From positions 1 to 50,490 of IMG/VR virus record IMGVR_UViG_3300046517_000960: 50,490 nucleotides of DNA. One strand, written 5' to 3'. Source of the DNA: a virus. Every line of letters begins with the position of its first letter. Positions within the stretch are counted from its first letter, which is position 1. A program made the translations under genes and the position numbers. Positions 1-50,490 of the stretch are shown here, in pieces. The notes under the pieces are model-generated. The model searched no databases. It was given only the letters and a program-made list of their open reading frames with translations, and was not told the origin of the DNA.

Positions 1-126
1 GCAGCGCGCCGGACCGGCTCTATGCGTTGTGTAACGACGGCACGGTCTGGCGGCTGGTCATCACGCATCCCCTGCCGACGGGCGCGCCGTGGGAGATGCT
101 GCCGGGGATACTAAGTCTGGCACCCG
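1..126 (+). repeat. Terminal repeat, left copy (identical to 50358-50483)
   Basis: These 126 bases match 50358-50483 exactly. At the next base the two copies diverge (g here, t at 50484). This marks the window as a circular map cut inside the small gene, or an assembly that broke at a local tandem repeat. Confidence 0.9.
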
Positions 127-149
127 GCCTGACGGAGCAAGCAAAATGA
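3..149 (+). CDS. 3' part of a 71-residue small phage protein (continues from the right end)
   Basis: The reading frame is already open at the window edge and ends at TGA, overlapping the next start as ATGA. Joined to the 5' part at 50291-50490 through the shared 126 bases, it gives a protein of about 71 residues. The visible part has alternating polar and hydrophobic residues around DRLYALCNDGTVWRL and PWEMLPGI, as in a small beta-strand protein. Short phage proteins with a similar look (LYAL-DDG-VW) are common beside lysis genes, but no function is established. The frame is also intact if a 129-base in-frame tandem repeat exists at the join, so its true length is uncertain. Confidence 0.7.
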   Translation, partial: SAPDRLYALCNDGTVWRLVITHPLPTGAPWEMLPGILSLAPGLTEQAK

Positions 150-316
150 CCATTGGATTGCTGTTCTGGGTGATCTTCGTGATCACTGTCCTGTTTGGAG
201 CCTGGGGGCGCACGCCCGGCGGATCGCCTTATTGGGCGAGCTACAACGGCTGGGTGTTCGTGGTCCTGTTGTTTCTGCTGGGCTGGCGTGTGTTTGGCTT
301 CGTCATTCAGGGTTAA
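146..316 (+). CDS. Small two-helix membrane protein
   Basis: A 56-residue protein starting at an ATGA overlap with the previous stop. Residues 3-19 (LLFWVIFVITVLFGAW region) and about 36-53 (WVFVVLLFLLGWRVFGF region) are two strongly hydrophobic segments, joined by a short polar loop containing PGGSPY. It should sit in the inner membrane with both ends on the same side. Phage proteins of this size and layout often lie next to holins, and here a single-helix protein is encoded just upstream across the join. A holin or holin-modulator role is possible but unproved. Confidence 0.7.
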   Translation: MTIGLLFWVIFVITVLFGAWGRTPGGSPYWASYNGWVFVVLLFLLGWRVFGFVIQG

Positions 317-328
317 AGGAGTTTCGTC

Positions 329-991
329 ATGTCCGAGACCGCACCGAAAACCGAGCATACCGAGCTCACCCCGGCGCCGCTCCAGGAGACCGTCAACCCG
401 CCCTACGTGGTGCCCTATGGCCACGCTGACGCGCCGCCGCCGGTTCCGCCCGAGCCGGTCCCGGACCCGGAGACCCAGGCATACCTGGACGCCCACCAGG
501 CGGCCCAGGACCCGCGCGAACCCGACGCGCCGGCCATGACACCCGACGAATACCACGCGGCCTTCGCCAAACCACTCGATCCACGCGATCCGACCGAAAG
601 CGTGATACCGCCTGAGCATCTGGTCCCGGCTTCAGGACCCGATGCCGGTCCCGGGTCGCCGCCCGTGAACGTGGACGTGCCGTACCTCTCCCAGGAGGGC
701 GCCATCCTGGTGTGCACCATGGGCAACTGGGAGGGCGAGCCGGACCAATATGCATACCTCTGGGTGGCGGACGGCCTGGAGGTCGGCAACGGCACGCATG
801 AGTACACGCTCGTCGCTGATGACGTGGGCCGGGATTATGTTTGCGCCGTCACCGCGACCAACGCCGCCGGGAGTACCACCGCGCCGCTCTCCAACAATGT
901 GACCGTGGTCGATTTCGCGGCGCGCGAGGGCGAGGAACCGGAGCATAAGACCCGCAACCGGAGCCATCACCGGGCCAAGGAGGCGGACTGA
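329..991 (+). CDS. Ig-like domain protein with Pro-rich N-terminus
   Basis: A 220-residue protein with a good ribosome site (AAAGGAG about 8 bases before ATG). Residues 1-110 are acidic and proline-rich, with no clear fold. Residues about 110-200 resemble the Ig-like modules of phage and bacterial surface proteins: a GAILVCTMGNWEG strand, YAYLWVADG, then YTLVADDVGRDYVCAVTATN and AGST. This type of domain decorates virions or tail parts and may bind carbohydrate weakly. The C-terminus is basic. It overlaps the next gene by one base. A virion accessory role is inferred from the fold and the position before the terminase. Confidence 0.7.
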   Translation: MSETAPKTEHTELTPAPLQETVNPPYVVPYGHADAPPPVPPEPVPDPETQAYLDAHQAAQDPREPDAPAMTPDEYHAAFAKPLDPRDPTESVIPPEHLVPASGPDAGPGSPPVNVDVPYLSQEGAILVCTMGNWEGEPDQYAYLWVADGLEVGNGTHEYTLVADDVGRDYVCAVTATNAAGSTTAPLSNNVTVVDFAAREGEEPEHKTRNRSHHRAKEAD

Positions 992-1362
992 TGGCACTCT
1001 CCCCGGCCCCGCATCCGCCGTCGGTATTCCGCTACCTCAAGCAACCGTGGCGGGAGTTCCTGCTCACGGGCGGCGGCTATACGCTGACCATCGCGACGCC
1101 AGCCGGCCAGGCGGCGGCCAACCCGCTCACCGTGACCGGGACCGTCGCCGTCGATCCGAGCGTGCCTCTTCCCGTACCGGTGACCGTGACGCTCACCCAG
1201 GCCGCGACGGTCAAAGCCACCCAGATCGTCGGCGCCAATGTCGTCACGGGCGCCTGGAGCGTGACATTCCCGGGCGCCACCCTGGTGGCGGGATCGGCCA
1301 CGGCGTCGGCGGATACCGATTACGGCGCGCCCATCAATTCCGCCGCGTTCACCATGACCTGA
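991..1362 (+). CDS. Small Ig-like / beta-sandwich protein
   Basis: A 123-residue protein whose ATG overlaps the preceding TGA by one base, implying translational coupling. After about 30 residues it becomes a run of short beta strands rich in Thr, Val and Ala (PLTVTGTVAVDP, VPVTVTLTQAATV, ATASADTDY), as in bacterial Ig-like sandwich domains. No catalytic motif is visible. It is probably a structural or decoration protein working with the upstream Ig-like protein. The exact family is not recognised. Confidence 0.6.
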   Translation: MALSPAPHPPSVFRYLKQPWREFLLTGGGYTLTIATPAGQAAANPLTVTGTVAVDPSVPLPVPVTVTLTQAATVKATQIVGANVVTGAWSVTFPGATLVAGSATASADTDYGAPINSAAFTMT

Positions 1363-1365
1363 CGC

Positions 1366-1902
1366 ATGGCCGAGCAACAGGACCTCCAGGATTATGTCCG
1401 GCGTCGGATGATGGGCGTTGAACCGCCGCCGTCGCCGCCAGGACCCGCGCCGATGGCGGACTACGTGATGGGCCAGACCGGTGTGGCGCCGGACGTGGGC
1501 CGGCTGGGAACGCCGTTGGCCAATGTCGCGGCGGGTCCGCTCGCCAACCACATGGCCGAGGCTCACGCCGCGATGAACCTGACGCCACAGGAGAAGTTCC
1601 TCTACCAGACGCATCTGGACAACCTCCAGGGCACCGGCAAGGTCGTGCACCCCAACGGGTCCATCTCCAGCCTGTTGCAGATGACGTTCGATAAGGGCGG
1701 CAGGACCTGGAGCATCCCCACGGTGTGGAACGGTCAGGCGCTGCCACCTGACGCCGCGATCAGCATGGCGGAGCAAACCGGCGGCCTGGAGCGGTTCCCG
1801 TCCTACGCCAGCGGCGATGAGGCGGAGGCGCGCTACCAGCAACTGCATGACTATCTGGGTCAGGACACCGCCGACTGGATCGCGAGGCAAGGCGGCCAAT
1901 GA
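1366..1902 (+). CDS. Phage protein with an IPTVW / MHxYM-type C-terminal module
   Basis: A 178-residue protein. Residues about 1-60 are a variable Pro/Gly-rich leader. Residues about 75-175 hold a conserved-looking module: LYQTHLDNLQGTGKV, SSLLQMTF, a WSIPTVWNGQ motif, then FPSYASGDEAEARYQQLHDY and a final DTADWIARQ. This arrangement recurs in phage proteins of unknown function, sometimes fused to virion proteins. It overlaps the terminase gene by four bases (ATGA), so it is part of the packaging operon. No biochemical role can be assigned. Confidence 0.65.
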   Translation: MAEQQDLQDYVRRRMMGVEPPPSPPGPAPMADYVMGQTGVAPDVGRLGTPLANVAAGPLANHMAEAHAAMNLTPQEKFLYQTHLDNLQGTGKVVHPNGSISSLLQMTFDKGGRTWSIPTVWNGQALPPDAAISMAEQTGGLERFPSYASGDEAEARYQQLHDYLGQDTADWIARQGGQ

Positions 1903-3467
1903 CCCCGGACGAGCAACGCTACGAGCTTGTGCTCAAGCGGTTGATCGCGGTGATCGACGCCGAAACCGACATGCTGGCTTTCACCCGCCTGATGATGCCG
2001 GTCCCGGGGCACCAGAGCGACCCGGATCACTCCCGCTACGACGCCCAGCGTTTCCATCGGATCGTGTGCGTGGCGCTGGAGGAACTGGAAAAGGGCACCA
2101 TCAGACGCCTGATCATCAGCCTGCCGCCCAGACATGGCAAAACCCAGCTCGCTTCCAAGATGTTCCCGGCCTGGTTCACCGGCAGAAACCCCGACAAGAG
2201 CCTGATTTTCGGCACCTATAACGAAAAGTTCAGCCAGGACGTGGGCCGCGCGGTGCGCGACATCATGCTGACCAAGGCTTACGCCCAGGTGTTCCCCGAC
2301 GTGGTCCTGAAAGCCGACAGCCTCGCCAGTGACCGGATGCAAACCCGCCAGGGGGGTATCCTGGCCTTCGTGGGCAGGGGCGGCACCACCACCGGTCGCG
2401 GCGGCGACGTGCTGATCATCGATGATCCGCTCAAGGACCGCCACGAGGCCGACAGCCCTACGATCCGTGACACGCTCTGGACGTGGTTCACCCAGGTGAT
2501 CGCGTCCCGGCTCATGGATGAGACGGGCCGGATCATGCTGATCCAAACGCGTTGGCACCAGGACGATCTGGTGGGCCGGCTCACCGATCCGACGAACTCG
2601 TACTATGATCCCGAGGAAGCCCGTGAGTGGCGGATCATCGACATGCCCGCGCTGGCCACGGACCCGACCCAGGACCCGTTGAAGCGCGCCGAGGGCGATC
2701 CGCTCTGGCCCGGGCGGTTCGGCAAGGATTTCCTCCTGGGTTTGCAACGCCGCGACAGCCGGGGCTTCAGCGCGCTCTATCAGGGCCGTCCCAGCCCGGC
2801 GGGCGGTTCTTTCTTCAGCTCGCGCTGGATCAACACCTACCGCCCGGCGGAACTGCCGGCCCAGCTCCGGGTCTATGCCGCCTCCGACCACGCCGTCAGC
2901 CTCAAGCAGGACAGCGATAAAACGTGCCTCATGGTGGTCGGCGTGGACGAGGATAACGTGATCTGGGTCCTGCCCGATCTGGTCTGGCGGATGATGACCG
3001 CCGAGGCCGCCGTGGAAGGCATGATCCGCATGATGCGCGCCCATAAGCCGGTGTTCTGGTGGGCCGAACGCAGCATGATCACCAAATCCATCGGCCCCTT
3101 CCTCCGCAAACGTATGCTGGAGACCAAGACCTACTGTTCGATCATCGAGATGCAGCCGGTGGCCGACAAGCAGACCCGCGCCCAGTCGATCCAGGGCCGC
3201 ATGAGCATGGGCAAGGTCAGATTTCCCGAACGCGCCCCCTGGTGGCCGGCGGCACGGGATCAGATGCTGAAATTCCCCTTCGATAGTCACGACGATTTCG
3301 TTGACACCCTCTCGTATGTGGGCCTGGGCCTCACCCTCCAGGTGGGCGCCGGCCCCGCCGTCAACCGGCCCCGGGAGAACATCGAAGGGACCTTTGGTTG
3401 GCTGAAGATGGAGCGCGAAATAGCGGAGCGTTCCGTCAGGCAGGGTTTCGGCGGGGGAGGTTGGTAG
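1899..3467 (+). CDS. terL: Terminase large subunit
   Basis: A 522-residue packaging motor. The N-terminal ATPase has a Walker A motif (PPRHGKT, residues 76-82), a Walker B motif (DVLIIDDP, with D175 and D176) and a coupling motif near IQTRWHQDD (residues 215-223). The C-terminal RNase H-like nuclease probably uses D330 in YAASD, then D340, and the acidic cluster HDDFVD (464-469) before LSYVGLGL. It pumps DNA into the prohead through the portal encoded just downstream and cuts concatemers. Length is normal for the family. The start overlaps the previous gene as ATGA. The packaging mode cannot be deduced from sequence alone. Confidence 0.95.
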   Translation: MTPDEQRYELVLKRLIAVIDAETDMLAFTRLMMPVPGHQSDPDHSRYDAQRFHRIVCVALEELEKGTIRRLIISLPPRHGKTQLASKMFPAWFTGRNPDKSLIFGTYNEKFSQDVGRAVRDIMLTKAYAQVFPDVVLKADSLASDRMQTRQGGILAFVGRGGTTTGRGGDVLIIDDPLKDRHEADSPTIRDTLWTWFTQVIASRLMDETGRIMLIQTRWHQDDLVGRLTDPTNSYYDPEEAREWRIIDMPALATDPTQDPLKRAEGDPLWPGRFGKDFLLGLQRRDSRGFSALYQGRPSPAGGSFFSSRWINTYRPAELPAQLRVYAASDHAVSLKQDSDKTCLMVVGVDEDNVIWVLPDLVWRMMTAEAAVEGMIRMMRAHKPVFWWAERSMITKSIGPFLRKRMLETKTYCSIIEMQPVADKQTRAQSIQGRMSMGKVRFPERAPWWPAARDQMLKFPFDSHDDFVDTLSYVGLGLTLQVGAGPAVNRPRENIEGTFGWLKMEREIAERSVRQGFGGGGW

Positions 3468-3686
3468 ATGGGTAATCCTTATGAGAAGCGTCGTGATGCG
3501 TTGGCGCGTTTGCTGGCGGCGTCGCTGATGGGTCTCGTCGAGGACCCGACGGGCGCCAACCTGCCTGAAGACTGCTGGCGTCAGATGATCCCGAAGGCCA
3601 ATGCGATTTTGTTCATCGTGTCGGTTGGGGTTGAGCATGAACAGGCGGGTCAGGCCATGGAGCAGGATTTATGTCTGGCGCGATGA
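3468..3686 (+). CDS. Hypothetical 72-residue protein between terminase and portal
   Basis: It begins immediately after the terminase stop with a strong GGAGG ribosome site and overlaps the portal start by 16 bases. The protein looks mostly helical: a basic N-terminal helix (YEKRRDALARLLAASLMGL), then a hydrophobic stretch AILFIVSVGV that is too short to be sure of a membrane span. No known domain is recognised. The tight spacing shows it is co-translated with the packaging genes. Confidence 0.6.
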   Translation: MGNPYEKRRDALARLLAASLMGLVEDPTGANLPEDCWRQMIPKANAILFIVSVGVEHEQAGQAMEQDLCLAR

Positions 3687-6178
3687 TGCCCCCAGGCGGT
3701 CCGCCCATAGGACCGTCAATGTTCCCCCCGGCGCCAGGACCGGTCTCAGCACCAGCCGGTCCTGGCCTGGGTGGAGGCCCCCCTGGGCCGCCCCCAGGGG
3801 GGCCGATGCTGCCCGGTGGAGGTATGGGCATGGGTATGCCGGGCCCGGGTATGGGACCGCCACCCTTGCCCATTCCTGGTATGACCCCGGGTAACGAATA
3901 TCTGCCGGGTCCCGGCATGATGACGCCGCCCATCGTGGACACCGATCCCAGCCAAAAGCTGATTTCCCGGGACCCGCCGGAGCCTGACGAAGCCCGCCGC
4001 CGGCTGGTGGACCGCTGGCAGAAGCGCGTGCGCGAGGCCCGCACCCACTGGAAACCGAGCTTCGACCGGATGCGGGCGAACATGAATTTCGTCAACGGCG
4101 ATCAGTGGGAAACCGAAACGCGCCGCCGTCGCCGCCGTCGCCGCGACGCCGAGCGGGATGAGCGGTATGTCGCCAACATCGCGCTGCGGCACGTGCTCCA
4201 GCGCACGGCGGAACTCTACCCCTCCAACCCCACGGTGAAAGCCAAACGCCGGCCCAAGATCATGGCCCAGACCTGGGACGGGTCCATGCAGGCGCTCCAG
4301 CAGGCCGAGATGGCGATGGCGGGAGGAATGCAAACGGGTATGCCGCCCAACCCCCAGGCGATGGCGGTCCTCCAGGACGCCCAACAGGTCAAGCAATACG
4401 ACGAGCTGATGGACCGCATGGGGAAAACCCTTGAAATCCTCTACGAATATAACATCGACGAGCAGGTTCATTCGTTCAAGTCGATGATGAAAATGACGAC
4501 CCGGCGCGCCATCGTCACGGCGGTCGGCTATGTCCGCCTGGGTTTCCAGCGGGCAATGAAAATGTCGCCGGCCATCGAGGCCCGCATAGCCGACATGAGC
4601 GAGCGGCTGGCCAATGTGGAGCGCCTGTCCCAGGACCTCGCGGACGGCGAACTGCAGCACGACGATCCCGAGGCCGAGGAACTGCGCCTCGCCATCGCCG
4701 GCCTGAGCCAGGAAAGCCAGCTGATCGTGCGCGAGGGACTGGCCTTCGACTACCCGGACAGCACGTCGATCATTCCGGACAAGAAATGTCGCACCCTGAA
4801 AGGCTTCCTGGGCACCGACTGGGTGGCGCAACAGTACATTCTGACCCCGGATGAAATCCAGGAAGTCTATGGCGTGGACGTGGGCAAAGGCTACAGTGCG
4901 TACGATGCCGACGGCAACGCCACCGACACCGCGCCGCCCCGGCACTACGAGGCCGGGGGCCGTGACCTGGACACCGTCATGGGTGACGCCTGTGTCTGGG
5001 AAATCTATCATCGCAAAGATGGGCTTGTTTACGTGGTCTGTGATGGCTACAAGGATTTTCTCCAGGAGCCCGCCCCGCCCGACGCCGAAATATCACGCTT
5101 TTATCCCTGGTTCGCCTTCGTATTGAACGAAGGCTATGACGAGGCCGTGGTGTTCCCGCAGTCCGATATCGACCTGATGCGGGACATGCAGCTGGAACTG
5201 AACCGGGCGCGCCAGGGCCTCAGGGAACACCGCCGCGCCAACCGGCCCAAGACCGCCGTGGCGGCGGGCATTCTTGAGGAAGTGGACAAGGACAAACTCA
5301 AGACCCACCCGGCGAACGCGCTCATTGAACTCAACGCCCTGGCGCCCGGTCAGAAGATAGACGACGTGCTCCAGGTCATAAAAAACCCGCCCATTGATCC
5401 GGCGGTCTACGACACGGCGCCGACATTCGAGGACTTGTTGCGGGTCCTGGGCAGCGATCAGGCGGACCAGGGCACCACGTCGGGCGCCACGGCGACCGAG
5501 GTTTCGGTGGCCCAGTTCGCCCAGCACACCGACACGTCAAGCGTGACCGATGATATGAACGATTTGCTCACCGAACTGGCCCGTGCCGGCGGCGAACTGC
5601 TGATCCTGAACGTCTCGGCCCAGGTGGTCCAGGAGGTGGTGGGTCCCGGCGCGGTCTGGCCGCAGATCGACCGCATGACCGCCGCCAAGAATGTCTATCT
5701 GGAGGTCGAGGCCGGGTCCGATAGCCTGCCGAACAAACAACAGGATGTGCAGAACATCGTGCAGCTGGCGCCCATTCTCCAGCGCATCCCCGGGATTTCC
5801 CCCGAGTGGCTGGCGCGGGAACTGATCAGGCGCATGGGCGACGACATGGACCTCACCGATGCCTTCGCGGAGGGCGTGCCGAGCATCGAGGCGCTTAACC
5901 AGATCATGAGTTCACCCCCCGGCGCACCCGGAGCCGCCGAAGGCGGTGGACCCCCTCAAGGGGCGGGCAAGGGTCCCCCCAGGCCCGGCGATCCCGGCCA
6001 GGACCCGAACGCCCAGGGTCCCCAGGGCCTGACCAACGCCGTGGGTGGTCCCGGGACCCAGGGCGATCTGGGACCCCGGGTCCCGCCCATGCAGGTGTTC
6101 GGCGTCAATGGTAACCGTCCTGGCACGGGCGGCGCCATGCCGAGGATGCGGCGCGGCGCGGGGATGCCCACGCCATGA
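3671..6178 (+). CDS. Portal protein
   Basis: An 835-residue portal of the large podovirus (P22-like) type. Residues 1-85 are a low-complexity Gly/Pro/Met tract. The conserved body begins near RMRANMNFVNGDQW, followed by an Arg-rich stretch and NIALRHVLQRTAELYPSNP, typical of the N-terminal part of these portals. The centre includes helices with MMKMTTRRAIVTAVGYVRLG and the aspartate/tyrosine-rich region DYPDSTSIIPDKKCR. The last 110 residues are again Gly/Pro-rich. Twelve copies would form the head vertex channel that docks the terminase and the adaptor. The start has an AGGA ribosome site. Confidence 0.88.
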   Translation: MSGAMMPPGGPPIGPSMFPPAPGPVSAPAGPGLGGGPPGPPPGGPMLPGGGMGMGMPGPGMGPPPLPIPGMTPGNEYLPGPGMMTPPIVDTDPSQKLISRDPPEPDEARRRLVDRWQKRVREARTHWKPSFDRMRANMNFVNGDQWETETRRRRRRRRDAERDERYVANIALRHVLQRTAELYPSNPTVKAKRRPKIMAQTWDGSMQALQQAEMAMAGGMQTGMPPNPQAMAVLQDAQQVKQYDELMDRMGKTLEILYEYNIDEQVHSFKSMMKMTTRRAIVTAVGYVRLGFQRAMKMSPAIEARIADMSERLANVERLSQDLADGELQHDDPEAEELRLAIAGLSQESQLIVREGLAFDYPDSTSIIPDKKCRTLKGFLGTDWVAQQYILTPDEIQEVYGVDVGKGYSAYDADGNATDTAPPRHYEAGGRDLDTVMGDACVWEIYHRKDGLVYVVCDGYKDFLQEPAPPDAEISRFYPWFAFVLNEGYDEAVVFPQSDIDLMRDMQLELNRARQGLREHRRANRPKTAVAAGILEEVDKDKLKTHPANALIELNALAPGQKIDDVLQVIKNPPIDPAVYDTAPTFEDLLRVLGSDQADQGTTSGATATEVSVAQFAQHTDTSSVTDDMNDLLTELARAGGELLILNVSAQVVQEVVGPGAVWPQIDRMTAAKNVYLEVEAGSDSLPNKQQDVQNIVQLAPILQRIPGISPEWLARELIRRMGDDMDLTDAFAEGVPSIEALNQIMSSPPGAPGAAEGGGPPQGAGKGPPRPGDPGQDPNAQGPQGLTNAVGGPGTQGDLGPRVPPMQVFGVNGNRPGTGGAMPRMRRGAGMPTP

Positions 6179-6471
6179 GCGAGGACAGCGCATATCACGA
6201 GCGCAATCAACTCGTGGCGTTGCTTGCGCGCATGTATCCGAGTGGCACCCGGCGAACTGTGATCAAGGGGTGGGGCCCGGAATGGTATAACTGTGTCTAT
6301 CTGGATACCCCGGCGGGTCAGTTGTCCTGGCACTACCACGATAACGAGGCGGAGCTGTTCGCTGGGTTGCCGGCTTACGTGGGTGAATGGGACGGTCATA
6401 CGACGGAGCAGAAATACGAGCGTGTTCAGGCTCTTTGGGTCAACGCACCCGGGGCCGGGCCAGCCCGATAG
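6175..6471 (+). CDS. Small conserved phage protein with a WHYHD...WDGHTT motif
   Basis: A 98-residue protein starting at an ATGA overlap with the portal. It begins with a helix containing RNQLVALLARMYPS, then beta-rich sequence YNCVYLDTPAGQLSWHYHD, FAGLPAY and the signature EWDGHTTEQKYERVQAL. Small proteins with this ending are widespread in phages and prophages without a known function. Its stop codon lies in the loop of a 10-base-pair hairpin (6457-6484). The position directly after the portal suggests packaging or head assembly, but that is only association. Confidence 0.7.
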   Translation: MSEDSAYHERNQLVALLARMYPSGTRRTVIKGWGPEWYNCVYLDTPAGQLSWHYHDNEAELFAGLPAYVGEWDGHTTEQKYERVQALWVNAPGAGPAR

Positions 6472-6484
6472 TCTGGGCTGGCCC
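6457..6484 (+). other. Hairpin over the end of the portal-operon gene
   Basis: A perfect 10-base-pair inverted repeat (GGGCCAGCCC / GGGCTGGCCC) with an eight-base loop containing the TAG stop. No T-run follows, so it may protect mRNA ends or cause pausing rather than act as a classic terminator. Confidence 0.5.
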
Positions 6485-6510
6485 TTGCCCTACCTACGGA
6501 CTATACTGAT

Positions 6511-6546
6511 CGTGATCTTGACACTGATCACGACCCGTACAAATAT
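6511..6546 (+). promoter_or_regulatory. Promoter with overlapping operator palindrome
   Basis: TTGACA at 6518-6523 is a perfect -35 box. Seventeen bases later lies AAATAT, a weak -10. The -35 box sits between the arms of the inverted repeat CGTGATC (6511-6517) and GATCACG (6526-6532), so a dimeric regulator could occlude it. It points into the mini-ORF and terminator that follow. Confidence 0.45.
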
Positions 6547-6564
6547 CCGAGGCAGGAGTTTGTG

Positions 6565-6681
6565 ATGCTTCTCCATCACTCTCTCCTGGGTTGCGCCCGC
6601 CGGCTGATCCCGGCGGGCGTTTCCATTTTGGCGGATCAGCGCGGGATTGTCAGGGGGCGGGTCTCCCGGCCCGGGTTTTGA
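6565..6681 (+). CDS. Possible leader peptide / 38-residue mini-ORF
   Basis: ATG is preceded by a good AGGAG site seven bases upstream, and an open frame of 38 codons follows, beginning MLLHHSLLGCARRL. The frame is crossed by the hairpin terminator at 6594-6630, so most transcripts from the promoter at 6511-6546 would stop inside it. This layout resembles a leader peptide with attenuation, or a small RNA that carries a fortuitous start. The 3' end overlaps the opposite-strand gene. Nothing in the peptide is recognised, and it may not be a protein-coding gene at all. Confidence 0.3.
   Translation: MLLHHSLLGCARRLIPAGVSILADQRGIVRGRVSRPGF
6594..6630 (+). terminator. Rho-independent terminator after the portal operon
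   Basis: A 10-base-pair stem CGCCCGCCGG / CCGGCGGGCG with a six-base loop is followed by TTTCCATTTT. It separates the packaging/portal genes from the opposite-strand gene and the head genes. Confidence 0.65.
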
Positions 6682-7033
6682 CCGGTACGCCCCGGATGAA
6701 CGCCTCGATTTCCTTGATCGGCTGACGAAACAACGCTGCGTCAGGCGCTTCCGCTTTGGCGGCGGCGATCTCACGGGCCAGCATCGCGCGGGCACGCTCG
6801 AACGGCGTCACTGGTACGAAATGGTTGACTTCATGTAGTTTGGCCTCGATGTCGTCTGGATTACGTTTTACGCCGTGCGTCTGGCACCAGGACCAGAGTG
6901 CTTTGTTGCTGAGCTGATGCGTTACGTGGCCGTTCCGAAGCATCGAAATTTCACTCCGGGACCAGGGTCCCTGGCGCGGTCGTACGCGCGACCAGAGCGC
7001 GGTTCGCTCATCCGATGTCAGTTTTCGCAGCAT
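6650..7033 (-). CDS. Opposite-strand hypothetical protein (moron candidate)
   Basis: A 127-residue protein read against the structural operon. The start is chosen at 7033 because GGAG lies seven bases upstream of ATG; the frame extends further but loses coding character. The protein is basic and helical: KLTSDERTALWSRV, then GPWSRSEISMLRNGHVTHQ, which looks like a Myb/homeodomain-type helical unit, then ALWSWCQTHGVKRNPDDI, and a second helical part ARAMLAREIAAAKAEAPD. It has its own TTGACA-type promoter (7085-7090) and lies between structural genes, the usual place for accessory morons. A DNA-binding role is possible but unproved. Confidence 0.65.
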   Translation of the reverse strand: MLRKLTSDERTALWSRVRPRQGPWSRSEISMLRNGHVTHQLSNKALWSWCQTHGVKRNPDDIEAKLHEVNHFVPVTPFERARAMLAREIAAAKAEAPDAALFRQPIKEIEAFIRGVPVKTRAGRPAP

Positions 7034-7063
7034 GTCGGGTCTCCGGGGTGTGACGCTCCGGCA

Positions 7064-7090
7064 TCGTGTCCTGGGATATTTCCATGTCAA
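7064..7090 (-). promoter_or_regulatory. Leftward promoter candidate for the opposite-strand gene
   Basis: On the minus strand TTGACA (7085-7090) is followed at about 16 bases by CACGAT, a partial -10. It lies about 50 bases before the ATG at 7033, the right distance for a dedicated promoter. The rest of the 7034-7154 gap holds only a short CCTGG/CCAGG hairpin. Confidence 0.4.
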
Positions 7091-7154
7091 GCCCCTGGAC
7101 AGGGCCAGTAAACCGGCGTCATAAGTCTCCCTGGTTTCAGCCAGGACCCGACAC

Positions 7155-8273
7155 GTGGCCGAGTTAGACACCGACACCACGCGCACGGATACCACGGACG
7201 GCACTTCGGCGGCTTCGTCCCCCGCCCCTGAAACCACGCCCAACCAGACGGAAACGCAGCCCTCGTCAGGCGCCGAAACAGACAGCACTGCCGCGCCCTC
7301 GTCAGGCGACACCCCACTGTCCGAACGCGATGGCCTGCTCGCAGCGGTCCGCGCGGTGGTCAGGACCCAGGAAACGCCCGCGATCCCTCCGGGGGACGCC
7401 GCGACACACGGGCAGGACACGGACACGGCTGGGACCACCGGGGCGGACCCCGGGACCCAAACAACGGACCCCAAACAAGCCCAGACAACCGAGCCGCTGG
7501 CTGATCCCACCGACGCCGATCTCAAAAAGCTGCGACCTGAGACCCGCCGCCGGTTTGAACAGCTGCTCAGCCAACGTGACGAAGCCCGTACCCAGCTGAC
7601 CGCCCTGACGCCGGAGCTTGAACAGCACCGGCAGCTTCAGGGCTATCTCCGGGAACACCAGCTCAACCCCGATGACGTGAACATGCTTCTCGGGGTCGGC
7701 GCCGCGCTCAGGCGCGGCGACTTCCAGGCTTTCCTCAATGGTGTCACGCCGTACGTGCGGGCCGCCGAGGAAGCCATTGGAGCGCGGCTGGCGCCCGATC
7801 TGCGCCAACAGGTGGATGACGGGCTGATCACCGAGGAACACGCGCGGGAACTCACCGTCCGGCGTTTCCAGGCCAACCAGGCCCGGAGCGAGCTGGACCA
7901 GGTGCGGACCACCCACGCCCAGGAGGACCAGGGCCGTGCCCTGGAAACCGTCCGCCTGGCGATCACCAACTGGGAAAACGATATCCGTTCGCGGGACCCG
8001 GACTATGCCCTCAAGGCCGTTGCTGTCCGGCGGTTCAGTCAGGCTTTGTTGCAGGAAAGGGGCGCCCCCAGGACGCCTCAGGAAGCATTGAGGCTGGTTC
8101 AGGACGCGTACCAGGAAGCCACCGATACGTTCGTCAAAGCGCGACCAGCGCCACGACCGACGCGGATGGTCCCTTCCGGCATCAACGGCACCGCGCACGG
8201 TGCCGACTTAGGACCCGCGACCATGAAAGAAGCCGCGATCATGGCGCTCAGGAACATGAGCCGCGCATCGTGA
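7155..8273 (+). CDS. Probable scaffolding protein
   Basis: A 372-residue protein immediately before the major capsid gene, the usual place for an internal scaffold. It starts with GTG, with AGGA eight bases upstream. Residues 1-120 are acidic and Thr/Asp/Ala-rich without obvious structure. From about residue 120 it is a long charged helical region (LKKLRPETRRRFEQLLSQRDEARTQL, then LDQVRTTHAQEDQGRALETVRLAI) suited to coiled coils. The C-terminus is basic (KARPAPRPTR), as expected for a scaffold that touches the coat. No enzymatic motif is visible. Confidence 0.75.
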   Translation: MAELDTDTTRTDTTDGTSAASSPAPETTPNQTETQPSSGAETDSTAAPSSGDTPLSERDGLLAAVRAVVRTQETPAIPPGDAATHGQDTDTAGTTGADPGTQTTDPKQAQTTEPLADPTDADLKKLRPETRRRFEQLLSQRDEARTQLTALTPELEQHRQLQGYLREHQLNPDDVNMLLGVGAALRRGDFQAFLNGVTPYVRAAEEAIGARLAPDLRQQVDDGLITEEHARELTVRRFQANQARSELDQVRTTHAQEDQGRALETVRLAITNWENDIRSRDPDYALKAVAVRRFSQALLQERGAPRTPQEALRLVQDAYQEATDTFVKARPAPRPTRMVPSGINGTAHGADLGPATMKEAAIMALRNMSRAS

Positions 8274-8294
8274 CCGTAAGGGTCACCAACACAA

Positions 8295-9377
8295 ATGGCA
8301 TTCACCGCCGGAGAACTCGCCAATATCGCCAACGCCGCTTTGGATTTTTACTACAACAAGGGAGACACGTTCAAACAGTCGATCCAGGCCAAGCCCTTGC
8401 TCAAGTGGGCCGAGGCCAGCTCCAAATCGTTCCCCGGTGGTAAGGGAAATATCTCCCTCGCGGTCAAGGGCGATTACGGCGCGGGTGGCACCAACGACAG
8501 CGTCGTGGGCTACACGCACAACGACACGGTCAACTTCTACACGCCGGCCAACATCAAACGGGCCAACTTCCCGTGGCGTGAGCACCACATCGGCCTGACC
8601 CTCACGCACACCGAGCTGAAGATCGACGGCATCAGCATCACCGATGACGCCGGCAACGGTTCGGAGATGTCCAACCATTCGGATCGGGAGGTCACGGTCC
8701 TGGTGAACCTGCTTCAGGACAAGCTGGAGGACTTCGGTGAACAATACGCTCGCAATATGAATAAACTGTTGTGGGGCGATGGCGTCGCTGATCCCAAAGC
8801 CTTGGCCGGGATGCAGAGCATCATCCTGGACAGTCCCGCCGTGGGGACCACGGGCGGCCTCGCCAGGACCAATACGTGGTGGCGCAACCGTGCCGCCACG
8901 ACGGCTTTCGGCGGTGCCGGAGGCCGGGGTCCGATCACCTCGTCACCCACCAACGGCGGCGCGTTGATTGAGTTTCTGCAACAGGAATACCGCCAGCTTA
9001 TTCGTTTCGGCGGTAAACCGAGCAAGGCGCTGGCCGGTAGTGACTTCATTTCGGCCATGGAAATCGAATTCAGGGCCAACGGCAACTACTCGATGACCGG
9101 TTTCACCGGGACCCAGGACGGGTCCATGGGCCAGCTCAAGCTGCCGGGCGGGACCATGATCGAGTACGACCCGACCCTCGATGACCTGGGCAAGAACAAG
9201 CGCCTCTACTGGTGGGACCCGCGCCAGATTTACCTGATGAAAATGGACGGCGAGTGGGACCACCGGTTCACCCCGGCGCGGCCCTACAACACGTTCGTCA
9301 TGTACAAATCCATGACCCACACGGGGCAGATGTGCGCCCAGCAGCTCAACGGGTCCGGCGTTTACGACATCGCGTGA
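8295..9377 (+). CDS. Major capsid protein
   Basis: A 360-residue coat protein, normal for HK97-fold capsids of podoviruses. The start MAFTAGELANIANAALDFYY is followed by a helical KPLLKWAEASSK segment, a glycine-rich turn with GGKGNIS, and VNLLQDKLEDFGEQYARNMNKLLWGDG, which resembles the long spine helix. Late sequence GKNKRLYWWDPRQIYLMKMDGEW matches the usual P-domain/C-terminal pattern in which a residue run describes metal-free coat subunits. Its position after the scaffold and before the adaptor supports the call. The exact capsid subfamily is not determined. Confidence 0.85.
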   Translation: MAFTAGELANIANAALDFYYNKGDTFKQSIQAKPLLKWAEASSKSFPGGKGNISLAVKGDYGAGGTNDSVVGYTHNDTVNFYTPANIKRANFPWREHHIGLTLTHTELKIDGISITDDAGNGSEMSNHSDREVTVLVNLLQDKLEDFGEQYARNMNKLLWGDGVADPKALAGMQSIILDSPAVGTTGGLARTNTWWRNRAATTAFGGAGGRGPITSSPTNGGALIEFLQQEYRQLIRFGGKPSKALAGSDFISAMEIEFRANGNYSMTGFTGTQDGSMGQLKLPGGTMIEYDPTLDDLGKNKRLYWWDPRQIYLMKMDGEWDHRFTPARPYNTFVMYKSMTHTGQMCAQQLNGSGVYDIA

Positions 9378-9389
9378 CTTTCGCAACAG

Positions 9390-9412
9390 GCCAGGACCCA
9401 TCGGGTCCTGGC
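9390..9412 (+). other. Perfect hairpin after the capsid gene
   Basis: Ten base pairs, GCCAGGACCC / GGGTCCTGGC, around the triloop ATC. There is no T-run, so it is more likely an mRNA-stabilising or attenuating element that keeps capsid mRNA high than a full terminator. Both arms carry the CCAGGACC motif common in this genome. Confidence 0.5.
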
Positions 9413-9432
9413 TGATACCCATTGGAGGGACC

Positions 9433-10119
9433 ATGGCTTTCCAGCTTCTGCGTTGTTCCGTCGCCCTGGCCGGCGACCAGGAACAGGTGGTGGTGCGCCA
9501 CCGGGGCAACCCCATTCTGTTTCCCGAACTGATCATCCTCCAGTTCCTGCACGGCGAGGACGCCATCACGGATATCCATGTGGTGGGTGAGTGGGACGCG
9601 CCGCAGACCGAGGTCAGGACCCGCCTCAGGACCATCTACGGCGACAAGGCTTTCAGTGATGTGTTCGCGGGCGCCCAGCCCAGGATGCCCGAGGGCGACC
9701 GAAGCATCCCCCGGTGCACGCTGCCCCTTTATGTTCCGGGACCCACCCGGCCTGACAGTCCCGATCCAATCATCAAGCCCTTGGATCAATACACCATGCC
9801 CGCCGACATGCCGCGCGTGGTCTCGACTTTCCGCGAGGACCCGGCGCCGGACCTGGACCAGCTCGCGGGTCATGCCGCCGACGAAACCGATGACGATCCC
9901 ATGGGCCTGGGCCTCGCGGACGTGATGACCACGGTGAACGAGCCCAAACCTGATCTGCCCGACGCGGCCTCGTTCCGTGCCCGCGACAACTCCCAGGGTG
10001 AGGGCACGGCGGCGCCCAGGACGGCGGATCATCTGCCTGACGTGGCCGGCGGTGTGTTGCGGGACAACGTTGAACGTTCAAACCGGGAACGCGCGCTGCG
10101 CGGCAAGCCGCATGGCTAA
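9433..10119 (+). CDS. Hypothetical structural protein downstream of capsid
   Basis: A 228-residue protein with a strong GGAGGG ribosome site. Residues 1-110 look beta-rich and globular (LRCSVALAGDQEQVVVRHRG, ILQFLHGEDAITDIHVVGEW). Residues 110-228 are Pro/Asp-rich, acidic and probably unstructured. It overlaps the next gene by eight bases. The place between capsid and adaptor fits a head-completion, decoration or head-tail joining protein. The family is not recognised. Confidence 0.6.
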   Translation: MAFQLLRCSVALAGDQEQVVVRHRGNPILFPELIILQFLHGEDAITDIHVVGEWDAPQTEVRTRLRTIYGDKAFSDVFAGAQPRMPEGDRSIPRCTLPLYVPGPTRPDSPDPIIKPLDQYTMPADMPRVVSTFREDPAPDLDQLAGHAADETDDDPMGLGLADVMTTVNEPKPDLPDAASFRARDNSQGEGTAAPRTADHLPDVAGGVLRDNVERSNRERALRGKPHG

Positions 10120-10858
10120 GCAACTGCGCGACATGCTGACCGATCTGCGCGCGGAGGTGGGTCACTCCACCAATGTCGCGCACGGCATCAATGACCGCGA
10201 CACGCTGCTGTACTATCTCAACCGGACGCAGCTTGATCTTTACCGGGACTACGACTGGCCGCAGCTGATCGTGGACCGCGACACCAACATGATCCAGGGT
10301 CAACGCTATTACGCTTACGCATCGGACCTGGGTTTCGAGGACATCTCGAAACTCTGGCTGATCAGCGACAGCAACATGTGGATCAGCAACGTCACTTATG
10401 GGATCGGTCCCAGGGAATTTCGCCTCTACGACAGCGAGGCCGGCGCCACCAGCTGGCCGCCCCGGCGTTGGCAGCACAACGCCGACAGCGGCATGTTCGA
10501 GGTCTGGCCCATACCGGACAACACCAGCACGCTGCACGGTGGGCGGCTGCGGATGCGGGGCACCAAGACCGTCGCGCCGATGATCAATGACAGCGATCAG
10601 GCGACCTTGCCGGACCATCTGATCGTGATGTTCTGCGCCGCTGAAATCCTGGCGCGCGACGACGCCAAGGACGCCGCGCTGAAGTTACAGCGCGCCAACG
10701 AACTGATGCGCCGGCACCGGGTCCGCCAGTTCAGCCACAAGCGCGAGCCCTTCGTGATGGGCGGCGGCGGCGGCGATGCCAGGGCGCCCATGGGTGAATT
10801 TGATACGGGCGTGGTGGGCCTGGACTACATACCCCCGGGCTACGGCAACGGTCCCTGA
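10112..10858 (+). CDS. Head-tail adaptor (tail tubular A-like) protein
   Basis: A 248-residue protein. The ATG at 10112 is chosen because the longer frame begins with Arg-rich non-coding-like sequence, and ATG overlaps the upstream stop by eight bases. Residues 1-40 have the family look: LRDMLTDLRAEVGHSTN, then RDTLLYYLNRTQLDLYRDYDWPQL. The middle has beta strands with RYYAYASDLGF and FEVWPIPDN, and the last third is a helix (LIVMFCAAEILARDDAKDAALKLQRANELMRRHR). This pattern is that of the ring protein joining portal and tail in T7-like phages. A tail nozzle type is less likely. Confidence 0.7.
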   Translation: MAKQLRDMLTDLRAEVGHSTNVAHGINDRDTLLYYLNRTQLDLYRDYDWPQLIVDRDTNMIQGQRYYAYASDLGFEDISKLWLISDSNMWISNVTYGIGPREFRLYDSEAGATSWPPRRWQHNADSGMFEVWPIPDNTSTLHGGRLRMRGTKTVAPMINDSDQATLPDHLIVMFCAAEILARDDAKDAALKLQRANELMRRHRVRQFSHKREPFVMGGGGGDARAPMGEFDTGVVGLDYIPPGYGNGP

Positions 10859-10860
10859 CC

Positions 10861-12273
10861 GTGAGCAAGGTCTTCTCCGTCAATGACTTCAAGGAAGGGC
10901 TGGATGTCCGTAAGTCGCCGCTGACGGCGCCGGGCGGTTCATTGCGTATACTTGACAACGCGGTGATCACGCCCGGCGGTGAAATTGAAAAACGGCTGAT
11001 CTTCGACAACTTCATGTGGCTGCTGCCCGAAGCGCAGTATATTTTCGGCCAGGGCGGCACGCTGCACGTGTTCGGGATCGGCCTGACCATGCCGATCAGC
11101 GGCTACGCTGGCATCGTCATCGTGGGGCACTCGCTGGAGGACCCCGGAGCGGCGCTCCCGGTCAGCATCATCGACGTGGAGGCGTTCAACGATGGCTTCT
11201 ACGTCATCGGTCACACCCCCAACCAGGACACCTACATCTGGTGGAACGGCGTGCTGGTGCACGAGGCGGACGGCAGCGAGAGCCGGGGCACCTACGCCAG
11301 GACCTACAAGACCAAGATGTACCGCACCGACGGCGGGAATTTGCGCTTCTCCGGGGTCAACGACCCGGGCAACAACGATCCCGCCAGCACGGCGTCTCCG
11401 GGCGCCGGGTTCATCAACATGGCGGTCAACGATCCCGACGGCGAGGCCGCCGTGGCCCTGGAGGTGTTCTATAACAAGGTCGCGGTGTTCGCGCGCCTGG
11501 CCACGCAGCTCTGGACCCTGGACCCGGACCCGACCCTGGACAATTTGGAGCAGGTCATAAGGATCGGCACCCTGGCGGCGCGCAGCGTGCACCAGTTCGG
11601 CACCGGGGATATCCTGTTCCTGTCCGACAGTGGCGTGCGTAGCCTTAAATCGCAGACCGTCACCATCACGGCGGCGGTCTCCGACGTGGGATCGGCCATC
11701 GATCCGATCCTGACCGCGCTGATCCGGACCAACCCGGACGCCTGCGCCCAGGCGACGGCGACGGTGCAGCCGGTCGCCGGCAGGTACTGGCTCGCCATCG
11801 GCAACCAGATTTTCGTCCTGTCTTATTTCCCGGCGGGCGACATCACCGCGTGGTCCACCTTCTCGCCGGGATTTCAGGTCTACGAGTTCGCGGTGGTCAA
11901 CAACCGGGTGTTCGTGCGGGGCGAGAACAACCGGCTCTGCGCCTACGGCGGCGTGGATAACCAGACCTATGATGACTGCCAGGTCCACGTGCGGACCCCG
12001 CACATGGCGGTCGAGGAACCCACCCAGCGCAAGCGGGTGCAGAGCGTGGACGTGATGTGCCAGGGCGCCTGGAGCGTCAGCATGGGAATGCTGCCCAACA
12101 ACACCGAGCTGTTCGAGCTGGTCGCCAACGTCCAGGATAACACGTTCGGGCTGCAGTCGATCCCGTTCGCCGGCTACGGGACCCATATCGGCCTGGACCT
12201 GGTGCACCAGGCGCCAGGACCCGCCTTGCTGGCGGCGGTGCACCTGAACATCCAGGAGGCGTCCATCAAATGA
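10861..12273 (+). CDS. Large tail / stabilisation-type structural protein
   Basis: A 470-residue GTG-start protein two bases after the adaptor stop. The N-terminus (VFSVNDFKEGLDVRKSPLTAPGGSLRILDNAVITPGGEIEKR) matches the beginning of P22 gp10-like stabilisation and T7 nozzle-type proteins, in which the body is a beta-propeller. The rest is made of repeated beta strands such as GTLHVFGIGLTM, GTGDILFLSDSGVRSL and RYWLAIGNQIFVLSYF. It would close the portal channel and carry the fibres. It ends at an ATGA overlap with the next gene. Confidence 0.7.
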   Translation: MSKVFSVNDFKEGLDVRKSPLTAPGGSLRILDNAVITPGGEIEKRLIFDNFMWLLPEAQYIFGQGGTLHVFGIGLTMPISGYAGIVIVGHSLEDPGAALPVSIIDVEAFNDGFYVIGHTPNQDTYIWWNGVLVHEADGSESRGTYARTYKTKMYRTDGGNLRFSGVNDPGNNDPASTASPGAGFINMAVNDPDGEAAVALEVFYNKVAVFARLATQLWTLDPDPTLDNLEQVIRIGTLAARSVHQFGTGDILFLSDSGVRSLKSQTVTITAAVSDVGSAIDPILTALIRTNPDACAQATATVQPVAGRYWLAIGNQIFVLSYFPAGDITAWSTFSPGFQVYEFAVVNNRVFVRGENNRLCAYGGVDNQTYDDCQVHVRTPHMAVEEPTQRKRVQSVDVMCQGAWSVSMGMLPNNTELFELVANVQDNTFGLQSIPFAGYGTHIGLDLVHQAPGPALLAAVHLNIQEASIK

Positions 12274-12878
12274 GTGCCGCCGGCCTGGAAATCACCCGCG
12301 AGAAGGTCACCCGCGCGGCGGTGGATTATATCCTGGCCAATCTGCGCGAGCACGACCGGCGGGAAATCCTGGCGCTGCGCTGGAATGACGACCTGGACCC
12401 GGTGGCGGATTACGTCATGGCCCTGGCCTGCAACCCGCTCTGGCAGGCATTCTGGGCGCACGGCGAGCCCGTCGCCCTGATCGGCGCCACCCTGATCCGC
12501 CCCGGCGTGGTCATGATCTGCGGGTTCGGCACCAAACGCTGGCACCGGGTGATCCGGCCCCTGAGCCGCTACGTGCTGGACGAGATGATGCCGGCGATCC
12601 TGAGCACTGACGTGCACCGCGCCGAGGCGTACGCGATGGCGGAGAACACCCAGAACATCCGCTGGATCAGGGGCCTGTTCGGCGGCGAGATCGAGGGCGT
12701 GCTGCGAGGCTATGGACGGGGCGGCGAGGATTTCGTCGTCATCGCATGGAGGCGTGACGATGTGTCTGCACGGCGGCGGAGGCGGGGGCAGCAGTGCCCC
12801 GTACAAACCAACCCAGCATTACACCTACCAGGGGAGGGACATCGAGGGCGATCCCGGTATCCCGCAGGAGTACATTGA
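12270..12878 (+). CDS. gp13-like GNAT-fold phage protein
   Basis: A 202-residue protein whose ATGA start overlaps the tail protein. Residues 1-165 match the small acyltransferase-like proteins (T7 gp13 type): HDRREILALRWNDDL, ALACNPLWQAFWAHGEPVALIGATL, RPGVVMICGFGTKRWHRVIRPLSRYV, then VHRAEAYAMAENTQNIRWIRGLFGG. The fold resembles GNAT enzymes, but a usable acetyl-CoA motif is not obvious, so it may be a structural or internal virion protein. The last 40 residues (ARRRRRGQQ onward) overlap the next gene by 119 bases and look like a frame extension. Confidence 0.7.
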   Translation: MSAAGLEITREKVTRAAVDYILANLREHDRREILALRWNDDLDPVADYVMALACNPLWQAFWAHGEPVALIGATLIRPGVVMICGFGTKRWHRVIRPLSRYVLDEMMPAILSTDVHRAEAYAMAENTQNIRWIRGLFGGEIEGVLRGYGRGGEDFVVIAWRRDDVSARRRRRGQQCPVQTNPALHLPGEGHRGRSRYPAGVH

Positions 12879-13716
12879 TCGGGGGATTTTCGACACCCTG
12901 GGCTGGCAGATGACGGCGCAAAAAGATGAGAGCGACCGTCAGATGGCGCAGCAGAAGCAGATCGCGGACGAGCAGCTGGCGTTCAACCAGAAGCAGCTCC
13001 AGGCCCAGCAGGACCAGCAGGCCGCGCTCCAGAAGCAGGCCGACGAACAGGCCGCCAGACAAACCACGTATGACACGGGCCGCGCCAGCTTGCTGTCCGA
13101 GGGCACCGCGAAGATCAATGACGCGTTCAGCCGGTTCAGCCCGGATTACTTCAACCAGTACACCAGCGATTATCTGACCAAGGCCACGGATGACATCAAT
13201 TACCAGAAGGGACTGGCCAGCAAGGCGTTGTTATTCGGGCTTGCCCGCCAGGGGCTGGGTGCGTCCCAGGCCGCCGTGGACCAACAGGGTCTCATCGAGG
13301 AAAAGGCCGGGATGGCCACGGCGCAGCAGACCCAGGCCGCCAAGGACGCGGCTGCTCAGCTCACCGGTCAGGTGGCGCAGAGCAAGAACAACCTGCTCAA
13401 CCAGGTCCAGGCGGCGGAAAGCCTCGCGCCACCCATTGCCGGGGTCAACGACCAGAGCGTCAACGCCGCGCTGGACACCAGCCGGGCGGCGATCTCCGGG
13501 GTGGCCAACAACGCGGGCGACACCATCGCCTCGATCAATGGGGTGCCCACGGTCTCGCCTTTGGTGAACATCTTCTCCGGCGTCATGGGCAACGTGGGCA
13601 GCTTCCTGTCGGGCAACAACGCGCAAACCTCCAACCTCGCGTACAACTCGGCGTTGGCGCGGGCTTCCGGCCCGGGTGGCACCAACCCGGGTCAAACCAG
13701 CACGAAGGTGACCTGA
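12760..13716 (+). CDS. Internal virion / ejection protein 1 (coiled-coil)
   Basis: The start at 12760 is chosen because GGAGG lies a few bases upstream; this gives 318 residues. It opens Met-Cys followed by a glycine run (CLHGGGGGGSS), a typical beginning of small internal proteins in podoviruses. Residues 60-110 are a strongly charged Gln/Ala-rich helix (QMAQQKQIADEQLAFNQKQL), then more helices with GLARQGLGASQAAVDQQG. The C-terminal third is Ser/Asn/Gly-rich. The layout suits an ejected channel protein. No enzymatic motif is seen. Confidence 0.65.
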   Translation: MCLHGGGGGGSSAPYKPTQHYTYQGRDIEGDPGIPQEYIDRGIFDTLGWQMTAQKDESDRQMAQQKQIADEQLAFNQKQLQAQQDQQAALQKQADEQAARQTTYDTGRASLLSEGTAKINDAFSRFSPDYFNQYTSDYLTKATDDINYQKGLASKALLFGLARQGLGASQAAVDQQGLIEEKAGMATAQQTQAAKDAAAQLTGQVAQSKNNLLNQVQAAESLAPPIAGVNDQSVNAALDTSRAAISGVANNAGDTIASINGVPTVSPLVNIFSGVMGNVGSFLSGNNAQTSNLAYNSALARASGPGGTNPGQTSTKVT

Positions 13717-13717
13717 C

Positions 13718-14818
13718 ATGTGCACGGGCGTGGAAATCACCGCCGCGCTGGCGGCGGCGGCCCCCTACATCGCGGCGACTTCGGCGGCGGTGGGCACGGG
13801 TGCCACCATTTACGGCGCGTCGCAACAATCCGCCGCGCAGTCGCGCGCCGCTGATCTGGTAAGGCAGCAAAATCAGGCCGACACCACGGCGCAGAACCAG
13901 GCTTTCACCCAACGCATCGCGGCGACGCGGGACCAGTCCAACGCCCAGTTCGCCAATAATCAGCGCCAGTTCCAGGACCAGACCACCAACGCCGCCGAGA
14001 TGCGGGCCGCCCAGGAAGCCGCCCTTCAGCGCCAGAACGACACGATCAACCAGGAAAACCAGAGCGCCGAGGGTATACGTAGACAGGCCGACCAGCGCGC
14101 CCAGGACCTGTTGCAGGCGACCTCGGGACCGGTCCAGGACCAGTCCCAGAAAGACTACCAGGACCAGCAGGCCGCCCTCCTGGCGGCGGCCCAGGCCCCG
14201 GGTCCCACGGGTCCCGCCGCCACCGATCCGAGCGGGTCCGGCGCCAGCACGTCCACCAACGATCCGGTGATGAAAACCGCCCTGGCCCGGCGCATGGGGA
14301 TCGCGGCGGCGAACGTGCGCCAGTATGGCGCCGATATCGCCCGGGTGGGCTCCTACGGGGCGCCCTTACAGGCCACGGGGCTGGCAATCGCGGAGAACCA
14401 GGGCGGCATCATGCCCGCCGAGAGCGCCGCGCGCCTGCTATCGGCGGGCTCCGGGGTGCGGCTCCTGCCGAGCCAGATCGCCTACCGGGGGGCCACCGAC
14501 CAGGGCACGGCGGCGGACGCGATGATCCGCGAGAACGCCGCGCAACAAAATCAGCTGGCGGGCCTGGGCTACTCCAACGCCACGGCGGGGGCCAACCTGT
14601 TCCAGTCGGATGCCACCACGGCGGCCGCCAACAAGGCGGCGCAGGCCAAGGCGGACGCCGCCTGGCAGTCTCAGCTGGGCGGTCTGTTCAGTGGCATCGG
14701 CAACCTCGCCGGCTACGGCGCCGGGCTGTTTGGTCCCAACATCATGGGCAAAATCGTGGGGACCCCGACGGTGCCGACCGTCAACCAGCCGGTCCCCGGC
14801 ACGGCGAACGGGAGCTGA
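13718..14818 (+). CDS. Internal virion / ejection protein 2 (coiled-coil)
   Basis: A 366-residue protein two bases after the previous stop, again beginning Met-Cys. A short hydrophobic Ala-rich segment (AALAAAAPYIAATSAAVGTGATIYG) could insert into membrane. It is followed by a long Gln/Asn/Ala-rich helix (AATRDQSNAQFANNQRQF) and later Gly/Ala-rich C-terminal segments (GGLFSGIGNLAGYGAGLFG). The architecture is like gp14-type internal core proteins that form a trans-envelope tube on ejection. It matches its neighbours in style but has no recognised family. Confidence 0.65.
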   Translation: MCTGVEITAALAAAAPYIAATSAAVGTGATIYGASQQSAAQSRAADLVRQQNQADTTAQNQAFTQRIAATRDQSNAQFANNQRQFQDQTTNAAEMRAAQEAALQRQNDTINQENQSAEGIRRQADQRAQDLLQATSGPVQDQSQKDYQDQQAALLAAAQAPGPTGPAATDPSGSGASTSTNDPVMKTALARRMGIAAANVRQYGADIARVGSYGAPLQATGLAIAENQGGIMPAESAARLLSAGSGVRLLPSQIAYRGATDQGTAADAMIRENAAQQNQLAGLGYSNATAGANLFQSDATTAAANKAAQAKADAAWQSQLGGLFSGIGNLAGYGAGLFGPNIMGKIVGTPTVPTVNQPVPGTANGS

Positions 14819-14821
14819 ATA

Positions 14822-16948
14822 ATGCCTGTTTTCCAGACCGGCAACCCATTGTGGGACCAGGGGTTGAACGCCGGAGCTTCCGGGCTGGCCGGGATATTCG
14901 ATCCAAGCAACGCCGCGCGAGCGGGGTTGTATGGCGCGGAAACCGGCAAAACGATCCAGGAAGCCCAGAAGCTTCGCGAGGAAGCCGACTGGCGCGCGAG
15001 ACTGGCGGATGCCTACGGCCTGAACCGCACTGGCGCGCCCCAACCCGCCGCGCCCACGGCGCCGCCGCTCGCGTCGCCTTTGGCGAACACGGTCGCGCCC
15101 GCGCCCGCTCCCCCCATGGCACCCATGCAGGGTCCCACGGCGGCGGGACCTCCGATCACGGCGGACACGTCCCTGCCCGGCCTCGTCGCGCCCGGACCCA
15201 CTCCTGGACCCGCGCCAGGACCCGCTGCCGCGACCCCCGCCGCGTCGGCGCCGCTTACCCCGGTTCCGGGTCACATCGCGAGCATGTCCACGCCGCAGCT
15301 GATCGCGCTGTCTCTCCTGGCCGGCAAAGCCGCGCCGGAAACCTCGCTGCTGGCCCGGGCCGAGCTGAACAACCGCGTCACGACCGGCCAGTTCCACGGT
15401 GATATCGCGGCGGCGAACCGTGAGCTGTCCGGCCTGGGCGACCCCACGCCGCTGACCCAGGCATCGGAAACCCAGCGCACGGCGATGAACAACCGGAACA
15501 CCCTGGCGAACACCGTTTTGCAGGGCCAGAACACGCTCGCGAACACCACCAGGACCGCCGAGGAAGCCAGGACCACGGCGGACCAGGAGGTCATCAACGT
15601 GGTCCCGCTGGGTCAGACCGTCGCGGTGCCCAGGACCCGGGGCTACGTCAAAGCGCATCCCGAAGAATTTACCGCCTACGACAGTGCTCGCGCGGCGGCG
15701 GGTGACGTGCCAAGGGTCGTGTCCTCCGTCCCCGGCGACACGACAGCGCCCCCGGTCATGACGCCGACCCGAGATATGACCGGGAAAACCCCCTACGATG
15801 AGGCCCAGGCGCGGGACGATACCAAGGCGATGAACATCATCACGCCCGACGGCAAGCTCCAGGGCACCACGGTGGGTGCCTACCGGCGGAACCCGGCCAT
15901 GGGGCGTCCGGCGACCCAGCAGGATGAACAATACATCCGGGTCAGCCCGACCCCGGGCGCCGCGCCCGTGGTGGTTCCGCAAGGCACGGCGGGAGGCGCG
16001 AGGCCACTACCCATGTCCACCGACGCTGGCGCCGCCGAGACCATGTCGCGCGCTCAGGCCGCCGGAGAGGCGGGCGACAAGCCGCTGGCGGAAACCATCG
16101 TCGGCGCGTCCCAGGACGCGGCGGCGGGGGTCTCATCCAGGACCCCGGTGAGCGTGGCGGACGAGGAAAAGTCCCGGGTGATGGCGGCGAACCACTTTAA
16201 CCAGCTGTATCCGGTGGGCAGCGGGTGGAGCCCCTTGTCGTCCACCGCTCCGGTAATGCCGGACGCGGCCACCCAGGCGTATCACGATCAGCTGACCACG
16301 GCGCTGCAACGAACCTCCTACCGGACCAACCCCGGCGCCGCCGGGATCGAAGCCTGGGATCAGATGCGCCGCGAGGGCATCCTGCCGACCACGATCCAGG
16401 ACAAGCGGCGGATCGGGGTCAACCCGACCGGCGCCTACACCGATCTCGTGAGCGTGGGTAAGGATAAAGCCGGCAAGGATCAGACGCGGCTGCAAATCCA
16501 CGGCGATTTCAGCCGGGTCGCCAAGGATGCCGCCGGCAACCCCATCGTCCAGGGCGTCGGCGGTCCACGGATGCCGAGCCTGACGACGGGTGGAGCGCCA
16601 CCCCCGGCGATGCCAACGGCGAGCCCCGGTTCGGCGGCGGCGGCACCCGCGACCCCGGCGGGTGACGCGGCACCCCCTGGCGCGGTTGACGGCCAGACCG
16701 TGACGAACAAGGTCACGGGCGCCAAAGGCGTCGTGCGCGGCGGGCGCGTGCAACAGTTGGCTTCCGCCGCGCCCGCGACCGACGCGCCCGAAGCCGTTTC
16801 GCCCGTCGATCAGGGACCCGCGCCGCCGGTCAGCGGTCTCCTGGCGGACCTGTTCAGCGCGCCGGGCCGCTGGGTGGGAGGGCGCATGGCGCCAAGACCC
16901 GCCCGGCCCAGGTCCTCCGCCAATCCGCCCATGGGTCCGGGACCCTGA
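14822..16948 (+). CDS. Large internal virion protein (708 residues)
   Basis: It starts with FQTGNPLWDQGLNAGASGLAG, a helical or amphipathic start similar to other internal proteins, and carries a long Pro/Ala/Gly-rich stretch (residues about 75-145). The centre has a helical part with STPQLIALSLLAGKAAPE and a globular region around ANHFNQLYPVGSGW and AYHDQLTTALQRTSYRTNPGA. Long disordered Pro-rich regions near the end contain TVTNKVTGAKGVVRGGRVQQL, a small beta motif common in phage internal proteins. Its position between the core proteins and the transglycosylase supports an ejection role. Confidence 0.55.
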   Translation: MPVFQTGNPLWDQGLNAGASGLAGIFDPSNAARAGLYGAETGKTIQEAQKLREEADWRARLADAYGLNRTGAPQPAAPTAPPLASPLANTVAPAPAPPMAPMQGPTAAGPPITADTSLPGLVAPGPTPGPAPGPAAATPAASAPLTPVPGHIASMSTPQLIALSLLAGKAAPETSLLARAELNNRVTTGQFHGDIAAANRELSGLGDPTPLTQASETQRTAMNNRNTLANTVLQGQNTLANTTRTAEEARTTADQEVINVVPLGQTVAVPRTRGYVKAHPEEFTAYDSARAAAGDVPRVVSSVPGDTTAPPVMTPTRDMTGKTPYDEAQARDDTKAMNIITPDGKLQGTTVGAYRRNPAMGRPATQQDEQYIRVSPTPGAAPVVVPQGTAGGARPLPMSTDAGAAETMSRAQAAGEAGDKPLAETIVGASQDAAAGVSSRTPVSVADEEKSRVMAANHFNQLYPVGSGWSPLSSTAPVMPDAATQAYHDQLTTALQRTSYRTNPGAAGIEAWDQMRREGILPTTIQDKRRIGVNPTGAYTDLVSVGKDKAGKDQTRLQIHGDFSRVAKDAAGNPIVQGVGGPRMPSLTTGGAPPPAMPTASPGSAAAAPATPAGDAAPPGAVDGQTVTNKVTGAKGVVRGGRVQQLASAAPATDAPEAVSPVDQGPAPPVSGLLADLFSAPGRWVGGRMAPRPARPRSSANPPMGPGP

Positions 16949-16951
16949 CCG

Positions 16952-17518
16952 GTGGCCGGCGAATATGACCAGCTGATCGCTCAGGCGGCGGCGAAATACA
17001 ACATCGACCCGGACATCTTCCGGCGCCTGCTCATGCGGGAAAGCCAGCTCAACCCGCGCGCGGTGAACCCCACGAGCGGCGCGGCGGGCATCGCTCAGTT
17101 CATGCCGGCGACCGCCCGGGGCCTGGGGATCGACCCGCTGGACCCGGCCCAGGCGATCCCCGCGTCCGCCCAGTATGTGCGCCAAAACCTCAACCAGTTC
17201 GGGGGTGATTACAGCCACGCACTGGCCGCCTATAACTGGGGTCCTGGCAATGTCGCGAGCAAGGGCCTCGCGGCGGCGCCCGCCGAAACAAGGGCGTATA
17301 TCGCCAACATTCTGCACGGATCGGCGCCGATGGCGGCGGGTGGGGCACCTCCCACGGCACCCGCCGTCAATCCCCCGGCACCGACGGCGCCGCCGGTTGG
17401 TTCCGCATCCCAGCCGGCGGCGTTGGACCTGGCGCTACTCGGCCAGCAACAAAGCCAGGGCGGCACTCTGGGCGACATGTTCATGGCGGCGGCGAAACGT
17501 GCCCAGGGGCTGGCCTGA
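16952..17518 (+). CDS. Virion-associated lytic transglycosylase
   Basis: A 188-residue GTG-start protein with an SLT (lysozyme-like) domain in residues 1-115. The catalytic glutamate is E30 in LMRESQLNP; the substrate-site motif GIAQFMPAT and the conserved YNWGPGNV segment follow. It cleaves peptidoglycan glycan strands to form anhydro-muropeptides, probably making a local hole during DNA ejection because it lies between internal-protein genes. The C-terminal tail is Pro/Ala-rich and ends in QQQSQGGTLGDMFMAAAK. The small size argues against it being the sole cell-lysis enzyme. Confidence 0.9.
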   Translation: MAGEYDQLIAQAAAKYNIDPDIFRRLLMRESQLNPRAVNPTSGAAGIAQFMPATARGLGIDPLDPAQAIPASAQYVRQNLNQFGGDYSHALAAYNWGPGNVASKGLAAAPAETRAYIANILHGSAPMAAGGAPPTAPAVNPPAPTAPPVGSASQPAALDLALLGQQQSQGGTLGDMFMAAAKRAQGLA

Positions 17519-20500
17519 TGGCGGCGAGCGACTGGGTCCTGGACGCGCCGGCCCCGGCCTCGACCCCGCTGGTCACGCCGCCCCCGGCGAGCGACTGGGT
17601 CCTGGACGATCCAGCCCCCGCGCCCGCCATGTCGTCCACGTCGCCAGACCCCGCCGCCACGAGCGACTGGGAGGTTGATCCGCCGGCCACGGAAAAGCAG
17701 GGCTTCATCGGCGGCACGCTGGCGGGTTTCGGCGCCGCCGGGCGCGAAGCGAAGCAGCTCGCCACCGGGCAGGCGTTTTCCGATGAAAACATCCAGCCTC
17801 CGGTGGAGCGCACGTTCATGGGGAACGTGGGCTACGGGATGGCGCATGGCGCCCCCACCATCGCCGGCATGGTCCTGGGCGCCATGGGCGGCGGCGCCGC
17901 CGGGACCGCCGTGGGAGGCCCCGCCGGCACGGCCATCGGCGGCGCCCTGGGCGGCGTCGCGGGCGGTGCCGCCACCGGTTTCGCCCAGGAGCTGATCCCG
18001 GCCTACCAGGACGCCAGGGCGCGCGGCCTGAACCATGACGACGCGGTATCCGAAGCCTGGACGGCGGCGGCGGCGAGCGGCGCCCTGACCGGCGCCACGG
18101 CCCCCCTGTTCGGCTGGGCACCATTCAAATCCCAGGTCTCCAACCTGCTGCTGCACAGTCTCGTCACGGGTCCCGCCGTGGGTGCCGTGCAACAGGGCGT
18201 CATCACCCCGGCGGTCACCGGCCAGCCCACCCCGAGCGCCGAGGAAATCGCGGCGGGTGCCGCCGCCAACGTCGTGGGTGGTGGCATCCTGGGCGCCGGG
18301 ATGCACTACGCGCCCCGGATCGCCGGGCGGCTCGTGGGTGGTCGCCCGGGCGAGACCGTGCCGCCGCTGGTCGTGTCAGGACCCGAGGCGCCCGTGGAAC
18401 CGCCTGGCAGCGTCTACGGGCGGGAGCTGTTCACACCTCCACCCGAGGGCGTCGCACCCACCGCTCCCGTCACGCCGCCCGTGGAACCGCCGCCGGTCGT
18501 GCCTCCGGTGGAACCCCCTCCCGTCACGCCCATGACCCAAGTGGAGCCCCCACCCGTCGCGGTGACGGCTCCAGCCGTGCCCACGCCGATCCCAGCTGAA
18601 CCCCCAGTCAAGGAACCACCACCCGATGTCACAAGACCCATCGCACCCCAACCAGAACCAGAACCCGGAGCAGTGGGAACTGTTCCCGTGGCACCAGTCG
18701 AACCAGCAGCGGGAATTGTTCAGCCAGCCGAGCCAGTCGAACCCGTCATCCGAGGACCAGGACCCGTCGAACCGGTCCCAGGACCAGAACCTGGAGCCGT
18801 AACGCCTCCAGCGAGAACCGAACCAGAACAACCAACCCCTGGGGAGGCCCCCGCGCCTGCCCAGGGTGGGGAAACGCCCGCGCCCATCCCGGCGCCGGCT
18901 GAACCGACGCCCACGCCTGGGAGCCCGGCGGATGTCCTGGCCCGGCTGGACGCCGAGAAGGCCCCTGACAGCGCCTACCGGGACGCTCTTTCGACCGGCT
19001 CCAAGGAGCCCCTGAAGGCCGGCGAGACGTGGCGGGACCGGCTGGTCAAATGGGCGGAAAGCGAGAAGCAACCGCTCCAGGACACCGGGGGGCCAGAGGA
19101 CCCGGCACGTATCCAGCGGGTCCTGAAGTCATCGGCGGACCAGATCAGCCCCAAGGACATGGTGCTGGAAAACCTCGATTACGGCGGCATGACCAGCGCG
19201 GTGATCGCGCCAGACGGGCGCCTGTATCAGTTCCGCCAGGGCGGTGACAGCCGTTACGATTATGAAAATTCACACCGGGATTTCCGGCTGGATTTTCCCG
19301 AACACAATTACGCCGAGGTAACGGTTTACGACGGCAAGCAGGTAGGCATCCGCGCCGATCAACCTTACACCTCGGCGCAGCTCCGCACGATCAACGCCAT
19401 CAGGTCGCACACTACGCGGCAGGGCGGGGAGACCAAGGTCAGCCACTACGATGATAAGTTCAACGTGGTGCATGTGCCCGCCGAGGGTGGCACCGCCGAG
19501 GACCTGAGCAAGCGCGGTCCTGGACCCTTCCGAGGTGCCGCGCGTAAGACCGCCGCGCCGGGCGCGGAGAAGCCTCTGCCTCCCCGGGTTCGCACCGCGC
19601 CCCGGCTGGCGCCCAAGGCGCCGCCCGAAGTGGGCCGCCCCCTGACGCTGGAGGATTATAACTACTCACGCGATGTGAGCCTGCATCGCCAGGCGTTTCA
19701 CGACGCCCTGGCCGGGACCGGCGAGGACCCCAGGACCGCCGCCAATAAGCCCATGCCGGAACAAATCTCCCTGCTGAGCACGGCGCTGAAAGATAAATAC
19801 GGCTTCACCGATGTGAAGGTCGAGGAAAAGCCCAGTGTTTATCTGGACAAATCCGGCAAGGAAAGGGTCTCGCCCGGCGTCGAGCCTCGCGTCACGCGTG
19901 ACCAGATGCTCAACATGCACCAGAATATGCAAAACATGGCGCACGCCATGGGCTGGGCGCCCGAGGTCATGTCACTGGACGGGCGGCTGAACCTTCAGTT
20001 GGTGCCACGAAACTTTCAGGGCGAGCACTGGATGGGGCAGTACAGTTTCGGCCCCAAAACCATCGGCATATCGGGCGGCTCCAACAGTTTCGCGCACGAA
20101 CTCTGGCACGGGATCGACCACTATCTGAGCGACACGCTGAACAGAAATCCAAACAAACAGGCGTTGCTCACATGGAATGGCCGGGCCGGGACGCTGGACC
20201 CACACGCCGATCCGGTGCAGGCGGCCTTCGCCCAGGTGCTCAACACCATGAGCCATGGATCGGGCGCCATACTGCAACGCCGGCTGGTCCTGGAGCGCAC
20301 CGCCCAGCAACTCAACCGGGCGGGCCAGCCGACCCGGGCCGCCATCGCCGCGCGGGAACAACTGGACCGGCTGAACTCCGGCGCCACGGGGGGAATGCGT
20401 ATCCCGGTCTCCAATTTCGTGGGCCAGGCCCAGGGGATGCAAAACCCACGCTATTTCGCCAGCGTGCACGAACTGTTCGCCCGCATGGCCGAAGCCTACA

Positions 20501-23500
20501 CGGGCCACAAAATGGCGCTCCAGGGCATGGACACGGCGGGCGTGGTCAAATCCGACAAGGCTTACACCGATCAGACCATCAAATATCTCCGCGATGCCTA
20601 CCCGGACCCGTTCGACCGGGTGCGTATCTTCGCCGCCATGGATAACCTGAACCTGGAGATGCAGCGCGCGGCGGTGCTCAATCACGGCCACGCGCCGGCC
20701 CAGCGGGCCTCCACGGCGAACACCCTGACATACGCGCACGAACGGCCCGCCGACGTGGGTCCCGGCTTCATGGCGCGCCTCAAAGGCGATCTGGGCGCCT
20801 TGCGTCCGGCCCGGCTGCTGGCGCCCGAGCACGACGCCCTGCTCAACCCGGAAGGCCGTCCGCCACCGCCCCTGACCTATGCCACCAAGGGCGGCGTGGC
20901 CCGGCCCAAGACGGGCATGGAACGCGCCGCCGACAATGTCAGCCAGATATTCAACTCCGCCATGGGCAACATGGAGCGGATGATCGCCCAGATGCCGCCC
21001 GGGGCGCGGCCTTACGCCCGGCAGATCATGGATAAACTCGGGGTCTCGCACGGCGTGAAGCGGGCTCAACCCGTGACGTTTGACGAACGGGTCCGCAACT
21101 ATTCGCGCAAGGATATCATCCAGACCGAGGACGCGTTCCGCGACGCCGGGCTGGTCAACCGGGTGGGCCGGTTGAGCACCACGCCCGAACAGGACAGCAT
21201 GATCTGGCACACCCTGACGACGGGGCAGAAAAATTACCCGCTGGACCCGGCGAACCCGGCGGCGGGAAGCAAACCCATATCCGCCAACCTGCTGAAATTC
21301 GCTGAACGTGTTCGGCCCCTTTTGGACGCCGCGCACGAGCGGATGCGCGCCGCCGGCATCGATGTCGGCCACGCATCCGAGGGCGGCGGCTACGCGCCCC
21401 GCATCTGGGATGATTTCAAAATCCTGAGCGACCGAAGTGGTTTCGTCAAAGACATGACCGAACTCAACCGGCGGATCATCGACAAGGACGTGGACGGCGC
21501 GGCGGACAGTCCGGCCCGGCTGAGCAAATGGTGGCGGGAGAGCGACCAGACCGTGCGCGAGGACCCGAGGCTGGACCCCGACGCGCGGAACGCCATGGTC
21601 CAGATGGGGCGCAACCTCCGTCGCATCGCCAGAATAGACGAGGAACTGGCGGCGGGCGGGACCATCAACCCGACCACGCATAATCCAACGGCGCTGCGGG
21701 CCGAGCGGGACGCGCTGGTCAGGACCAACCAGGACCTGTTCGATGAGCACCGCGCCACGATCCGCGACCACATCGCCGCCCGCGAAGCCGACAACCGCCT
21801 CAACACCATTTCGATGGGGCATCCTTCAAATTTCGAGACATTTGGGCCGAAGTCCAGTTTCCTGAAGGGCCGCACGATGCCGCCCGAAACCGACCAGATC
21901 ATGCGGAAATACCTTGTGCGGAACCCGCGCGTGGGCCTGCCCAACTACTTCCAGGGCGTCGCCCGCAAGACCGCTTACCATGAGCTGTTCGGCAAGAACG
22001 GCGACGCCGTGGAGATTTTGCTTCAGCACATGGAGGACAACGGCGCGCACCGCGACATAAAAGATAACTTCCGCAAGATCGTGGAGCTGGTCACCGGGCG
22101 GTCGTTACGGGACCAGGACGCCGCCAGCGCCAACATCACCGGCCTGATCAGCGCCATGGGCGCGCTCCGGTCGCTGCCAGGAGCGTCGATCTCGGCGCTG
22201 GGCGAGCCCTTCGCCACCCTGCTCAACCGTGGTTCGCCCCGGATGATGTACAAGACCTTCACCAACCTGTTCGGGCAGTTCGTGGGCTCCGCGTCGGGCG
22301 CCGAGCGCATGGCGACACTCCGCGCCATGGGCGGGGTCTCCAGCCGGCTCCAGGGCGCCGCGTCGGCGGGCCGGTTCAGTGATTATGCCGGGACCCCCCG
22401 CATCGCCAACCTGATGAACGGGTTTTTCGAGTTGGCGCTGAGCCCGGCGATCCGCAACATCCGCGCGGCGACCCTGGGCGCCGGCACCGAACACATCAAA
22501 TTGCTCACGCATCTGGCGACCGATCCGGCGACCACCAGGGGCCAGCTCAACCGCCAGGACGATGCCAGGGGGATGCTCCGGGAATGGGGCGTGCCGGACG
22601 CCAGGATACCCGAACTCAGGCAGTGGCTGGACCAGTTCCAGGACATGCCCAGCCGTGCCAGGATCGCCCAGGACCCAACGGGCGAACTCTACGAGCTGGC
22701 CGCCAACCGGATGCTGGACCGGTTCAACCAGGACCCGACCGCCGCCGAGAAGCCCCTGGGCAGCCTCAAGTCCCCCTGGCTGAACATGATGACGCAGCTC
22801 ACCGCCTTCCCGTACGCATTCTGGCGCCACGTCATGGAGCCCATGCTGCACCGCGCCGCCTACAACCGCCAGCGCCAGTATGACCGCACCCTGGCGGCGG
22901 GCGGCACTCATAACGAAGCCCGGTTCCAGGCCGAGGTGGCGCGGTTCGGCGCCTGGGCCAACGCCACCACGGGAGCGATGGCGCTGCTCGCCGGGACCGG
23001 GCTCATGTATGCCGCCAGGACCTATTTGCTGAGCCATCAGACATGGCGCGACCACGAAGAAAAGGGCGATCTGCCCGACTGGCTGCTGGGCGCCACGATC
23101 TCGCAATCCGGGCTGGCCGGACCCCTGGACATAGTCAACCAGGCCGCCGCCGGGATACGCTATCACGCCGACGTGGCGGCGCTCACTCAGGGGCCTTATT
23201 TGTCATCCGACGTGCGTTACGTGATCGACGTGATCAAGGGGCTGGAAGGCGTGTTCGGTTCAGCACCGACCCCGGGGACCAACACCGAGAACTATAACGC
23301 GCTCTACGCGCTCACCCAGCTGGTGGCGAAGCCCGGCGCGCTCACCGGCCTGGTCTGGCTGGCCGAACGGGTCCCCGAGGGCGGACCCCTGGCGGCGCTG
23401 ATCACGGCGAGTTCGATCCTGGGCACGTCGGCCACCGCGACACGCGGGCTGGTGGACACCCTGGCAGGGGAGCGTGGGACCAAACTCCCCAAAGCCGGGG

Positions 23501-23769
23501 AAGAAGACATGGCCGACACCGGCCTGACCAACACGGACCTCCCGATGACCGACCTGGAACAACAAGCCGAAAGCGACGGCAAGCCCGGCGCCGGGGGCGG
23601 CGGCGTCACCAACCTCGCCGTGGGATTGCTGGACGACGTGCTCATGCCGCTCATGAAGATCGCGCCCACCTCGCTCAAGGTGGGGATCGGCGGGCTGGCG
23701 GCGGCGGGGGGTCTCGGCGGCCTGCTCAAACAGGGCCAGATGTATCGCTCCCAGGGTGTGCCGCCGTGA
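17518..23769 (+). CDS. Giant polyvalent ejection protein with zincin motif
   Basis: A 2083-residue protein, TGATG-coupled to the transglycosylase. Residues 1-60 carry three SDW-V/E-D repeats. Residues 100-260 are Gly/Ala-rich with hydrophobic runs (IAGMVLGAMGGGAAG). Residues 250-480 are a Pro-rich linker. At 860-864 is HELWH (H860, E861, H864), the zinc-protease signature in the context FAHELWHGIDH, typical of the LPD1-like module of large polyvalent proteins. The C-terminal half is helical and includes a probable membrane helix near 1820 (AMALLAGTGLMYAA). It is probably packaged and delivered to the host. The protease substrate is unknown. Confidence 0.7.
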   Translation: MAASDWVLDAPAPASTPLVTPPPASDWVLDDPAPAPAMSSTSPDPAATSDWEVDPPATEKQGFIGGTLAGFGAAGREAKQLATGQAFSDENIQPPVERTFMGNVGYGMAHGAPTIAGMVLGAMGGGAAGTAVGGPAGTAIGGALGGVAGGAATGFAQELIPAYQDARARGLNHDDAVSEAWTAAAASGALTGATAPLFGWAPFKSQVSNLLLHSLVTGPAVGAVQQGVITPAVTGQPTPSAEEIAAGAAANVVGGGILGAGMHYAPRIAGRLVGGRPGETVPPLVVSGPEAPVEPPGSVYGRELFTPPPEGVAPTAPVTPPVEPPPVVPPVEPPPVTPMTQVEPPPVAVTAPAVPTPIPAEPPVKEPPPDVTRPIAPQPEPEPGAVGTVPVAPVEPAAGIVQPAEPVEPVIRGPGPVEPVPGPEPGAVTPPARTEPEQPTPGEAPAPAQGGETPAPIPAPAEPTPTPGSPADVLARLDAEKAPDSAYRDALSTGSKEPLKAGETWRDRLVKWAESEKQPLQDTGGPEDPARIQRVLKSSADQISPKDMVLENLDYGGMTSAVIAPDGRLYQFRQGGDSRYDYENSHRDFRLDFPEHNYAEVTVYDGKQVGIRADQPYTSAQLRTINAIRSHTTRQGGETKVSHYDDKFNVVHVPAEGGTAEDLSKRGPGPFRGAARKTAAPGAEKPLPPRVRTAPRLAPKAPPEVGRPLTLEDYNYSRDVSLHRQAFHDALAGTGEDPRTAANKPMPEQISLLSTALKDKYGFTDVKVEEKPSVYLDKSGKERVSPGVEPRVTRDQMLNMHQNMQNMAHAMGWAPEVMSLDGRLNLQLVPRNFQGEHWMGQYSFGPKTIGISGGSNSFAHELWHGIDHYLSDTLNRNPNKQALLTWNGRAGTLDPHADPVQAAFAQVLNTMSHGSGAILQRRLVLERTAQQLNRAGQPTRAAIAAREQLDRLNSGATGGMRIPVSNFVGQAQGMQNPRYFASVHELFARMAEAYTGHKMALQGMDTAGVVKSDKAYTDQTIKYLRDAYPDPFDRVRIFAAMDNLNLEMQRAAVLNHGHAPAQRASTANTLTYAHERPADVGPGFMARLKGDLGALRPARLLAPEHDALLNPEGRPPPPLTYATKGGVARPKTGMERAADNVSQIFNSAMGNMERMIAQMPPGARPYARQIMDKLGVSHGVKRAQPVTFDERVRNYSRKDIIQTEDAFRDAGLVNRVGRLSTTPEQDSMIWHTLTTGQKNYPLDPANPAAGSKPISANLLKFAERVRPLLDAAHERMRAAGIDVGHASEGGGYAPRIWDDFKILSDRSGFVKDMTELNRRIIDKDVDGAADSPARLSKWWRESDQTVREDPRLDPDARNAMVQMGRNLRRIARIDEELAAGGTINPTTHNPTALRAERDALVRTNQDLFDEHRATIRDHIAAREADNRLNTISMGHPSNFETFGPKSSFLKGRTMPPETDQIMRKYLVRNPRVGLPNYFQGVARKTAYHELFGKNGDAVEILLQHMEDNGAHRDIKDNFRKIVELVTGRSLRDQDAASANITGLISAMGALRSLPGASISALGEPFATLLNRGSPRMMYKTFTNLFGQFVGSASGAERMATLRAMGGVSSRLQGAASAGRFSDYAGTPRIANLMNGFFELALSPAIRNIRAATLGAGTEHIKLLTHLATDPATTRGQLNRQDDARGMLREWGVPDARIPELRQWLDQFQDMPSRARIAQDPTGELYELAANRMLDRFNQDPTAAEKPLGSLKSPWLNMMTQLTAFPYAFWRHVMEPMLHRAAYNRQRQYDRTLAAGGTHNEARFQAEVARFGAWANATTGAMALLAGTGLMYAARTYLLSHQTWRDHEEKGDLPDWLLGATISQSGLAGPLDIVNQAAAGIRYHADVAALTQGPYLSSDVRYVIDVIKGLEGVFGSAPTPGTNTENYNALYALTQLVAKPGALTGLVWLAERVPEGGPLAALITASSILGTSATATRGLVDTLAGERGTKLPKAGEEDMADTGLTNTDLPMTDLEQQAESDGKPGAGGGGVTNLAVGLLDDVLMPLMKIAPTSLKVGIGGLAAAGGLGGLLKQGQMYRSQGVPP

Positions 23770-24212
23770 CTTTACCCCAGGGGGCCTTGCTGGTCTCGAA
23801 ACCTGGGACAACAACGAAATTATCCAATGAAATCAATGGAATTATATTCCACTACCAAATCAGTGTTGAAAATCAGGACAAAGACAAACTCGACGGGACA
23901 AGGAATAAATAATAACTTCAACATGTTACAGCGCAATAAACCAGTTCGCCAGGATTTCGTGACGAAGTCGGGTTTCATTGTTCGCCGCGTAAATGAAATC
24001 AACGATTTAAGCCTGATTTCAATGGGTTGATCTTGTGTTTTCCGGTTGTTTGCTGGGGTTTATTCTGCGTATCCGGTGATGTTTCGCGCCAAATTTGAGG
24101 ATTTTTTGCTTTGATCGCGCAACGGGATCGCGCGAAGTTCAGGCCCCGCGCGGGTCCAGGCGTTTGTGCTGAAAATAGTGCTGAAAATTCCTGTCCCGCC
24201 GTGTCCCGGGGC
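23770..24212. other. AT-rich intergenic island between convergent operons
   Basis: The 443 bases between the end of the structural genes and the end of the leftward polymerase operon are far richer in A and T than the rest. They contain GGGACA sites at 23805 and 23895, the inverted form TGTCCC at 24192 and 24202, two GATCGCGC repeats near 24115-24135 and a 12-base tandem repeat (GTGCTGAAAATA) from 24166. A 67-codon frame at 23827-24030 lacks a clear ribosome site and is not convincing. No clear terminator hairpin was found. Confidence 0.5.
24166..24188. repeat. Tandem repeat near the end of the polymerase operon
   Basis: GTGCTGAAAAT occurs twice, at 24166-24176 and 24178-24188, separated by a single a. 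Confidence 0.75.
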
Positions 24213-26177
24213 TCAGGCGTCCTTTCGGTAACGCCGCCCGATGGTCGCGGCGGCGGCGACGGGCAGTCCGGGCGCCCAGTTCAGGGACCGGTTCATCGCC
24301 CAGAGCATCCAGACCTTCAGGTCCGGCGCGCGGGCTTCCTCGACCTCCGCGACCAGCTCGTCATGCACCGTGGCGATCAGCGGGACCTTGCGACGACGCG
24401 CCAGGATCAGGGCTTCGGCCATGACATCGCGGGCGATGGCCTGGACCACGTTCTCGGTGAGTTTACCCGGCCAGGAACGCGCCCAGGACCAGCGCCCCAT
24501 CTCGACGGAACGGTAGACCAGTTCCGGGTGGCCGTGCTCCGGATGCGCGACGATCTTCGCGTCCCGATAGATCAAGGCCCGACCGCTCGGCAGGATCACG
24601 TCCAGGCTGTCACGGCCCCGGGCGAAGGTAACGCACCCCACGGTCTCGCGGCTCCCGGCGGGTCCCCGGACCACCCGCATCGCCGCCCGGTGCAACGCCC
24701 ACCAGTAATCCACCACCCGGCTGTTCAGGCTCCGCCAGCCCATCACGGCGGCCTCGGCCTCCGGCAGGCTCAGGGCCACGCCATAGTTCAGCGCGGTGGC
24801 CTGGAACCGCCCCGGCCCCATGCCGAAACCCGTGGCCAGCACCAGCACCTTGCCGAACTGGCGGTTGTCGGAACCAAGTCTCCCGGCGGTATAGGTGTAG
24901 ACATCCTCGCCGCGCCGGAAGATATCCACCATGTCGTCCTGGCCGGCGAGCCAGACCAGGACCCGGGCCTCGATCTGGGAGAGGTCGCAGCTCACCAGGA
25001 GCTTCCCCGGCGCCGCCTCGATGACCGATCTCAGCGAGCTGGCCAGGACCCCCATGGGGCTGTCCTCGAAAAGCAACTCCAGGTCCTCAGCGGAGGCGCC
25101 GCGTTCGATCAAACCCACGGCGGCGGGGATATCCTTGATCGTCCCCCTTGGCAGGTTCTGCGGCTGGAACCGTCGCCCGGCCCAGCGCCCCGTGCGGTTG
25201 GCGCCGTAATACTGGGTGGTGCCCCGCAACCGGTCTCCCACCCCCACGGAAGCCAGCACCGTGTTGAGCTTCGCCGTGGAGGATCGGGAGGCATCGCGCC
25301 GGCAGCGCAGGACGGCCTCCACGTGGCCGGGGAGGCTGCCCTGGAGGATCAGCCCCTCGACGGCGCCCCGGCCCAGGGTGGGCCTGGGAGGCGTGCCGTC
25401 GCCCTTGTCCAGGGTGGGCACGGCGATCTGGTTGGCCTCCAGCCACGCCACCAGACGGGCTACCTGGGCGGCGGAAGTGACGCGGCCATTGGTGAGCTGG
25501 TTGAGCCGGGCGTTGATCCGGGCTTTCTCGGTCTCGGCCAGGGCTTTCATCTGGTTGACGAGGCCCAGGTTCACCCGCAACCCGCGCTGATTGATCTCGT
25601 GATCGGCCAGGAAGATTTCATACTCGCGGGGGCTCAGCTCCGGGACCCGCTGATCGACCAGCCGTTCGGTCTCCACGTCGCGGGCACAGTATGCCACCAG
25701 CTGGGCGAAGCGCGCGGGATCGGTCTCATGCCACCACGTCAGGGGTGTCAGGCTTCGGGGCCGGGCGAACCTGAGCATCAAACCATGCGCGGATTTGTCT
25801 TTCTGTATGGGCAGGTTCAGCGCCACGCCGCATAAATCAAGACTTGCCGGCAGGCCCGAAACCAAAGCCCGCGCCATGGTGCAGGACCACTGGCCGGTCC
25901 TTATGGGCGGGAAGCCCAGCCGCACCAGGACCGCCGCCCAGATATTCAACTCGAAAAGGTAATTATGCGCGACCACCGCGCAACCCTGTTGGATCGCGTC
26001 ATGCAGATCACGCGGACACGGACCGCCGGTCCAGGAGCGCACGGGTCCCGCGCCGATGGCGTAACATAAAACCGTTACGCGCGTGGAGGGATCGTAAGCG
26101 TAGAGGTGCGCCCCCGTGAGGCGCAGATCAGCCAGCGAGGCGGTCTCCAGGTCCAGGACAACGCGGGTCCTGGACAC
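24213..26177 (-). CDS. Family A DNA polymerase with 3'-5' exonuclease domain
   Basis: A 654-residue GTG-start protein. The N-terminal proofreading domain shows exo I (VVLDLETAS, D9 and E11), exo II around HNYLFELNIW and exo III (YCARDVETE, D167). The polymerase domain has motif A CDLSQIEAR (D398, E403), motif B beginning RQFGKVLVLATGFG (R439, K443) and motif C VHDEL (H605, D606, E607). It copies phage DNA as the main replicase. It is the last gene of the leftward operon whose DUF2800, DUF2815 and helicase members travel with such polymerases in many phages. The TGRWAGRRFQPQNLPR segment is typical of this phage subfamily. Confidence 0.93.
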   Translation of the reverse strand: MSRTRVVLDLETASLADLRLTGAHLYAYDPSTRVTVLCYAIGAGPVRSWTGGPCPRDLHDAIQQGCAVVAHNYLFELNIWAAVLVRLGFPPIRTGQWSCTMARALVSGLPASLDLCGVALNLPIQKDKSAHGLMLRFARPRSLTPLTWWHETDPARFAQLVAYCARDVETERLVDQRVPELSPREYEIFLADHEINQRGLRVNLGLVNQMKALAETEKARINARLNQLTNGRVTSAAQVARLVAWLEANQIAVPTLDKGDGTPPRPTLGRGAVEGLILQGSLPGHVEAVLRCRRDASRSSTAKLNTVLASVGVGDRLRGTTQYYGANRTGRWAGRRFQPQNLPRGTIKDIPAAVGLIERGASAEDLELLFEDSPMGVLASSLRSVIEAAPGKLLVSCDLSQIEARVLVWLAGQDDMVDIFRRGEDVYTYTAGRLGSDNRQFGKVLVLATGFGMGPGRFQATALNYGVALSLPEAEAAVMGWRSLNSRVVDYWWALHRAAMRVVRGPAGSRETVGCVTFARGRDSLDVILPSGRALIYRDAKIVAHPEHGHPELVYRSVEMGRWSWARSWPGKLTENVVQAIARDVMAEALILARRRKVPLIATVHDELVAEVEEARAPDLKVWMLWAMNRSLNWAPGLPVAAAATIGRRYRKDA

Positions 26178-26180
26178 GGA

Positions 26181-26741
26181 TCAGTGCCGTGGCCTGGGTT
26201 CCGGACGCTGCGACCCAGCACGTAATCGTTGCGTGTAACAACGTTCCATGCAGTTAATGATGTCCCGGCATACCGTCCACTCAAATGGATCATCTGTCAG
26301 GGTTTTGTACTGACTTAATACGAAAATCTGTTCCGGCCATCGCCGTGCCTCGTGGGCATTCATTCTTGGTGGTGGCCAGTACGCGCCTGTTTTCTCCGGG
26401 TAATCAGGATTGCTCCAGGCTTGCCCGAGTATCGTGAACATTTCGTACCCGATCCCTGGAGGCGGTGTTTCGTTATCAAATCCTTCACGCCATTTCTCAT
26501 ACTCCATGGGTATACCGAAGGTCCGGAAACACTCCTTGAGGAATAAAGGAACACAACCCGCCAAAGCGGTCACTAACGGCGCGCTTTCCCGGGCGGGCAT
26601 ATACACTTTCAACAAAGCGATCAGCTTCAGCATGGCCGACATAAGCTCGACTGGCTGGACCGCTGGTTTCGCCATCGCGCTTCCTTCCCGCGCAACGGAT
26701 TTTTTAGCGTGTCGTGGGATTGGCTGTTTACGGTTTTTCAT
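26181..26741 (-). CDS. Hypothetical protein upstream of DNA polymerase
   Basis: A 186-residue protein. The start at 26741 (MKNRKQ) overlaps the upstream stop as ATGA and has GGAG eight bases before it; a second possible start with AAGGA lies at 26675 (MAKPAVQ). Residues 20-80 look helical with LMSAMLKLIALLKVYMP and a Leu-rich run. The rest has many aromatic residues (YWPPPRMNAHEARRWPEQIFV). No motif is recognised. Its place between small regulators and the polymerase suggests replication support, by association only. Confidence 0.6.
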   Translation of the reverse strand: MKNRKQPIPRHAKKSVAREGSAMAKPAVQPVELMSAMLKLIALLKVYMPARESAPLVTALAGCVPLFLKECFRTFGIPMEYEKWREGFDNETPPPGIGYEMFTILGQAWSNPDYPEKTGAYWPPPRMNAHEARRWPEQIFVLSQYKTLTDDPFEWTVCRDIINCMERCYTQRLRAGSQRPEPRPRH

Positions 26742-27025
26742 TTCGCGATCTCCGATCCTGGCGTGGGCTTGCCGGTCCAGGCCAAACGCAATTCCTCGAC
26801 GCAGCGGCATTCATTCCAGAGATGGAACAGGACCGACCCGGGACCGTAATGCGCCATGGCCTGGCCCAGCTCGGCGTCGAACGGCAGATGATCCGCCGCC
26901 AGGGAGTGGCGCAGGCCATGGTGCGCCACCAGAAGATTATCGATCATCCGACCCAGGTGCAGGAACTCGGCCAGGAACTCGTCCCTTGTCCTGGGCCGGG
27001 CGGGGGCGCCCAGGGCTTCGCTCAT
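26738..27025 (-). CDS. Hypothetical 95-residue protein of the early operon
   Basis: It begins MSEALG, and its start lies within an overlap with the upstream helix-turn-helix gene's stop. The sequence is helical (RTRDEFLAEFLHLGRMIDNLLVAHHGLRHSLAADH), followed by AELGQAMAHYGPGSVLFHLWNECRCVEELRLAW. Ten or so His and Cys residues are scattered, but no zinc motif is clear. The family is not recognised. Tight coupling on both sides marks it as a genuine operon member. Confidence 0.6.
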   Translation of the reverse strand: MSEALGAPARPRTRDEFLAEFLHLGRMIDNLLVAHHGLRHSLAADHLPFDAELGQAMAHYGPGSVLFHLWNECRCVEELRLAWTGKPTPGSEIAK

Positions 27026-27246
27026 TGTTTTCTCGCCCCCGCGCGCCAGAGCATCCCGGCGATGGCGCACCGGCTCACGCCGAAGCGTTCCGCCAGCTGG
27101 TACGTCGTCAGGCGTTCCTTGGTGAACAGCCTGACCAGCACCGGGACCCGTTTCGGGGCTATCCATTTCGCCCGCGTGGCGGGTCCGACGGTGCCGGCTT
27201 TGAGATTGGCCCAACTGTTTGGATTACGTCCCGCGCCGCCGCTCAT
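27022..27246 (-). CDS. Small helix-turn-helix protein (GcrA-like)
   Basis: A 74-residue basic protein. The start at 27246 is picked by the ATGA overlap with the upstream small membrane ORF. Residues 40-70 (FTKERLTTYQLAERFGVSRCAIAGMLWRAG) form a helix-turn-helix whose recognition-helix pattern, VSR-AI-G-L, resembles the GcrA cell-cycle factor family of alphaproteobacteria. The first 30 residues are a polar lead-in. It could modulate host sigma-70 promoters or phage early genes. GcrA identity is tentative because the protein is short and only the helix-turn-helix pattern is seen. Confidence 0.55.
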   Translation of the reverse strand: MSGGAGRNPNSWANLKAGTVGPATRAKWIAPKRVPVLVRLFTKERLTTYQLAERFGVSRCAIAGMLWRAGARKQ

Positions 27247-27356
27247 GGCAGTGTCACCCAGGCATGGAACAGCGCGAGCAACGCCAGCACGACGATCAGG
27301 AACGACGCCAGGACAGCCAGCAAGCCGTACTCCGGGCCGATCCGCCCCGGCCTCAC
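27243..27356 (-). CDS. Tiny single-helix membrane protein (37 residues, GTG start)
   Basis: An unannotated-size gene with GTG at 27356 overlapping the upstream DUF2815 stop (GTGA) and a TGA overlapping the next gene's ATG (ATGA). The frame is tight on both sides, so coding is likely. The protein is VRPGRIGPEYG, then a hydrophobic stretch of about 20 residues (LLAVLASFLIVVLALLAL) and a short FHAWVTLP tail. It would place one membrane helix in the inner membrane. Early-operon membrane proteins often alter host processes or act as superinfection-exclusion factors, but this one is unrecognised. Confidence 0.55.
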   Translation of the reverse strand: MRPGRIGPEYGLLAVLASFLIVVLALLALFHAWVTLP

Positions 27357-27982
27357 CGGACCAGCTCCAATAACCCCCCGGGGGGCTCCCAGGTCGCGAA
27401 GAACGGCGGCTCGTCATCGTCCATGCCACCCGCGCCCGCGCCAACCAGCGCGTCGCCGTACACGTCGAACTCGTCCTCGGCCTTGCGGCGGTCATCCAGC
27501 CGGGGGCCATCGGTCCGGCAAATCTGCAGATTATTGAGGTTGAAGCTCACGCCTTTGTTGCCGCTCACGTCATAACCGAAGGCGCGCACGGTGGCGCGGG
27601 CCATCTGCCCGGGCCAGACATCGGCGGGCACCGTGATTTCCTGAAGCCTCGCGTCCACCACGCCGGGCCGGTCCTTCGACCAGGGCTGGATGAACACGCC
27701 GTCCACCATCTCGGCGTAGCCCTTGGCTTTCTTGCCCTGGGTCCGCCGGAAGGGCGAGCGGATACCGGCGACGAACTCGCGGTCCCGGGATTTACCGGCG
27801 CCGAAGAAGTCATCGATGGCGACGGCGACGGACTTACGCAGGTCCATGAAAGCCGGATCGGACTGGGCGGCCTTGTCGAACAGCAGGGCGCAGGAGAACC
27901 GGGGCTCGGCTCCAGGTGCCGCCGGACGGGCGACGAACACGTGCGGGTAAGACAACAGGCCGATGGGCGTGCGTACGGACAT
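27353..27982 (-). CDS. DUF2815-type ssDNA-binding protein
   Basis: A 209-residue protein with a GGAG ribosome site seven bases before ATG. It shows the DUF2815 pattern: a short N-terminal strand SVRTPIGLLSYPHVFVARP, then FSCALLFDKAAQSDPAFMDLR, a central EFVAGIRSPFRRTQGKK, and VVDARLQEITVPADVWPGQMARATVRAFGYD, all beta-rich, followed by GVSFNLNNLQICR and an acidic tail (DDDEPPFFATWEPPG). Such proteins bind single-stranded DNA in replication modules with SF2 helicases and family A polymerases, as here. The acidic tail resembles SSB interaction tails. Confidence 0.75.
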   Translation of the reverse strand: MSVRTPIGLLSYPHVFVARPAAPGAEPRFSCALLFDKAAQSDPAFMDLRKSVAVAIDDFFGAGKSRDREFVAGIRSPFRRTQGKKAKGYAEMVDGVFIQPWSKDRPGVVDARLQEITVPADVWPGQMARATVRAFGYDVSGNKGVSFNLNNLQICRTDGPRLDDRRKAEDEFDVYGDALVGAGAGGMDDDEPPFFATWEPPGGLLELVR

Positions 27983-28039
27983 GGGGAAACTCCATTGTTT
28001 CAGGGACAGAACGGTTAAGCGGCGTGGCGGTTCAACAGG

Positions 28040-28246
28040 CTACTGGTATAGTTTTTCCTCGATGCGTCTGATCACGGTCCATTGTTTGGGTGTGACGAGC
28101 GTGCTGTCACCATACTTCAGGACCCGTTCGCGCAGCGTATCCAGGAAGTTTTGTTCCCAGTCGGAAAGGCGTGTCGTGGTCTCGGCATCGGCCAGGATTT
28201 CCTGGACCCGGCCCAGTTCGTCACCCAGTTTTTCATCGTCGTTCAT
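28040..28246 (-). CDS. Small conserved replication-module protein
   Basis: A 68-residue protein whose ATG overlaps the upstream nuclease stop (ATGA). It is an all-helical acidic start (DDEKLGDELGRVQEILADAE) followed by the short conserved-looking block LSDWEQNFLDTLRERV and a basic TPKQWTVIRRIEEKLYQ. This WE..F...R.R..........Q...I..I..K pattern is found in many phage replication regions without known function. A 57-base gap without other signals separates it from DUF2815. Confidence 0.65.
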   Translation of the reverse strand: MNDDEKLGDELGRVQEILADAETTTRLSDWEQNFLDTLRERVLKYGDSTLVTPKQWTVIRRIEEKLYQ

Positions 28247-29436
28247 GCCGGGTCCTCCGGCCAGACACCCAACTGGTCAGACCCGTCACCAGGACCGGTC
28301 CGGGCGATCTTCACACCGCCGGACCGGCTTTCCACGAAGGGGCTAACCTGTTCCCAGAGCGCGCGGACCAACGATTTCTCGATCTGGGCCGGCGATTTCA
28401 TTTCGGACTTAAATGGGGTTATCCCGGCTCCCTGAAGTAACCGCGCAACCGCGTCGGGATCGGTCCACACGCGCCGGGGCCGGGTCGGCACGACACCCCA
28501 GCCCGGGATATGCAGACCCTGCCCGGCACGTTCCAGGGCGAAGCCGCGCAGCGCCGTGACCCACAACTCGACGTGCTCGGCCAGCGCCAGGTTGTTGGCC
28601 AGCGTGGCGCCCTCGGCGCTGTCATCGAACTGCGTCTTCGCCGCCTCCTGAGCTTTGCTCAGCAAGGCCGGGCAGGCATGGGCGACCGGGCAGAAACCGC
28701 ACCAGGACCCGGGGTTGTAAGTGGCGTCGGGGTCCTCGCAGGCGCGCACCGCCGGGATCAGGGTCTCCGCCACCCACATGAGTACATCCAATGCCGTCAG
28801 GTCATAACTCCTGATTTTCTCCTGGCTCCGGGCGTTGGGCTGCACGACGGTGAGTTTGACATGCAAGGGCCGCACGCCCACCTGGCGCGAGGCCCACAGC
28901 GCCCCCGCCGCGTAGTACAGCAACTGCGGGTTGTCGGTGACGTTCACCAGGACCCCGGAGCCGTTCTTATAATCCACGATCTCCAGCAAATCCGGCGTGC
29001 GGAACTGGCAGTCGGCGCGCCCGAACATGCGGACGGGCGGCGGCGCCTCGGGTGGAAAATAACCATCCACGAACACGATTTGTTCGACCAGGGGCGCGAC
29101 GCCCAGTTGCTGGACCCGGCCACGCACGTAGGTCAGCATCAACGCCACGCCGTCGGTCATCGCCGCGTCCACCGGAACCACATGCCCGTCCACGGTGTAC
29201 TCGCGCCCCACGGCGGACTGGAGCGCGCTCAGCGGGTCCGCCTCGATAAGAGTTCGCTCCACCAGATCGTGCGCGACGGTGCCCGTGGCGGCGTGGATCG
29301 TGGGCAGGCGATGGCGTTCCCGGCGAGACAGGGCGAAGCTCCCAGGACAGTGCGACCACCGCTCCATGCTGGAGGCGCCCAGTTCCGAGTGCGCCGGCAG
29401 CGGCGCCATCAGCGGGTCCAGGTTCATGCCGTCCAT
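28243..29436 (-). CDS. RecB-family PD-(D/E)XK nuclease (DUF2800)
   Basis: A 397-residue protein. The nuclease core shows the usual chain: a FGRADCQF strand, then LLEIVDYKNG (the D...YK motif). A cysteine group near the C-terminal side (CGFCPVAHACP) with an earlier cysteine (SHCPGS) fits the iron-sulfur cluster of Cas4/AddB-like RecB nucleases. Members are phage replication-recombination nucleases, usually beside DUF2815 and the polymerase. It probably processes DNA ends or degrades host DNA; the exact substrate is unknown. A second ATG three codons on (MNLDP) is an alternative start. Confidence 0.8.
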   Translation of the reverse strand: MDGMNLDPLMAPLPAHSELGASSMERWSHCPGSFALSRRERHRLPTIHAATGTVAHDLVERTLIEADPLSALQSAVGREYTVDGHVVPVDAAMTDGVALMLTYVRGRVQQLGVAPLVEQIVFVDGYFPPEAPPPVRMFGRADCQFRTPDLLEIVDYKNGSGVLVNVTDNPQLLYYAAGALWASRQVGVRPLHVKLTVVQPNARSQEKIRSYDLTALDVLMWVAETLIPAVRACEDPDATYNPGSWCGFCPVAHACPALLSKAQEAAKTQFDDSAEGATLANNLALAEHVELWVTALRGFALERAGQGLHIPGWGVVPTRPRRVWTDPDAVARLLQGAGITPFKSEMKSPAQIEKSLVRALWEQVSPFVESRSGGVKIARTGPGDGSDQLGVWPEDPA

Positions 29437-29441
29437 GGCCG

Positions 29442-30140
29442 TCAGAGCCCCGACGGCAGCGCGACACCCAGTTTATCGGCCAGGGCGAACGCGGTCTTGA
29501 ACAGCACGGGCGCGGCGTCCAGGGGCACGTCGGTGAATTTCGCGACTTTGTGGGCTTTCTGAAGTTCCTTCACGTGTTTGGCGCCGTCCGGGCTGTCGTA
29601 GACGCAGCGCAGGATGGTGAGCGCCGCGTCCATGGCGCCCTGTTCGGTACGGACCTTGGCCAGGATGGGGTTGACCGGGGGTTTGGTCGCGGCGGCGGCG
29701 GGCTCGGGCGAGCCGGGCGGCAGGAACCCCGCGTCCAGGTCCCCGAACGGATCGGCATCGTCAGGCTCGGCGGGGTCCGCCGCCTGACCATTGCCCTTGG
29801 GGTTGCCAGCGGCGGCGGCGGCTTCAGCGGCCTCGCGCTCGCGTTTGGCACGACGCTCGGCGGTGCGGTCCCGGACCCGTTTGGGACCCGTGGCGGCGGT
29901 TGGTTCCGGCGACGGCGCCGGGGGCGGCGTGGCGCCTCCCGCTGGCGGCAGCAGGGCGTCCACCGCGTCGCCGTCAGTGGTGCCGGCGGAGGCCACGGTC
30001 GCGGGAATGCCATGTTCCTGGCCGAATTTCAGGACCTCGGTCAACACGTCCGCGATGTCGGCCAGTTGCTCGGCGTTCCGGGGATGGAGTTCAATGATCA
30101 ACTTGAGTGACGGCGGCGGTGCGCTCAATGACAACGGCAT
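29442..30140 (-). CDS. Hypothetical protein with helical C-terminal domain
   Basis: A 232-residue protein overlapping the helicase gene by 50 bases; AGGGA sits shortly upstream of its ATG. Residues 10-50 look like a small alpha/beta unit (LKLIIELHPRNAEQLADIADVLTEVLKFG). Residues 60-150 are disordered, Pro/Ala/Glu-rich, with a basic run RTAERRAKREREAAEA. Residues 150-232 are helical (KVRTEQGAMDAALTILRCVYD, LFKTAFALADKLG). No family is recognised. It is probably a replication accessory of the helicase or nuclease because it is translated between them. Confidence 0.55.
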   Translation of the reverse strand: MPLSLSAPPPSLKLIIELHPRNAEQLADIADVLTEVLKFGQEHGIPATVASAGTTDGDAVDALLPPAGGATPPPAPSPEPTAATGPKRVRDRTAERRAKREREAAEAAAAAGNPKGNGQAADPAEPDDADPFGDLDAGFLPPGSPEPAAAATKPPVNPILAKVRTEQGAMDAALTILRCVYDSPDGAKHVKELQKAHKVAKFTDVPLDAAPVLFKTAFALADKLGVALPSGL

Positions 30141-31620
30141 GATCTTGCTTCCCTGTTGCTATGACCTTGGACGGTTCATTCTTCACGTATAACGTCATCA
30201 ACTCCTGGGCCTTGCGGCGGAACGCCAGCATGATGCGCTGGTCCAACGATCCGGGCACGTAAAGAAAACTCACCAGCACGGGCCGGGTCTGGCCCAGGCG
30301 CCACGCCCGGGCGATGGCCTGGTCGTTCTCGCCCGGGACCCAGCTGGGTTCCACGATGGCGACCTCGGTGGCTTTGGTCAGCGTGATGGCGGACCCAGCG
30401 GCGCGGGTCTGGCCGATGAACACCCGGACCCGGGGATCATTCTGGAATTGATGCACGGCGGCGGAGCGCGCGGCGGAACTGGTAGCCCCCGTGATCGTCA
30501 CGGGGCCGAAATCCGCCAGCAGCTCGGCCAGCTTCGCGATCACGCTGGTATGCCACGCGAACACCAAAATCTTATCCACCCCCAGGCCCAACCGTTCGCG
30601 CACCCACTCGGCGGCGACACCGGCCTTGGTCTCACCCAGCAGCCGGCGCAGCGTGTTCAGGCTGTCATCCGTCACGACCCCGCCAAGCCGGGCGACCAGG
30701 GCGTTCACCGGCACCGCTCGCAACGCCTCGGTGATCTCGCGGACCGCCGGGATGGTGCTCTCGATGATCGGCCCCCCGGCGGTCAGGGGCACGTCCTGGA
30801 GCTGGAGGGGTGGCAGCTCGGGCAGCACATCCTCACGGCGGCGCCGGAGTATGACGGGAGCCAGGGCGGTCCTGAGCCGGTCCTGCTCGCGGGACCCGTG
30901 GATGGCCCGGCCCCAGGGGCCATCGGTGTATCGGGTGTAGCGTTCCTCGAAATCGGTCTGGCCCAGGGGTTTACCCTCGTGGGTGAGCAAATCCCGCCAG
31001 AACGTATTGTAGTGCGGGAACAGCTCGCCGGCATGGTTGGGGCAGGGCGTGCCCGACAACAGCAACACCCGGTCCGCCGCCGCCTGGAGACCCGTCTTGC
31101 CGGACACGCCGCCATACAGGGCACGAGTCCGGTTGCTGTCGGCCTTGAGATAGTGACATTCGTCCAGGACCAGGAGGTCCCAGCGCCGCGCCCGGAGCGC
31201 GGGCGCCCATGTCGTGAGCGTGCCGGGCTGGGAAAAGACATCGTAGCTCAGCACCAGGACCAGATCATCCAGGGTCTCGACCCAGAGCCCGGGGCGCTGC
31301 CGGAACAAGGGCACGCGCAGGTGATCCTGGAGCGCCGGCCAGTGTTTGGCGATCTCCACGGCCCAGGCGACCCGGGCGATGGCGGGACCCACGACGAGCA
31401 CGCGCTTCATGTTCAACGCGGCGATCAGGATCAAGGTTTGGAGGGTCTTACCCAGACCAGGGTCATCGGCCAACATGGCCGCGCGATGGGGTTTTACCCC
31501 CGTCTTGTTGTCCCAGGACCGGGACCAGACATCATACACGAACCGGGCACCCGCGAGCTGGTAGGGCCGCGCGACGTGCCGAAGTAAACTCAGCCGAAGC
31601 AAGCTCGCCGGGGCGGGCAT
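30091..31620 (-). CDS. SNF2-like superfamily 2 helicase
   Basis: A 509-residue protein with a GGAAGG site before ATG. RecA-like domain 1 has motif I DDPGLGKT (residues 52-59), motif II DECH (153-156) and motif III LLLSGTP (186-192). Domain 2 contains the characteristic motif VI NDQAIARAWRLGQTRP (residues 432-447). The cysteine in DECH and the RAWRLGQ element mark it as an SNF2/ERCC-type translocase. In phages such enzymes remodel or unwind DNA during replication and recombination. The C-terminal tail is short. It opens with the RPYQLAGARFVYDVW segment typical of the Q-motif region. Confidence 0.88.
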   Translation of the reverse strand: MPAPASLLRLSLLRHVARPYQLAGARFVYDVWSRSWDNKTGVKPHRAAMLADDPGLGKTLQTLILIAALNMKRVLVVGPAIARVAWAVEIAKHWPALQDHLRVPLFRQRPGLWVETLDDLVLVLSYDVFSQPGTLTTWAPALRARRWDLLVLDECHYLKADSNRTRALYGGVSGKTGLQAAADRVLLLSGTPCPNHAGELFPHYNTFWRDLLTHEGKPLGQTDFEERYTRYTDGPWGRAIHGSREQDRLRTALAPVILRRRREDVLPELPPLQLQDVPLTAGGPIIESTIPAVREITEALRAVPVNALVARLGGVVTDDSLNTLRRLLGETKAGVAAEWVRERLGLGVDKILVFAWHTSVIAKLAELLADFGPVTITGATSSAARSAAVHQFQNDPRVRVFIGQTRAAGSAITLTKATEVAIVEPSWVPGENDQAIARAWRLGQTRPVLVSFLYVPGSLDQRIMLAFRRKAQELMTLYVKNEPSKVIATGKQDHAVVIERTAAVTQVDH

Positions 31621-31659
31621 GGCGCGCCTTCCAGGTGGGACAGCGGAGAAGCGATACGG

Positions 31660-31708
31660 CGGCGGTTATCTGTCGGACAACATTGTCCAGGGGCATGGCC
31701 CGTGTCAA
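31660..31708 (-). promoter_or_regulatory. Leftward promoter with operator before the helicase gene
   Basis: On the minus strand TTGACA (31703-31708) is followed after 15 bases by GACAAT, a 4/6 match to the -10. The palindrome GGACAA-CA-TTGTCC (31675-31688) overlaps the -10. It resembles the other two palindromes with ACAACA half-sites in this genome. Confidence 0.45.
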
Positions 31709-32199
31709 CCCGGTTTCGTTGTTTTATTTTCCCCCGCCACCATGCGTAAACCCAACCACGCCAGAAGCGCCGCCTCGGCCCGGTCGTGGTCCTTCACCCG
31801 TTGGAACATCTTGGCGTCGCGCGGAAACAGGTTCATCGCCACGGCCCTGGCCCGGGACTTGTCCTTGTCCAGACGCATGATACGCTTCCAGTGCCCCGGC
31901 GTGACCAGCTCGACGGGCACGAGCAGCGCCGCCAGCACGCCCCGGATCATGCCGTAGCCCTGGCCGAACGTGAACACCGAACTCACGCCCTGTTTGGGCA
32001 TGGCGTTGACCCGCTCCAGGAACGCCACGTCCGGGTCCAGGGCGCGGATCATCTCGGCCAACAGGACCGGCACGATCTCCTGACGCGTGCCCGTGCCGGA
32101 CCGGGCCACGGGCATGTCCCGGATCACCAGCGCGTCCAGGCTGGTCTCGATCAGCGCCAGGGCGCCGGTCAGGCCGGGATCAATACCCAGAACACGCAT
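31705..32199 (-). CDS. RuvC-like Holliday junction resolvase
   Basis: A 164-residue protein of the RNase H-fold resolvase family. The start at 32199 (MRVLGIDPG) is chosen because the longer frame lacks conservation and GGAGG lies upstream. The catalytic acidic residues are visible: D7 in GIDPG, E62 in FLERV, and D137/D139 with E142 in KDHDRAEAALLA. It would cut four-way junctions and branched DNA in replication-recombination intermediates before packaging. It overlaps the Cro-like gene by 20 bases, so the two are coupled. Length is normal for phage members. Confidence 0.9.
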   Translation of the reverse strand: MRVLGIDPGLTGALALIETSLDALVIRDMPVARSGTGTRQEIVPVLLAEMIRALDPDVAFLERVNAMPKQGVSSVFTFGQGYGMIRGVLAALLVPVELVTPGHWKRIMRLDKDKSRARAVAMNLFPRDAKMFQRVKDHDRAEAALLAWLGLRMVAGENKTTKPG

Positions 32200-32455
32200 A
32201 TGACGGAGCCTCCGGCGGAACCGCGAACATCGTGGCGTCATCGGCGGTGAACAGCATGGCCAGGTCATACCCTTCACGGGTCAGGGCGTACACCGTCGCG
32301 GCCTGCCACGCGGCGGATATCCGGCCTCTTGAGTGCCACATCTGCACCGTGGGATAGGCCAGCGACACGCCGGGATGATGCCGCCGTAACAACGTGAGCA
32401 ACGCCAGGGGGCCGCCCACCGTCCGGAAAATCCAGGGTGTGTCCAGGGTAATCAT
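32180..32455 (-). CDS. Cro-like small regulator
   Basis: A 91-residue protein, first gene of the leftward operon and divergent from the CI-like gene. Residues 15-55 (GGPLALLTLLRRHHPGVSLAYPTVQMWHSRGRI) read as a helix-turn-helix of the YdaS/Cro type, in which a G-P-ALA-L pattern precedes a recognition helix with VQMW. The start at 32455 is preferred, though a longer version beginning at 32530 is possible. It probably represses the CI-like promoter to allow the lytic mode. Its binding site is likely the palindrome region 32500-32545. The helix-turn-helix assignment is tentative. Confidence 0.55.
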   Translation of the reverse strand: MITLDTPWIFRTVGGPLALLTLLRRHHPGVSLAYPTVQMWHSRGRISAAWQAATVYALTREGYDLAMLFTADDATMFAVPPEAPSYACSGY

Positions 32456-32500
32456 CCCTGAGTTGTAGTCCCTGGAGGGTTCACGCGCAACAGTCTGTAA

Positions 32501-32545
32501 TGTCCGCATTTTGTCCGCGTAAAACAACAATGTGTTGTTGACAAA
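32501..32545. promoter_or_regulatory. Operator region of the divergent CI/Cro-like switch
   Basis: Contains two direct TGTCCGC units (32501-32507 and 32512-32518) and the palindrome AACAACA-ATG-TGTTGTT (32523-32539). A perfect TTGACA (32538-32543) overlaps the palindrome's right arm and points rightward, although no convincing -10 follows. Bound repressors here would control both directions. Confidence 0.5.
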
Positions 32546-32602
32546 CCTGTCGGCGTGGGTGTTTGGTGGTTTCGGTCCCGGTTCGCATCGAGTCGTGACC
32601 CC

Positions 32603-32647
32603 ATGAACCGCTCAACCGCTCAACCGCTCAACTGCTTAAAAGGTTAA
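32603..32647 (+). other. Upstream 14-codon ORF over octamer repeats
   Basis: An ATG (32603) opens a 14-codon frame, MNRSTAQPLNCLKG, ending TAA six bases before the CI-like ATG. It runs through the tandem octamer AACCGCTC (three full copies plus one degenerate copy at 32606-32637). It may be a translation-control leader; no ribosome site is obvious. Confidence 0.35.
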
Positions 32648-32652
32648 CACGG

Positions 32653-33381
32653 ATGGCAATCTCCACGCTCACCAGACCACCACGTGGTCCCGACGATACC
32701 GAAATCCCCGTCTTCAGGTTCCCGGAAGTCCCGGAGGACTGGGTGCCCGATCCCACTCTGACCCCGCCACGCCGCAGCCATGGCCGGCCCGGCGTGGAGC
32801 CCGCGTTGACCCCCGCGCGCCCCGACCTGGAATGGTTCCGGGAGAACCTGATCCGGGGCATGATCAAGAAGAACATGACCGCGTCCGACGTGGCCCGCGC
32901 GCTGTGGGGCGAAAAGCTCAACGCCCAGGGTAATTCCGTGGCCAAGGGCCGCGACCGGATGACGGGATACCTTTCCGGCCAGGTGCATCCCAGCGAAGCG
33001 AACATCGTCCGGCTGTGCGAGGTCCTGGACCTGACACCCGCCCAGCTGGCCATCGATACAAGCAAATCAGGCCAGACGGCGCCGCCGCGTCCCGACACAA
33101 TCGCAGCGCGACAGGCACGCGGCGGTGACAACCCTGGAGGCCAGAACCATGCCTCCCGGCGCGGCGATGACGGCAATAACCACAACGGCGGCGCCGGCAT
33201 CCTGGTGTTCGAGGTCATCCGGCCCGGCAAGGTCAGGTTTCGCTTCGACCAGGTACTGGACGAGGCGACCGCGTTCACCCTGCTCGACGCGGTCCGGCGT
33301 ATCGCGGCGGAACGCTCCCCGCCGGTCACCGACAGACCGGAACCCGCGCCGGAAGCGAAGCCCGATCATCCGAAGGCGTGA
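32653..33381 (+). CDS. CI-like XRE repressor
   Basis: A 242-residue protein divergent from the leftward early operon. Residues about 58-120 form a Cro/CI-type helix-turn-helix: LIRGMIKKNMTASDVARALW, then DRMTGYLSGQVHPSEANIVRLCEVLDLTPAQLAI. An N-terminal Pro-rich arm precedes it and a disordered middle links to a C-terminal beta-rich unit (GILVFEVIRPGKVRFRFDQVLDEATAFTLLDAVRRIA), perhaps for dimerisation. It lacks the Ser-Lys LexA/CI autocleavage look, so induction by RecA-mediated cleavage is not supported. It probably maintains lysogeny by binding the 32501-32545 region. Confidence 0.65.
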   Translation: MAISTLTRPPRGPDDTEIPVFRFPEVPEDWVPDPTLTPPRRSHGRPGVEPALTPARPDLEWFRENLIRGMIKKNMTASDVARALWGEKLNAQGNSVAKGRDRMTGYLSGQVHPSEANIVRLCEVLDLTPAQLAIDTSKSGQTAPPRPDTIAARQARGGDNPGGQNHASRRGDDGNNHNGGAGILVFEVIRPGKVRFRFDQVLDEATAFTLLDAVRRIAAERSPPVTDRPEPAPEAKPDHPKA

Positions 33382-33731
33382 TGGCGTTCGAACTGCTCAC
33401 CCAGATCGAGGCGGCGAAGCTGCTGCGGTGTGGGCTCTCCAAGGTCCAGAAGCTGCGCCGCTCCGGGAAGCTCCCGTACCTGCCCGGACGGCCCGTGCTG
33501 ATATTACGCGAGGATATTGAGAATTGGCTCAGATCGACAACAATCACCACCGCCGCCGACCGGGCGAGGACCCCATCGACTGGACGGTCAGGACCGCCCA
33601 GCTCCAACAACACGCCAACCAGTACTGGTATATCCACTTCACCGAACTCCGCCCCGGCGCAGCCCGGAAGTATCGCACGGCGGTCGTATCGACACGGACG
33701 CGCGACAAGACGGAAGCATGGCACGAACTGA
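33381..33731 (+). CDS. Excisionase-like helix-turn-helix protein
   Basis: A 116-residue protein with ATG at 33381, overlapping the repressor stop. Residues 1-55 (FELLTQIEAAKLLRCGLSKVQKLRRSGKLPYLPGRPVLILREDIENWL) are a winged helix-turn-helix of the MerR/excisionase (HTH_17) type, with the recognition helix SKVQKLRRSGKL. The remaining 60 residues are Ser/Thr/Pro-rich and coincide with the integrase frame, which starts inside it. Such proteins direct integrase toward excision. It could instead regulate transcription only, but its overlap with the integrase supports the excision role. Confidence 0.65.
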   Translation: MAFELLTQIEAAKLLRCGLSKVQKLRRSGKLPYLPGRPVLILREDIENWLRSTTITTAADRARTPSTGRSGPPSSNNTPTSTGISTSPNSAPAQPGSIARRSYRHGRATRRKHGTN

Positions 33732-34720
33732 AAATATGGGGTCAGGACTACATAAAGGACATGCGCGCCATTCAGGGCCAGAGCGGGCCGCCCGCCCCGG
33801 TGCCCACGTTCAACGCGGCGATAGACCGTTATTTGTCTGACACAAAACCCCGACGCCTGAGCGACAGCCAGGACCGCTCGATGCCACGGTTGCGCGAAAA
33901 CCTGGGTCCCGATCCGGTGGACCAGATCGACGCCGCGCGACTGGCGGCGTTCCATGCCTGGGCGAAACGACGCGGCTTCAGCCAGGGCTCCATCCGGCAC
34001 TGGCTGGAACTGGCGCTGACCGTGCTGCGGCACGCGGCGGAATGCAAGGTGATCTCGCGTGACGCGGTGCCGCGTTACGCGCTGCCGGCGGTCCCGAGGC
34101 AACGCATCTACGCGCTCAGCGCCGAGGACAACACGCGGCTGTTCGACGCCGCCGTGGCATGGGGCGAGCGGGGTGACACCAGGATATCCCGGCGCACCTG
34201 TCTGTTCACATGCCTCGCCCTGGACAGCGGTCAACGCCGGGAAGCCATCCTGGGGTTGACCTGGGAGCGGGTGAACCTGAAACCCGGACAGGAAAGCATC
34301 GACTTCGTGGACCCCCATTACCAGCCCCGCAACAAGCGTCGCTGCCCCAGCCTGCCCATGACCGACCGGCTCCTGCGGGTCATGGCCAGGGCCGCCAGGA
34401 ATGTCGGGGGCACCGGCCTGGTATTTCCGCGCGGACTGAACCGGGCGGACTTCACGGCGCTCACCACGTCGGTCGGCCTGCCCCGGTTCACGCCGCACGT
34501 CGCGCGCCATACCTGGGCCACGCTGGCATTGACCCGGGGCGTGCCGCTGGCGACGGTCGCCTACATCCTGGCCGACAGTATCGCCACGGTGGACCGGACC
34601 TACAACCATCACACCACGGCGATGGCCCGGGAAAACCTGGAACGCTACAACCGGCCCGCGTCAGCGCCCGTATCCATCCAGCAGGACAAGGAAATCCCTC
34701 ATGGCATGGCTGCCGAATAG
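33524..34720 (+). CDS. int: Tyrosine-family phage integrase
   Basis: About 398 residues, read from a TTG at 33524 inside the upstream gene; no ATG lies in the first 230 bases, so the exact start is uncertain. The catalytic domain has R238 in LDSGQRREAILGL, a probable lysine at K271, H325 and R328 in TPHVARHTWA, and nucleophile Y360 in VDRTYNHH. The second catalytic histidine position holds D351 (ILADS), as in other phage members with a G/A-D-S block. The N-terminal arm and core-binding helices are present. It inserts phage DNA into the host chromosome; no attP was identified beside it. Confidence 0.88.
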   Translation: MAQIDNNHHRRRPGEDPIDWTVRTAQLQQHANQYWYIHFTELRPGAARKYRTAVVSTRTRDKTEAWHELKIWGQDYIKDMRAIQGQSGPPAPVPTFNAAIDRYLSDTKPRRLSDSQDRSMPRLRENLGPDPVDQIDAARLAAFHAWAKRRGFSQGSIRHWLELALTVLRHAAECKVISRDAVPRYALPAVPRQRIYALSAEDNTRLFDAAVAWGERGDTRISRRTCLFTCLALDSGQRREAILGLTWERVNLKPGQESIDFVDPHYQPRNKRRCPSLPMTDRLLRVMARAARNVGGTGLVFPRGLNRADFTALTTSVGLPRFTPHVARHTWATLALTRGVPLATVAYILADSIATVDRTYNHHTTAMARENLERYNRPASAPVSIQQDKEIPHGMAAE

Positions 34721-35057
34721 TATCTTCGAGGACGTGGAGGACGCGCATGTGCGTGTTTTCTACGTCTCCGGGATGGCCGCGAAGTTATGGGCCGAGACCC
34801 GCGACAAGGACGAGCCCCGGGTGTTCACCGGGTTTTACTGGGCCGAGGGTCCCCGCGAGGGCGGACCCTTCAAATCCCGCTCGGCGGCGATCCGCGACGC
34901 CTGGTACAGGGTGGTCGCGAAGCGCACGCCGCCCAACGTGCGGGCGCGTAACGACACGTTTGAACGCAAGCGTAACAGCGTGACCAAAACCCCGGCCAAA
35001 TCTCGCGCGCGGCGGTCGCGGGACCATCACGTCAATGAAACGAGGGTGTTCCCATGA
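34701..35057 (+). CDS. Hypothetical protein after the integrase
   Basis: A 118-residue protein with an AGGAAAT site before ATG, overlapping the integrase end by 20 bases. It is a small alpha/beta unit (HVRVFYVSGMAAKLWAETRD, RVFTGFYWAEGP) with a Lys/Arg-rich C-terminal tail (KRKRNSVTKTPAKSRARRSRD). The basic tail suggests nucleic acid binding. A motif RVFTGFYW-A-G with GPFKSRSAA appears in small phage regulators of unknown function. No domain is recognised. Confidence 0.55.
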   Translation: MAWLPNSIFEDVEDAHVRVFYVSGMAAKLWAETRDKDEPRVFTGFYWAEGPREGGPFKSRSAAIRDAWYRVVAKRTPPNVRARNDTFERKRNSVTKTPAKSRARRSRDHHVNETRVFP

Positions 35058-35569
35058 CCACCATGCACCGCAAACCGGAACTCCAGCCGATGGGTAAAGT
35101 CCTGACCATGGCCATGGCGGCGAAAGGCATGAGCACCATCGATGCCGCCGAAAAACTGGGCGTGAGCGGCGGCACGGTCTCCAACTACCGGAACGGCAAG
35201 ACGAAGATGACCCCCAGGGTAGCGAGCCAGCTGGGCCGGCTGCTCGACCTGGACCCCGCCCGGCTGGTGGCGCCTGGAGGGAAGGCCGCGAAGAAATCCA
35301 CCCGCCAGGAGAAGCCAGGACCGGCCCAGAGGGCGGTCATGCTGCTGGAGGCCAGGGAGGCCCACCCAAATGGTCACGCCGTCCAGACCCCCTCCAGGGC
35401 CTCGCACGGGGCGGGTCCAGGTGTGAGTGGGGTTTTCGGGATGCAGGCCAACGCCGACGGCACCATGGCGGTGTGGGTGCGCGCGGCGGATTTGACTTAC
35501 GACAAGGGAAGCGCGCTGGTCAGGCTGCTACTGGACATGGGGCTGGTGCCGGGAGCCGTCAGCGCCTGA
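35054..35569 (+). CDS. XRE-family DNA-binding regulator
   Basis: A 171-residue protein starting at an ATGA overlap. Residues about 14-65 are a Cro/CI helix-turn-helix: GKVLTMAMAAKGMSTIDAAEKLGVSGGTVSNYRNGKTKMTP, where the second helix GVSGGTVSNYRNG is the recognition unit. A Pro/Arg linker follows and the C-terminal part (GVFGMQANADGTMAVWVRAADLTYDKGSALVRLLLDMG) may be a small alpha/beta oligomer domain. It is a second regulator beside the CI-like protein, perhaps controlling the primase-helicase gene that follows. The actual operator is unknown. Confidence 0.7.
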   Translation: MTTMHRKPELQPMGKVLTMAMAAKGMSTIDAAEKLGVSGGTVSNYRNGKTKMTPRVASQLGRLLDLDPARLVAPGGKAAKKSTRQEKPGPAQRAVMLLEAREAHPNGHAVQTPSRASHGAGPGVSGVFGMQANADGTMAVWVRAADLTYDKGSALVRLLLDMGLVPGAVSA

Positions 35570-35577
35570 CGAAGGCC

Positions 35578-35607
35578 GGGCCGGGGCGCACCCCTGCCCC
35601 CCGGCCC
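35578..35607 (+). terminator. Terminator-like hairpin after the regulator
   Basis: A nine-base-pair stem GGGCCGGGG / CCCCGGCCC with a 12-base loop starts eight bases past the stop and is followed by ATTTCG, a short T-run. It may stop or slow regulator transcripts. Confidence 0.45.
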
Positions 35608-35677
35608 ATTTCGTGCGTCACACCATCCAACCGGACAGTTCCGCGCATGTAGCGATCCGACGGACCAAAATCAAGCA

Positions 35678-35708
35678 AGGTGTTGTGACACCTGGGTTTA
35701 CGTTGACA
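35678..35708 (+). promoter_or_regulatory. Possible promoter/operator of the primase-helicase gene
   Basis: The inverted repeat AGGTGT-TGTG-ACACCT (35678-35693) lies just before TTGACA (35703-35708), a perfect -35 box; the expected -10 position is weak (CAGGCT). The 244-base gap between the regulator and the assigned primase start at 35814 holds only this and the preceding hairpin. Confidence 0.35.
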
Positions 35709-35813
35709 CGCATGGCGCGCCAGGACAGGCTCGGTCCCCCTTTCGTGCCCATACCCATGCCCACCCCATCAACCCGGACAGAGGACGGCCCCGGCGAGGG
35801 GCTGGTTTCCCCC

Positions 35814-38246
35814 ATGAGCAAACACGTCCCGACCGACACCAACCAGAAATTCCTGAAGATGTTGTTCGGTAACGACTGGGAGGGCGCCACGGTGGTCTCG
35901 GTCCCGGTCCTGGGACCCGGGGTGCCCTGGCCGGCGCAGCGCGCCGGGAGCGGCATACTTAAACATTACGATCCCAGAGCGAATAACTACTACGCCGTGA
36001 GCCTGTTCGACCGGCCCGTGCTGCGGCGCAAGGAAAACTTCCTGGCGCTCTGCGTCCTGGCGGTGGACGACGTGGGGACCAAGGTGAGCCCCGACCGGCT
36101 CAGGGCGACCCTGGGTGAGCCCACCTATCGCATCGAGACCTCGCCGGGCAGCGAACACTGGGGCTACCGGCTGGCGCCCCGGGTGACCGACCTGACACGG
36201 GCCTCGCGGCTGATCAAGCGCGTGGTGGTGGGCCTCGCCGGGGGCAAGGACCCGGGCATGGAAGGCGTGACCCGTGTCATGCGGCTCCCCGAGGGCACGA
36301 ACACCAAACCCGAACTCAACCTGGGGCCGCGCGGTTGGGCCTGTGTGCCCCTTCCTTTTGACCCGGGGCGCGATCTGGACCCGGCGGTGGCCGAGGCCAA
36401 ACTCCCCTTGCCCGAGGATAAGATTTCTTCTGGTGGGACGGCGCCTGGAGCTGGCGATCCCGGCGGAGACCCAGGACTGGTCCTGGACCCAGGACCCGGT
36501 TCCGGTCCCGGCACGGTGACGGACCCGGTGGCGCGCGGCCTCTGGCGGCTGGGAAGGATAAAATCCAGCTCACGCACCCTGGCCGGGGGCGTCGGCTGGG
36601 ATGTGATCTGCCCGTGGGTGGAGGATCACACGCCGTCGGGCGCGGTGGATACCGGCACGGTTTACTTTCGCGGTGGGGGCTTCAAGTGCTGGCACGGGCA
36701 CTGTGACGGCAAGGGACCCGCCGAGGTCAGAGCCCGCGTGGATGAGCTGTTGCGGGCCGACAGCGGGAGCCTCGTGGGGCTCCAGGACCTGGAGCCGGCC
36801 ACCGGGAGGTTCGACGCCGTGGACCCGTCCAGGGTGCCTCCCAGCCCCGTCGCGGCGACGCCGGAACCTGACGTGGTAAGACGGTTCTGGGCGGAGACCG
36901 TGCTGCACGTCCAGGAGGATCGTTTTGTCAGCCTGCGGACTGGCAGCACCATGGGTGACAGCGCGTTTAACACGCTTTGGCTGCCTGAACTGCGGGACCT
37001 GAACGTGCTGCCGCCGGATGCCAGGGGTAACCCGGTGTCGCCGGCTCGGTGGTACAGAGGCAGTCCGAGGCACCGGCTGGTGGACACGAGGACGTGGTGG
37101 CCCGGGCGCGGTGAACTGTTCAGTGATTTACTGGAAGGCAGACGGGCCAGCTTCCTGAACGCGTGGGTGGATGTTCCCCGGCCCCTGATCCAGGTCCCGG
37201 ACGCCGACCTGGCGGTCCTGGTGAAAAACTCCCCCTGGGCTGAACTGGTCCGGAAACTGTTCGACGCGGCGACCGCCCGGCACTGGCTCAACTACCAGGC
37301 CATGATCCTGGCGGCGGTGGACATCAAGCCCGGGCACATATCGCTGACGACGGGCGCGCAGGGCGTGGGCAAGGAAATCATCCTCGTGCCCGTCATCAGG
37401 ACCCTGGGCGACCGGGCGCTGCAGATCGACCAGGGCGATCTCAACGGGACTTTCACCGACTGGCTGAAACGCCGCCTCGTGGTCCTGCCCGAGGTCCGTC
37501 GGACAACACGCGGCACCACGACGGATCATGACCAATACCAGCGGATCAAGGCGCTCTGCGATCCAGGCAAACCGTTGGTCAGGCTCAATGAGAAATACCA
37601 GAAGCCCACGCAGGTCCGGAACGTGTTCGTCCTGGTCATGACCTCGAACGAGGACAAGCCCATGAGTTTACCCCCGGATGATCGACGCATCTGGGTGATC
37701 GAGGCGCGGGACCCGGGCTGGGACCCGGCGGATTACCAGGACCTCGTGGCGTGGTACGACCAGTCCAGCCCCTGGGGCGGAACAGCCAATGTGTTCGCGG
37801 TGGGGGAATGGCTGATCCGGCGCTGGGACCCGAACACCATGCTCACGCGGGTCCTGGGCCACGCACCCATGACGCCGGAAAAGGCACGCCTGATCGACCT
37901 GAGCCGTGGCGACATCCATATCTGGGTCGAGGAACTGCTGAAACGGGTAACGCCCGATCCTCTCACGCTGCCGGATGCGTTTACCGCTTCGGACGTGATG
38001 GCGCGGATCGAGGACGCCGCGCGGACCGGTGGTGAAGGACTGTCGCGCTGGACCCCGGCGCCAGGGATCACGGCGGTGGGGCGTATCCTGAACGCGCTGG
38101 GGTGCGCGAGATTGAACGGCGGTCAGACGGTCCCGATGCCGGGCGGACCCATGCGGCGTCTGTGGGCGAAGCCCGGGGACCGGGTGTTCAGCGCCATGAG
38201 CGAGCGGGAACTCACGGACTGGCTGACGGCGAACCGTCGTGCCTGA
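35814..38246 (+). CDS. AEP primase-SF3 helicase fusion
   Basis: An 810-residue replication protein; the ATG at 35814 is preferred, although the frame stays open upstream for about 200 bases. The N-terminal part resembles RepB-like archaeo-eukaryotic primases: a conserved VLAVDDVGTKV strand, then ETSPGSEHWGYRLAP and RLPEGTNTKP. A CxWHxHCDG segment (CWHGHCDGK) probably binds zinc. The C-terminal helicase is of the DUF5906/D5 class, with a P-loop GAQGVGKE (residues 514-521). The usual Ser/Thr after the lysine is Glu, which may weaken catalysis. Later FVLVMTSNEDKPMSLPPDDRRIWV is a sensor/arginine-finger block. Confidence 0.85.
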   Translation: MSKHVPTDTNQKFLKMLFGNDWEGATVVSVPVLGPGVPWPAQRAGSGILKHYDPRANNYYAVSLFDRPVLRRKENFLALCVLAVDDVGTKVSPDRLRATLGEPTYRIETSPGSEHWGYRLAPRVTDLTRASRLIKRVVVGLAGGKDPGMEGVTRVMRLPEGTNTKPELNLGPRGWACVPLPFDPGRDLDPAVAEAKLPLPEDKISSGGTAPGAGDPGGDPGLVLDPGPGSGPGTVTDPVARGLWRLGRIKSSSRTLAGGVGWDVICPWVEDHTPSGAVDTGTVYFRGGGFKCWHGHCDGKGPAEVRARVDELLRADSGSLVGLQDLEPATGRFDAVDPSRVPPSPVAATPEPDVVRRFWAETVLHVQEDRFVSLRTGSTMGDSAFNTLWLPELRDLNVLPPDARGNPVSPARWYRGSPRHRLVDTRTWWPGRGELFSDLLEGRRASFLNAWVDVPRPLIQVPDADLAVLVKNSPWAELVRKLFDAATARHWLNYQAMILAAVDIKPGHISLTTGAQGVGKEIILVPVIRTLGDRALQIDQGDLNGTFTDWLKRRLVVLPEVRRTTRGTTTDHDQYQRIKALCDPGKPLVRLNEKYQKPTQVRNVFVLVMTSNEDKPMSLPPDDRRIWVIEARDPGWDPADYQDLVAWYDQSSPWGGTANVFAVGEWLIRRWDPNTMLTRVLGHAPMTPEKARLIDLSRGDIHIWVEELLKRVTPDPLTLPDAFTASDVMARIEDAARTGGEGLSRWTPAPGITAVGRILNALGCARLNGGQTVPMPGGPMRRLWAKPGDRVFSAMSERELTDWLTANRRA

Positions 38247-38306
38247 CTGACCCTGACGCCGGGGTGTCCTCGCGCGTGCGCGCGATGAGTACATACCCAA
38301 AAGCCT

Positions 38307-38363
38307 AAAGGCTCAGACGTAACAGGTTGTGGTCCCAAAGGCTCAGACGTAACAGGTTGTGGT
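38307..38363. repeat. Tandem 27-base direct repeats
   Basis: A 27-base unit beginning AAAGGCTCAGACGTAACAGG occurs at 38307-38333 and 38337-38363, separated by CCC, so the period is 30 bases. It lies just outside the nested palindrome. Confidence 0.9.
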
Positions 38364-38370
38364 TGCGAAT

Positions 38371-38502
38371 ACGTATGTACCAGATACCATATAATCTCAG
38401 TACTTCTACGCGCGAGAACAAAACTAAATGAAAATTCATTTATGTTTGCCCCCTCTGCTCTCGCGCTAAAGTTGGAAGTTATTTGGTATCTGGTACATAC
38501 GT
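38371..38502. repeat. Nested inverted repeats with AT-rich core
   Basis: Three nearly concentric palindromes: an outer 19-base pair ACGTATGTACCAGATACCA (38371-38389) and its complement (38484-38502); a middle GCGCGAGA / TCTCGCGC (38410-38417, 38459-38466); and an inner TAAATGAA / TTCATTTA (38425-38432, 38435-38442). The centres agree within five bases. The core is AT-rich in an otherwise GC-rich genome. Confidence 0.85.
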
Positions 38503-38582
38503 TTGCGTAACCGAATTACGCGGTTGGGCTTTAACCATAAGGGTTTTCGCGGTTGGGCATAGGCTGGTCGAGGCCCCGGCGC

Positions 38583-38749
38583 GGGACAGCGCGCGGCGTT
38601 TGGGACACGCGCGGGACAACGCTATGGGACAAGCTGGACACGCTGGCGCCTGTCCCACGTGTCCTAAACCTGTCCCAAGCCTGTCCCAGGTGTGCCCATG
38701 GGACAGAAAAACGCCGCCCGGAGGCGGCGTTTCTGTCCCACTTTGTCCC
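38583..38749. repeat. Array of GGGACA / TGTCCC sites
   Basis: Forward GGGACA at 38583, 38602, 38613, 38626 and 38700; reverse TGTCCC at 38651, 38671, 38682, 38734 and 38744. Ten sites in 167 bases, the first four forward and the next three reverse. This iteron-like arrangement suits binding of an initiator or terminator protein. Confidence 0.7.
38709..38732 (-). terminator. Terminator of the leftward CobS/CobT-like operon
   Basis: A strong stem AACGCCGCC / GGCGGCGTT with a four-base loop, flanked by a second complementary pair GGGACAG / CTGTCCC. On the minus strand it is followed by TTTTT, as expected for a Rho-independent terminator; on the plus strand the T-run is only three bases. Confidence 0.75.
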
Positions 38750-38755
38750 GTTTGG

Positions 38756-39019
38756 TCAGTCCCGGACACGATGCCAGCGTGTCCCAGGGTCGTTTGGGTC
38801 ACGTGTCCAGCGTGCCACGAGACCCCCATCCGCCTGGGTCACGTCACATCGATCCGCCCCGGCGCCGTGCGAGCGCGCCCATTCGCCGGCCTCCCGCACG
38901 CTGTCAAAGCGCGCCACGGGGCCATGCCCATCGGGCCACGCGGGACCGAACGCCTGCGCCTGGACCTGGGTCCAGGCGGCGGGATGCACCGCGCGATACA
39001 CGCGTTTACGCGCGGCCAT
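38756..39019 (-). CDS. Small basic protein of the CobS/CobT-like operon
   Basis: An 87-residue protein with a strong GGAGG site seven bases before ATG. The sequence (RKRVYRAVHPAAWTQVQAQAFGPAWPDGHGPVARFDSVREAGEWARSHGAG) has an alpha/beta look with several aromatic and basic residues; the end is RWTRDPNDPGTRWHRVRD. No domain is recognised. It is the last gene of the leftward operon, before the terminator, and overlaps its neighbour by 14 bases. A role as a small substrate or adaptor of the ATPase-VWA pair is inference. Confidence 0.6.
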   Translation of the reverse strand: MAARKRVYRAVHPAAWTQVQAQAFGPAWPDGHGPVARFDSVREAGEWARSHGAGADRCDVTQADGGLVARWTRDPNDPGTRWHRVRD

Positions 39020-39188
39020 GGGCGAGCCTCCGCGCCAATACTTTCGCCTTTACCTCCGCCCATTGTTTCCGTGTCAGGCACCGGCCATACCGGTCCCGGT
39101 TGGCCTTGGTGTTCCGGCAAACCGTCCAGGGTTCCGGGCCAAGAATGGCCCGGATTTCTTCGGCGTTGGGGTACTCCGCTTTACGCAT
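39006..39188 (-). CDS. Small basic protein overlapping the VWA gene
   Basis: A 60-residue protein starting inside the last codons of the VWA protein, with GGAGG about 10 bases before ATG. It reads RKAEYPNAEEIRAILGPEPWTVCRNTKANRDRYGR and a basic helical end KQWAEVKAKVLARRLAHGRA. It is highly positively charged at the end. No family is recognised. The overlap shows translational coupling to the VWA partner. Confidence 0.55.
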   Translation of the reverse strand: MRKAEYPNAEEIRAILGPEPWTVCRNTKANRDRYGRCLTRKQWAEVKAKVLARRLAHGRA

Positions 39189-41181
39189 TGCCGGCGTCCT
39201 CCAGCATGTCGCAAAGCACGCCCAGACCGGTACGCGCCAACTGCGCCATATCCCGCACATTGACGCTCCAACCCGACGGAAACGCCGCCGCTACCGTCGG
39301 CGCGTCCATGCCGATGCCCACGGTCTCCACGCCCCAGGTCGCGGCGATATTGCACGCCTGGGTCACGCACGCGTTGCCGTGATCGCAGTCACCATCGGTC
39401 AGCACCATCAGGATGCGCCGTGCCGCCTGAACCTCAAGCAATGCCTGGGCGCCCCCCAGGATGGCGGGCGACAGGGGCGTGTACGCCTGAGGCTGTAATA
39501 TGTTCAACCGCGCGGCGTTGGCCCGCACCGGCTCCCCCATGCCCAGCAAGGGCACCAGCCTGGCGCCTGGACGGCTGGTGTCGCCGTGCCTGCCGCGTTC
39601 GGTTGACATGAACACTGTCACGCCAACCCTGGCGCCAGCCTGTTCAGCGGCACAAGCCAGATGCCACGCGGTCACCATGGCCATCCCCCAACGCGTTCCC
39701 ACTCTCATGCTCCCGGACCCATCGACCAATACGAGCAAGGCGGTATCGGTGCCGGCTTGTTCATGCCGTTGCGAGAACACATCCAAGGCGCCCGTTCCCA
39801 CGCGAACCAGCGCGCGGCGGTCCAGCCGCCCCGATGTCTCGCGATGCGTCACCCAGGTACGCTCCGGTGCCACGAGCAAGCGGGATATCTGGCCCGCCAG
39901 GATGGCACGCCCCGGTAGCGCCGCGTCCAATGCCGTGGCCATGTTCCGGCTTTCCGCCGCCCCGCTCCTCCCCTTCGTCATGCTCGTGTCGGTCACGTTG
40001 TGGTAGCCATGCAAGCCATGGGACCCAGGCGTGGGCCGCTCCCCGGTCTGTTCGACCACGCGGGCCACGATGTCATCCAGGCTGGCGGTCCCGTCCAGAC
40101 CAGGATCGTTCGGTCGCCAGTCCGACTGGCTGTCCAGGCTGACATCCGTGCCCTGCCCATCACCATGGCCTTGCCCGCCCGCCTTGCCTTCATCCGTACC
40201 GGCCTTACTCTCGCCGGCCTTACCCTCGGCCTCGGCCTTACCCTCGGCCTCACCCTCGGCCTCATCCTCGCCGGCCTCACCCTCGGCCTCGGCCTTACCC
40301 TCGGCCTCGGCCTTACCCTCGGCCTCACCCTCGCCGGCCTCACCCTCGCCGGCCTCACCCTCGCCGGCCTCACCCTCGGCCTCGGTCTCACTCTCGCCGG
40401 CCTCACCCTCGGCCTCGGTCTCACTCTCGCCGGTCTCGGCCTCAGGCTCGGTCTCAGGCTGAACAGGTGGAGGCGGGGGCGGCGGGGGCGGCGGGGGCGG
40501 CGGAGCGGCCATGGCTTGCTCCCGGCGAACCAGTTCAAGCGCCAGGGTCAGGCAATCGCTTGTGGAGCGGCACAAGCGCCCCTCGCGCAAAGCATACTCC
40601 ACAAGCGCCCGGACCTCGGCTGACATCGCCCCGGCAAGCCCGCGCGCGGATGGTATGAGGTAGCCATTGGCCAGCCGCCCCATGATTACATAACAGTAAG
40701 GCGCGTCCGCCAGCTTCGCCCCGATCACATAAGGCGCGGCCCGCACACTGTCCCGGTAATGCATGTGATCCGCGACACTAGCCAGCAATCCACGCAAGGC
40801 GGGATAGTGGCCCGCCTTGATCTCTTTCGCTTCGATCCTGACATCTTCCAGGCAGTTCACCCACCGCGTGACACGCGGGCCATACTGAACGGCGCGGCCC
40901 CATGCCTGCCAATCGGTGTGCAGCACGTGCATACACTCATGGGCGACGTAGCCTAAAATCCGGTCCGCTTCGCCCCGTGACAGGACCGCGTCCGCCCCTA
41001 AACCCGGCAGGTTCATATGAACCTGCCCCTGACTATTCACGTGCACGTTGGCGGTCATGCCGCCCCCGGTCCCGACATGGACCATGATTGGCTTGTCCGC
41101 CTGGGTCCGTCGCTGCGCCAGTATCTTACCGGCGGTCTCAGCCGCCGCCGTCGTCACGTCCAAATACAATACGCTTGCCAT
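39181..41181 (-). CDS. CobT-like VWA protein with HExxH metalloprotease module
   Basis: A 666-residue protein. Residues 1-130 hold a zincin-type module: HECMH at 81-85 (H81, E82, H85) and a downstream CLEDVRIE block (110-117) resembling the EDxRxE element of CobT-type gluzincins. Residues 227-239 are a run of prolines; 243-330 are Glu/Gly/Ala repeats. Residues about 480-640 form a von Willebrand A domain with MIDAS DGSGS (487-491), T568 and D596 (TDGD). It sits 23 bases after the CobS-like ATPase. In the cobaltochelatase the CobT-type partner acts with a MoxR/CobS ATPase; no CobN is present, so it is probably repurposed. Confidence 0.85.
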   Translation of the reverse strand: MASVLYLDVTTAAAETAGKILAQRRTQADKPIMVHVGTGGGMTANVHVNSQGQVHMNLPGLGADAVLSRGEADRILGYVAHECMHVLHTDWQAWGRAVQYGPRVTRWVNCLEDVRIEAKEIKAGHYPALRGLLASVADHMHYRDSVRAAPYVIGAKLADAPYCYVIMGRLANGYLIPSARGLAGAMSAEVRALVEYALREGRLCRSTSDCLTLALELVRREQAMAAPPPPPPPPPPPPPVQPETEPEAETGESETEAEGEAGESETEAEGEAGEGEAGEGEAGEGEAEGKAEAEGKAEAEGEAGEDEAEGEAEGKAEAEGKAGESKAGTDEGKAGGQGHGDGQGTDVSLDSQSDWRPNDPGLDGTASLDDIVARVVEQTGERPTPGSHGLHGYHNVTDTSMTKGRSGAAESRNMATALDAALPGRAILAGQISRLLVAPERTWVTHRETSGRLDRRALVRVGTGALDVFSQRHEQAGTDTALLVLVDGSGSMRVGTRWGMAMVTAWHLACAAEQAGARVGVTVFMSTERGRHGDTSRPGARLVPLLGMGEPVRANAARLNILQPQAYTPLSPAILGGAQALLEVQAARRILMVLTDGDCDHGNACVTQACNIAATWGVETVGIGMDAPTVAAAFPSGWSVNVRDMAQLARTGLGVLCDMLEDAGNA
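40190..40505 (-). repeat. Low-complexity Glu/Gly/Ala- and Pro-coding repeats
   Basis: On the plus strand short units such as CTCGGCCTC and TCGCCGGCC recur dozens of times, encoding the GEAGEGEAGE-like acidic linker and the poly-proline run inside the CobT-like protein. The tract is prone to slippage; it is coding sequence, not a CRISPR array. Confidence 0.85.
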
Positions 41182-41204
41182 AACCGTTACCCTTTCAGAT
41201 CAAA

Positions 41205-42692
41205 TCAGACCGGGACCTCGTCAAAATCCGCCGCCGCGTCCAGACCTGAACGCTGGCCGTTCGCATCACCTGTCGTGCCGCTCGGGTCCTGGCCCGCCAG
41301 CGCCCGCGCCACGGTGTTTTTATCCACGGCAAGCATACATTGTTGCCTCAGGGTCTCCCGCTCGGCCTCGGGCACGCAATCCTGGACGGCGCAACAAAAC
41401 GCGGTCTCAACGTCAATGCCATCGGCCAGCAACTCGGCCCAGGAAAACAGGCGCCGCAAGCCCAGGCCCTCGGTCAGGACCTGACTGTCAGCCGCCGCCC
41501 GGGTAGTTTGCGCCGCCGTCACCAACAAATCCGCCAGCGCCCGCGTGCAACCCGGGACCGCCGCCATGACGATCCCCGCCTCGGTCGCGGCGTCATGCCA
41601 GCCCATTTTGATCCTGGCGCCAAAACGATCCAACGTGGCCGCGTTCAACGGTTGCGTGCCATGAAAGCCACGGCGCGCCCCGCCCCCGGTCCCGTTGGTG
41701 TTGTCAGTGGCGCAGAATATGACCCCTGGCGCGGTCCTGATCCGCGCTCCGGTCTCTTGCACATATAAAGCCCGGTTCGGGGTCAGAACATTTTGCAGCA
41801 CGAACAAGGCACCGGGCCGCGCCACGCTTGGCTCATCGATGCATATGACAGCGCCCGCTGTCTGAATGGCCCGAACCAGCTGGCCAGCCTGAAACGTCAC
41901 GCCGCCCGCTTTGCCCGGGACCGTCATACCCACGAGCGTGGCGGCATCGGTGGAACTATCGCACGATATCAAAACGAATGGCCGGCCCAGACGCGCGGCG
42001 AGTTGCTGGCAAAATTCGGTCTTGCCACAACCTGCCGGCCCCCAGAGATACACGTTCCGGCCTCGCGCGATTTGCGTCAAAGCCACGGCGGTCCTCTCGG
42101 GCCAGATATAATCCGGGTTCACCATGGGCGTGTCAGGGTGTTTGCCGTCCCACAGGTTACAGGTCCGGGACCCCATGGCCCCCTTAACGCCAAATGCTTT
42201 GCGCCACGTCACGGTCTGGCCCAGCGGCGATGCCTGGATCACGGGCGCGTCAGGATCGATTGGCGCGACATGAACCTCGCGCACGACTTCCACGGTGACA
42301 GGTGGTTTGCGCGCGGCGATGACAAGCCCCCGGATTTTCTCGTCCAGAGCGATGAACCCGCCAGACACGACGGCGCTTCGGACCTCCGCGATCTCCCGCG
42401 CGATGATATCGGCCTCGGCGGTCTCAGCCTCGACCTCGGCCTCGGGAAGCAGCATGACGCTATCGTCAGGCACGGTCGGCATGGTGGGGTCCTCCGGCGC
42501 CCGGTTCGGGTCCGCTTCAAGGGTGGAAATGGCCTGGTGCAATTCGGTTATCGTCAGGTCGGAAACGGTTTTCCCGTTCATGACCCCCTCTTTCACCGAG
42601 AGGTATGCGTCGCCGCCTGTCAGCGCGGCGGCGCCAAGCAGGGTGCGAAGCCGGGACCGTAAAATGGCCCGGGCCTGGTGTGCTGGTGACAT
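41205..42692 (-). CDS. CobS-like MoxR AAA+ ATPase
   Basis: A 495-residue protein. The start at 42692 (MSPAHQ) has AGGA upstream; the longer frame is not conserved-looking. Walker A is GPAGCGKT (218-225), Walker B CIDEPSV (D286, E287), followed by an arginine-finger segment TLDRFGAR (R356). The block beginning SRTCNLWDGKHPDTPMVNP before the ATPase is a short N-terminal unit typical of CobS-like proteins. Residues 1-150 are partly disordered and acidic. ATP hydrolysis would drive remodelling together with the VWA-protease partner next door. Substrate is unknown, and no vitamin B12 gene is nearby. Confidence 0.88.
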   Translation of the reverse strand: MSPAHQARAILRSRLRTLLGAAALTGGDAYLSVKEGVMNGKTVSDLTITELHQAISTLEADPNRAPEDPTMPTVPDDSVMLLPEAEVEAETAEADIIAREIAEVRSAVVSGGFIALDEKIRGLVIAARKPPVTVEVVREVHVAPIDPDAPVIQASPLGQTVTWRKAFGVKGAMGSRTCNLWDGKHPDTPMVNPDYIWPERTAVALTQIARGRNVYLWGPAGCGKTEFCQQLAARLGRPFVLISCDSSTDAATLVGMTVPGKAGGVTFQAGQLVRAIQTAGAVICIDEPSVARPGALFVLQNVLTPNRALYVQETGARIRTAPGVIFCATDNTNGTGGGARRGFHGTQPLNAATLDRFGARIKMGWHDAATEAGIVMAAVPGCTRALADLLVTAAQTTRAAADSQVLTEGLGLRRLFSWAELLADGIDVETAFCCAVQDCVPEAERETLRQQCMLAVDKNTVARALAGQDPSGTTGDANGQRSGLDAAADFDEVPV

Positions 42693-42887
42693 GGTGTTAT
42701 CCTGTCCAATCAATGGGTTAGGTGTGACGCGGCGTGTGTTTTTGGGGTGCGCCGCAGCGCGCTTATGCCGACAAATCACGGGACAGGACACAACAAATTG
42801 TTGTGTGGATGTATTTTGATTGAGACAGTGGCGACAGGACACAATCCAGGCTAAACCCTGGAAACCTACAGGACAGGGGATCGCGCG
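42693..42887. promoter_or_regulatory. Divergent control region with palindrome and 12-base direct repeats
   Basis: Between the leftward CobS-like gene and the rightward zinc-protein gene. The palindrome ACACAACAA-A-TTGTTGTGT (42788-42806) is flanked by the direct repeat GACAGGACACAA at 42782-42793 and 42833-42844. No confident -10/-35 pair was found. Confidence 0.55.
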
Positions 42888-43328
42888 ATGCCAGGGGGAT
42901 GGTTCGGAAACCTTAATTCCATCCGGTTCGGTCTGTGTCACCGGGTCAAACTGGGTCACCCCTCGCATCGCCTGTGCAGCCAATGCCGGCGCGTGGCGAA
43001 GCGTGGCCAGCTAACCTGCCCCGCCCATGGCGGCGCGCCCATGGCGCCAACCCCTGGCAGGCTGGCCAGTCGCAGGTTGCAGGCGATGGACCGGCTTGGG
43101 TTGCTGCCCATGGACCTGATGAACCTGCCGCTATGGCGGGACCTGGACCGATGCCGGACGGAAGAACGCGCGCCGGTCCGGCTCGGACTGGTCCAGGCAT
43201 GGGACTGGCGAGACGATCAACCCCTGGCCTGGGCCAAGGCCTGGCGCGAAGCTCGTGAGGTGGCGAAACAGCCGCCGCCAGGATGGTGGAAAACCGAGTA
43301 TCCCAAGTCCTGGGCCAGAGCGGCATGA
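42888..43328 (+). CDS. HGG-motif zinc-binding protein
   Basis: A 146-residue protein. Residues about 28-50 have the pattern C-xx-C...C-xx-HGGAP (LCSQCRRVAKRGQLTCPAHGGAP), like the Cys/His zinc module found in small phage and bacterial proteins near the end-processing region of phage genomes. The rest is a helical Arg/Trp-rich segment (LNLPLWRDLDRCRTEERAPV, WREAREVAKQPP). GGGGATC precedes the ATG. It overlaps the next gene (ATGA). A terminase-related or DNA-binding role is suggested by position but not proved. Confidence 0.65.
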   Translation: MPGGWFGNLNSIRFGLCHRVKLGHPSHRLCSQCRRVAKRGQLTCPAHGGAPMAPTPGRLASRRLQAMDRLGLLPMDLMNLPLWRDLDRCRTEERAPVRLGLVQAWDWRDDQPLAWAKAWREAREVAKQPPPGWWKTEYPKSWARAA

Positions 43329-43663
43329 CCAGGGCCAGGACCAGGACCAGGACCGGGACCAGGACAGGACTGGGACAGGACCGGGATAAACAAGTTGACC
43401 TTGCCCAGCCAGAAAGCGTGCTCGCCTTGGAGGTTTTGCGGACCTTGGCATCGGACCCTACTGCCAACGCCCATGCCAGAGCCTCAGCCGCCCGAACAGT
43501 CGCGGAAATTCAAGGGCTTATCGGCAAACACAGTGTGGCTCCGGATCGTACCGGGACCATACCGATAGGTGAACTCAGCCGCTCCGATCTGACCCAGGAG
43601 CTAACCAGGTTGCGCGCCCGATGCCTGGACCGGGACCTGTCTGGACCCGGTCCTGGCGCCTGA
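43325..43663 (+). CDS. Possible terminase small subunit
   Basis: A 112-residue protein starting at an ATGA overlap. After an Arg/Thr-rich stretch encoded by ACCAGG/GGACCA hexamer repeats, residues 30-100 form a helical module (LALEVLRTLASDPTANAHARASAARTVAEIQGLIGKH, ELSRSDLTQELTRLRARCL). Short alpha-helical proteins with DPTA-ARxSAARTL and LSRxEL elements occur as small terminase-like proteins in alphaproteobacterial phages. It is separated from the large subunit by about 8 kb across the join, which is unusual. The assignment is tentative. Confidence 0.45.
   Translation: MTRARTRTRTGTRTGLGQDRDKQVDLAQPESVLALEVLRTLASDPTANAHARASAARTVAEIQGLIGKHSVAPDRTGTIPIGELSRSDLTQELTRLRARCLDRDLSGPGPGA
43328..43387 (+). 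repeat. Short GGACCA-type hexamer repeats inside the coding region
   Basis: AGGACC / GGGACC units repeat about eight times and encode alternating Arg-Thr. They overlap the 5' end of the 43325 gene and contain the CCAGGACC motif. Confidence 0.8.
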
Positions 43664-44161
43664 GTGCCCAAATATGTGCACTCAAAGCACCTAACCCATT
43701 GAAGGACCTACGCTTCCCACAGTTGGGCGACAACTGTGTAACGCCAGGACCGGGCAGGTCCAGGACCGCCAGCCGCCTCCGGCCTCCGGGCCGTCCGCCC
43801 CCCAGGGGGTGCGCGGCGCCGACGCATTTTCCTGTCACTGCTTGGGATATGTCATTGCAATTGCTCAGAGTTTCAAATCGTAAAGTCAACGATCCAGGAG
43901 TTTGGCGGCTTTCGTGGCGTGGCTTTGGCTACCTCGTTGGTATTGCTCAGAGTTTCGTGCCTATATCGTATCAAATCAGTTGCCATCAGTCAACCGGATG
44001 GTAGCGAGATGCTGGGTATGACTGATGCTGGCTCCAGGCGCTTTGAACCCGTGGACTTTACGCGCCACGTGGAGCGCCCCTGGATTTACCCCTGGTAATC
44101 CAGGCGTAAACCGCGTAGAGCGCCGAAAGAGCCATGAAATACCCCCGCCAGGAGCCGAGCC
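43664..44161. other. Leader region of the tail-fibre operon
   Basis: About 500 bases without a convincing gene. It contains the direct repeat ATTGCTCAGAGTTTC at 43860 and 43942, a hairpin CCTGGATT / AATCCAGG (44079-44104) about 60 bases before the fibre start and otherwise mixed GC-rich sequence. It probably carries late promoters and leader structure. Confidence 0.5.
43860..43956 (+). promoter_or_regulatory. Repeated promoter-like element
   Basis: ATTGCTCAGAGTTTC occurs at 43860-43874 and 43942-43956, 82 bases apart. In both copies a TTG-rich hexamer precedes it (TTGCAA / TTGGTA) and an AT-rich CGTAA/CGTAT-like block follows within 20 bases. The copies may be phage late promoters or activator sites. 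Confidence 0.4.
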
Positions 44162-47098
44162 ATGCCGCTTGGAACCGCCGGTACCTTCGCGCCCAAACCC
44201 GTTGAGCCCGTACGGGGGTATTCCTTCACGGACTGGCAGGTCAACAATCCAACCAGTCCACCCCCAGGGGATCGGCTGGACAGTGCTTTTGACCTTACGA
44301 ACAACGCCTTAGGCGACACGCTCGACTGGGTTTCGACCAGCCTGAACACCGACGGCACGCTGCGTCCTGGTACGGTCGGAACCGCCCAGCTCACGCCGGG
44401 ATTGTTCGACCACGTCACGGACGGGGCCGTCGCTTCGCTCAAACCCTGGCTTCAGGCGGCGGAAAGCGCCGGGCGGAGCACGTCCACGGATGCCGACGCG
44501 GCGGCGATCTCGGCGGCGGAGGCGGCACAACACGCGTCCGATGCCGCGTTCGCCGCCGGCAGCGCCCAGACCTCCAGAAATGCCGCCGAAACCGCCATGT
44601 ATTCGGCTCAGGGCTACGCCACGATGGCGTCCGACGCCGCCAGCCTGTCGGGAAACAACGCCAACCACGCCAAGGGATCGGAGGCGGTCAGTCAGGCGTA
44701 TGCTGACGTTGGCATGGCCTGGGCCGAGCATATGCCGGACACGATCCCGCCGAATATCCTGGCGGTCATGGCGGTCACCGGCAACCACTGGTCGAGCCGC
44801 TGGTGGGCCTCCCAGGCGGCGATTGCCCTCTCCCAGATCAGCACCCTGATCCATGACCTCGTCATCCCGCCGCTGGCCACGACCTATGATTATACGTACG
44901 TCGCCGTCGCCGGGCAGACCGTGTTCACCGGGACGGATTTCTTCGGTAAAACATTGGCTTACACGCCAGGACCCACGCAGTCGCTGAGTGTGTACGAGAA
45001 CGGGCTCCTACGCACCCCGACCAGCGATTACACGTCCAGCGCCAACACCATGACCATGACGACGCCCTGTCAGGCCGGCGATATCGTCCGGGTCTGGGTC
45101 CAGGGGCTGGGCACCCAGTACATCCCCACTTCCGGCGGCACCATGACGGGGCCGCTCACCCTGGCCGCCGATCCCATCGCGCCGATGCACGCCGCGACGA
45201 AGAACTACGTGGATGTGAACTTCCTGAACCTCGCTGGCGGCATCATGGCGGGACCCATCACCCTGGCGGCGGACCCCGTCGCCAACTTCCAGCCCGCCAC
45301 CAAAAATTACGTCGATACCAGGTACTTACCCCTCACGGGCGGCGTCCTCGTGGGGGCGCTCACCTTGGCGGCGGACCCGGCGGGACCGCTCCAGCCTACC
45401 CCCCGTCAGTATACCGACGCGCATTACCTGGCGTTCACGGGCGGCACGCTCACCGGACCCCTGACCTTGGTTGGGGACCCGGGCGCTCCGATGCAGCCGG
45501 CGACGAAAAACTACGTGGATGTCGGTTTCCTGCCGATTTTCGGCGGTGTTCTGACCGGAAACCTGATCCTGGTGGGCAACCCGACGGCGCCGATGCATCC
45601 GGCGACCAAGGATTACGTCGATACCAAACCCCCCTTGGGGGGACCCTATCTGGCGCTGGCCGGCGGCGCCATGCAAGGCGGTCTCACTTTGGTGGGCGAT
45701 CCCATCGGGGATCGTCAGGCGGCGACCAAGCAGTACGTGGATAACGCCGTCCTGAATGTGGTGGTGCCGCCCACGCCGCCGGTTGAAACCGGGGATTTCC
45801 TGCCTTTGAGCGGGGGCGAGCTGTCGGGACCGTTGACCGTCACCCACGATGTCGCGTTCACCCCGGCGGTCGGCGGGTCGATTGGATTGCAGGTCAACTG
45901 TTCGGTATCGGGCACCATGGGTGCCGTCGGCGGCGTGGCGCCGTTCGAAATCCTGGTTCCGAACAACAGCCTGGACAGCACCGGCAACCCCGGCTCGTCG
46001 TTCTTCGCGCAAACCATCCAGCATAATTTTGGTGGTACCAGGGGCAATCATGGCTGTCTGAACATGATCATGCAGCAGACATCGAACGTGCTGGACGCCG
46101 GCACGTCGGTGTTCATCAATCCGTTGTTCAGCCAATTATACTGTAATCACAGCGGCGGCGGCAGTGGCAGCGCCATCTCGTCCGCCGCCATGACAATCGT
46201 GGGAGGCACGGGTTGGGGCCTGGTCGAGGGGTCGGAACTCGGGGTCACCATCAATTCGTCCGGCGTGGCGTCGGCTTTCGTGGAAACCTACATCTGGAGC
46301 GGCACGAACCGCGCGACGAATTTCGATGCGATGCAGGCCTACGCGGTCGTTCCTGGCAGCGGCACGGCACCGCGCGCGATATGGCAACTGGGCCGTGACG
46401 GAGATGCGTGGCCGGTGGACGCCAACGGCTGGTTGCTGACGACGGTACAGCAGATCAACAACAATCCGGGTATGGCGCGGCGTATGCCGCAGGCGTGCGC
46501 CGGGGGCCTGGATTTCTCGAAGATCAATTTCGCCACCGCCGCCTTCCGCTCGCCCGGGGTGTCGATTGAAGGCACCCTGCTCAGGATTGGTCCGGGTTTC
46601 ATTGGCGAGGACAGCAACGGCCTCGTCATCAACGCGACCGGCGCCGTCGGTTCGATCAGCGCCATCGCCGCTGGCGGCGGCGGCTATCAGGTCAATGACC
46701 AACTTTATGACGGCATCGGTGGGATCGCCCTGGTCACAGGCGTGAACGCGACAACCGGCGCGGTCACGGCGGCGAATTACATCGCCGGCAAGGCGCCGCA
46801 CTTTTTTGGTCCCGGAGCGCCCGATCTCGTCGCGACGACCGGCGGGTCCGGGACCGGCGCGGATTGCGTGCTGCATATGCTTTGGACGCCCAGGGGTGTG
46901 CTGTCGATCCAACAGGCGGGTGGCCTGACGGCTTACGGCGGTCCGGTGAACACGGCGCAGGGTATTGGCGTGTTTGGTGTCGGGGCGCCGGGCGCACGCC
47001 CGACCGTGAACGGTTCGCGCGGCGGTAACGCCGCGCTCGCGTCCCTGCTGACCGCGCTGGCGAGTTACGGTTTCCTCAATGATGGCAGCGTGGCGTGA
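44162..47098 (+). CDS. Large tail fibre / receptor-binding protein
   Basis: A 978-residue protein with AGGAG eight bases before ATG. Residues 1-230 include an Ala-rich coiled-coil segment; about 240-325 contain a T7-fibre-like N-terminal module (YDYTYVAVAGQTVFTGTDFF and YENGLLRTPTSDY). Six repeats of about 36 residues follow (326-540), each with GG---GP-TL---DP-AP---ATK-YVD. Residues about 545-920 form a globular module duplicated in the 48442 gene, with FFAQTIQHNFGGT, CNHSGGG and VETYIWSG blocks. The C-terminus is a Gly-rich TGGSG-type tail. It would recognise the host surface. Confidence 0.88.
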   Translation: MPLGTAGTFAPKPVEPVRGYSFTDWQVNNPTSPPPGDRLDSAFDLTNNALGDTLDWVSTSLNTDGTLRPGTVGTAQLTPGLFDHVTDGAVASLKPWLQAAESAGRSTSTDADAAAISAAEAAQHASDAAFAAGSAQTSRNAAETAMYSAQGYATMASDAASLSGNNANHAKGSEAVSQAYADVGMAWAEHMPDTIPPNILAVMAVTGNHWSSRWWASQAAIALSQISTLIHDLVIPPLATTYDYTYVAVAGQTVFTGTDFFGKTLAYTPGPTQSLSVYENGLLRTPTSDYTSSANTMTMTTPCQAGDIVRVWVQGLGTQYIPTSGGTMTGPLTLAADPIAPMHAATKNYVDVNFLNLAGGIMAGPITLAADPVANFQPATKNYVDTRYLPLTGGVLVGALTLAADPAGPLQPTPRQYTDAHYLAFTGGTLTGPLTLVGDPGAPMQPATKNYVDVGFLPIFGGVLTGNLILVGNPTAPMHPATKDYVDTKPPLGGPYLALAGGAMQGGLTLVGDPIGDRQAATKQYVDNAVLNVVVPPTPPVETGDFLPLSGGELSGPLTVTHDVAFTPAVGGSIGLQVNCSVSGTMGAVGGVAPFEILVPNNSLDSTGNPGSSFFAQTIQHNFGGTRGNHGCLNMIMQQTSNVLDAGTSVFINPLFSQLYCNHSGGGSGSAISSAAMTIVGGTGWGLVEGSELGVTINSSGVASAFVETYIWSGTNRATNFDAMQAYAVVPGSGTAPRAIWQLGRDGDAWPVDANGWLLTTVQQINNNPGMARRMPQACAGGLDFSKINFATAAFRSPGVSIEGTLLRIGPGFIGEDSNGLVINATGAVGSISAIAAGGGGYQVNDQLYDGIGGIALVTGVNATTGAVTAANYIAGKAPHFFGPGAPDLVATTGGSGTGADCVLHMLWTPRGVLSIQQAGGLTAYGGPVNTAQGIGVFGVGAPGARPTVNGSRGGNAALASLLTALASYGFLNDGSVA

Positions 47099-48414
47099 GC
47101 GGATCGGCGCCCCCCGGCCTTTCGCTTCTGCCGCAGCAATTCTTCTGGGATGGAACCACGTCCCCGGGCAAAATCTGGGTGGGCGTGCCGACATCGGTGG
47201 ACCCCAGCGGCAAACGGATGCTGCTTGATCTTGGCGCTGTCGCGCCGGGCGCGGGTCTGGCGCCATACAGCCTTGATTTCATGAGCGGTTCGCTGCCGGC
47301 GGGGCTGACTTTCACGCGCGCGTCGCCGGGCACGTACACCGACGTGGCGGGCGTGCTGCGGACGGCGCCGGCCAATACGCCGCGCTTCGATTATGATCCG
47401 GTCACCCACGCGCCGCGCGGTCTGCTGATCGAGGAAGCCAGGACGAATGTCTGCTTGCAATCGGCTTGCGGCGCCGCGCCCTGGACCCCGGCCAGTATCG
47501 GAACCGATCCCGTCCTGACCGCGAACGCCACCATCGCGCCCGACGGTACGATGACCGGTTCGCGCCTCGCGATGCCCGCTGTCTCCGGTGGTAACGCGTC
47601 CCTCGTCTATCAGGGGGTGCCGACTTCGGTGGCGCCTTATGTGTTCAGCATCTGGATGAAGGGTAGTGTCGGTGGCGAGCCGATGTATTTTAGCATCGCG
47701 CTGGGCGGCGGCGGTGTTTTCTATTCGAGCCCGCGTCTCGCGCTGACCACCCAGTGGCGGCGTTTCGTGGTGACCGTGCCGAACCTGCCCGCTGGGGGCT
47801 ACGCGGTGCAATTTGGCACCGATCTGCGCGATCCGACCCAGGCCGCCACGCCCGCGCAGAATGTTTACGTCTGGGGCGCCCAGCTGGAGCAGGCGACGTT
47901 CCCGACCTCGAACATCGTCACCACCACGGCGGCGGTGACGCGCGCGGGCGAGCAGTGCGTGAACCCGTTCTCCAACCGGGCCTGGTTCACACCCCCCGGT
48001 GGATCGTGGTTCGCGGAGTTCGTTCCGTTCGCTGTCCTCGCCGGGACCAATCCGCGCGTCATATGGAGTTCAGCCTTGGGCAGTCCGACGCCGCTGTTCT
48101 TCGACCCGGGTTTTCATTTGGGCCAGTACGACGCCACGTCGGCTTTTCTCACGGCCAACGCCGGAGCCGCCAATGTCGTGCAGAAAGCGGTGACCACCTG
48201 GGCGCCGGGTGTCGGCAGGAACTGTCTGAACGGGGGCGCCGTCGTCACCAGCGCCGGTCTGACGGCGGGTTACGCCGTGCTCGCTTCGACCGTCGATCTG
48301 TACTTCCTGCAAAGCTACAACGCCAGCGAAAGCATGAACGGCTACATCCGTCGCTTCAATTACTGGCCTCGTGTGCTGACCGACGCCGAAATGCAGGCGG
48401 TGACGGCGCCATGA
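47095..48414 (+). CDS. Tail spike / carbohydrate-binding protein
   Basis: A 439-residue GTG-start protein (GTGA overlap with the fibre stop). The segment FTRASPGTYTDVAGVLRTAPANTPRFDYDPVTHAPRGLLIEEARTN is the hallmark opening of phage head-spike/carbohydrate-binding proteins; a jelly-roll domain follows with PYVFSIWMKGSVGGEPMYFS and WGAQLEQATFPTSNI. The C-terminal part is another beta-rich, lectin-like sandwich (YNASESMNGYIRRFNYWPRVLTDAEM). It binds surface glycans and may degrade them; no clear catalytic site is visible. It is co-transcribed with both fibre genes. Confidence 0.8.
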   Translation: MSGSAPPGLSLLPQQFFWDGTTSPGKIWVGVPTSVDPSGKRMLLDLGAVAPGAGLAPYSLDFMSGSLPAGLTFTRASPGTYTDVAGVLRTAPANTPRFDYDPVTHAPRGLLIEEARTNVCLQSACGAAPWTPASIGTDPVLTANATIAPDGTMTGSRLAMPAVSGGNASLVYQGVPTSVAPYVFSIWMKGSVGGEPMYFSIALGGGGVFYSSPRLALTTQWRRFVVTVPNLPAGGYAVQFGTDLRDPTQAATPAQNVYVWGAQLEQATFPTSNIVTTTAAVTRAGEQCVNPFSNRAWFTPPGGSWFAEFVPFAVLAGTNPRVIWSSALGSPTPLFFDPGFHLGQYDATSAFLTANAGAANVVQKAVTTWAPGVGRNCLNGGAVVTSAGLTAGYAVLASTVDLYFLQSYNASESMNGYIRRFNYWPRVLTDAEMQAVTAP

Positions 48415-48441
48415 CCCATCCAGCGAACCAGGAGACCTGAC

Positions 48442-49797
48442 ATGGCTCTACGTGAACAGACGACAGCCACGCCACTTGACGGGCCGTTTCTGCCTTTGTC
48501 CGGGGGCACGGTGGCGGGTCCGCTTACGGTTAGCAATAACACCGTGTTCGCATCGGGTGTTGGCGGAACAATTGGGTTGGCGGTTGTCAATTCCGTGTCG
48601 GGCGCGATGGACCCGGTTGGTGGTGTCGCGCCATTCGAGATCATCGTCTCGCCCAACAGCGTGGATAGTTCAGGAAATCCTGGTGGCGGGTTCTTCGCGC
48701 AAACCATCCAGCACAACTTTGGTGGCACGAAAGGCGGCCAGGGTTGCATCAACATGCTGATGCAGCAGCAGGATGACGTGCTGGACACGGGTACGGTGTT
48801 CATCAACCCGCTGTTCACTCAGCTGTACTGTAATCATGGCGGCGGCGGCGCGGGTGGCGCCATCGCGGCGGCGACGACCTGTGAGGTCGGGGGGTCGGGC
48901 TGGGGCCTGGCCGAAGGTACTGAGACCGGTCTTGTACTCGGTGCGGGTGCCGGGGTCGCGCAGGCGTATGTTGAAACCTACATCTGGACCGGCGCGGTTC
49001 ATGCCACGGTGAGTGACGCCATGAACGCGTTCAGCGCCACGGCTGGCAGCGCGGTGGGCGTGCGCTCCATTTTTCAGATTGGGCGGGATAATGACCAATG
49101 GCCGCTTGATCCCGGTGGTTGGGTGCTGGCCACGGTGGAGCAGATCACCAATAATCCCGGTAACACGCAACGTTGGGCACAGATGTGCGCGGGTGGCATC
49201 GATTTCTCCAAGGTGCTGTTTTCGCAGGCGGCGTTCCGCTCCAGCGGCGTGTCGATAGAAGCGGGCACCGTGCGGATCGGCACGCTGTCGATCTATCCGA
49301 CCTCGAACGGCATGATGTTCAACGCCAGCGTGGGCACCATTGGCACGATCACGTTGCCCGCCAACGCGGGCAGCGGTTACCGTCAGTACGATCTGCTGCA
49401 TGACGGCCATGGCGGCATCATTTCGGTGACGGGCGTGGACGGCAACGGCGGGGTCACCGGGGCGGCGTACGTCGATGACGGCAGGTCCCCATACAGCCCG
49501 TTCGGTCCCGGACCCGCCACGGTGACCACCACGGGCGGGTCCGGCTCCGGCGCCACGTTCAACGTGAGCTGGGCCACGCGACGGCAAATACAAATCCCCA
49601 CCGACATGCTCGTGGGCGAGTTGCTGACCGCGAGTGGCGGCCTCCGTGTCACCAACGGGGCGTTGGTGCTCAACAATGTTCTGTATTTCGAGAGGATGCC
49701 GGTCAACGCGGCGAATGACGCGGCGGCTGGAGCGGCGGGCGTCGGTGTTGGTAGTGTGTACTTGAATGGCAGCGCGCTTCAGGTGCGGGTGGCCTGA
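48442..49797 (+). CDS. Second tail fibre with a paralogous module
   Basis: A 451-residue protein. After 12 residues it starts FLPLSGG and then parallels the end of the 978-residue fibre along its length: FFAQTIQHNFGGTKGGQ, CINMLMQQ, YCNHGGGG, AYVETYIWTG and TNNPGNTQRWAQMCAGG. It lacks the long repeat shaft, so it may sit on top of the big fibre or act as a separate spike. It ends with a small beta unit (VGVGSVYLNGSALQVRVA). The DNA is still closely similar in the central block. Confidence 0.85.
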   Translation: MALREQTTATPLDGPFLPLSGGTVAGPLTVSNNTVFASGVGGTIGLAVVNSVSGAMDPVGGVAPFEIIVSPNSVDSSGNPGGGFFAQTIQHNFGGTKGGQGCINMLMQQQDDVLDTGTVFINPLFTQLYCNHGGGGAGGAIAAATTCEVGGSGWGLAEGTETGLVLGAGAGVAQAYVETYIWTGAVHATVSDAMNAFSATAGSAVGVRSIFQIGRDNDQWPLDPGGWVLATVEQITNNPGNTQRWAQMCAGGIDFSKVLFSQAAFRSSGVSIEAGTVRIGTLSIYPTSNGMMFNASVGTIGTITLPANAGSGYRQYDLLHDGHGGIISVTGVDGNGGVTGAAYVDDGRSPYSPFGPGPATVTTTGGSGSGATFNVSWATRRQIQIPTDMLVGELLTASGGLRVTNGALVLNNVLYFERMPVNAANDAAAGAAGVGVGSVYLNGSALQVRVA

Positions 49798-49799
49798 TC

Positions 49800-50027
49800 A
49801 TGCTTCAGCCAACCGATACGCTTTCGGTATCCCTCACCGCGCAGTCCTGGAACACCCTGATCCAGCTGCTGGTCAAGGCACCCTTACCCTGGGAGGTCTC
49901 CAACCCGTTGATCCAGGAAATCCAGGGCCAGTGCATGAACCAGCAGCGGGCGGTCATGGCGGTCCAGGACCGGCCTTTGAACGGGCAATCCATGGGCGGG
50001 CCGCCCGTGCATGACCCGCCAACATGA
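49800..50027 (+). CDS. Hypothetical 75-residue protein
   Basis: The ATG follows two bases after the fibre stop. The protein has a helical N-terminal part (SVSLTAQSWNTLIQLLVKAPLPWEV) and a polar end (QCMNQQRAVMAVQDRPLNGQSMGGPPVHDPPT). No domain is recognised. It is translated with the following membrane protein (ATGA-like overlap), so a tail-accessory or lysis-supporting role is possible. Confidence 0.55.
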   Translation: MLQPTDTLSVSLTAQSWNTLIQLLVKAPLPWEVSNPLIQEIQGQCMNQQRAVMAVQDRPLNGQSMGGPPVHDPPT

Positions 50028-50294
50028 ATGCCGATCTGGCTCAAAATCATCGCCGCGCTGGCGCCTCTTTTTCTCGGCGCACTGGTTACCGTGGGCTGGC
50101 AGAACAGCCACGCCCTGGCGGTGCTGTCCGTCAATGTCGAACATCTGCGCCTCGATCTGGCCAACACGCGCGCGTCGCTGGAGCCGGGGAGGACGTTCAT
50201 GCTGCGGATTGAACAAAACGAAAAGCAGCTCGATCATCTGCGTGAACTGGTCGAGGCGCGCCTCGTGTGCCCGCCAACGGTGCCACGCCCATGA
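50028..50294 (+). CDS. Membrane-anchored small protein, holin/spanin-like
   Basis: An 88-residue protein starting with a strongly hydrophobic helix (residues 3-24, IWLKIIAALAPLFLGALVTVGW), followed by a charged helical stretch that could form a coiled coil (LSVNVEHLRLDLANTRASLEP, MLRIEQNEKQLDHLRELVEARL). This layout fits a holin or an i-spanin-like inner-membrane protein, but no disulfide or lipid signal is seen. It sits with the small membrane protein at 146-316 across the join. Its exact lysis role is unproved. Confidence 0.6.
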   Translation: MPIWLKIIAALAPLFLGALVTVGWQNSHALAVLSVNVEHLRLDLANTRASLEPGRTFMLRIEQNEKQLDHLRELVEARLVCPPTVPRP

Positions 50295-50490
50295 GCGAGA
50301 TCGAGCCCCGGGTTCCGGCTCGCGCCATCACCCAGATCACCGTGTCATCCACCGCCGGCAGCGCGCCGGACCGGCTCTATGCGTTGTGTAACGACGGCAC
50401 GGTCTGGCGGCTGGTCATCACGCATCCCCTGCCGACGGGCGCGCCGTGGGAGATGCTGCCGGGGATACTAAGTCTGGCACCCGTCGGCAG
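50291..50490 (+). CDS. 5' part of the 71-residue small phage protein
   Basis: The start is ATG at 50291, overlapping the stop of the previous gene. The reading frame is open to the end and continues into the left edge of the window (3-149). The visible part begins MSEIEPRVPARAITQITVSS. At 50484 the sequence leaves the terminal repeat and the codons read Val-Gly instead of Gly-Leu, then lead in frame back to the repeat's first bases. Confidence 0.65.
   Translation, partial: MSEIEPRVPARAITQITVSSTAGSAPDRLYALCNDGTVWRLVITHPLPTGAPWEMLPGILSLAPVG
50358..50483 (+). repeat. Terminal repeat, right copy (identical to 1-126)
   Basis: An exact 126-base copy of 1-126. After it, TCGGCAG ends with GCAG, which matches the first four bases of the window, so the end could continue into a second in-frame copy of the 129-base unit. 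Confidence 0.9.

Follow-up and report, generated by a model that had tools for sequence, protein, structure and literature searches.

The window analysed here, a whole IMG/VR virus record of 50,490 bases, encodes structural proteins of a phage (terminase, portal, major head and tail) together with a tyrosine integrase, a Cro/C1-type HTH protein, an Enc34-type ssDNA-binding protein, a DUF2800/PD-(D/E)XK nuclease and a SNF2-type helicase. Between a DUF5906 primase/helicase-like gene and a tail gene lies a minus-strand operon of four genes (Table 1), two small ones and those of a CobS-like ATPase and a CobT-like protein. The near relatives of the phage show synteny of this block, i.e., primase, cobT-cobS, divergent small genes and tail gene. 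The four ORFs and the terminator described in the initial annotation were recovered: start and stop codons overlap between cobT and small ORF 1, and again between the two small ORFs, and the hairpin that follows them, whose stability was equalled in 0 of 200 shuffles, is likely the terminator of the operon. The motifs it had named (those of the ATPase, the VWA MIDAS, HECMH and EDVRIE) and their residue numbers (K224, E82) are all correct. A scan of the operon region for sigma-70 promoters gave no more matches than expected by chance.

Table 1. Positions of the operon, its motifs and adjacent features in the window.
Feature	Positions	Strand	Evidence or remark
CobS-like MoxR-type AAA+ ATPase, 495 aa	41205-42692	-	PHROG 249, Pfam and PDB matches
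Walker A GPAGCGKT, residues 218-225 (K224)	42018-42041	-	G-P-x-G-x-G-K-T in 8 aligned sequences
Walker B ICIDEP, residues 283-288	41829-41846	-	Invariant in 8 aligned sequences
CobT-like protein (zincin-like domain, acidic linker, VWA domain), 666 aa	39181-41181	-	PHROGs, AF2
N-terminal zincin-like (CobT_N-related) domain, residues 1-225	40507-41181	-	AF2, Foldseek, hhalign
HECMH, candidate zinc site and catalytic Glu, residues 81-85	40927-40941	-
LEDVRIE block, candidate third zinc ligand (D113 or E112), residues 111-117	40831-40851	-
Linker, proline-rich then acidic low-complexity, residues 226-365	40087-40506	-	pLDDT <50 over 243-365
VWA MIDAS DGSGSM, residues 487-492	39706-39723	-	D487, S489, S491 and M492 invariant
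VWA TDG motif, residues 595-597	39391-39399	-	T180-D181-G182 of alignment A2 invariant
Small basic ORF 1, 60 aa	39006-39188	-	Start overlaps cobT stop
Small ORF 2, 87 aa	38756-39019	-
Hairpin with U-tract	38698-38741	-	-36.9 kcal/mol, z -5.65
Perfect palindrome ACACAACAAATTGTTGTGT	42788-42806	.	Divergent intergenic region; single copy in window
Tyrosine integrase	33524-34720
DUF5906 primase/helicase-like protein	35613-38246
Divergent tail gene	44162-47098		Adjoins operon in window and near relatives

The ATPase matches PHROG 249 (E 2.6e-48), the Pfam families AAA_5 (7e-15) and CbbQ_C (1e-8) and, among solved structures, CobS (9ujv, E 1.9e-24), NorQ (1e-19) and the AAA domains of midasin. The CobT-like protein matches PHROG 1576, 17276 and 459 (3.5e-19, 1.6e-8 and 5.7e-4). 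The small genes are different. The first is a real ORF, shorter than originally drawn (the longer version begins within cobT), and had no convincing match anywhere tested; the second has a homologue in a single relative (L043, 35% over 79 aa), and several relatives encode a different basic ORF of about 50 aa at this position. We thus rejected the proposal that the small proteins are conserved partners of the pair, given that they lie outside the conserved unit and are poorly conserved. The palindrome upstream is possibly an operator. Its perfect form is not kept in relatives, and a link to lysogenic control is not supported, even if the integrase and the Cro/C1-type protein are present. No tRNA or Rfam match pointed to a host, and a scan of genome contigs with the ATPase alignment found neither host nor prophage.

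Several other features of the window were observed. Of the 27 GGGACA/TGTCCC words in the window, 11 crowd into some 200 bases (38583-38785) in the interval from the primase-like gene to the operon's end, compared with at most 4 per 300 bases in first-order Markov simulations; a similar cluster occurs in the relative L028 and is missing from several others. It is a possible origin or protein-binding array. Directly 3' of the primase-like gene, a repeat of 27-28 bases (AAAGGCTCAGACGTAACAGGTTGTGGT) is present in two tandem copies (38304-38363), and the same gap holds other short repeats (TTTTCGCATTGTCG) in some relatives. Elsewhere (17518-23769), an ORF of 2083 aa, whose sole domain match is a sub-threshold one to the large polyvalent protein domain LPD1, possibly encodes a giant injected or virion-associated protein.

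Domains of the CobT-like protein

The AF2 model of the N-terminal domain (pLDDT 90.2, pTM 0.86) consists of short strands, a helix carrying HExxH (69-88) and a helix carrying ED (102-122). H81, E82, H85 and the pair E112-D113 are invariant among 21 viral sequences, and an HExxH followed by ED within 18-45 residues occurs only once in the six frames of the whole 50 kb. Covariation suggests D113 or E112 as the candidate third zinc ligand. The best Foldseek matches of this domain are viral CobT-like proteins (phage CobT, 1.3e-7), including one of the haloarchaeal virus HHTV-2, and a search of BFVD gave a weak, partial match to viral SprT-like metalloproteases (E 0.09, prob 0.98). The fold search of the PDB with the N-domain returned only noise, and its sequence-profile matches in the PDB to designed armadillo repeats were discarded as spurious.

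The HExxH module can be identified as the N-domain of CobT because distant viral relatives have clear matches to the Pfam families CobT_N (PF06213) and CobT_C (PF11775). Furthermore, the viral N-domains align with those of cellular CobT (n=20 cellular) with an hhalign E of 6e-5, ungapped across the site. This profile alignment places HExxH opposite S-M-A-L-R; a pairing by eye with another motif of true CobT, HDxxxH, was discarded in its favour.

The hallmarks of MoxR/VWA pairs are intact in the two proteins (Walker A/B in the ATPase, and MIDAS with DxSxS, T and D in the VWA domain). The full-length model matches the VWA domain of NorD in NorQ-NorD complexes (Foldseek 5.8e-11) and also the MIDAS domain of midasin. 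The contigs of many relatives (G001, G002, G003, G006, G007, G008) start or end within the linker-coding region, and the low-complexity acidic linker of this gene appears to break metagenome assemblies.

The zinc site in viruses, plasmids and cellular CobT

Scans of viral contigs with the ATPase retrieved 8 relatives at first and then 24, and in all 24 of these IMG/VR loci the ATPase is next to a gene for a CobT-like protein that has both HExxH and ED. The motifs whose loss in relatives would have spoken against the initial annotation are therefore kept. The ATPase and alignment queries did better than single CobT-like sequences: the window protein as sole query found nothing in viral contigs, and the single-sequence viral scan with the CobT of CRP-810 gave no locus. 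HExxH and ED are intact in every alignable locus of the T4-like cyanophage type (78/78) and of the Rhizobium/Klebsiella type (28/28), counts that should be read with care, as loci within each viral search are related and amount to closer to seven independent lineages than to a hundred. Among 10 reference elements, HExxH is likewise complete in 9, including Vibrio ICP2 (with VD in place of ED), CRP-810, S-CREM1, Gordonia Jumbo and an island of the SXT/IncC type. On plasmids, HExxH and ED are present in the MOBH group (IncC, pCAR1 and others), and five copies on conjugative plasmids or islands carry HExxH.

The exception is the clade of Pseudomonas phage hairong (L038, L266, L267), which has SE[IV]xK and ES at the two positions. 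HExxH and the D of ED were thus lost together, as expected if both form one metal site. The CobT of this clade is a natural zinc-site-dead version that can serve as a comparison in tests of function.

Cellular CobT differs at the aligned site. There, [SA]-x-A-L-[RK/Y] replaces H-E-x-x-H in 81 of 81 sequences and EQ replaces ED in 78 of them, in a set of alphaproteobacterial genes that are all close to one query and so do not represent 81 independent cases. This comparative evidence, which is the new element of our analysis, indicates that viruses and plasmids have an intact HExxH, which the true chelatase lacks. The description of CobT as a peptidase has been called a mistake (PMC8651126), a view that the sequence evidence gathered here opposes.

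The retention of the site bears on the possibility that the pair is a remodelling chaperone only, in which zinc would be structural or metal-sensing and the target would be opened uncut, e.g., for metal insertion as in NorQ-NorD. The nearest solved relatives of the VWA protein and the ATPase (CobS, NorD/NorQ and midasin) are not known to cut, and phages of the hairong clade retain the pair after loss of the site, which shows that the complex can serve a purpose in its absence. However, essentially all other lineages have kept the catalytic Glu of HExxH in addition to the metal ligands, which counts against a chaperone devoid of protease activity because a structural zinc site needs no Glu. We give this possibility a modest chance, well short of a likely one.

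ATPase phylogeny and the vitamin B12 annotation

Virome studies routinely count viral cobS and cobT among the auxiliary metabolic genes for vitamin B12. In the published form of this idea, phage CobS and CobT act as an auxiliary cobaltochelatase that joins the CobN of the host and raises vitamin B12 output (PMC8651126). The homology behind it is real, as attested by the match of the ATPase to solved CobS and by the CobT_C and CobT_N matches of distant viral homologues, and cellular CobS/CobT share with the window pair a homologous ATPase, the N-domain, the acidic linker and the VWA domain. The resemblance does not extend to the features that define the enzyme. Cellular CobT is devoid of HExxH and ED, acts together with CobN and, like CobS, passes its equivalog model, whereas the window proteins fail theirs: the ATPase scored 90.9 bits for TIGR01650 (cut-off 558.6; true CobS control 641.3) and the CobT-like protein 21.7 bits for TIGR01651 (cut-off 759.1; true CobT control 994.8). 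The residues typical of true CobT ([SA]-x-A-L-[RK], EQ) are missing, with HECMH and ED in their stead. CobN (PF02514) is absent from the record and from six near relatives, with positive results in control genomes; this search covers phage genomes only and the host may supply the protein. The record also has no large subunit of ribonucleotide reductase, and its Rfam scan gave no match, e.g., to a cobalamin riboswitch. Finally, relatives of the pair occur on plasmids, where they adjoin recombination genes. The initial annotation had already reported that the phage has no CobN and had judged cobalt chelation unlikely, and both points are supported: CobN is missing, the equivalog cut-offs are missed and a chelatase-type N-domain is absent. 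We regard a role in B12 synthesis as improbable.

The phylogeny of the ATPases goes in the same direction. In a tree of AAA cores rooted with NorQ, which has only two outgroup sequences and where some branches are still long, true CobS forms one clade (100/100) that lies within the mobile-element ATPases, with the marine CRP-810/T5S1 phages as its neighbours. The window ATPase groups with that of the Microcystis phage Mae-Yong1326-1 in a separate branch (100/98), and its distance from true CobS also speaks against the chelatase. Constraining all mobile-element ATPases to one clade was rejected once long branches had been removed (AU p = 0.003). Since true CobS is nested within the ATPases of mobile elements, the cellular chelatase looks like a derived, zinc-dead branch. 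Fitting the zinc site to this tree takes two changes, and the simplest account is that it was lost twice, once toward the cellular chelatase and once in the hairong clade. The comparative evidence as a whole indicates that the B12 label of the viral pair is probably wrong and that the true chelatase is probably the branch that lost the protease signature.

A broader scenario, which we put forward tentatively and would not yet expect to hold in full, is that the CobST of phages and plasmids is an active ATP-powered zincin protease or remodeller for DNA replication or recombination, that the CobST of B12 synthesis arose within this mobile-element family by loss of the zinc site and recruitment of CobN, and that very many viral genes carry a wrong B12 label. 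The sequence evidence makes a long-standing annotation directly testable and suggests an origin for the chelatase motor.

Predicted activity and target of the pair

The NorQ-NorD, CbbQ-CbbO and midasin systems function in the maturation of metal centres or of ribosomes. They combine a MoxR-type ATPase with a VWA/MIDAS protein, as does the operon in the window, and their structural match to it concerns the VWA part only. The idea of a protease or remodelling system, already present in the initial annotation, is supported by the intact HExxH...ED, Walker A/B and MIDAS signatures. On these grounds we think that the operon rather probably encodes an ATP-driven protein remodeller or metalloprotease, an activity predicted here in preference to that of a chelatase. 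It would be a mobile-element version of a MoxR/CobS-type AAA+ ring, with a VWA partner bearing a zincin-like head. If the analogy with NorQ-NorD holds, from which the mechanistic details are borrowed (PMC13036017), a hexamer of the CobS-like protein would attach to the VWA domain and, powered by ATP, twist its partner or pull on it. A target protein would be held by the VWA MIDAS or by the N-domain, within reach of the HExxH head owing to the flexible acidic linker, and would be cut or opened by that head.

As to the target, we would guess at a protein of DNA replication or recombination, because the pair is usually found in that neighbourhood and also resides on conjugative plasmids, which make no virion. 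In most reference phages its neighbours are replication or recombination genes, and genes of the ssb-bet/recT-exo type (lambda exonuclease) adjoin it on three MOBH plasmids and on an IncC-type island. A location in the early module is common among phage genes whatever their function. The same context is relevant to the proposal, made for jumbo phages that encode a MoxR/metallopeptidase-vWA pair, of a machine for virion assembly with peptidolytic processing (PMC7824862), which would fold and clip structural proteins. The architecture is that of the published case, and the divergent tail gene adjoins the operon in the window and in near relatives. Yet reference phages mostly place the pair with replication genes, and its HExxH form on plasmids that produce no virion argues against assembly as the general function, to which we assign only a small chance.

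Defence had also been suggested, and a prophage module for defence, superinfection exclusion or counter-defence would fit a phage with an integrase and a Cro/C1-type HTH protein, and MoxR-vWA pairs are known in conflict systems (PMC7159879). But an effector domain is absent, PADLOC gave nothing beyond weak, generic AAA matches to IetA/Mad, and cobS belongs to the core genes of T4-like cyanophages (PMC3037559), unlike a patchily distributed defence gene. We consider such a role very improbable.

The remodeller or protease that we favour is not the new system that had been suggested as a possibility, given that viral cobST (PMC8651126) and the jumbo-phage pair (PMC7824862) have been described before; the window adds a further member to a type of pair that is widespread in viruses and plasmids. 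Viral CobST-like pairs (PHROG 249 with 1576/17276/459; Mae-Yong1326-1, ICP2, CRP-810 and T4-like cyanophages) form the same two-gene unit with the same domains, HExxH and MIDAS, the phage Mae-Yong1326-1 showing 39% identity over 455 aa for CobS and 30% over 698 aa for CobT. They differ in their usual annotation as B12 auxiliary metabolism, and the clade of the window forms a separate lineage, to which the small ORFs downstream are peculiar. The group 2.2 jumbo phages (PMC7824862) have, as in the window, a MoxR ATPase gene adjoining that of a vWA protein whose N-terminal part is a metallopeptidase domain, a likeness drawn from domain order, motifs and description, whereas the window phage is of 50 kb and has an integrase. 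The cassette of MOBH plasmids (IncC, pCAR1 and NDM plasmids) also encodes a CobS-like ATPase and an HExxH-VWA protein as neighbours or near neighbours. It differs in having a DUF3150 gene, none being recognised as such beside the window pair, and several cassettes adjoin ssb-bet/recT-exo. Genes for the CobS-like ATPase, DUF3150 and the HExxH-VWA protein were observed in five such loci (L149-L153, on pCAR1, P. mirabilis pPM54-NDM and K. electrica, IncC and X. citri plasmids); on pCAR1, the annotation given to the VWA gene is NorD.
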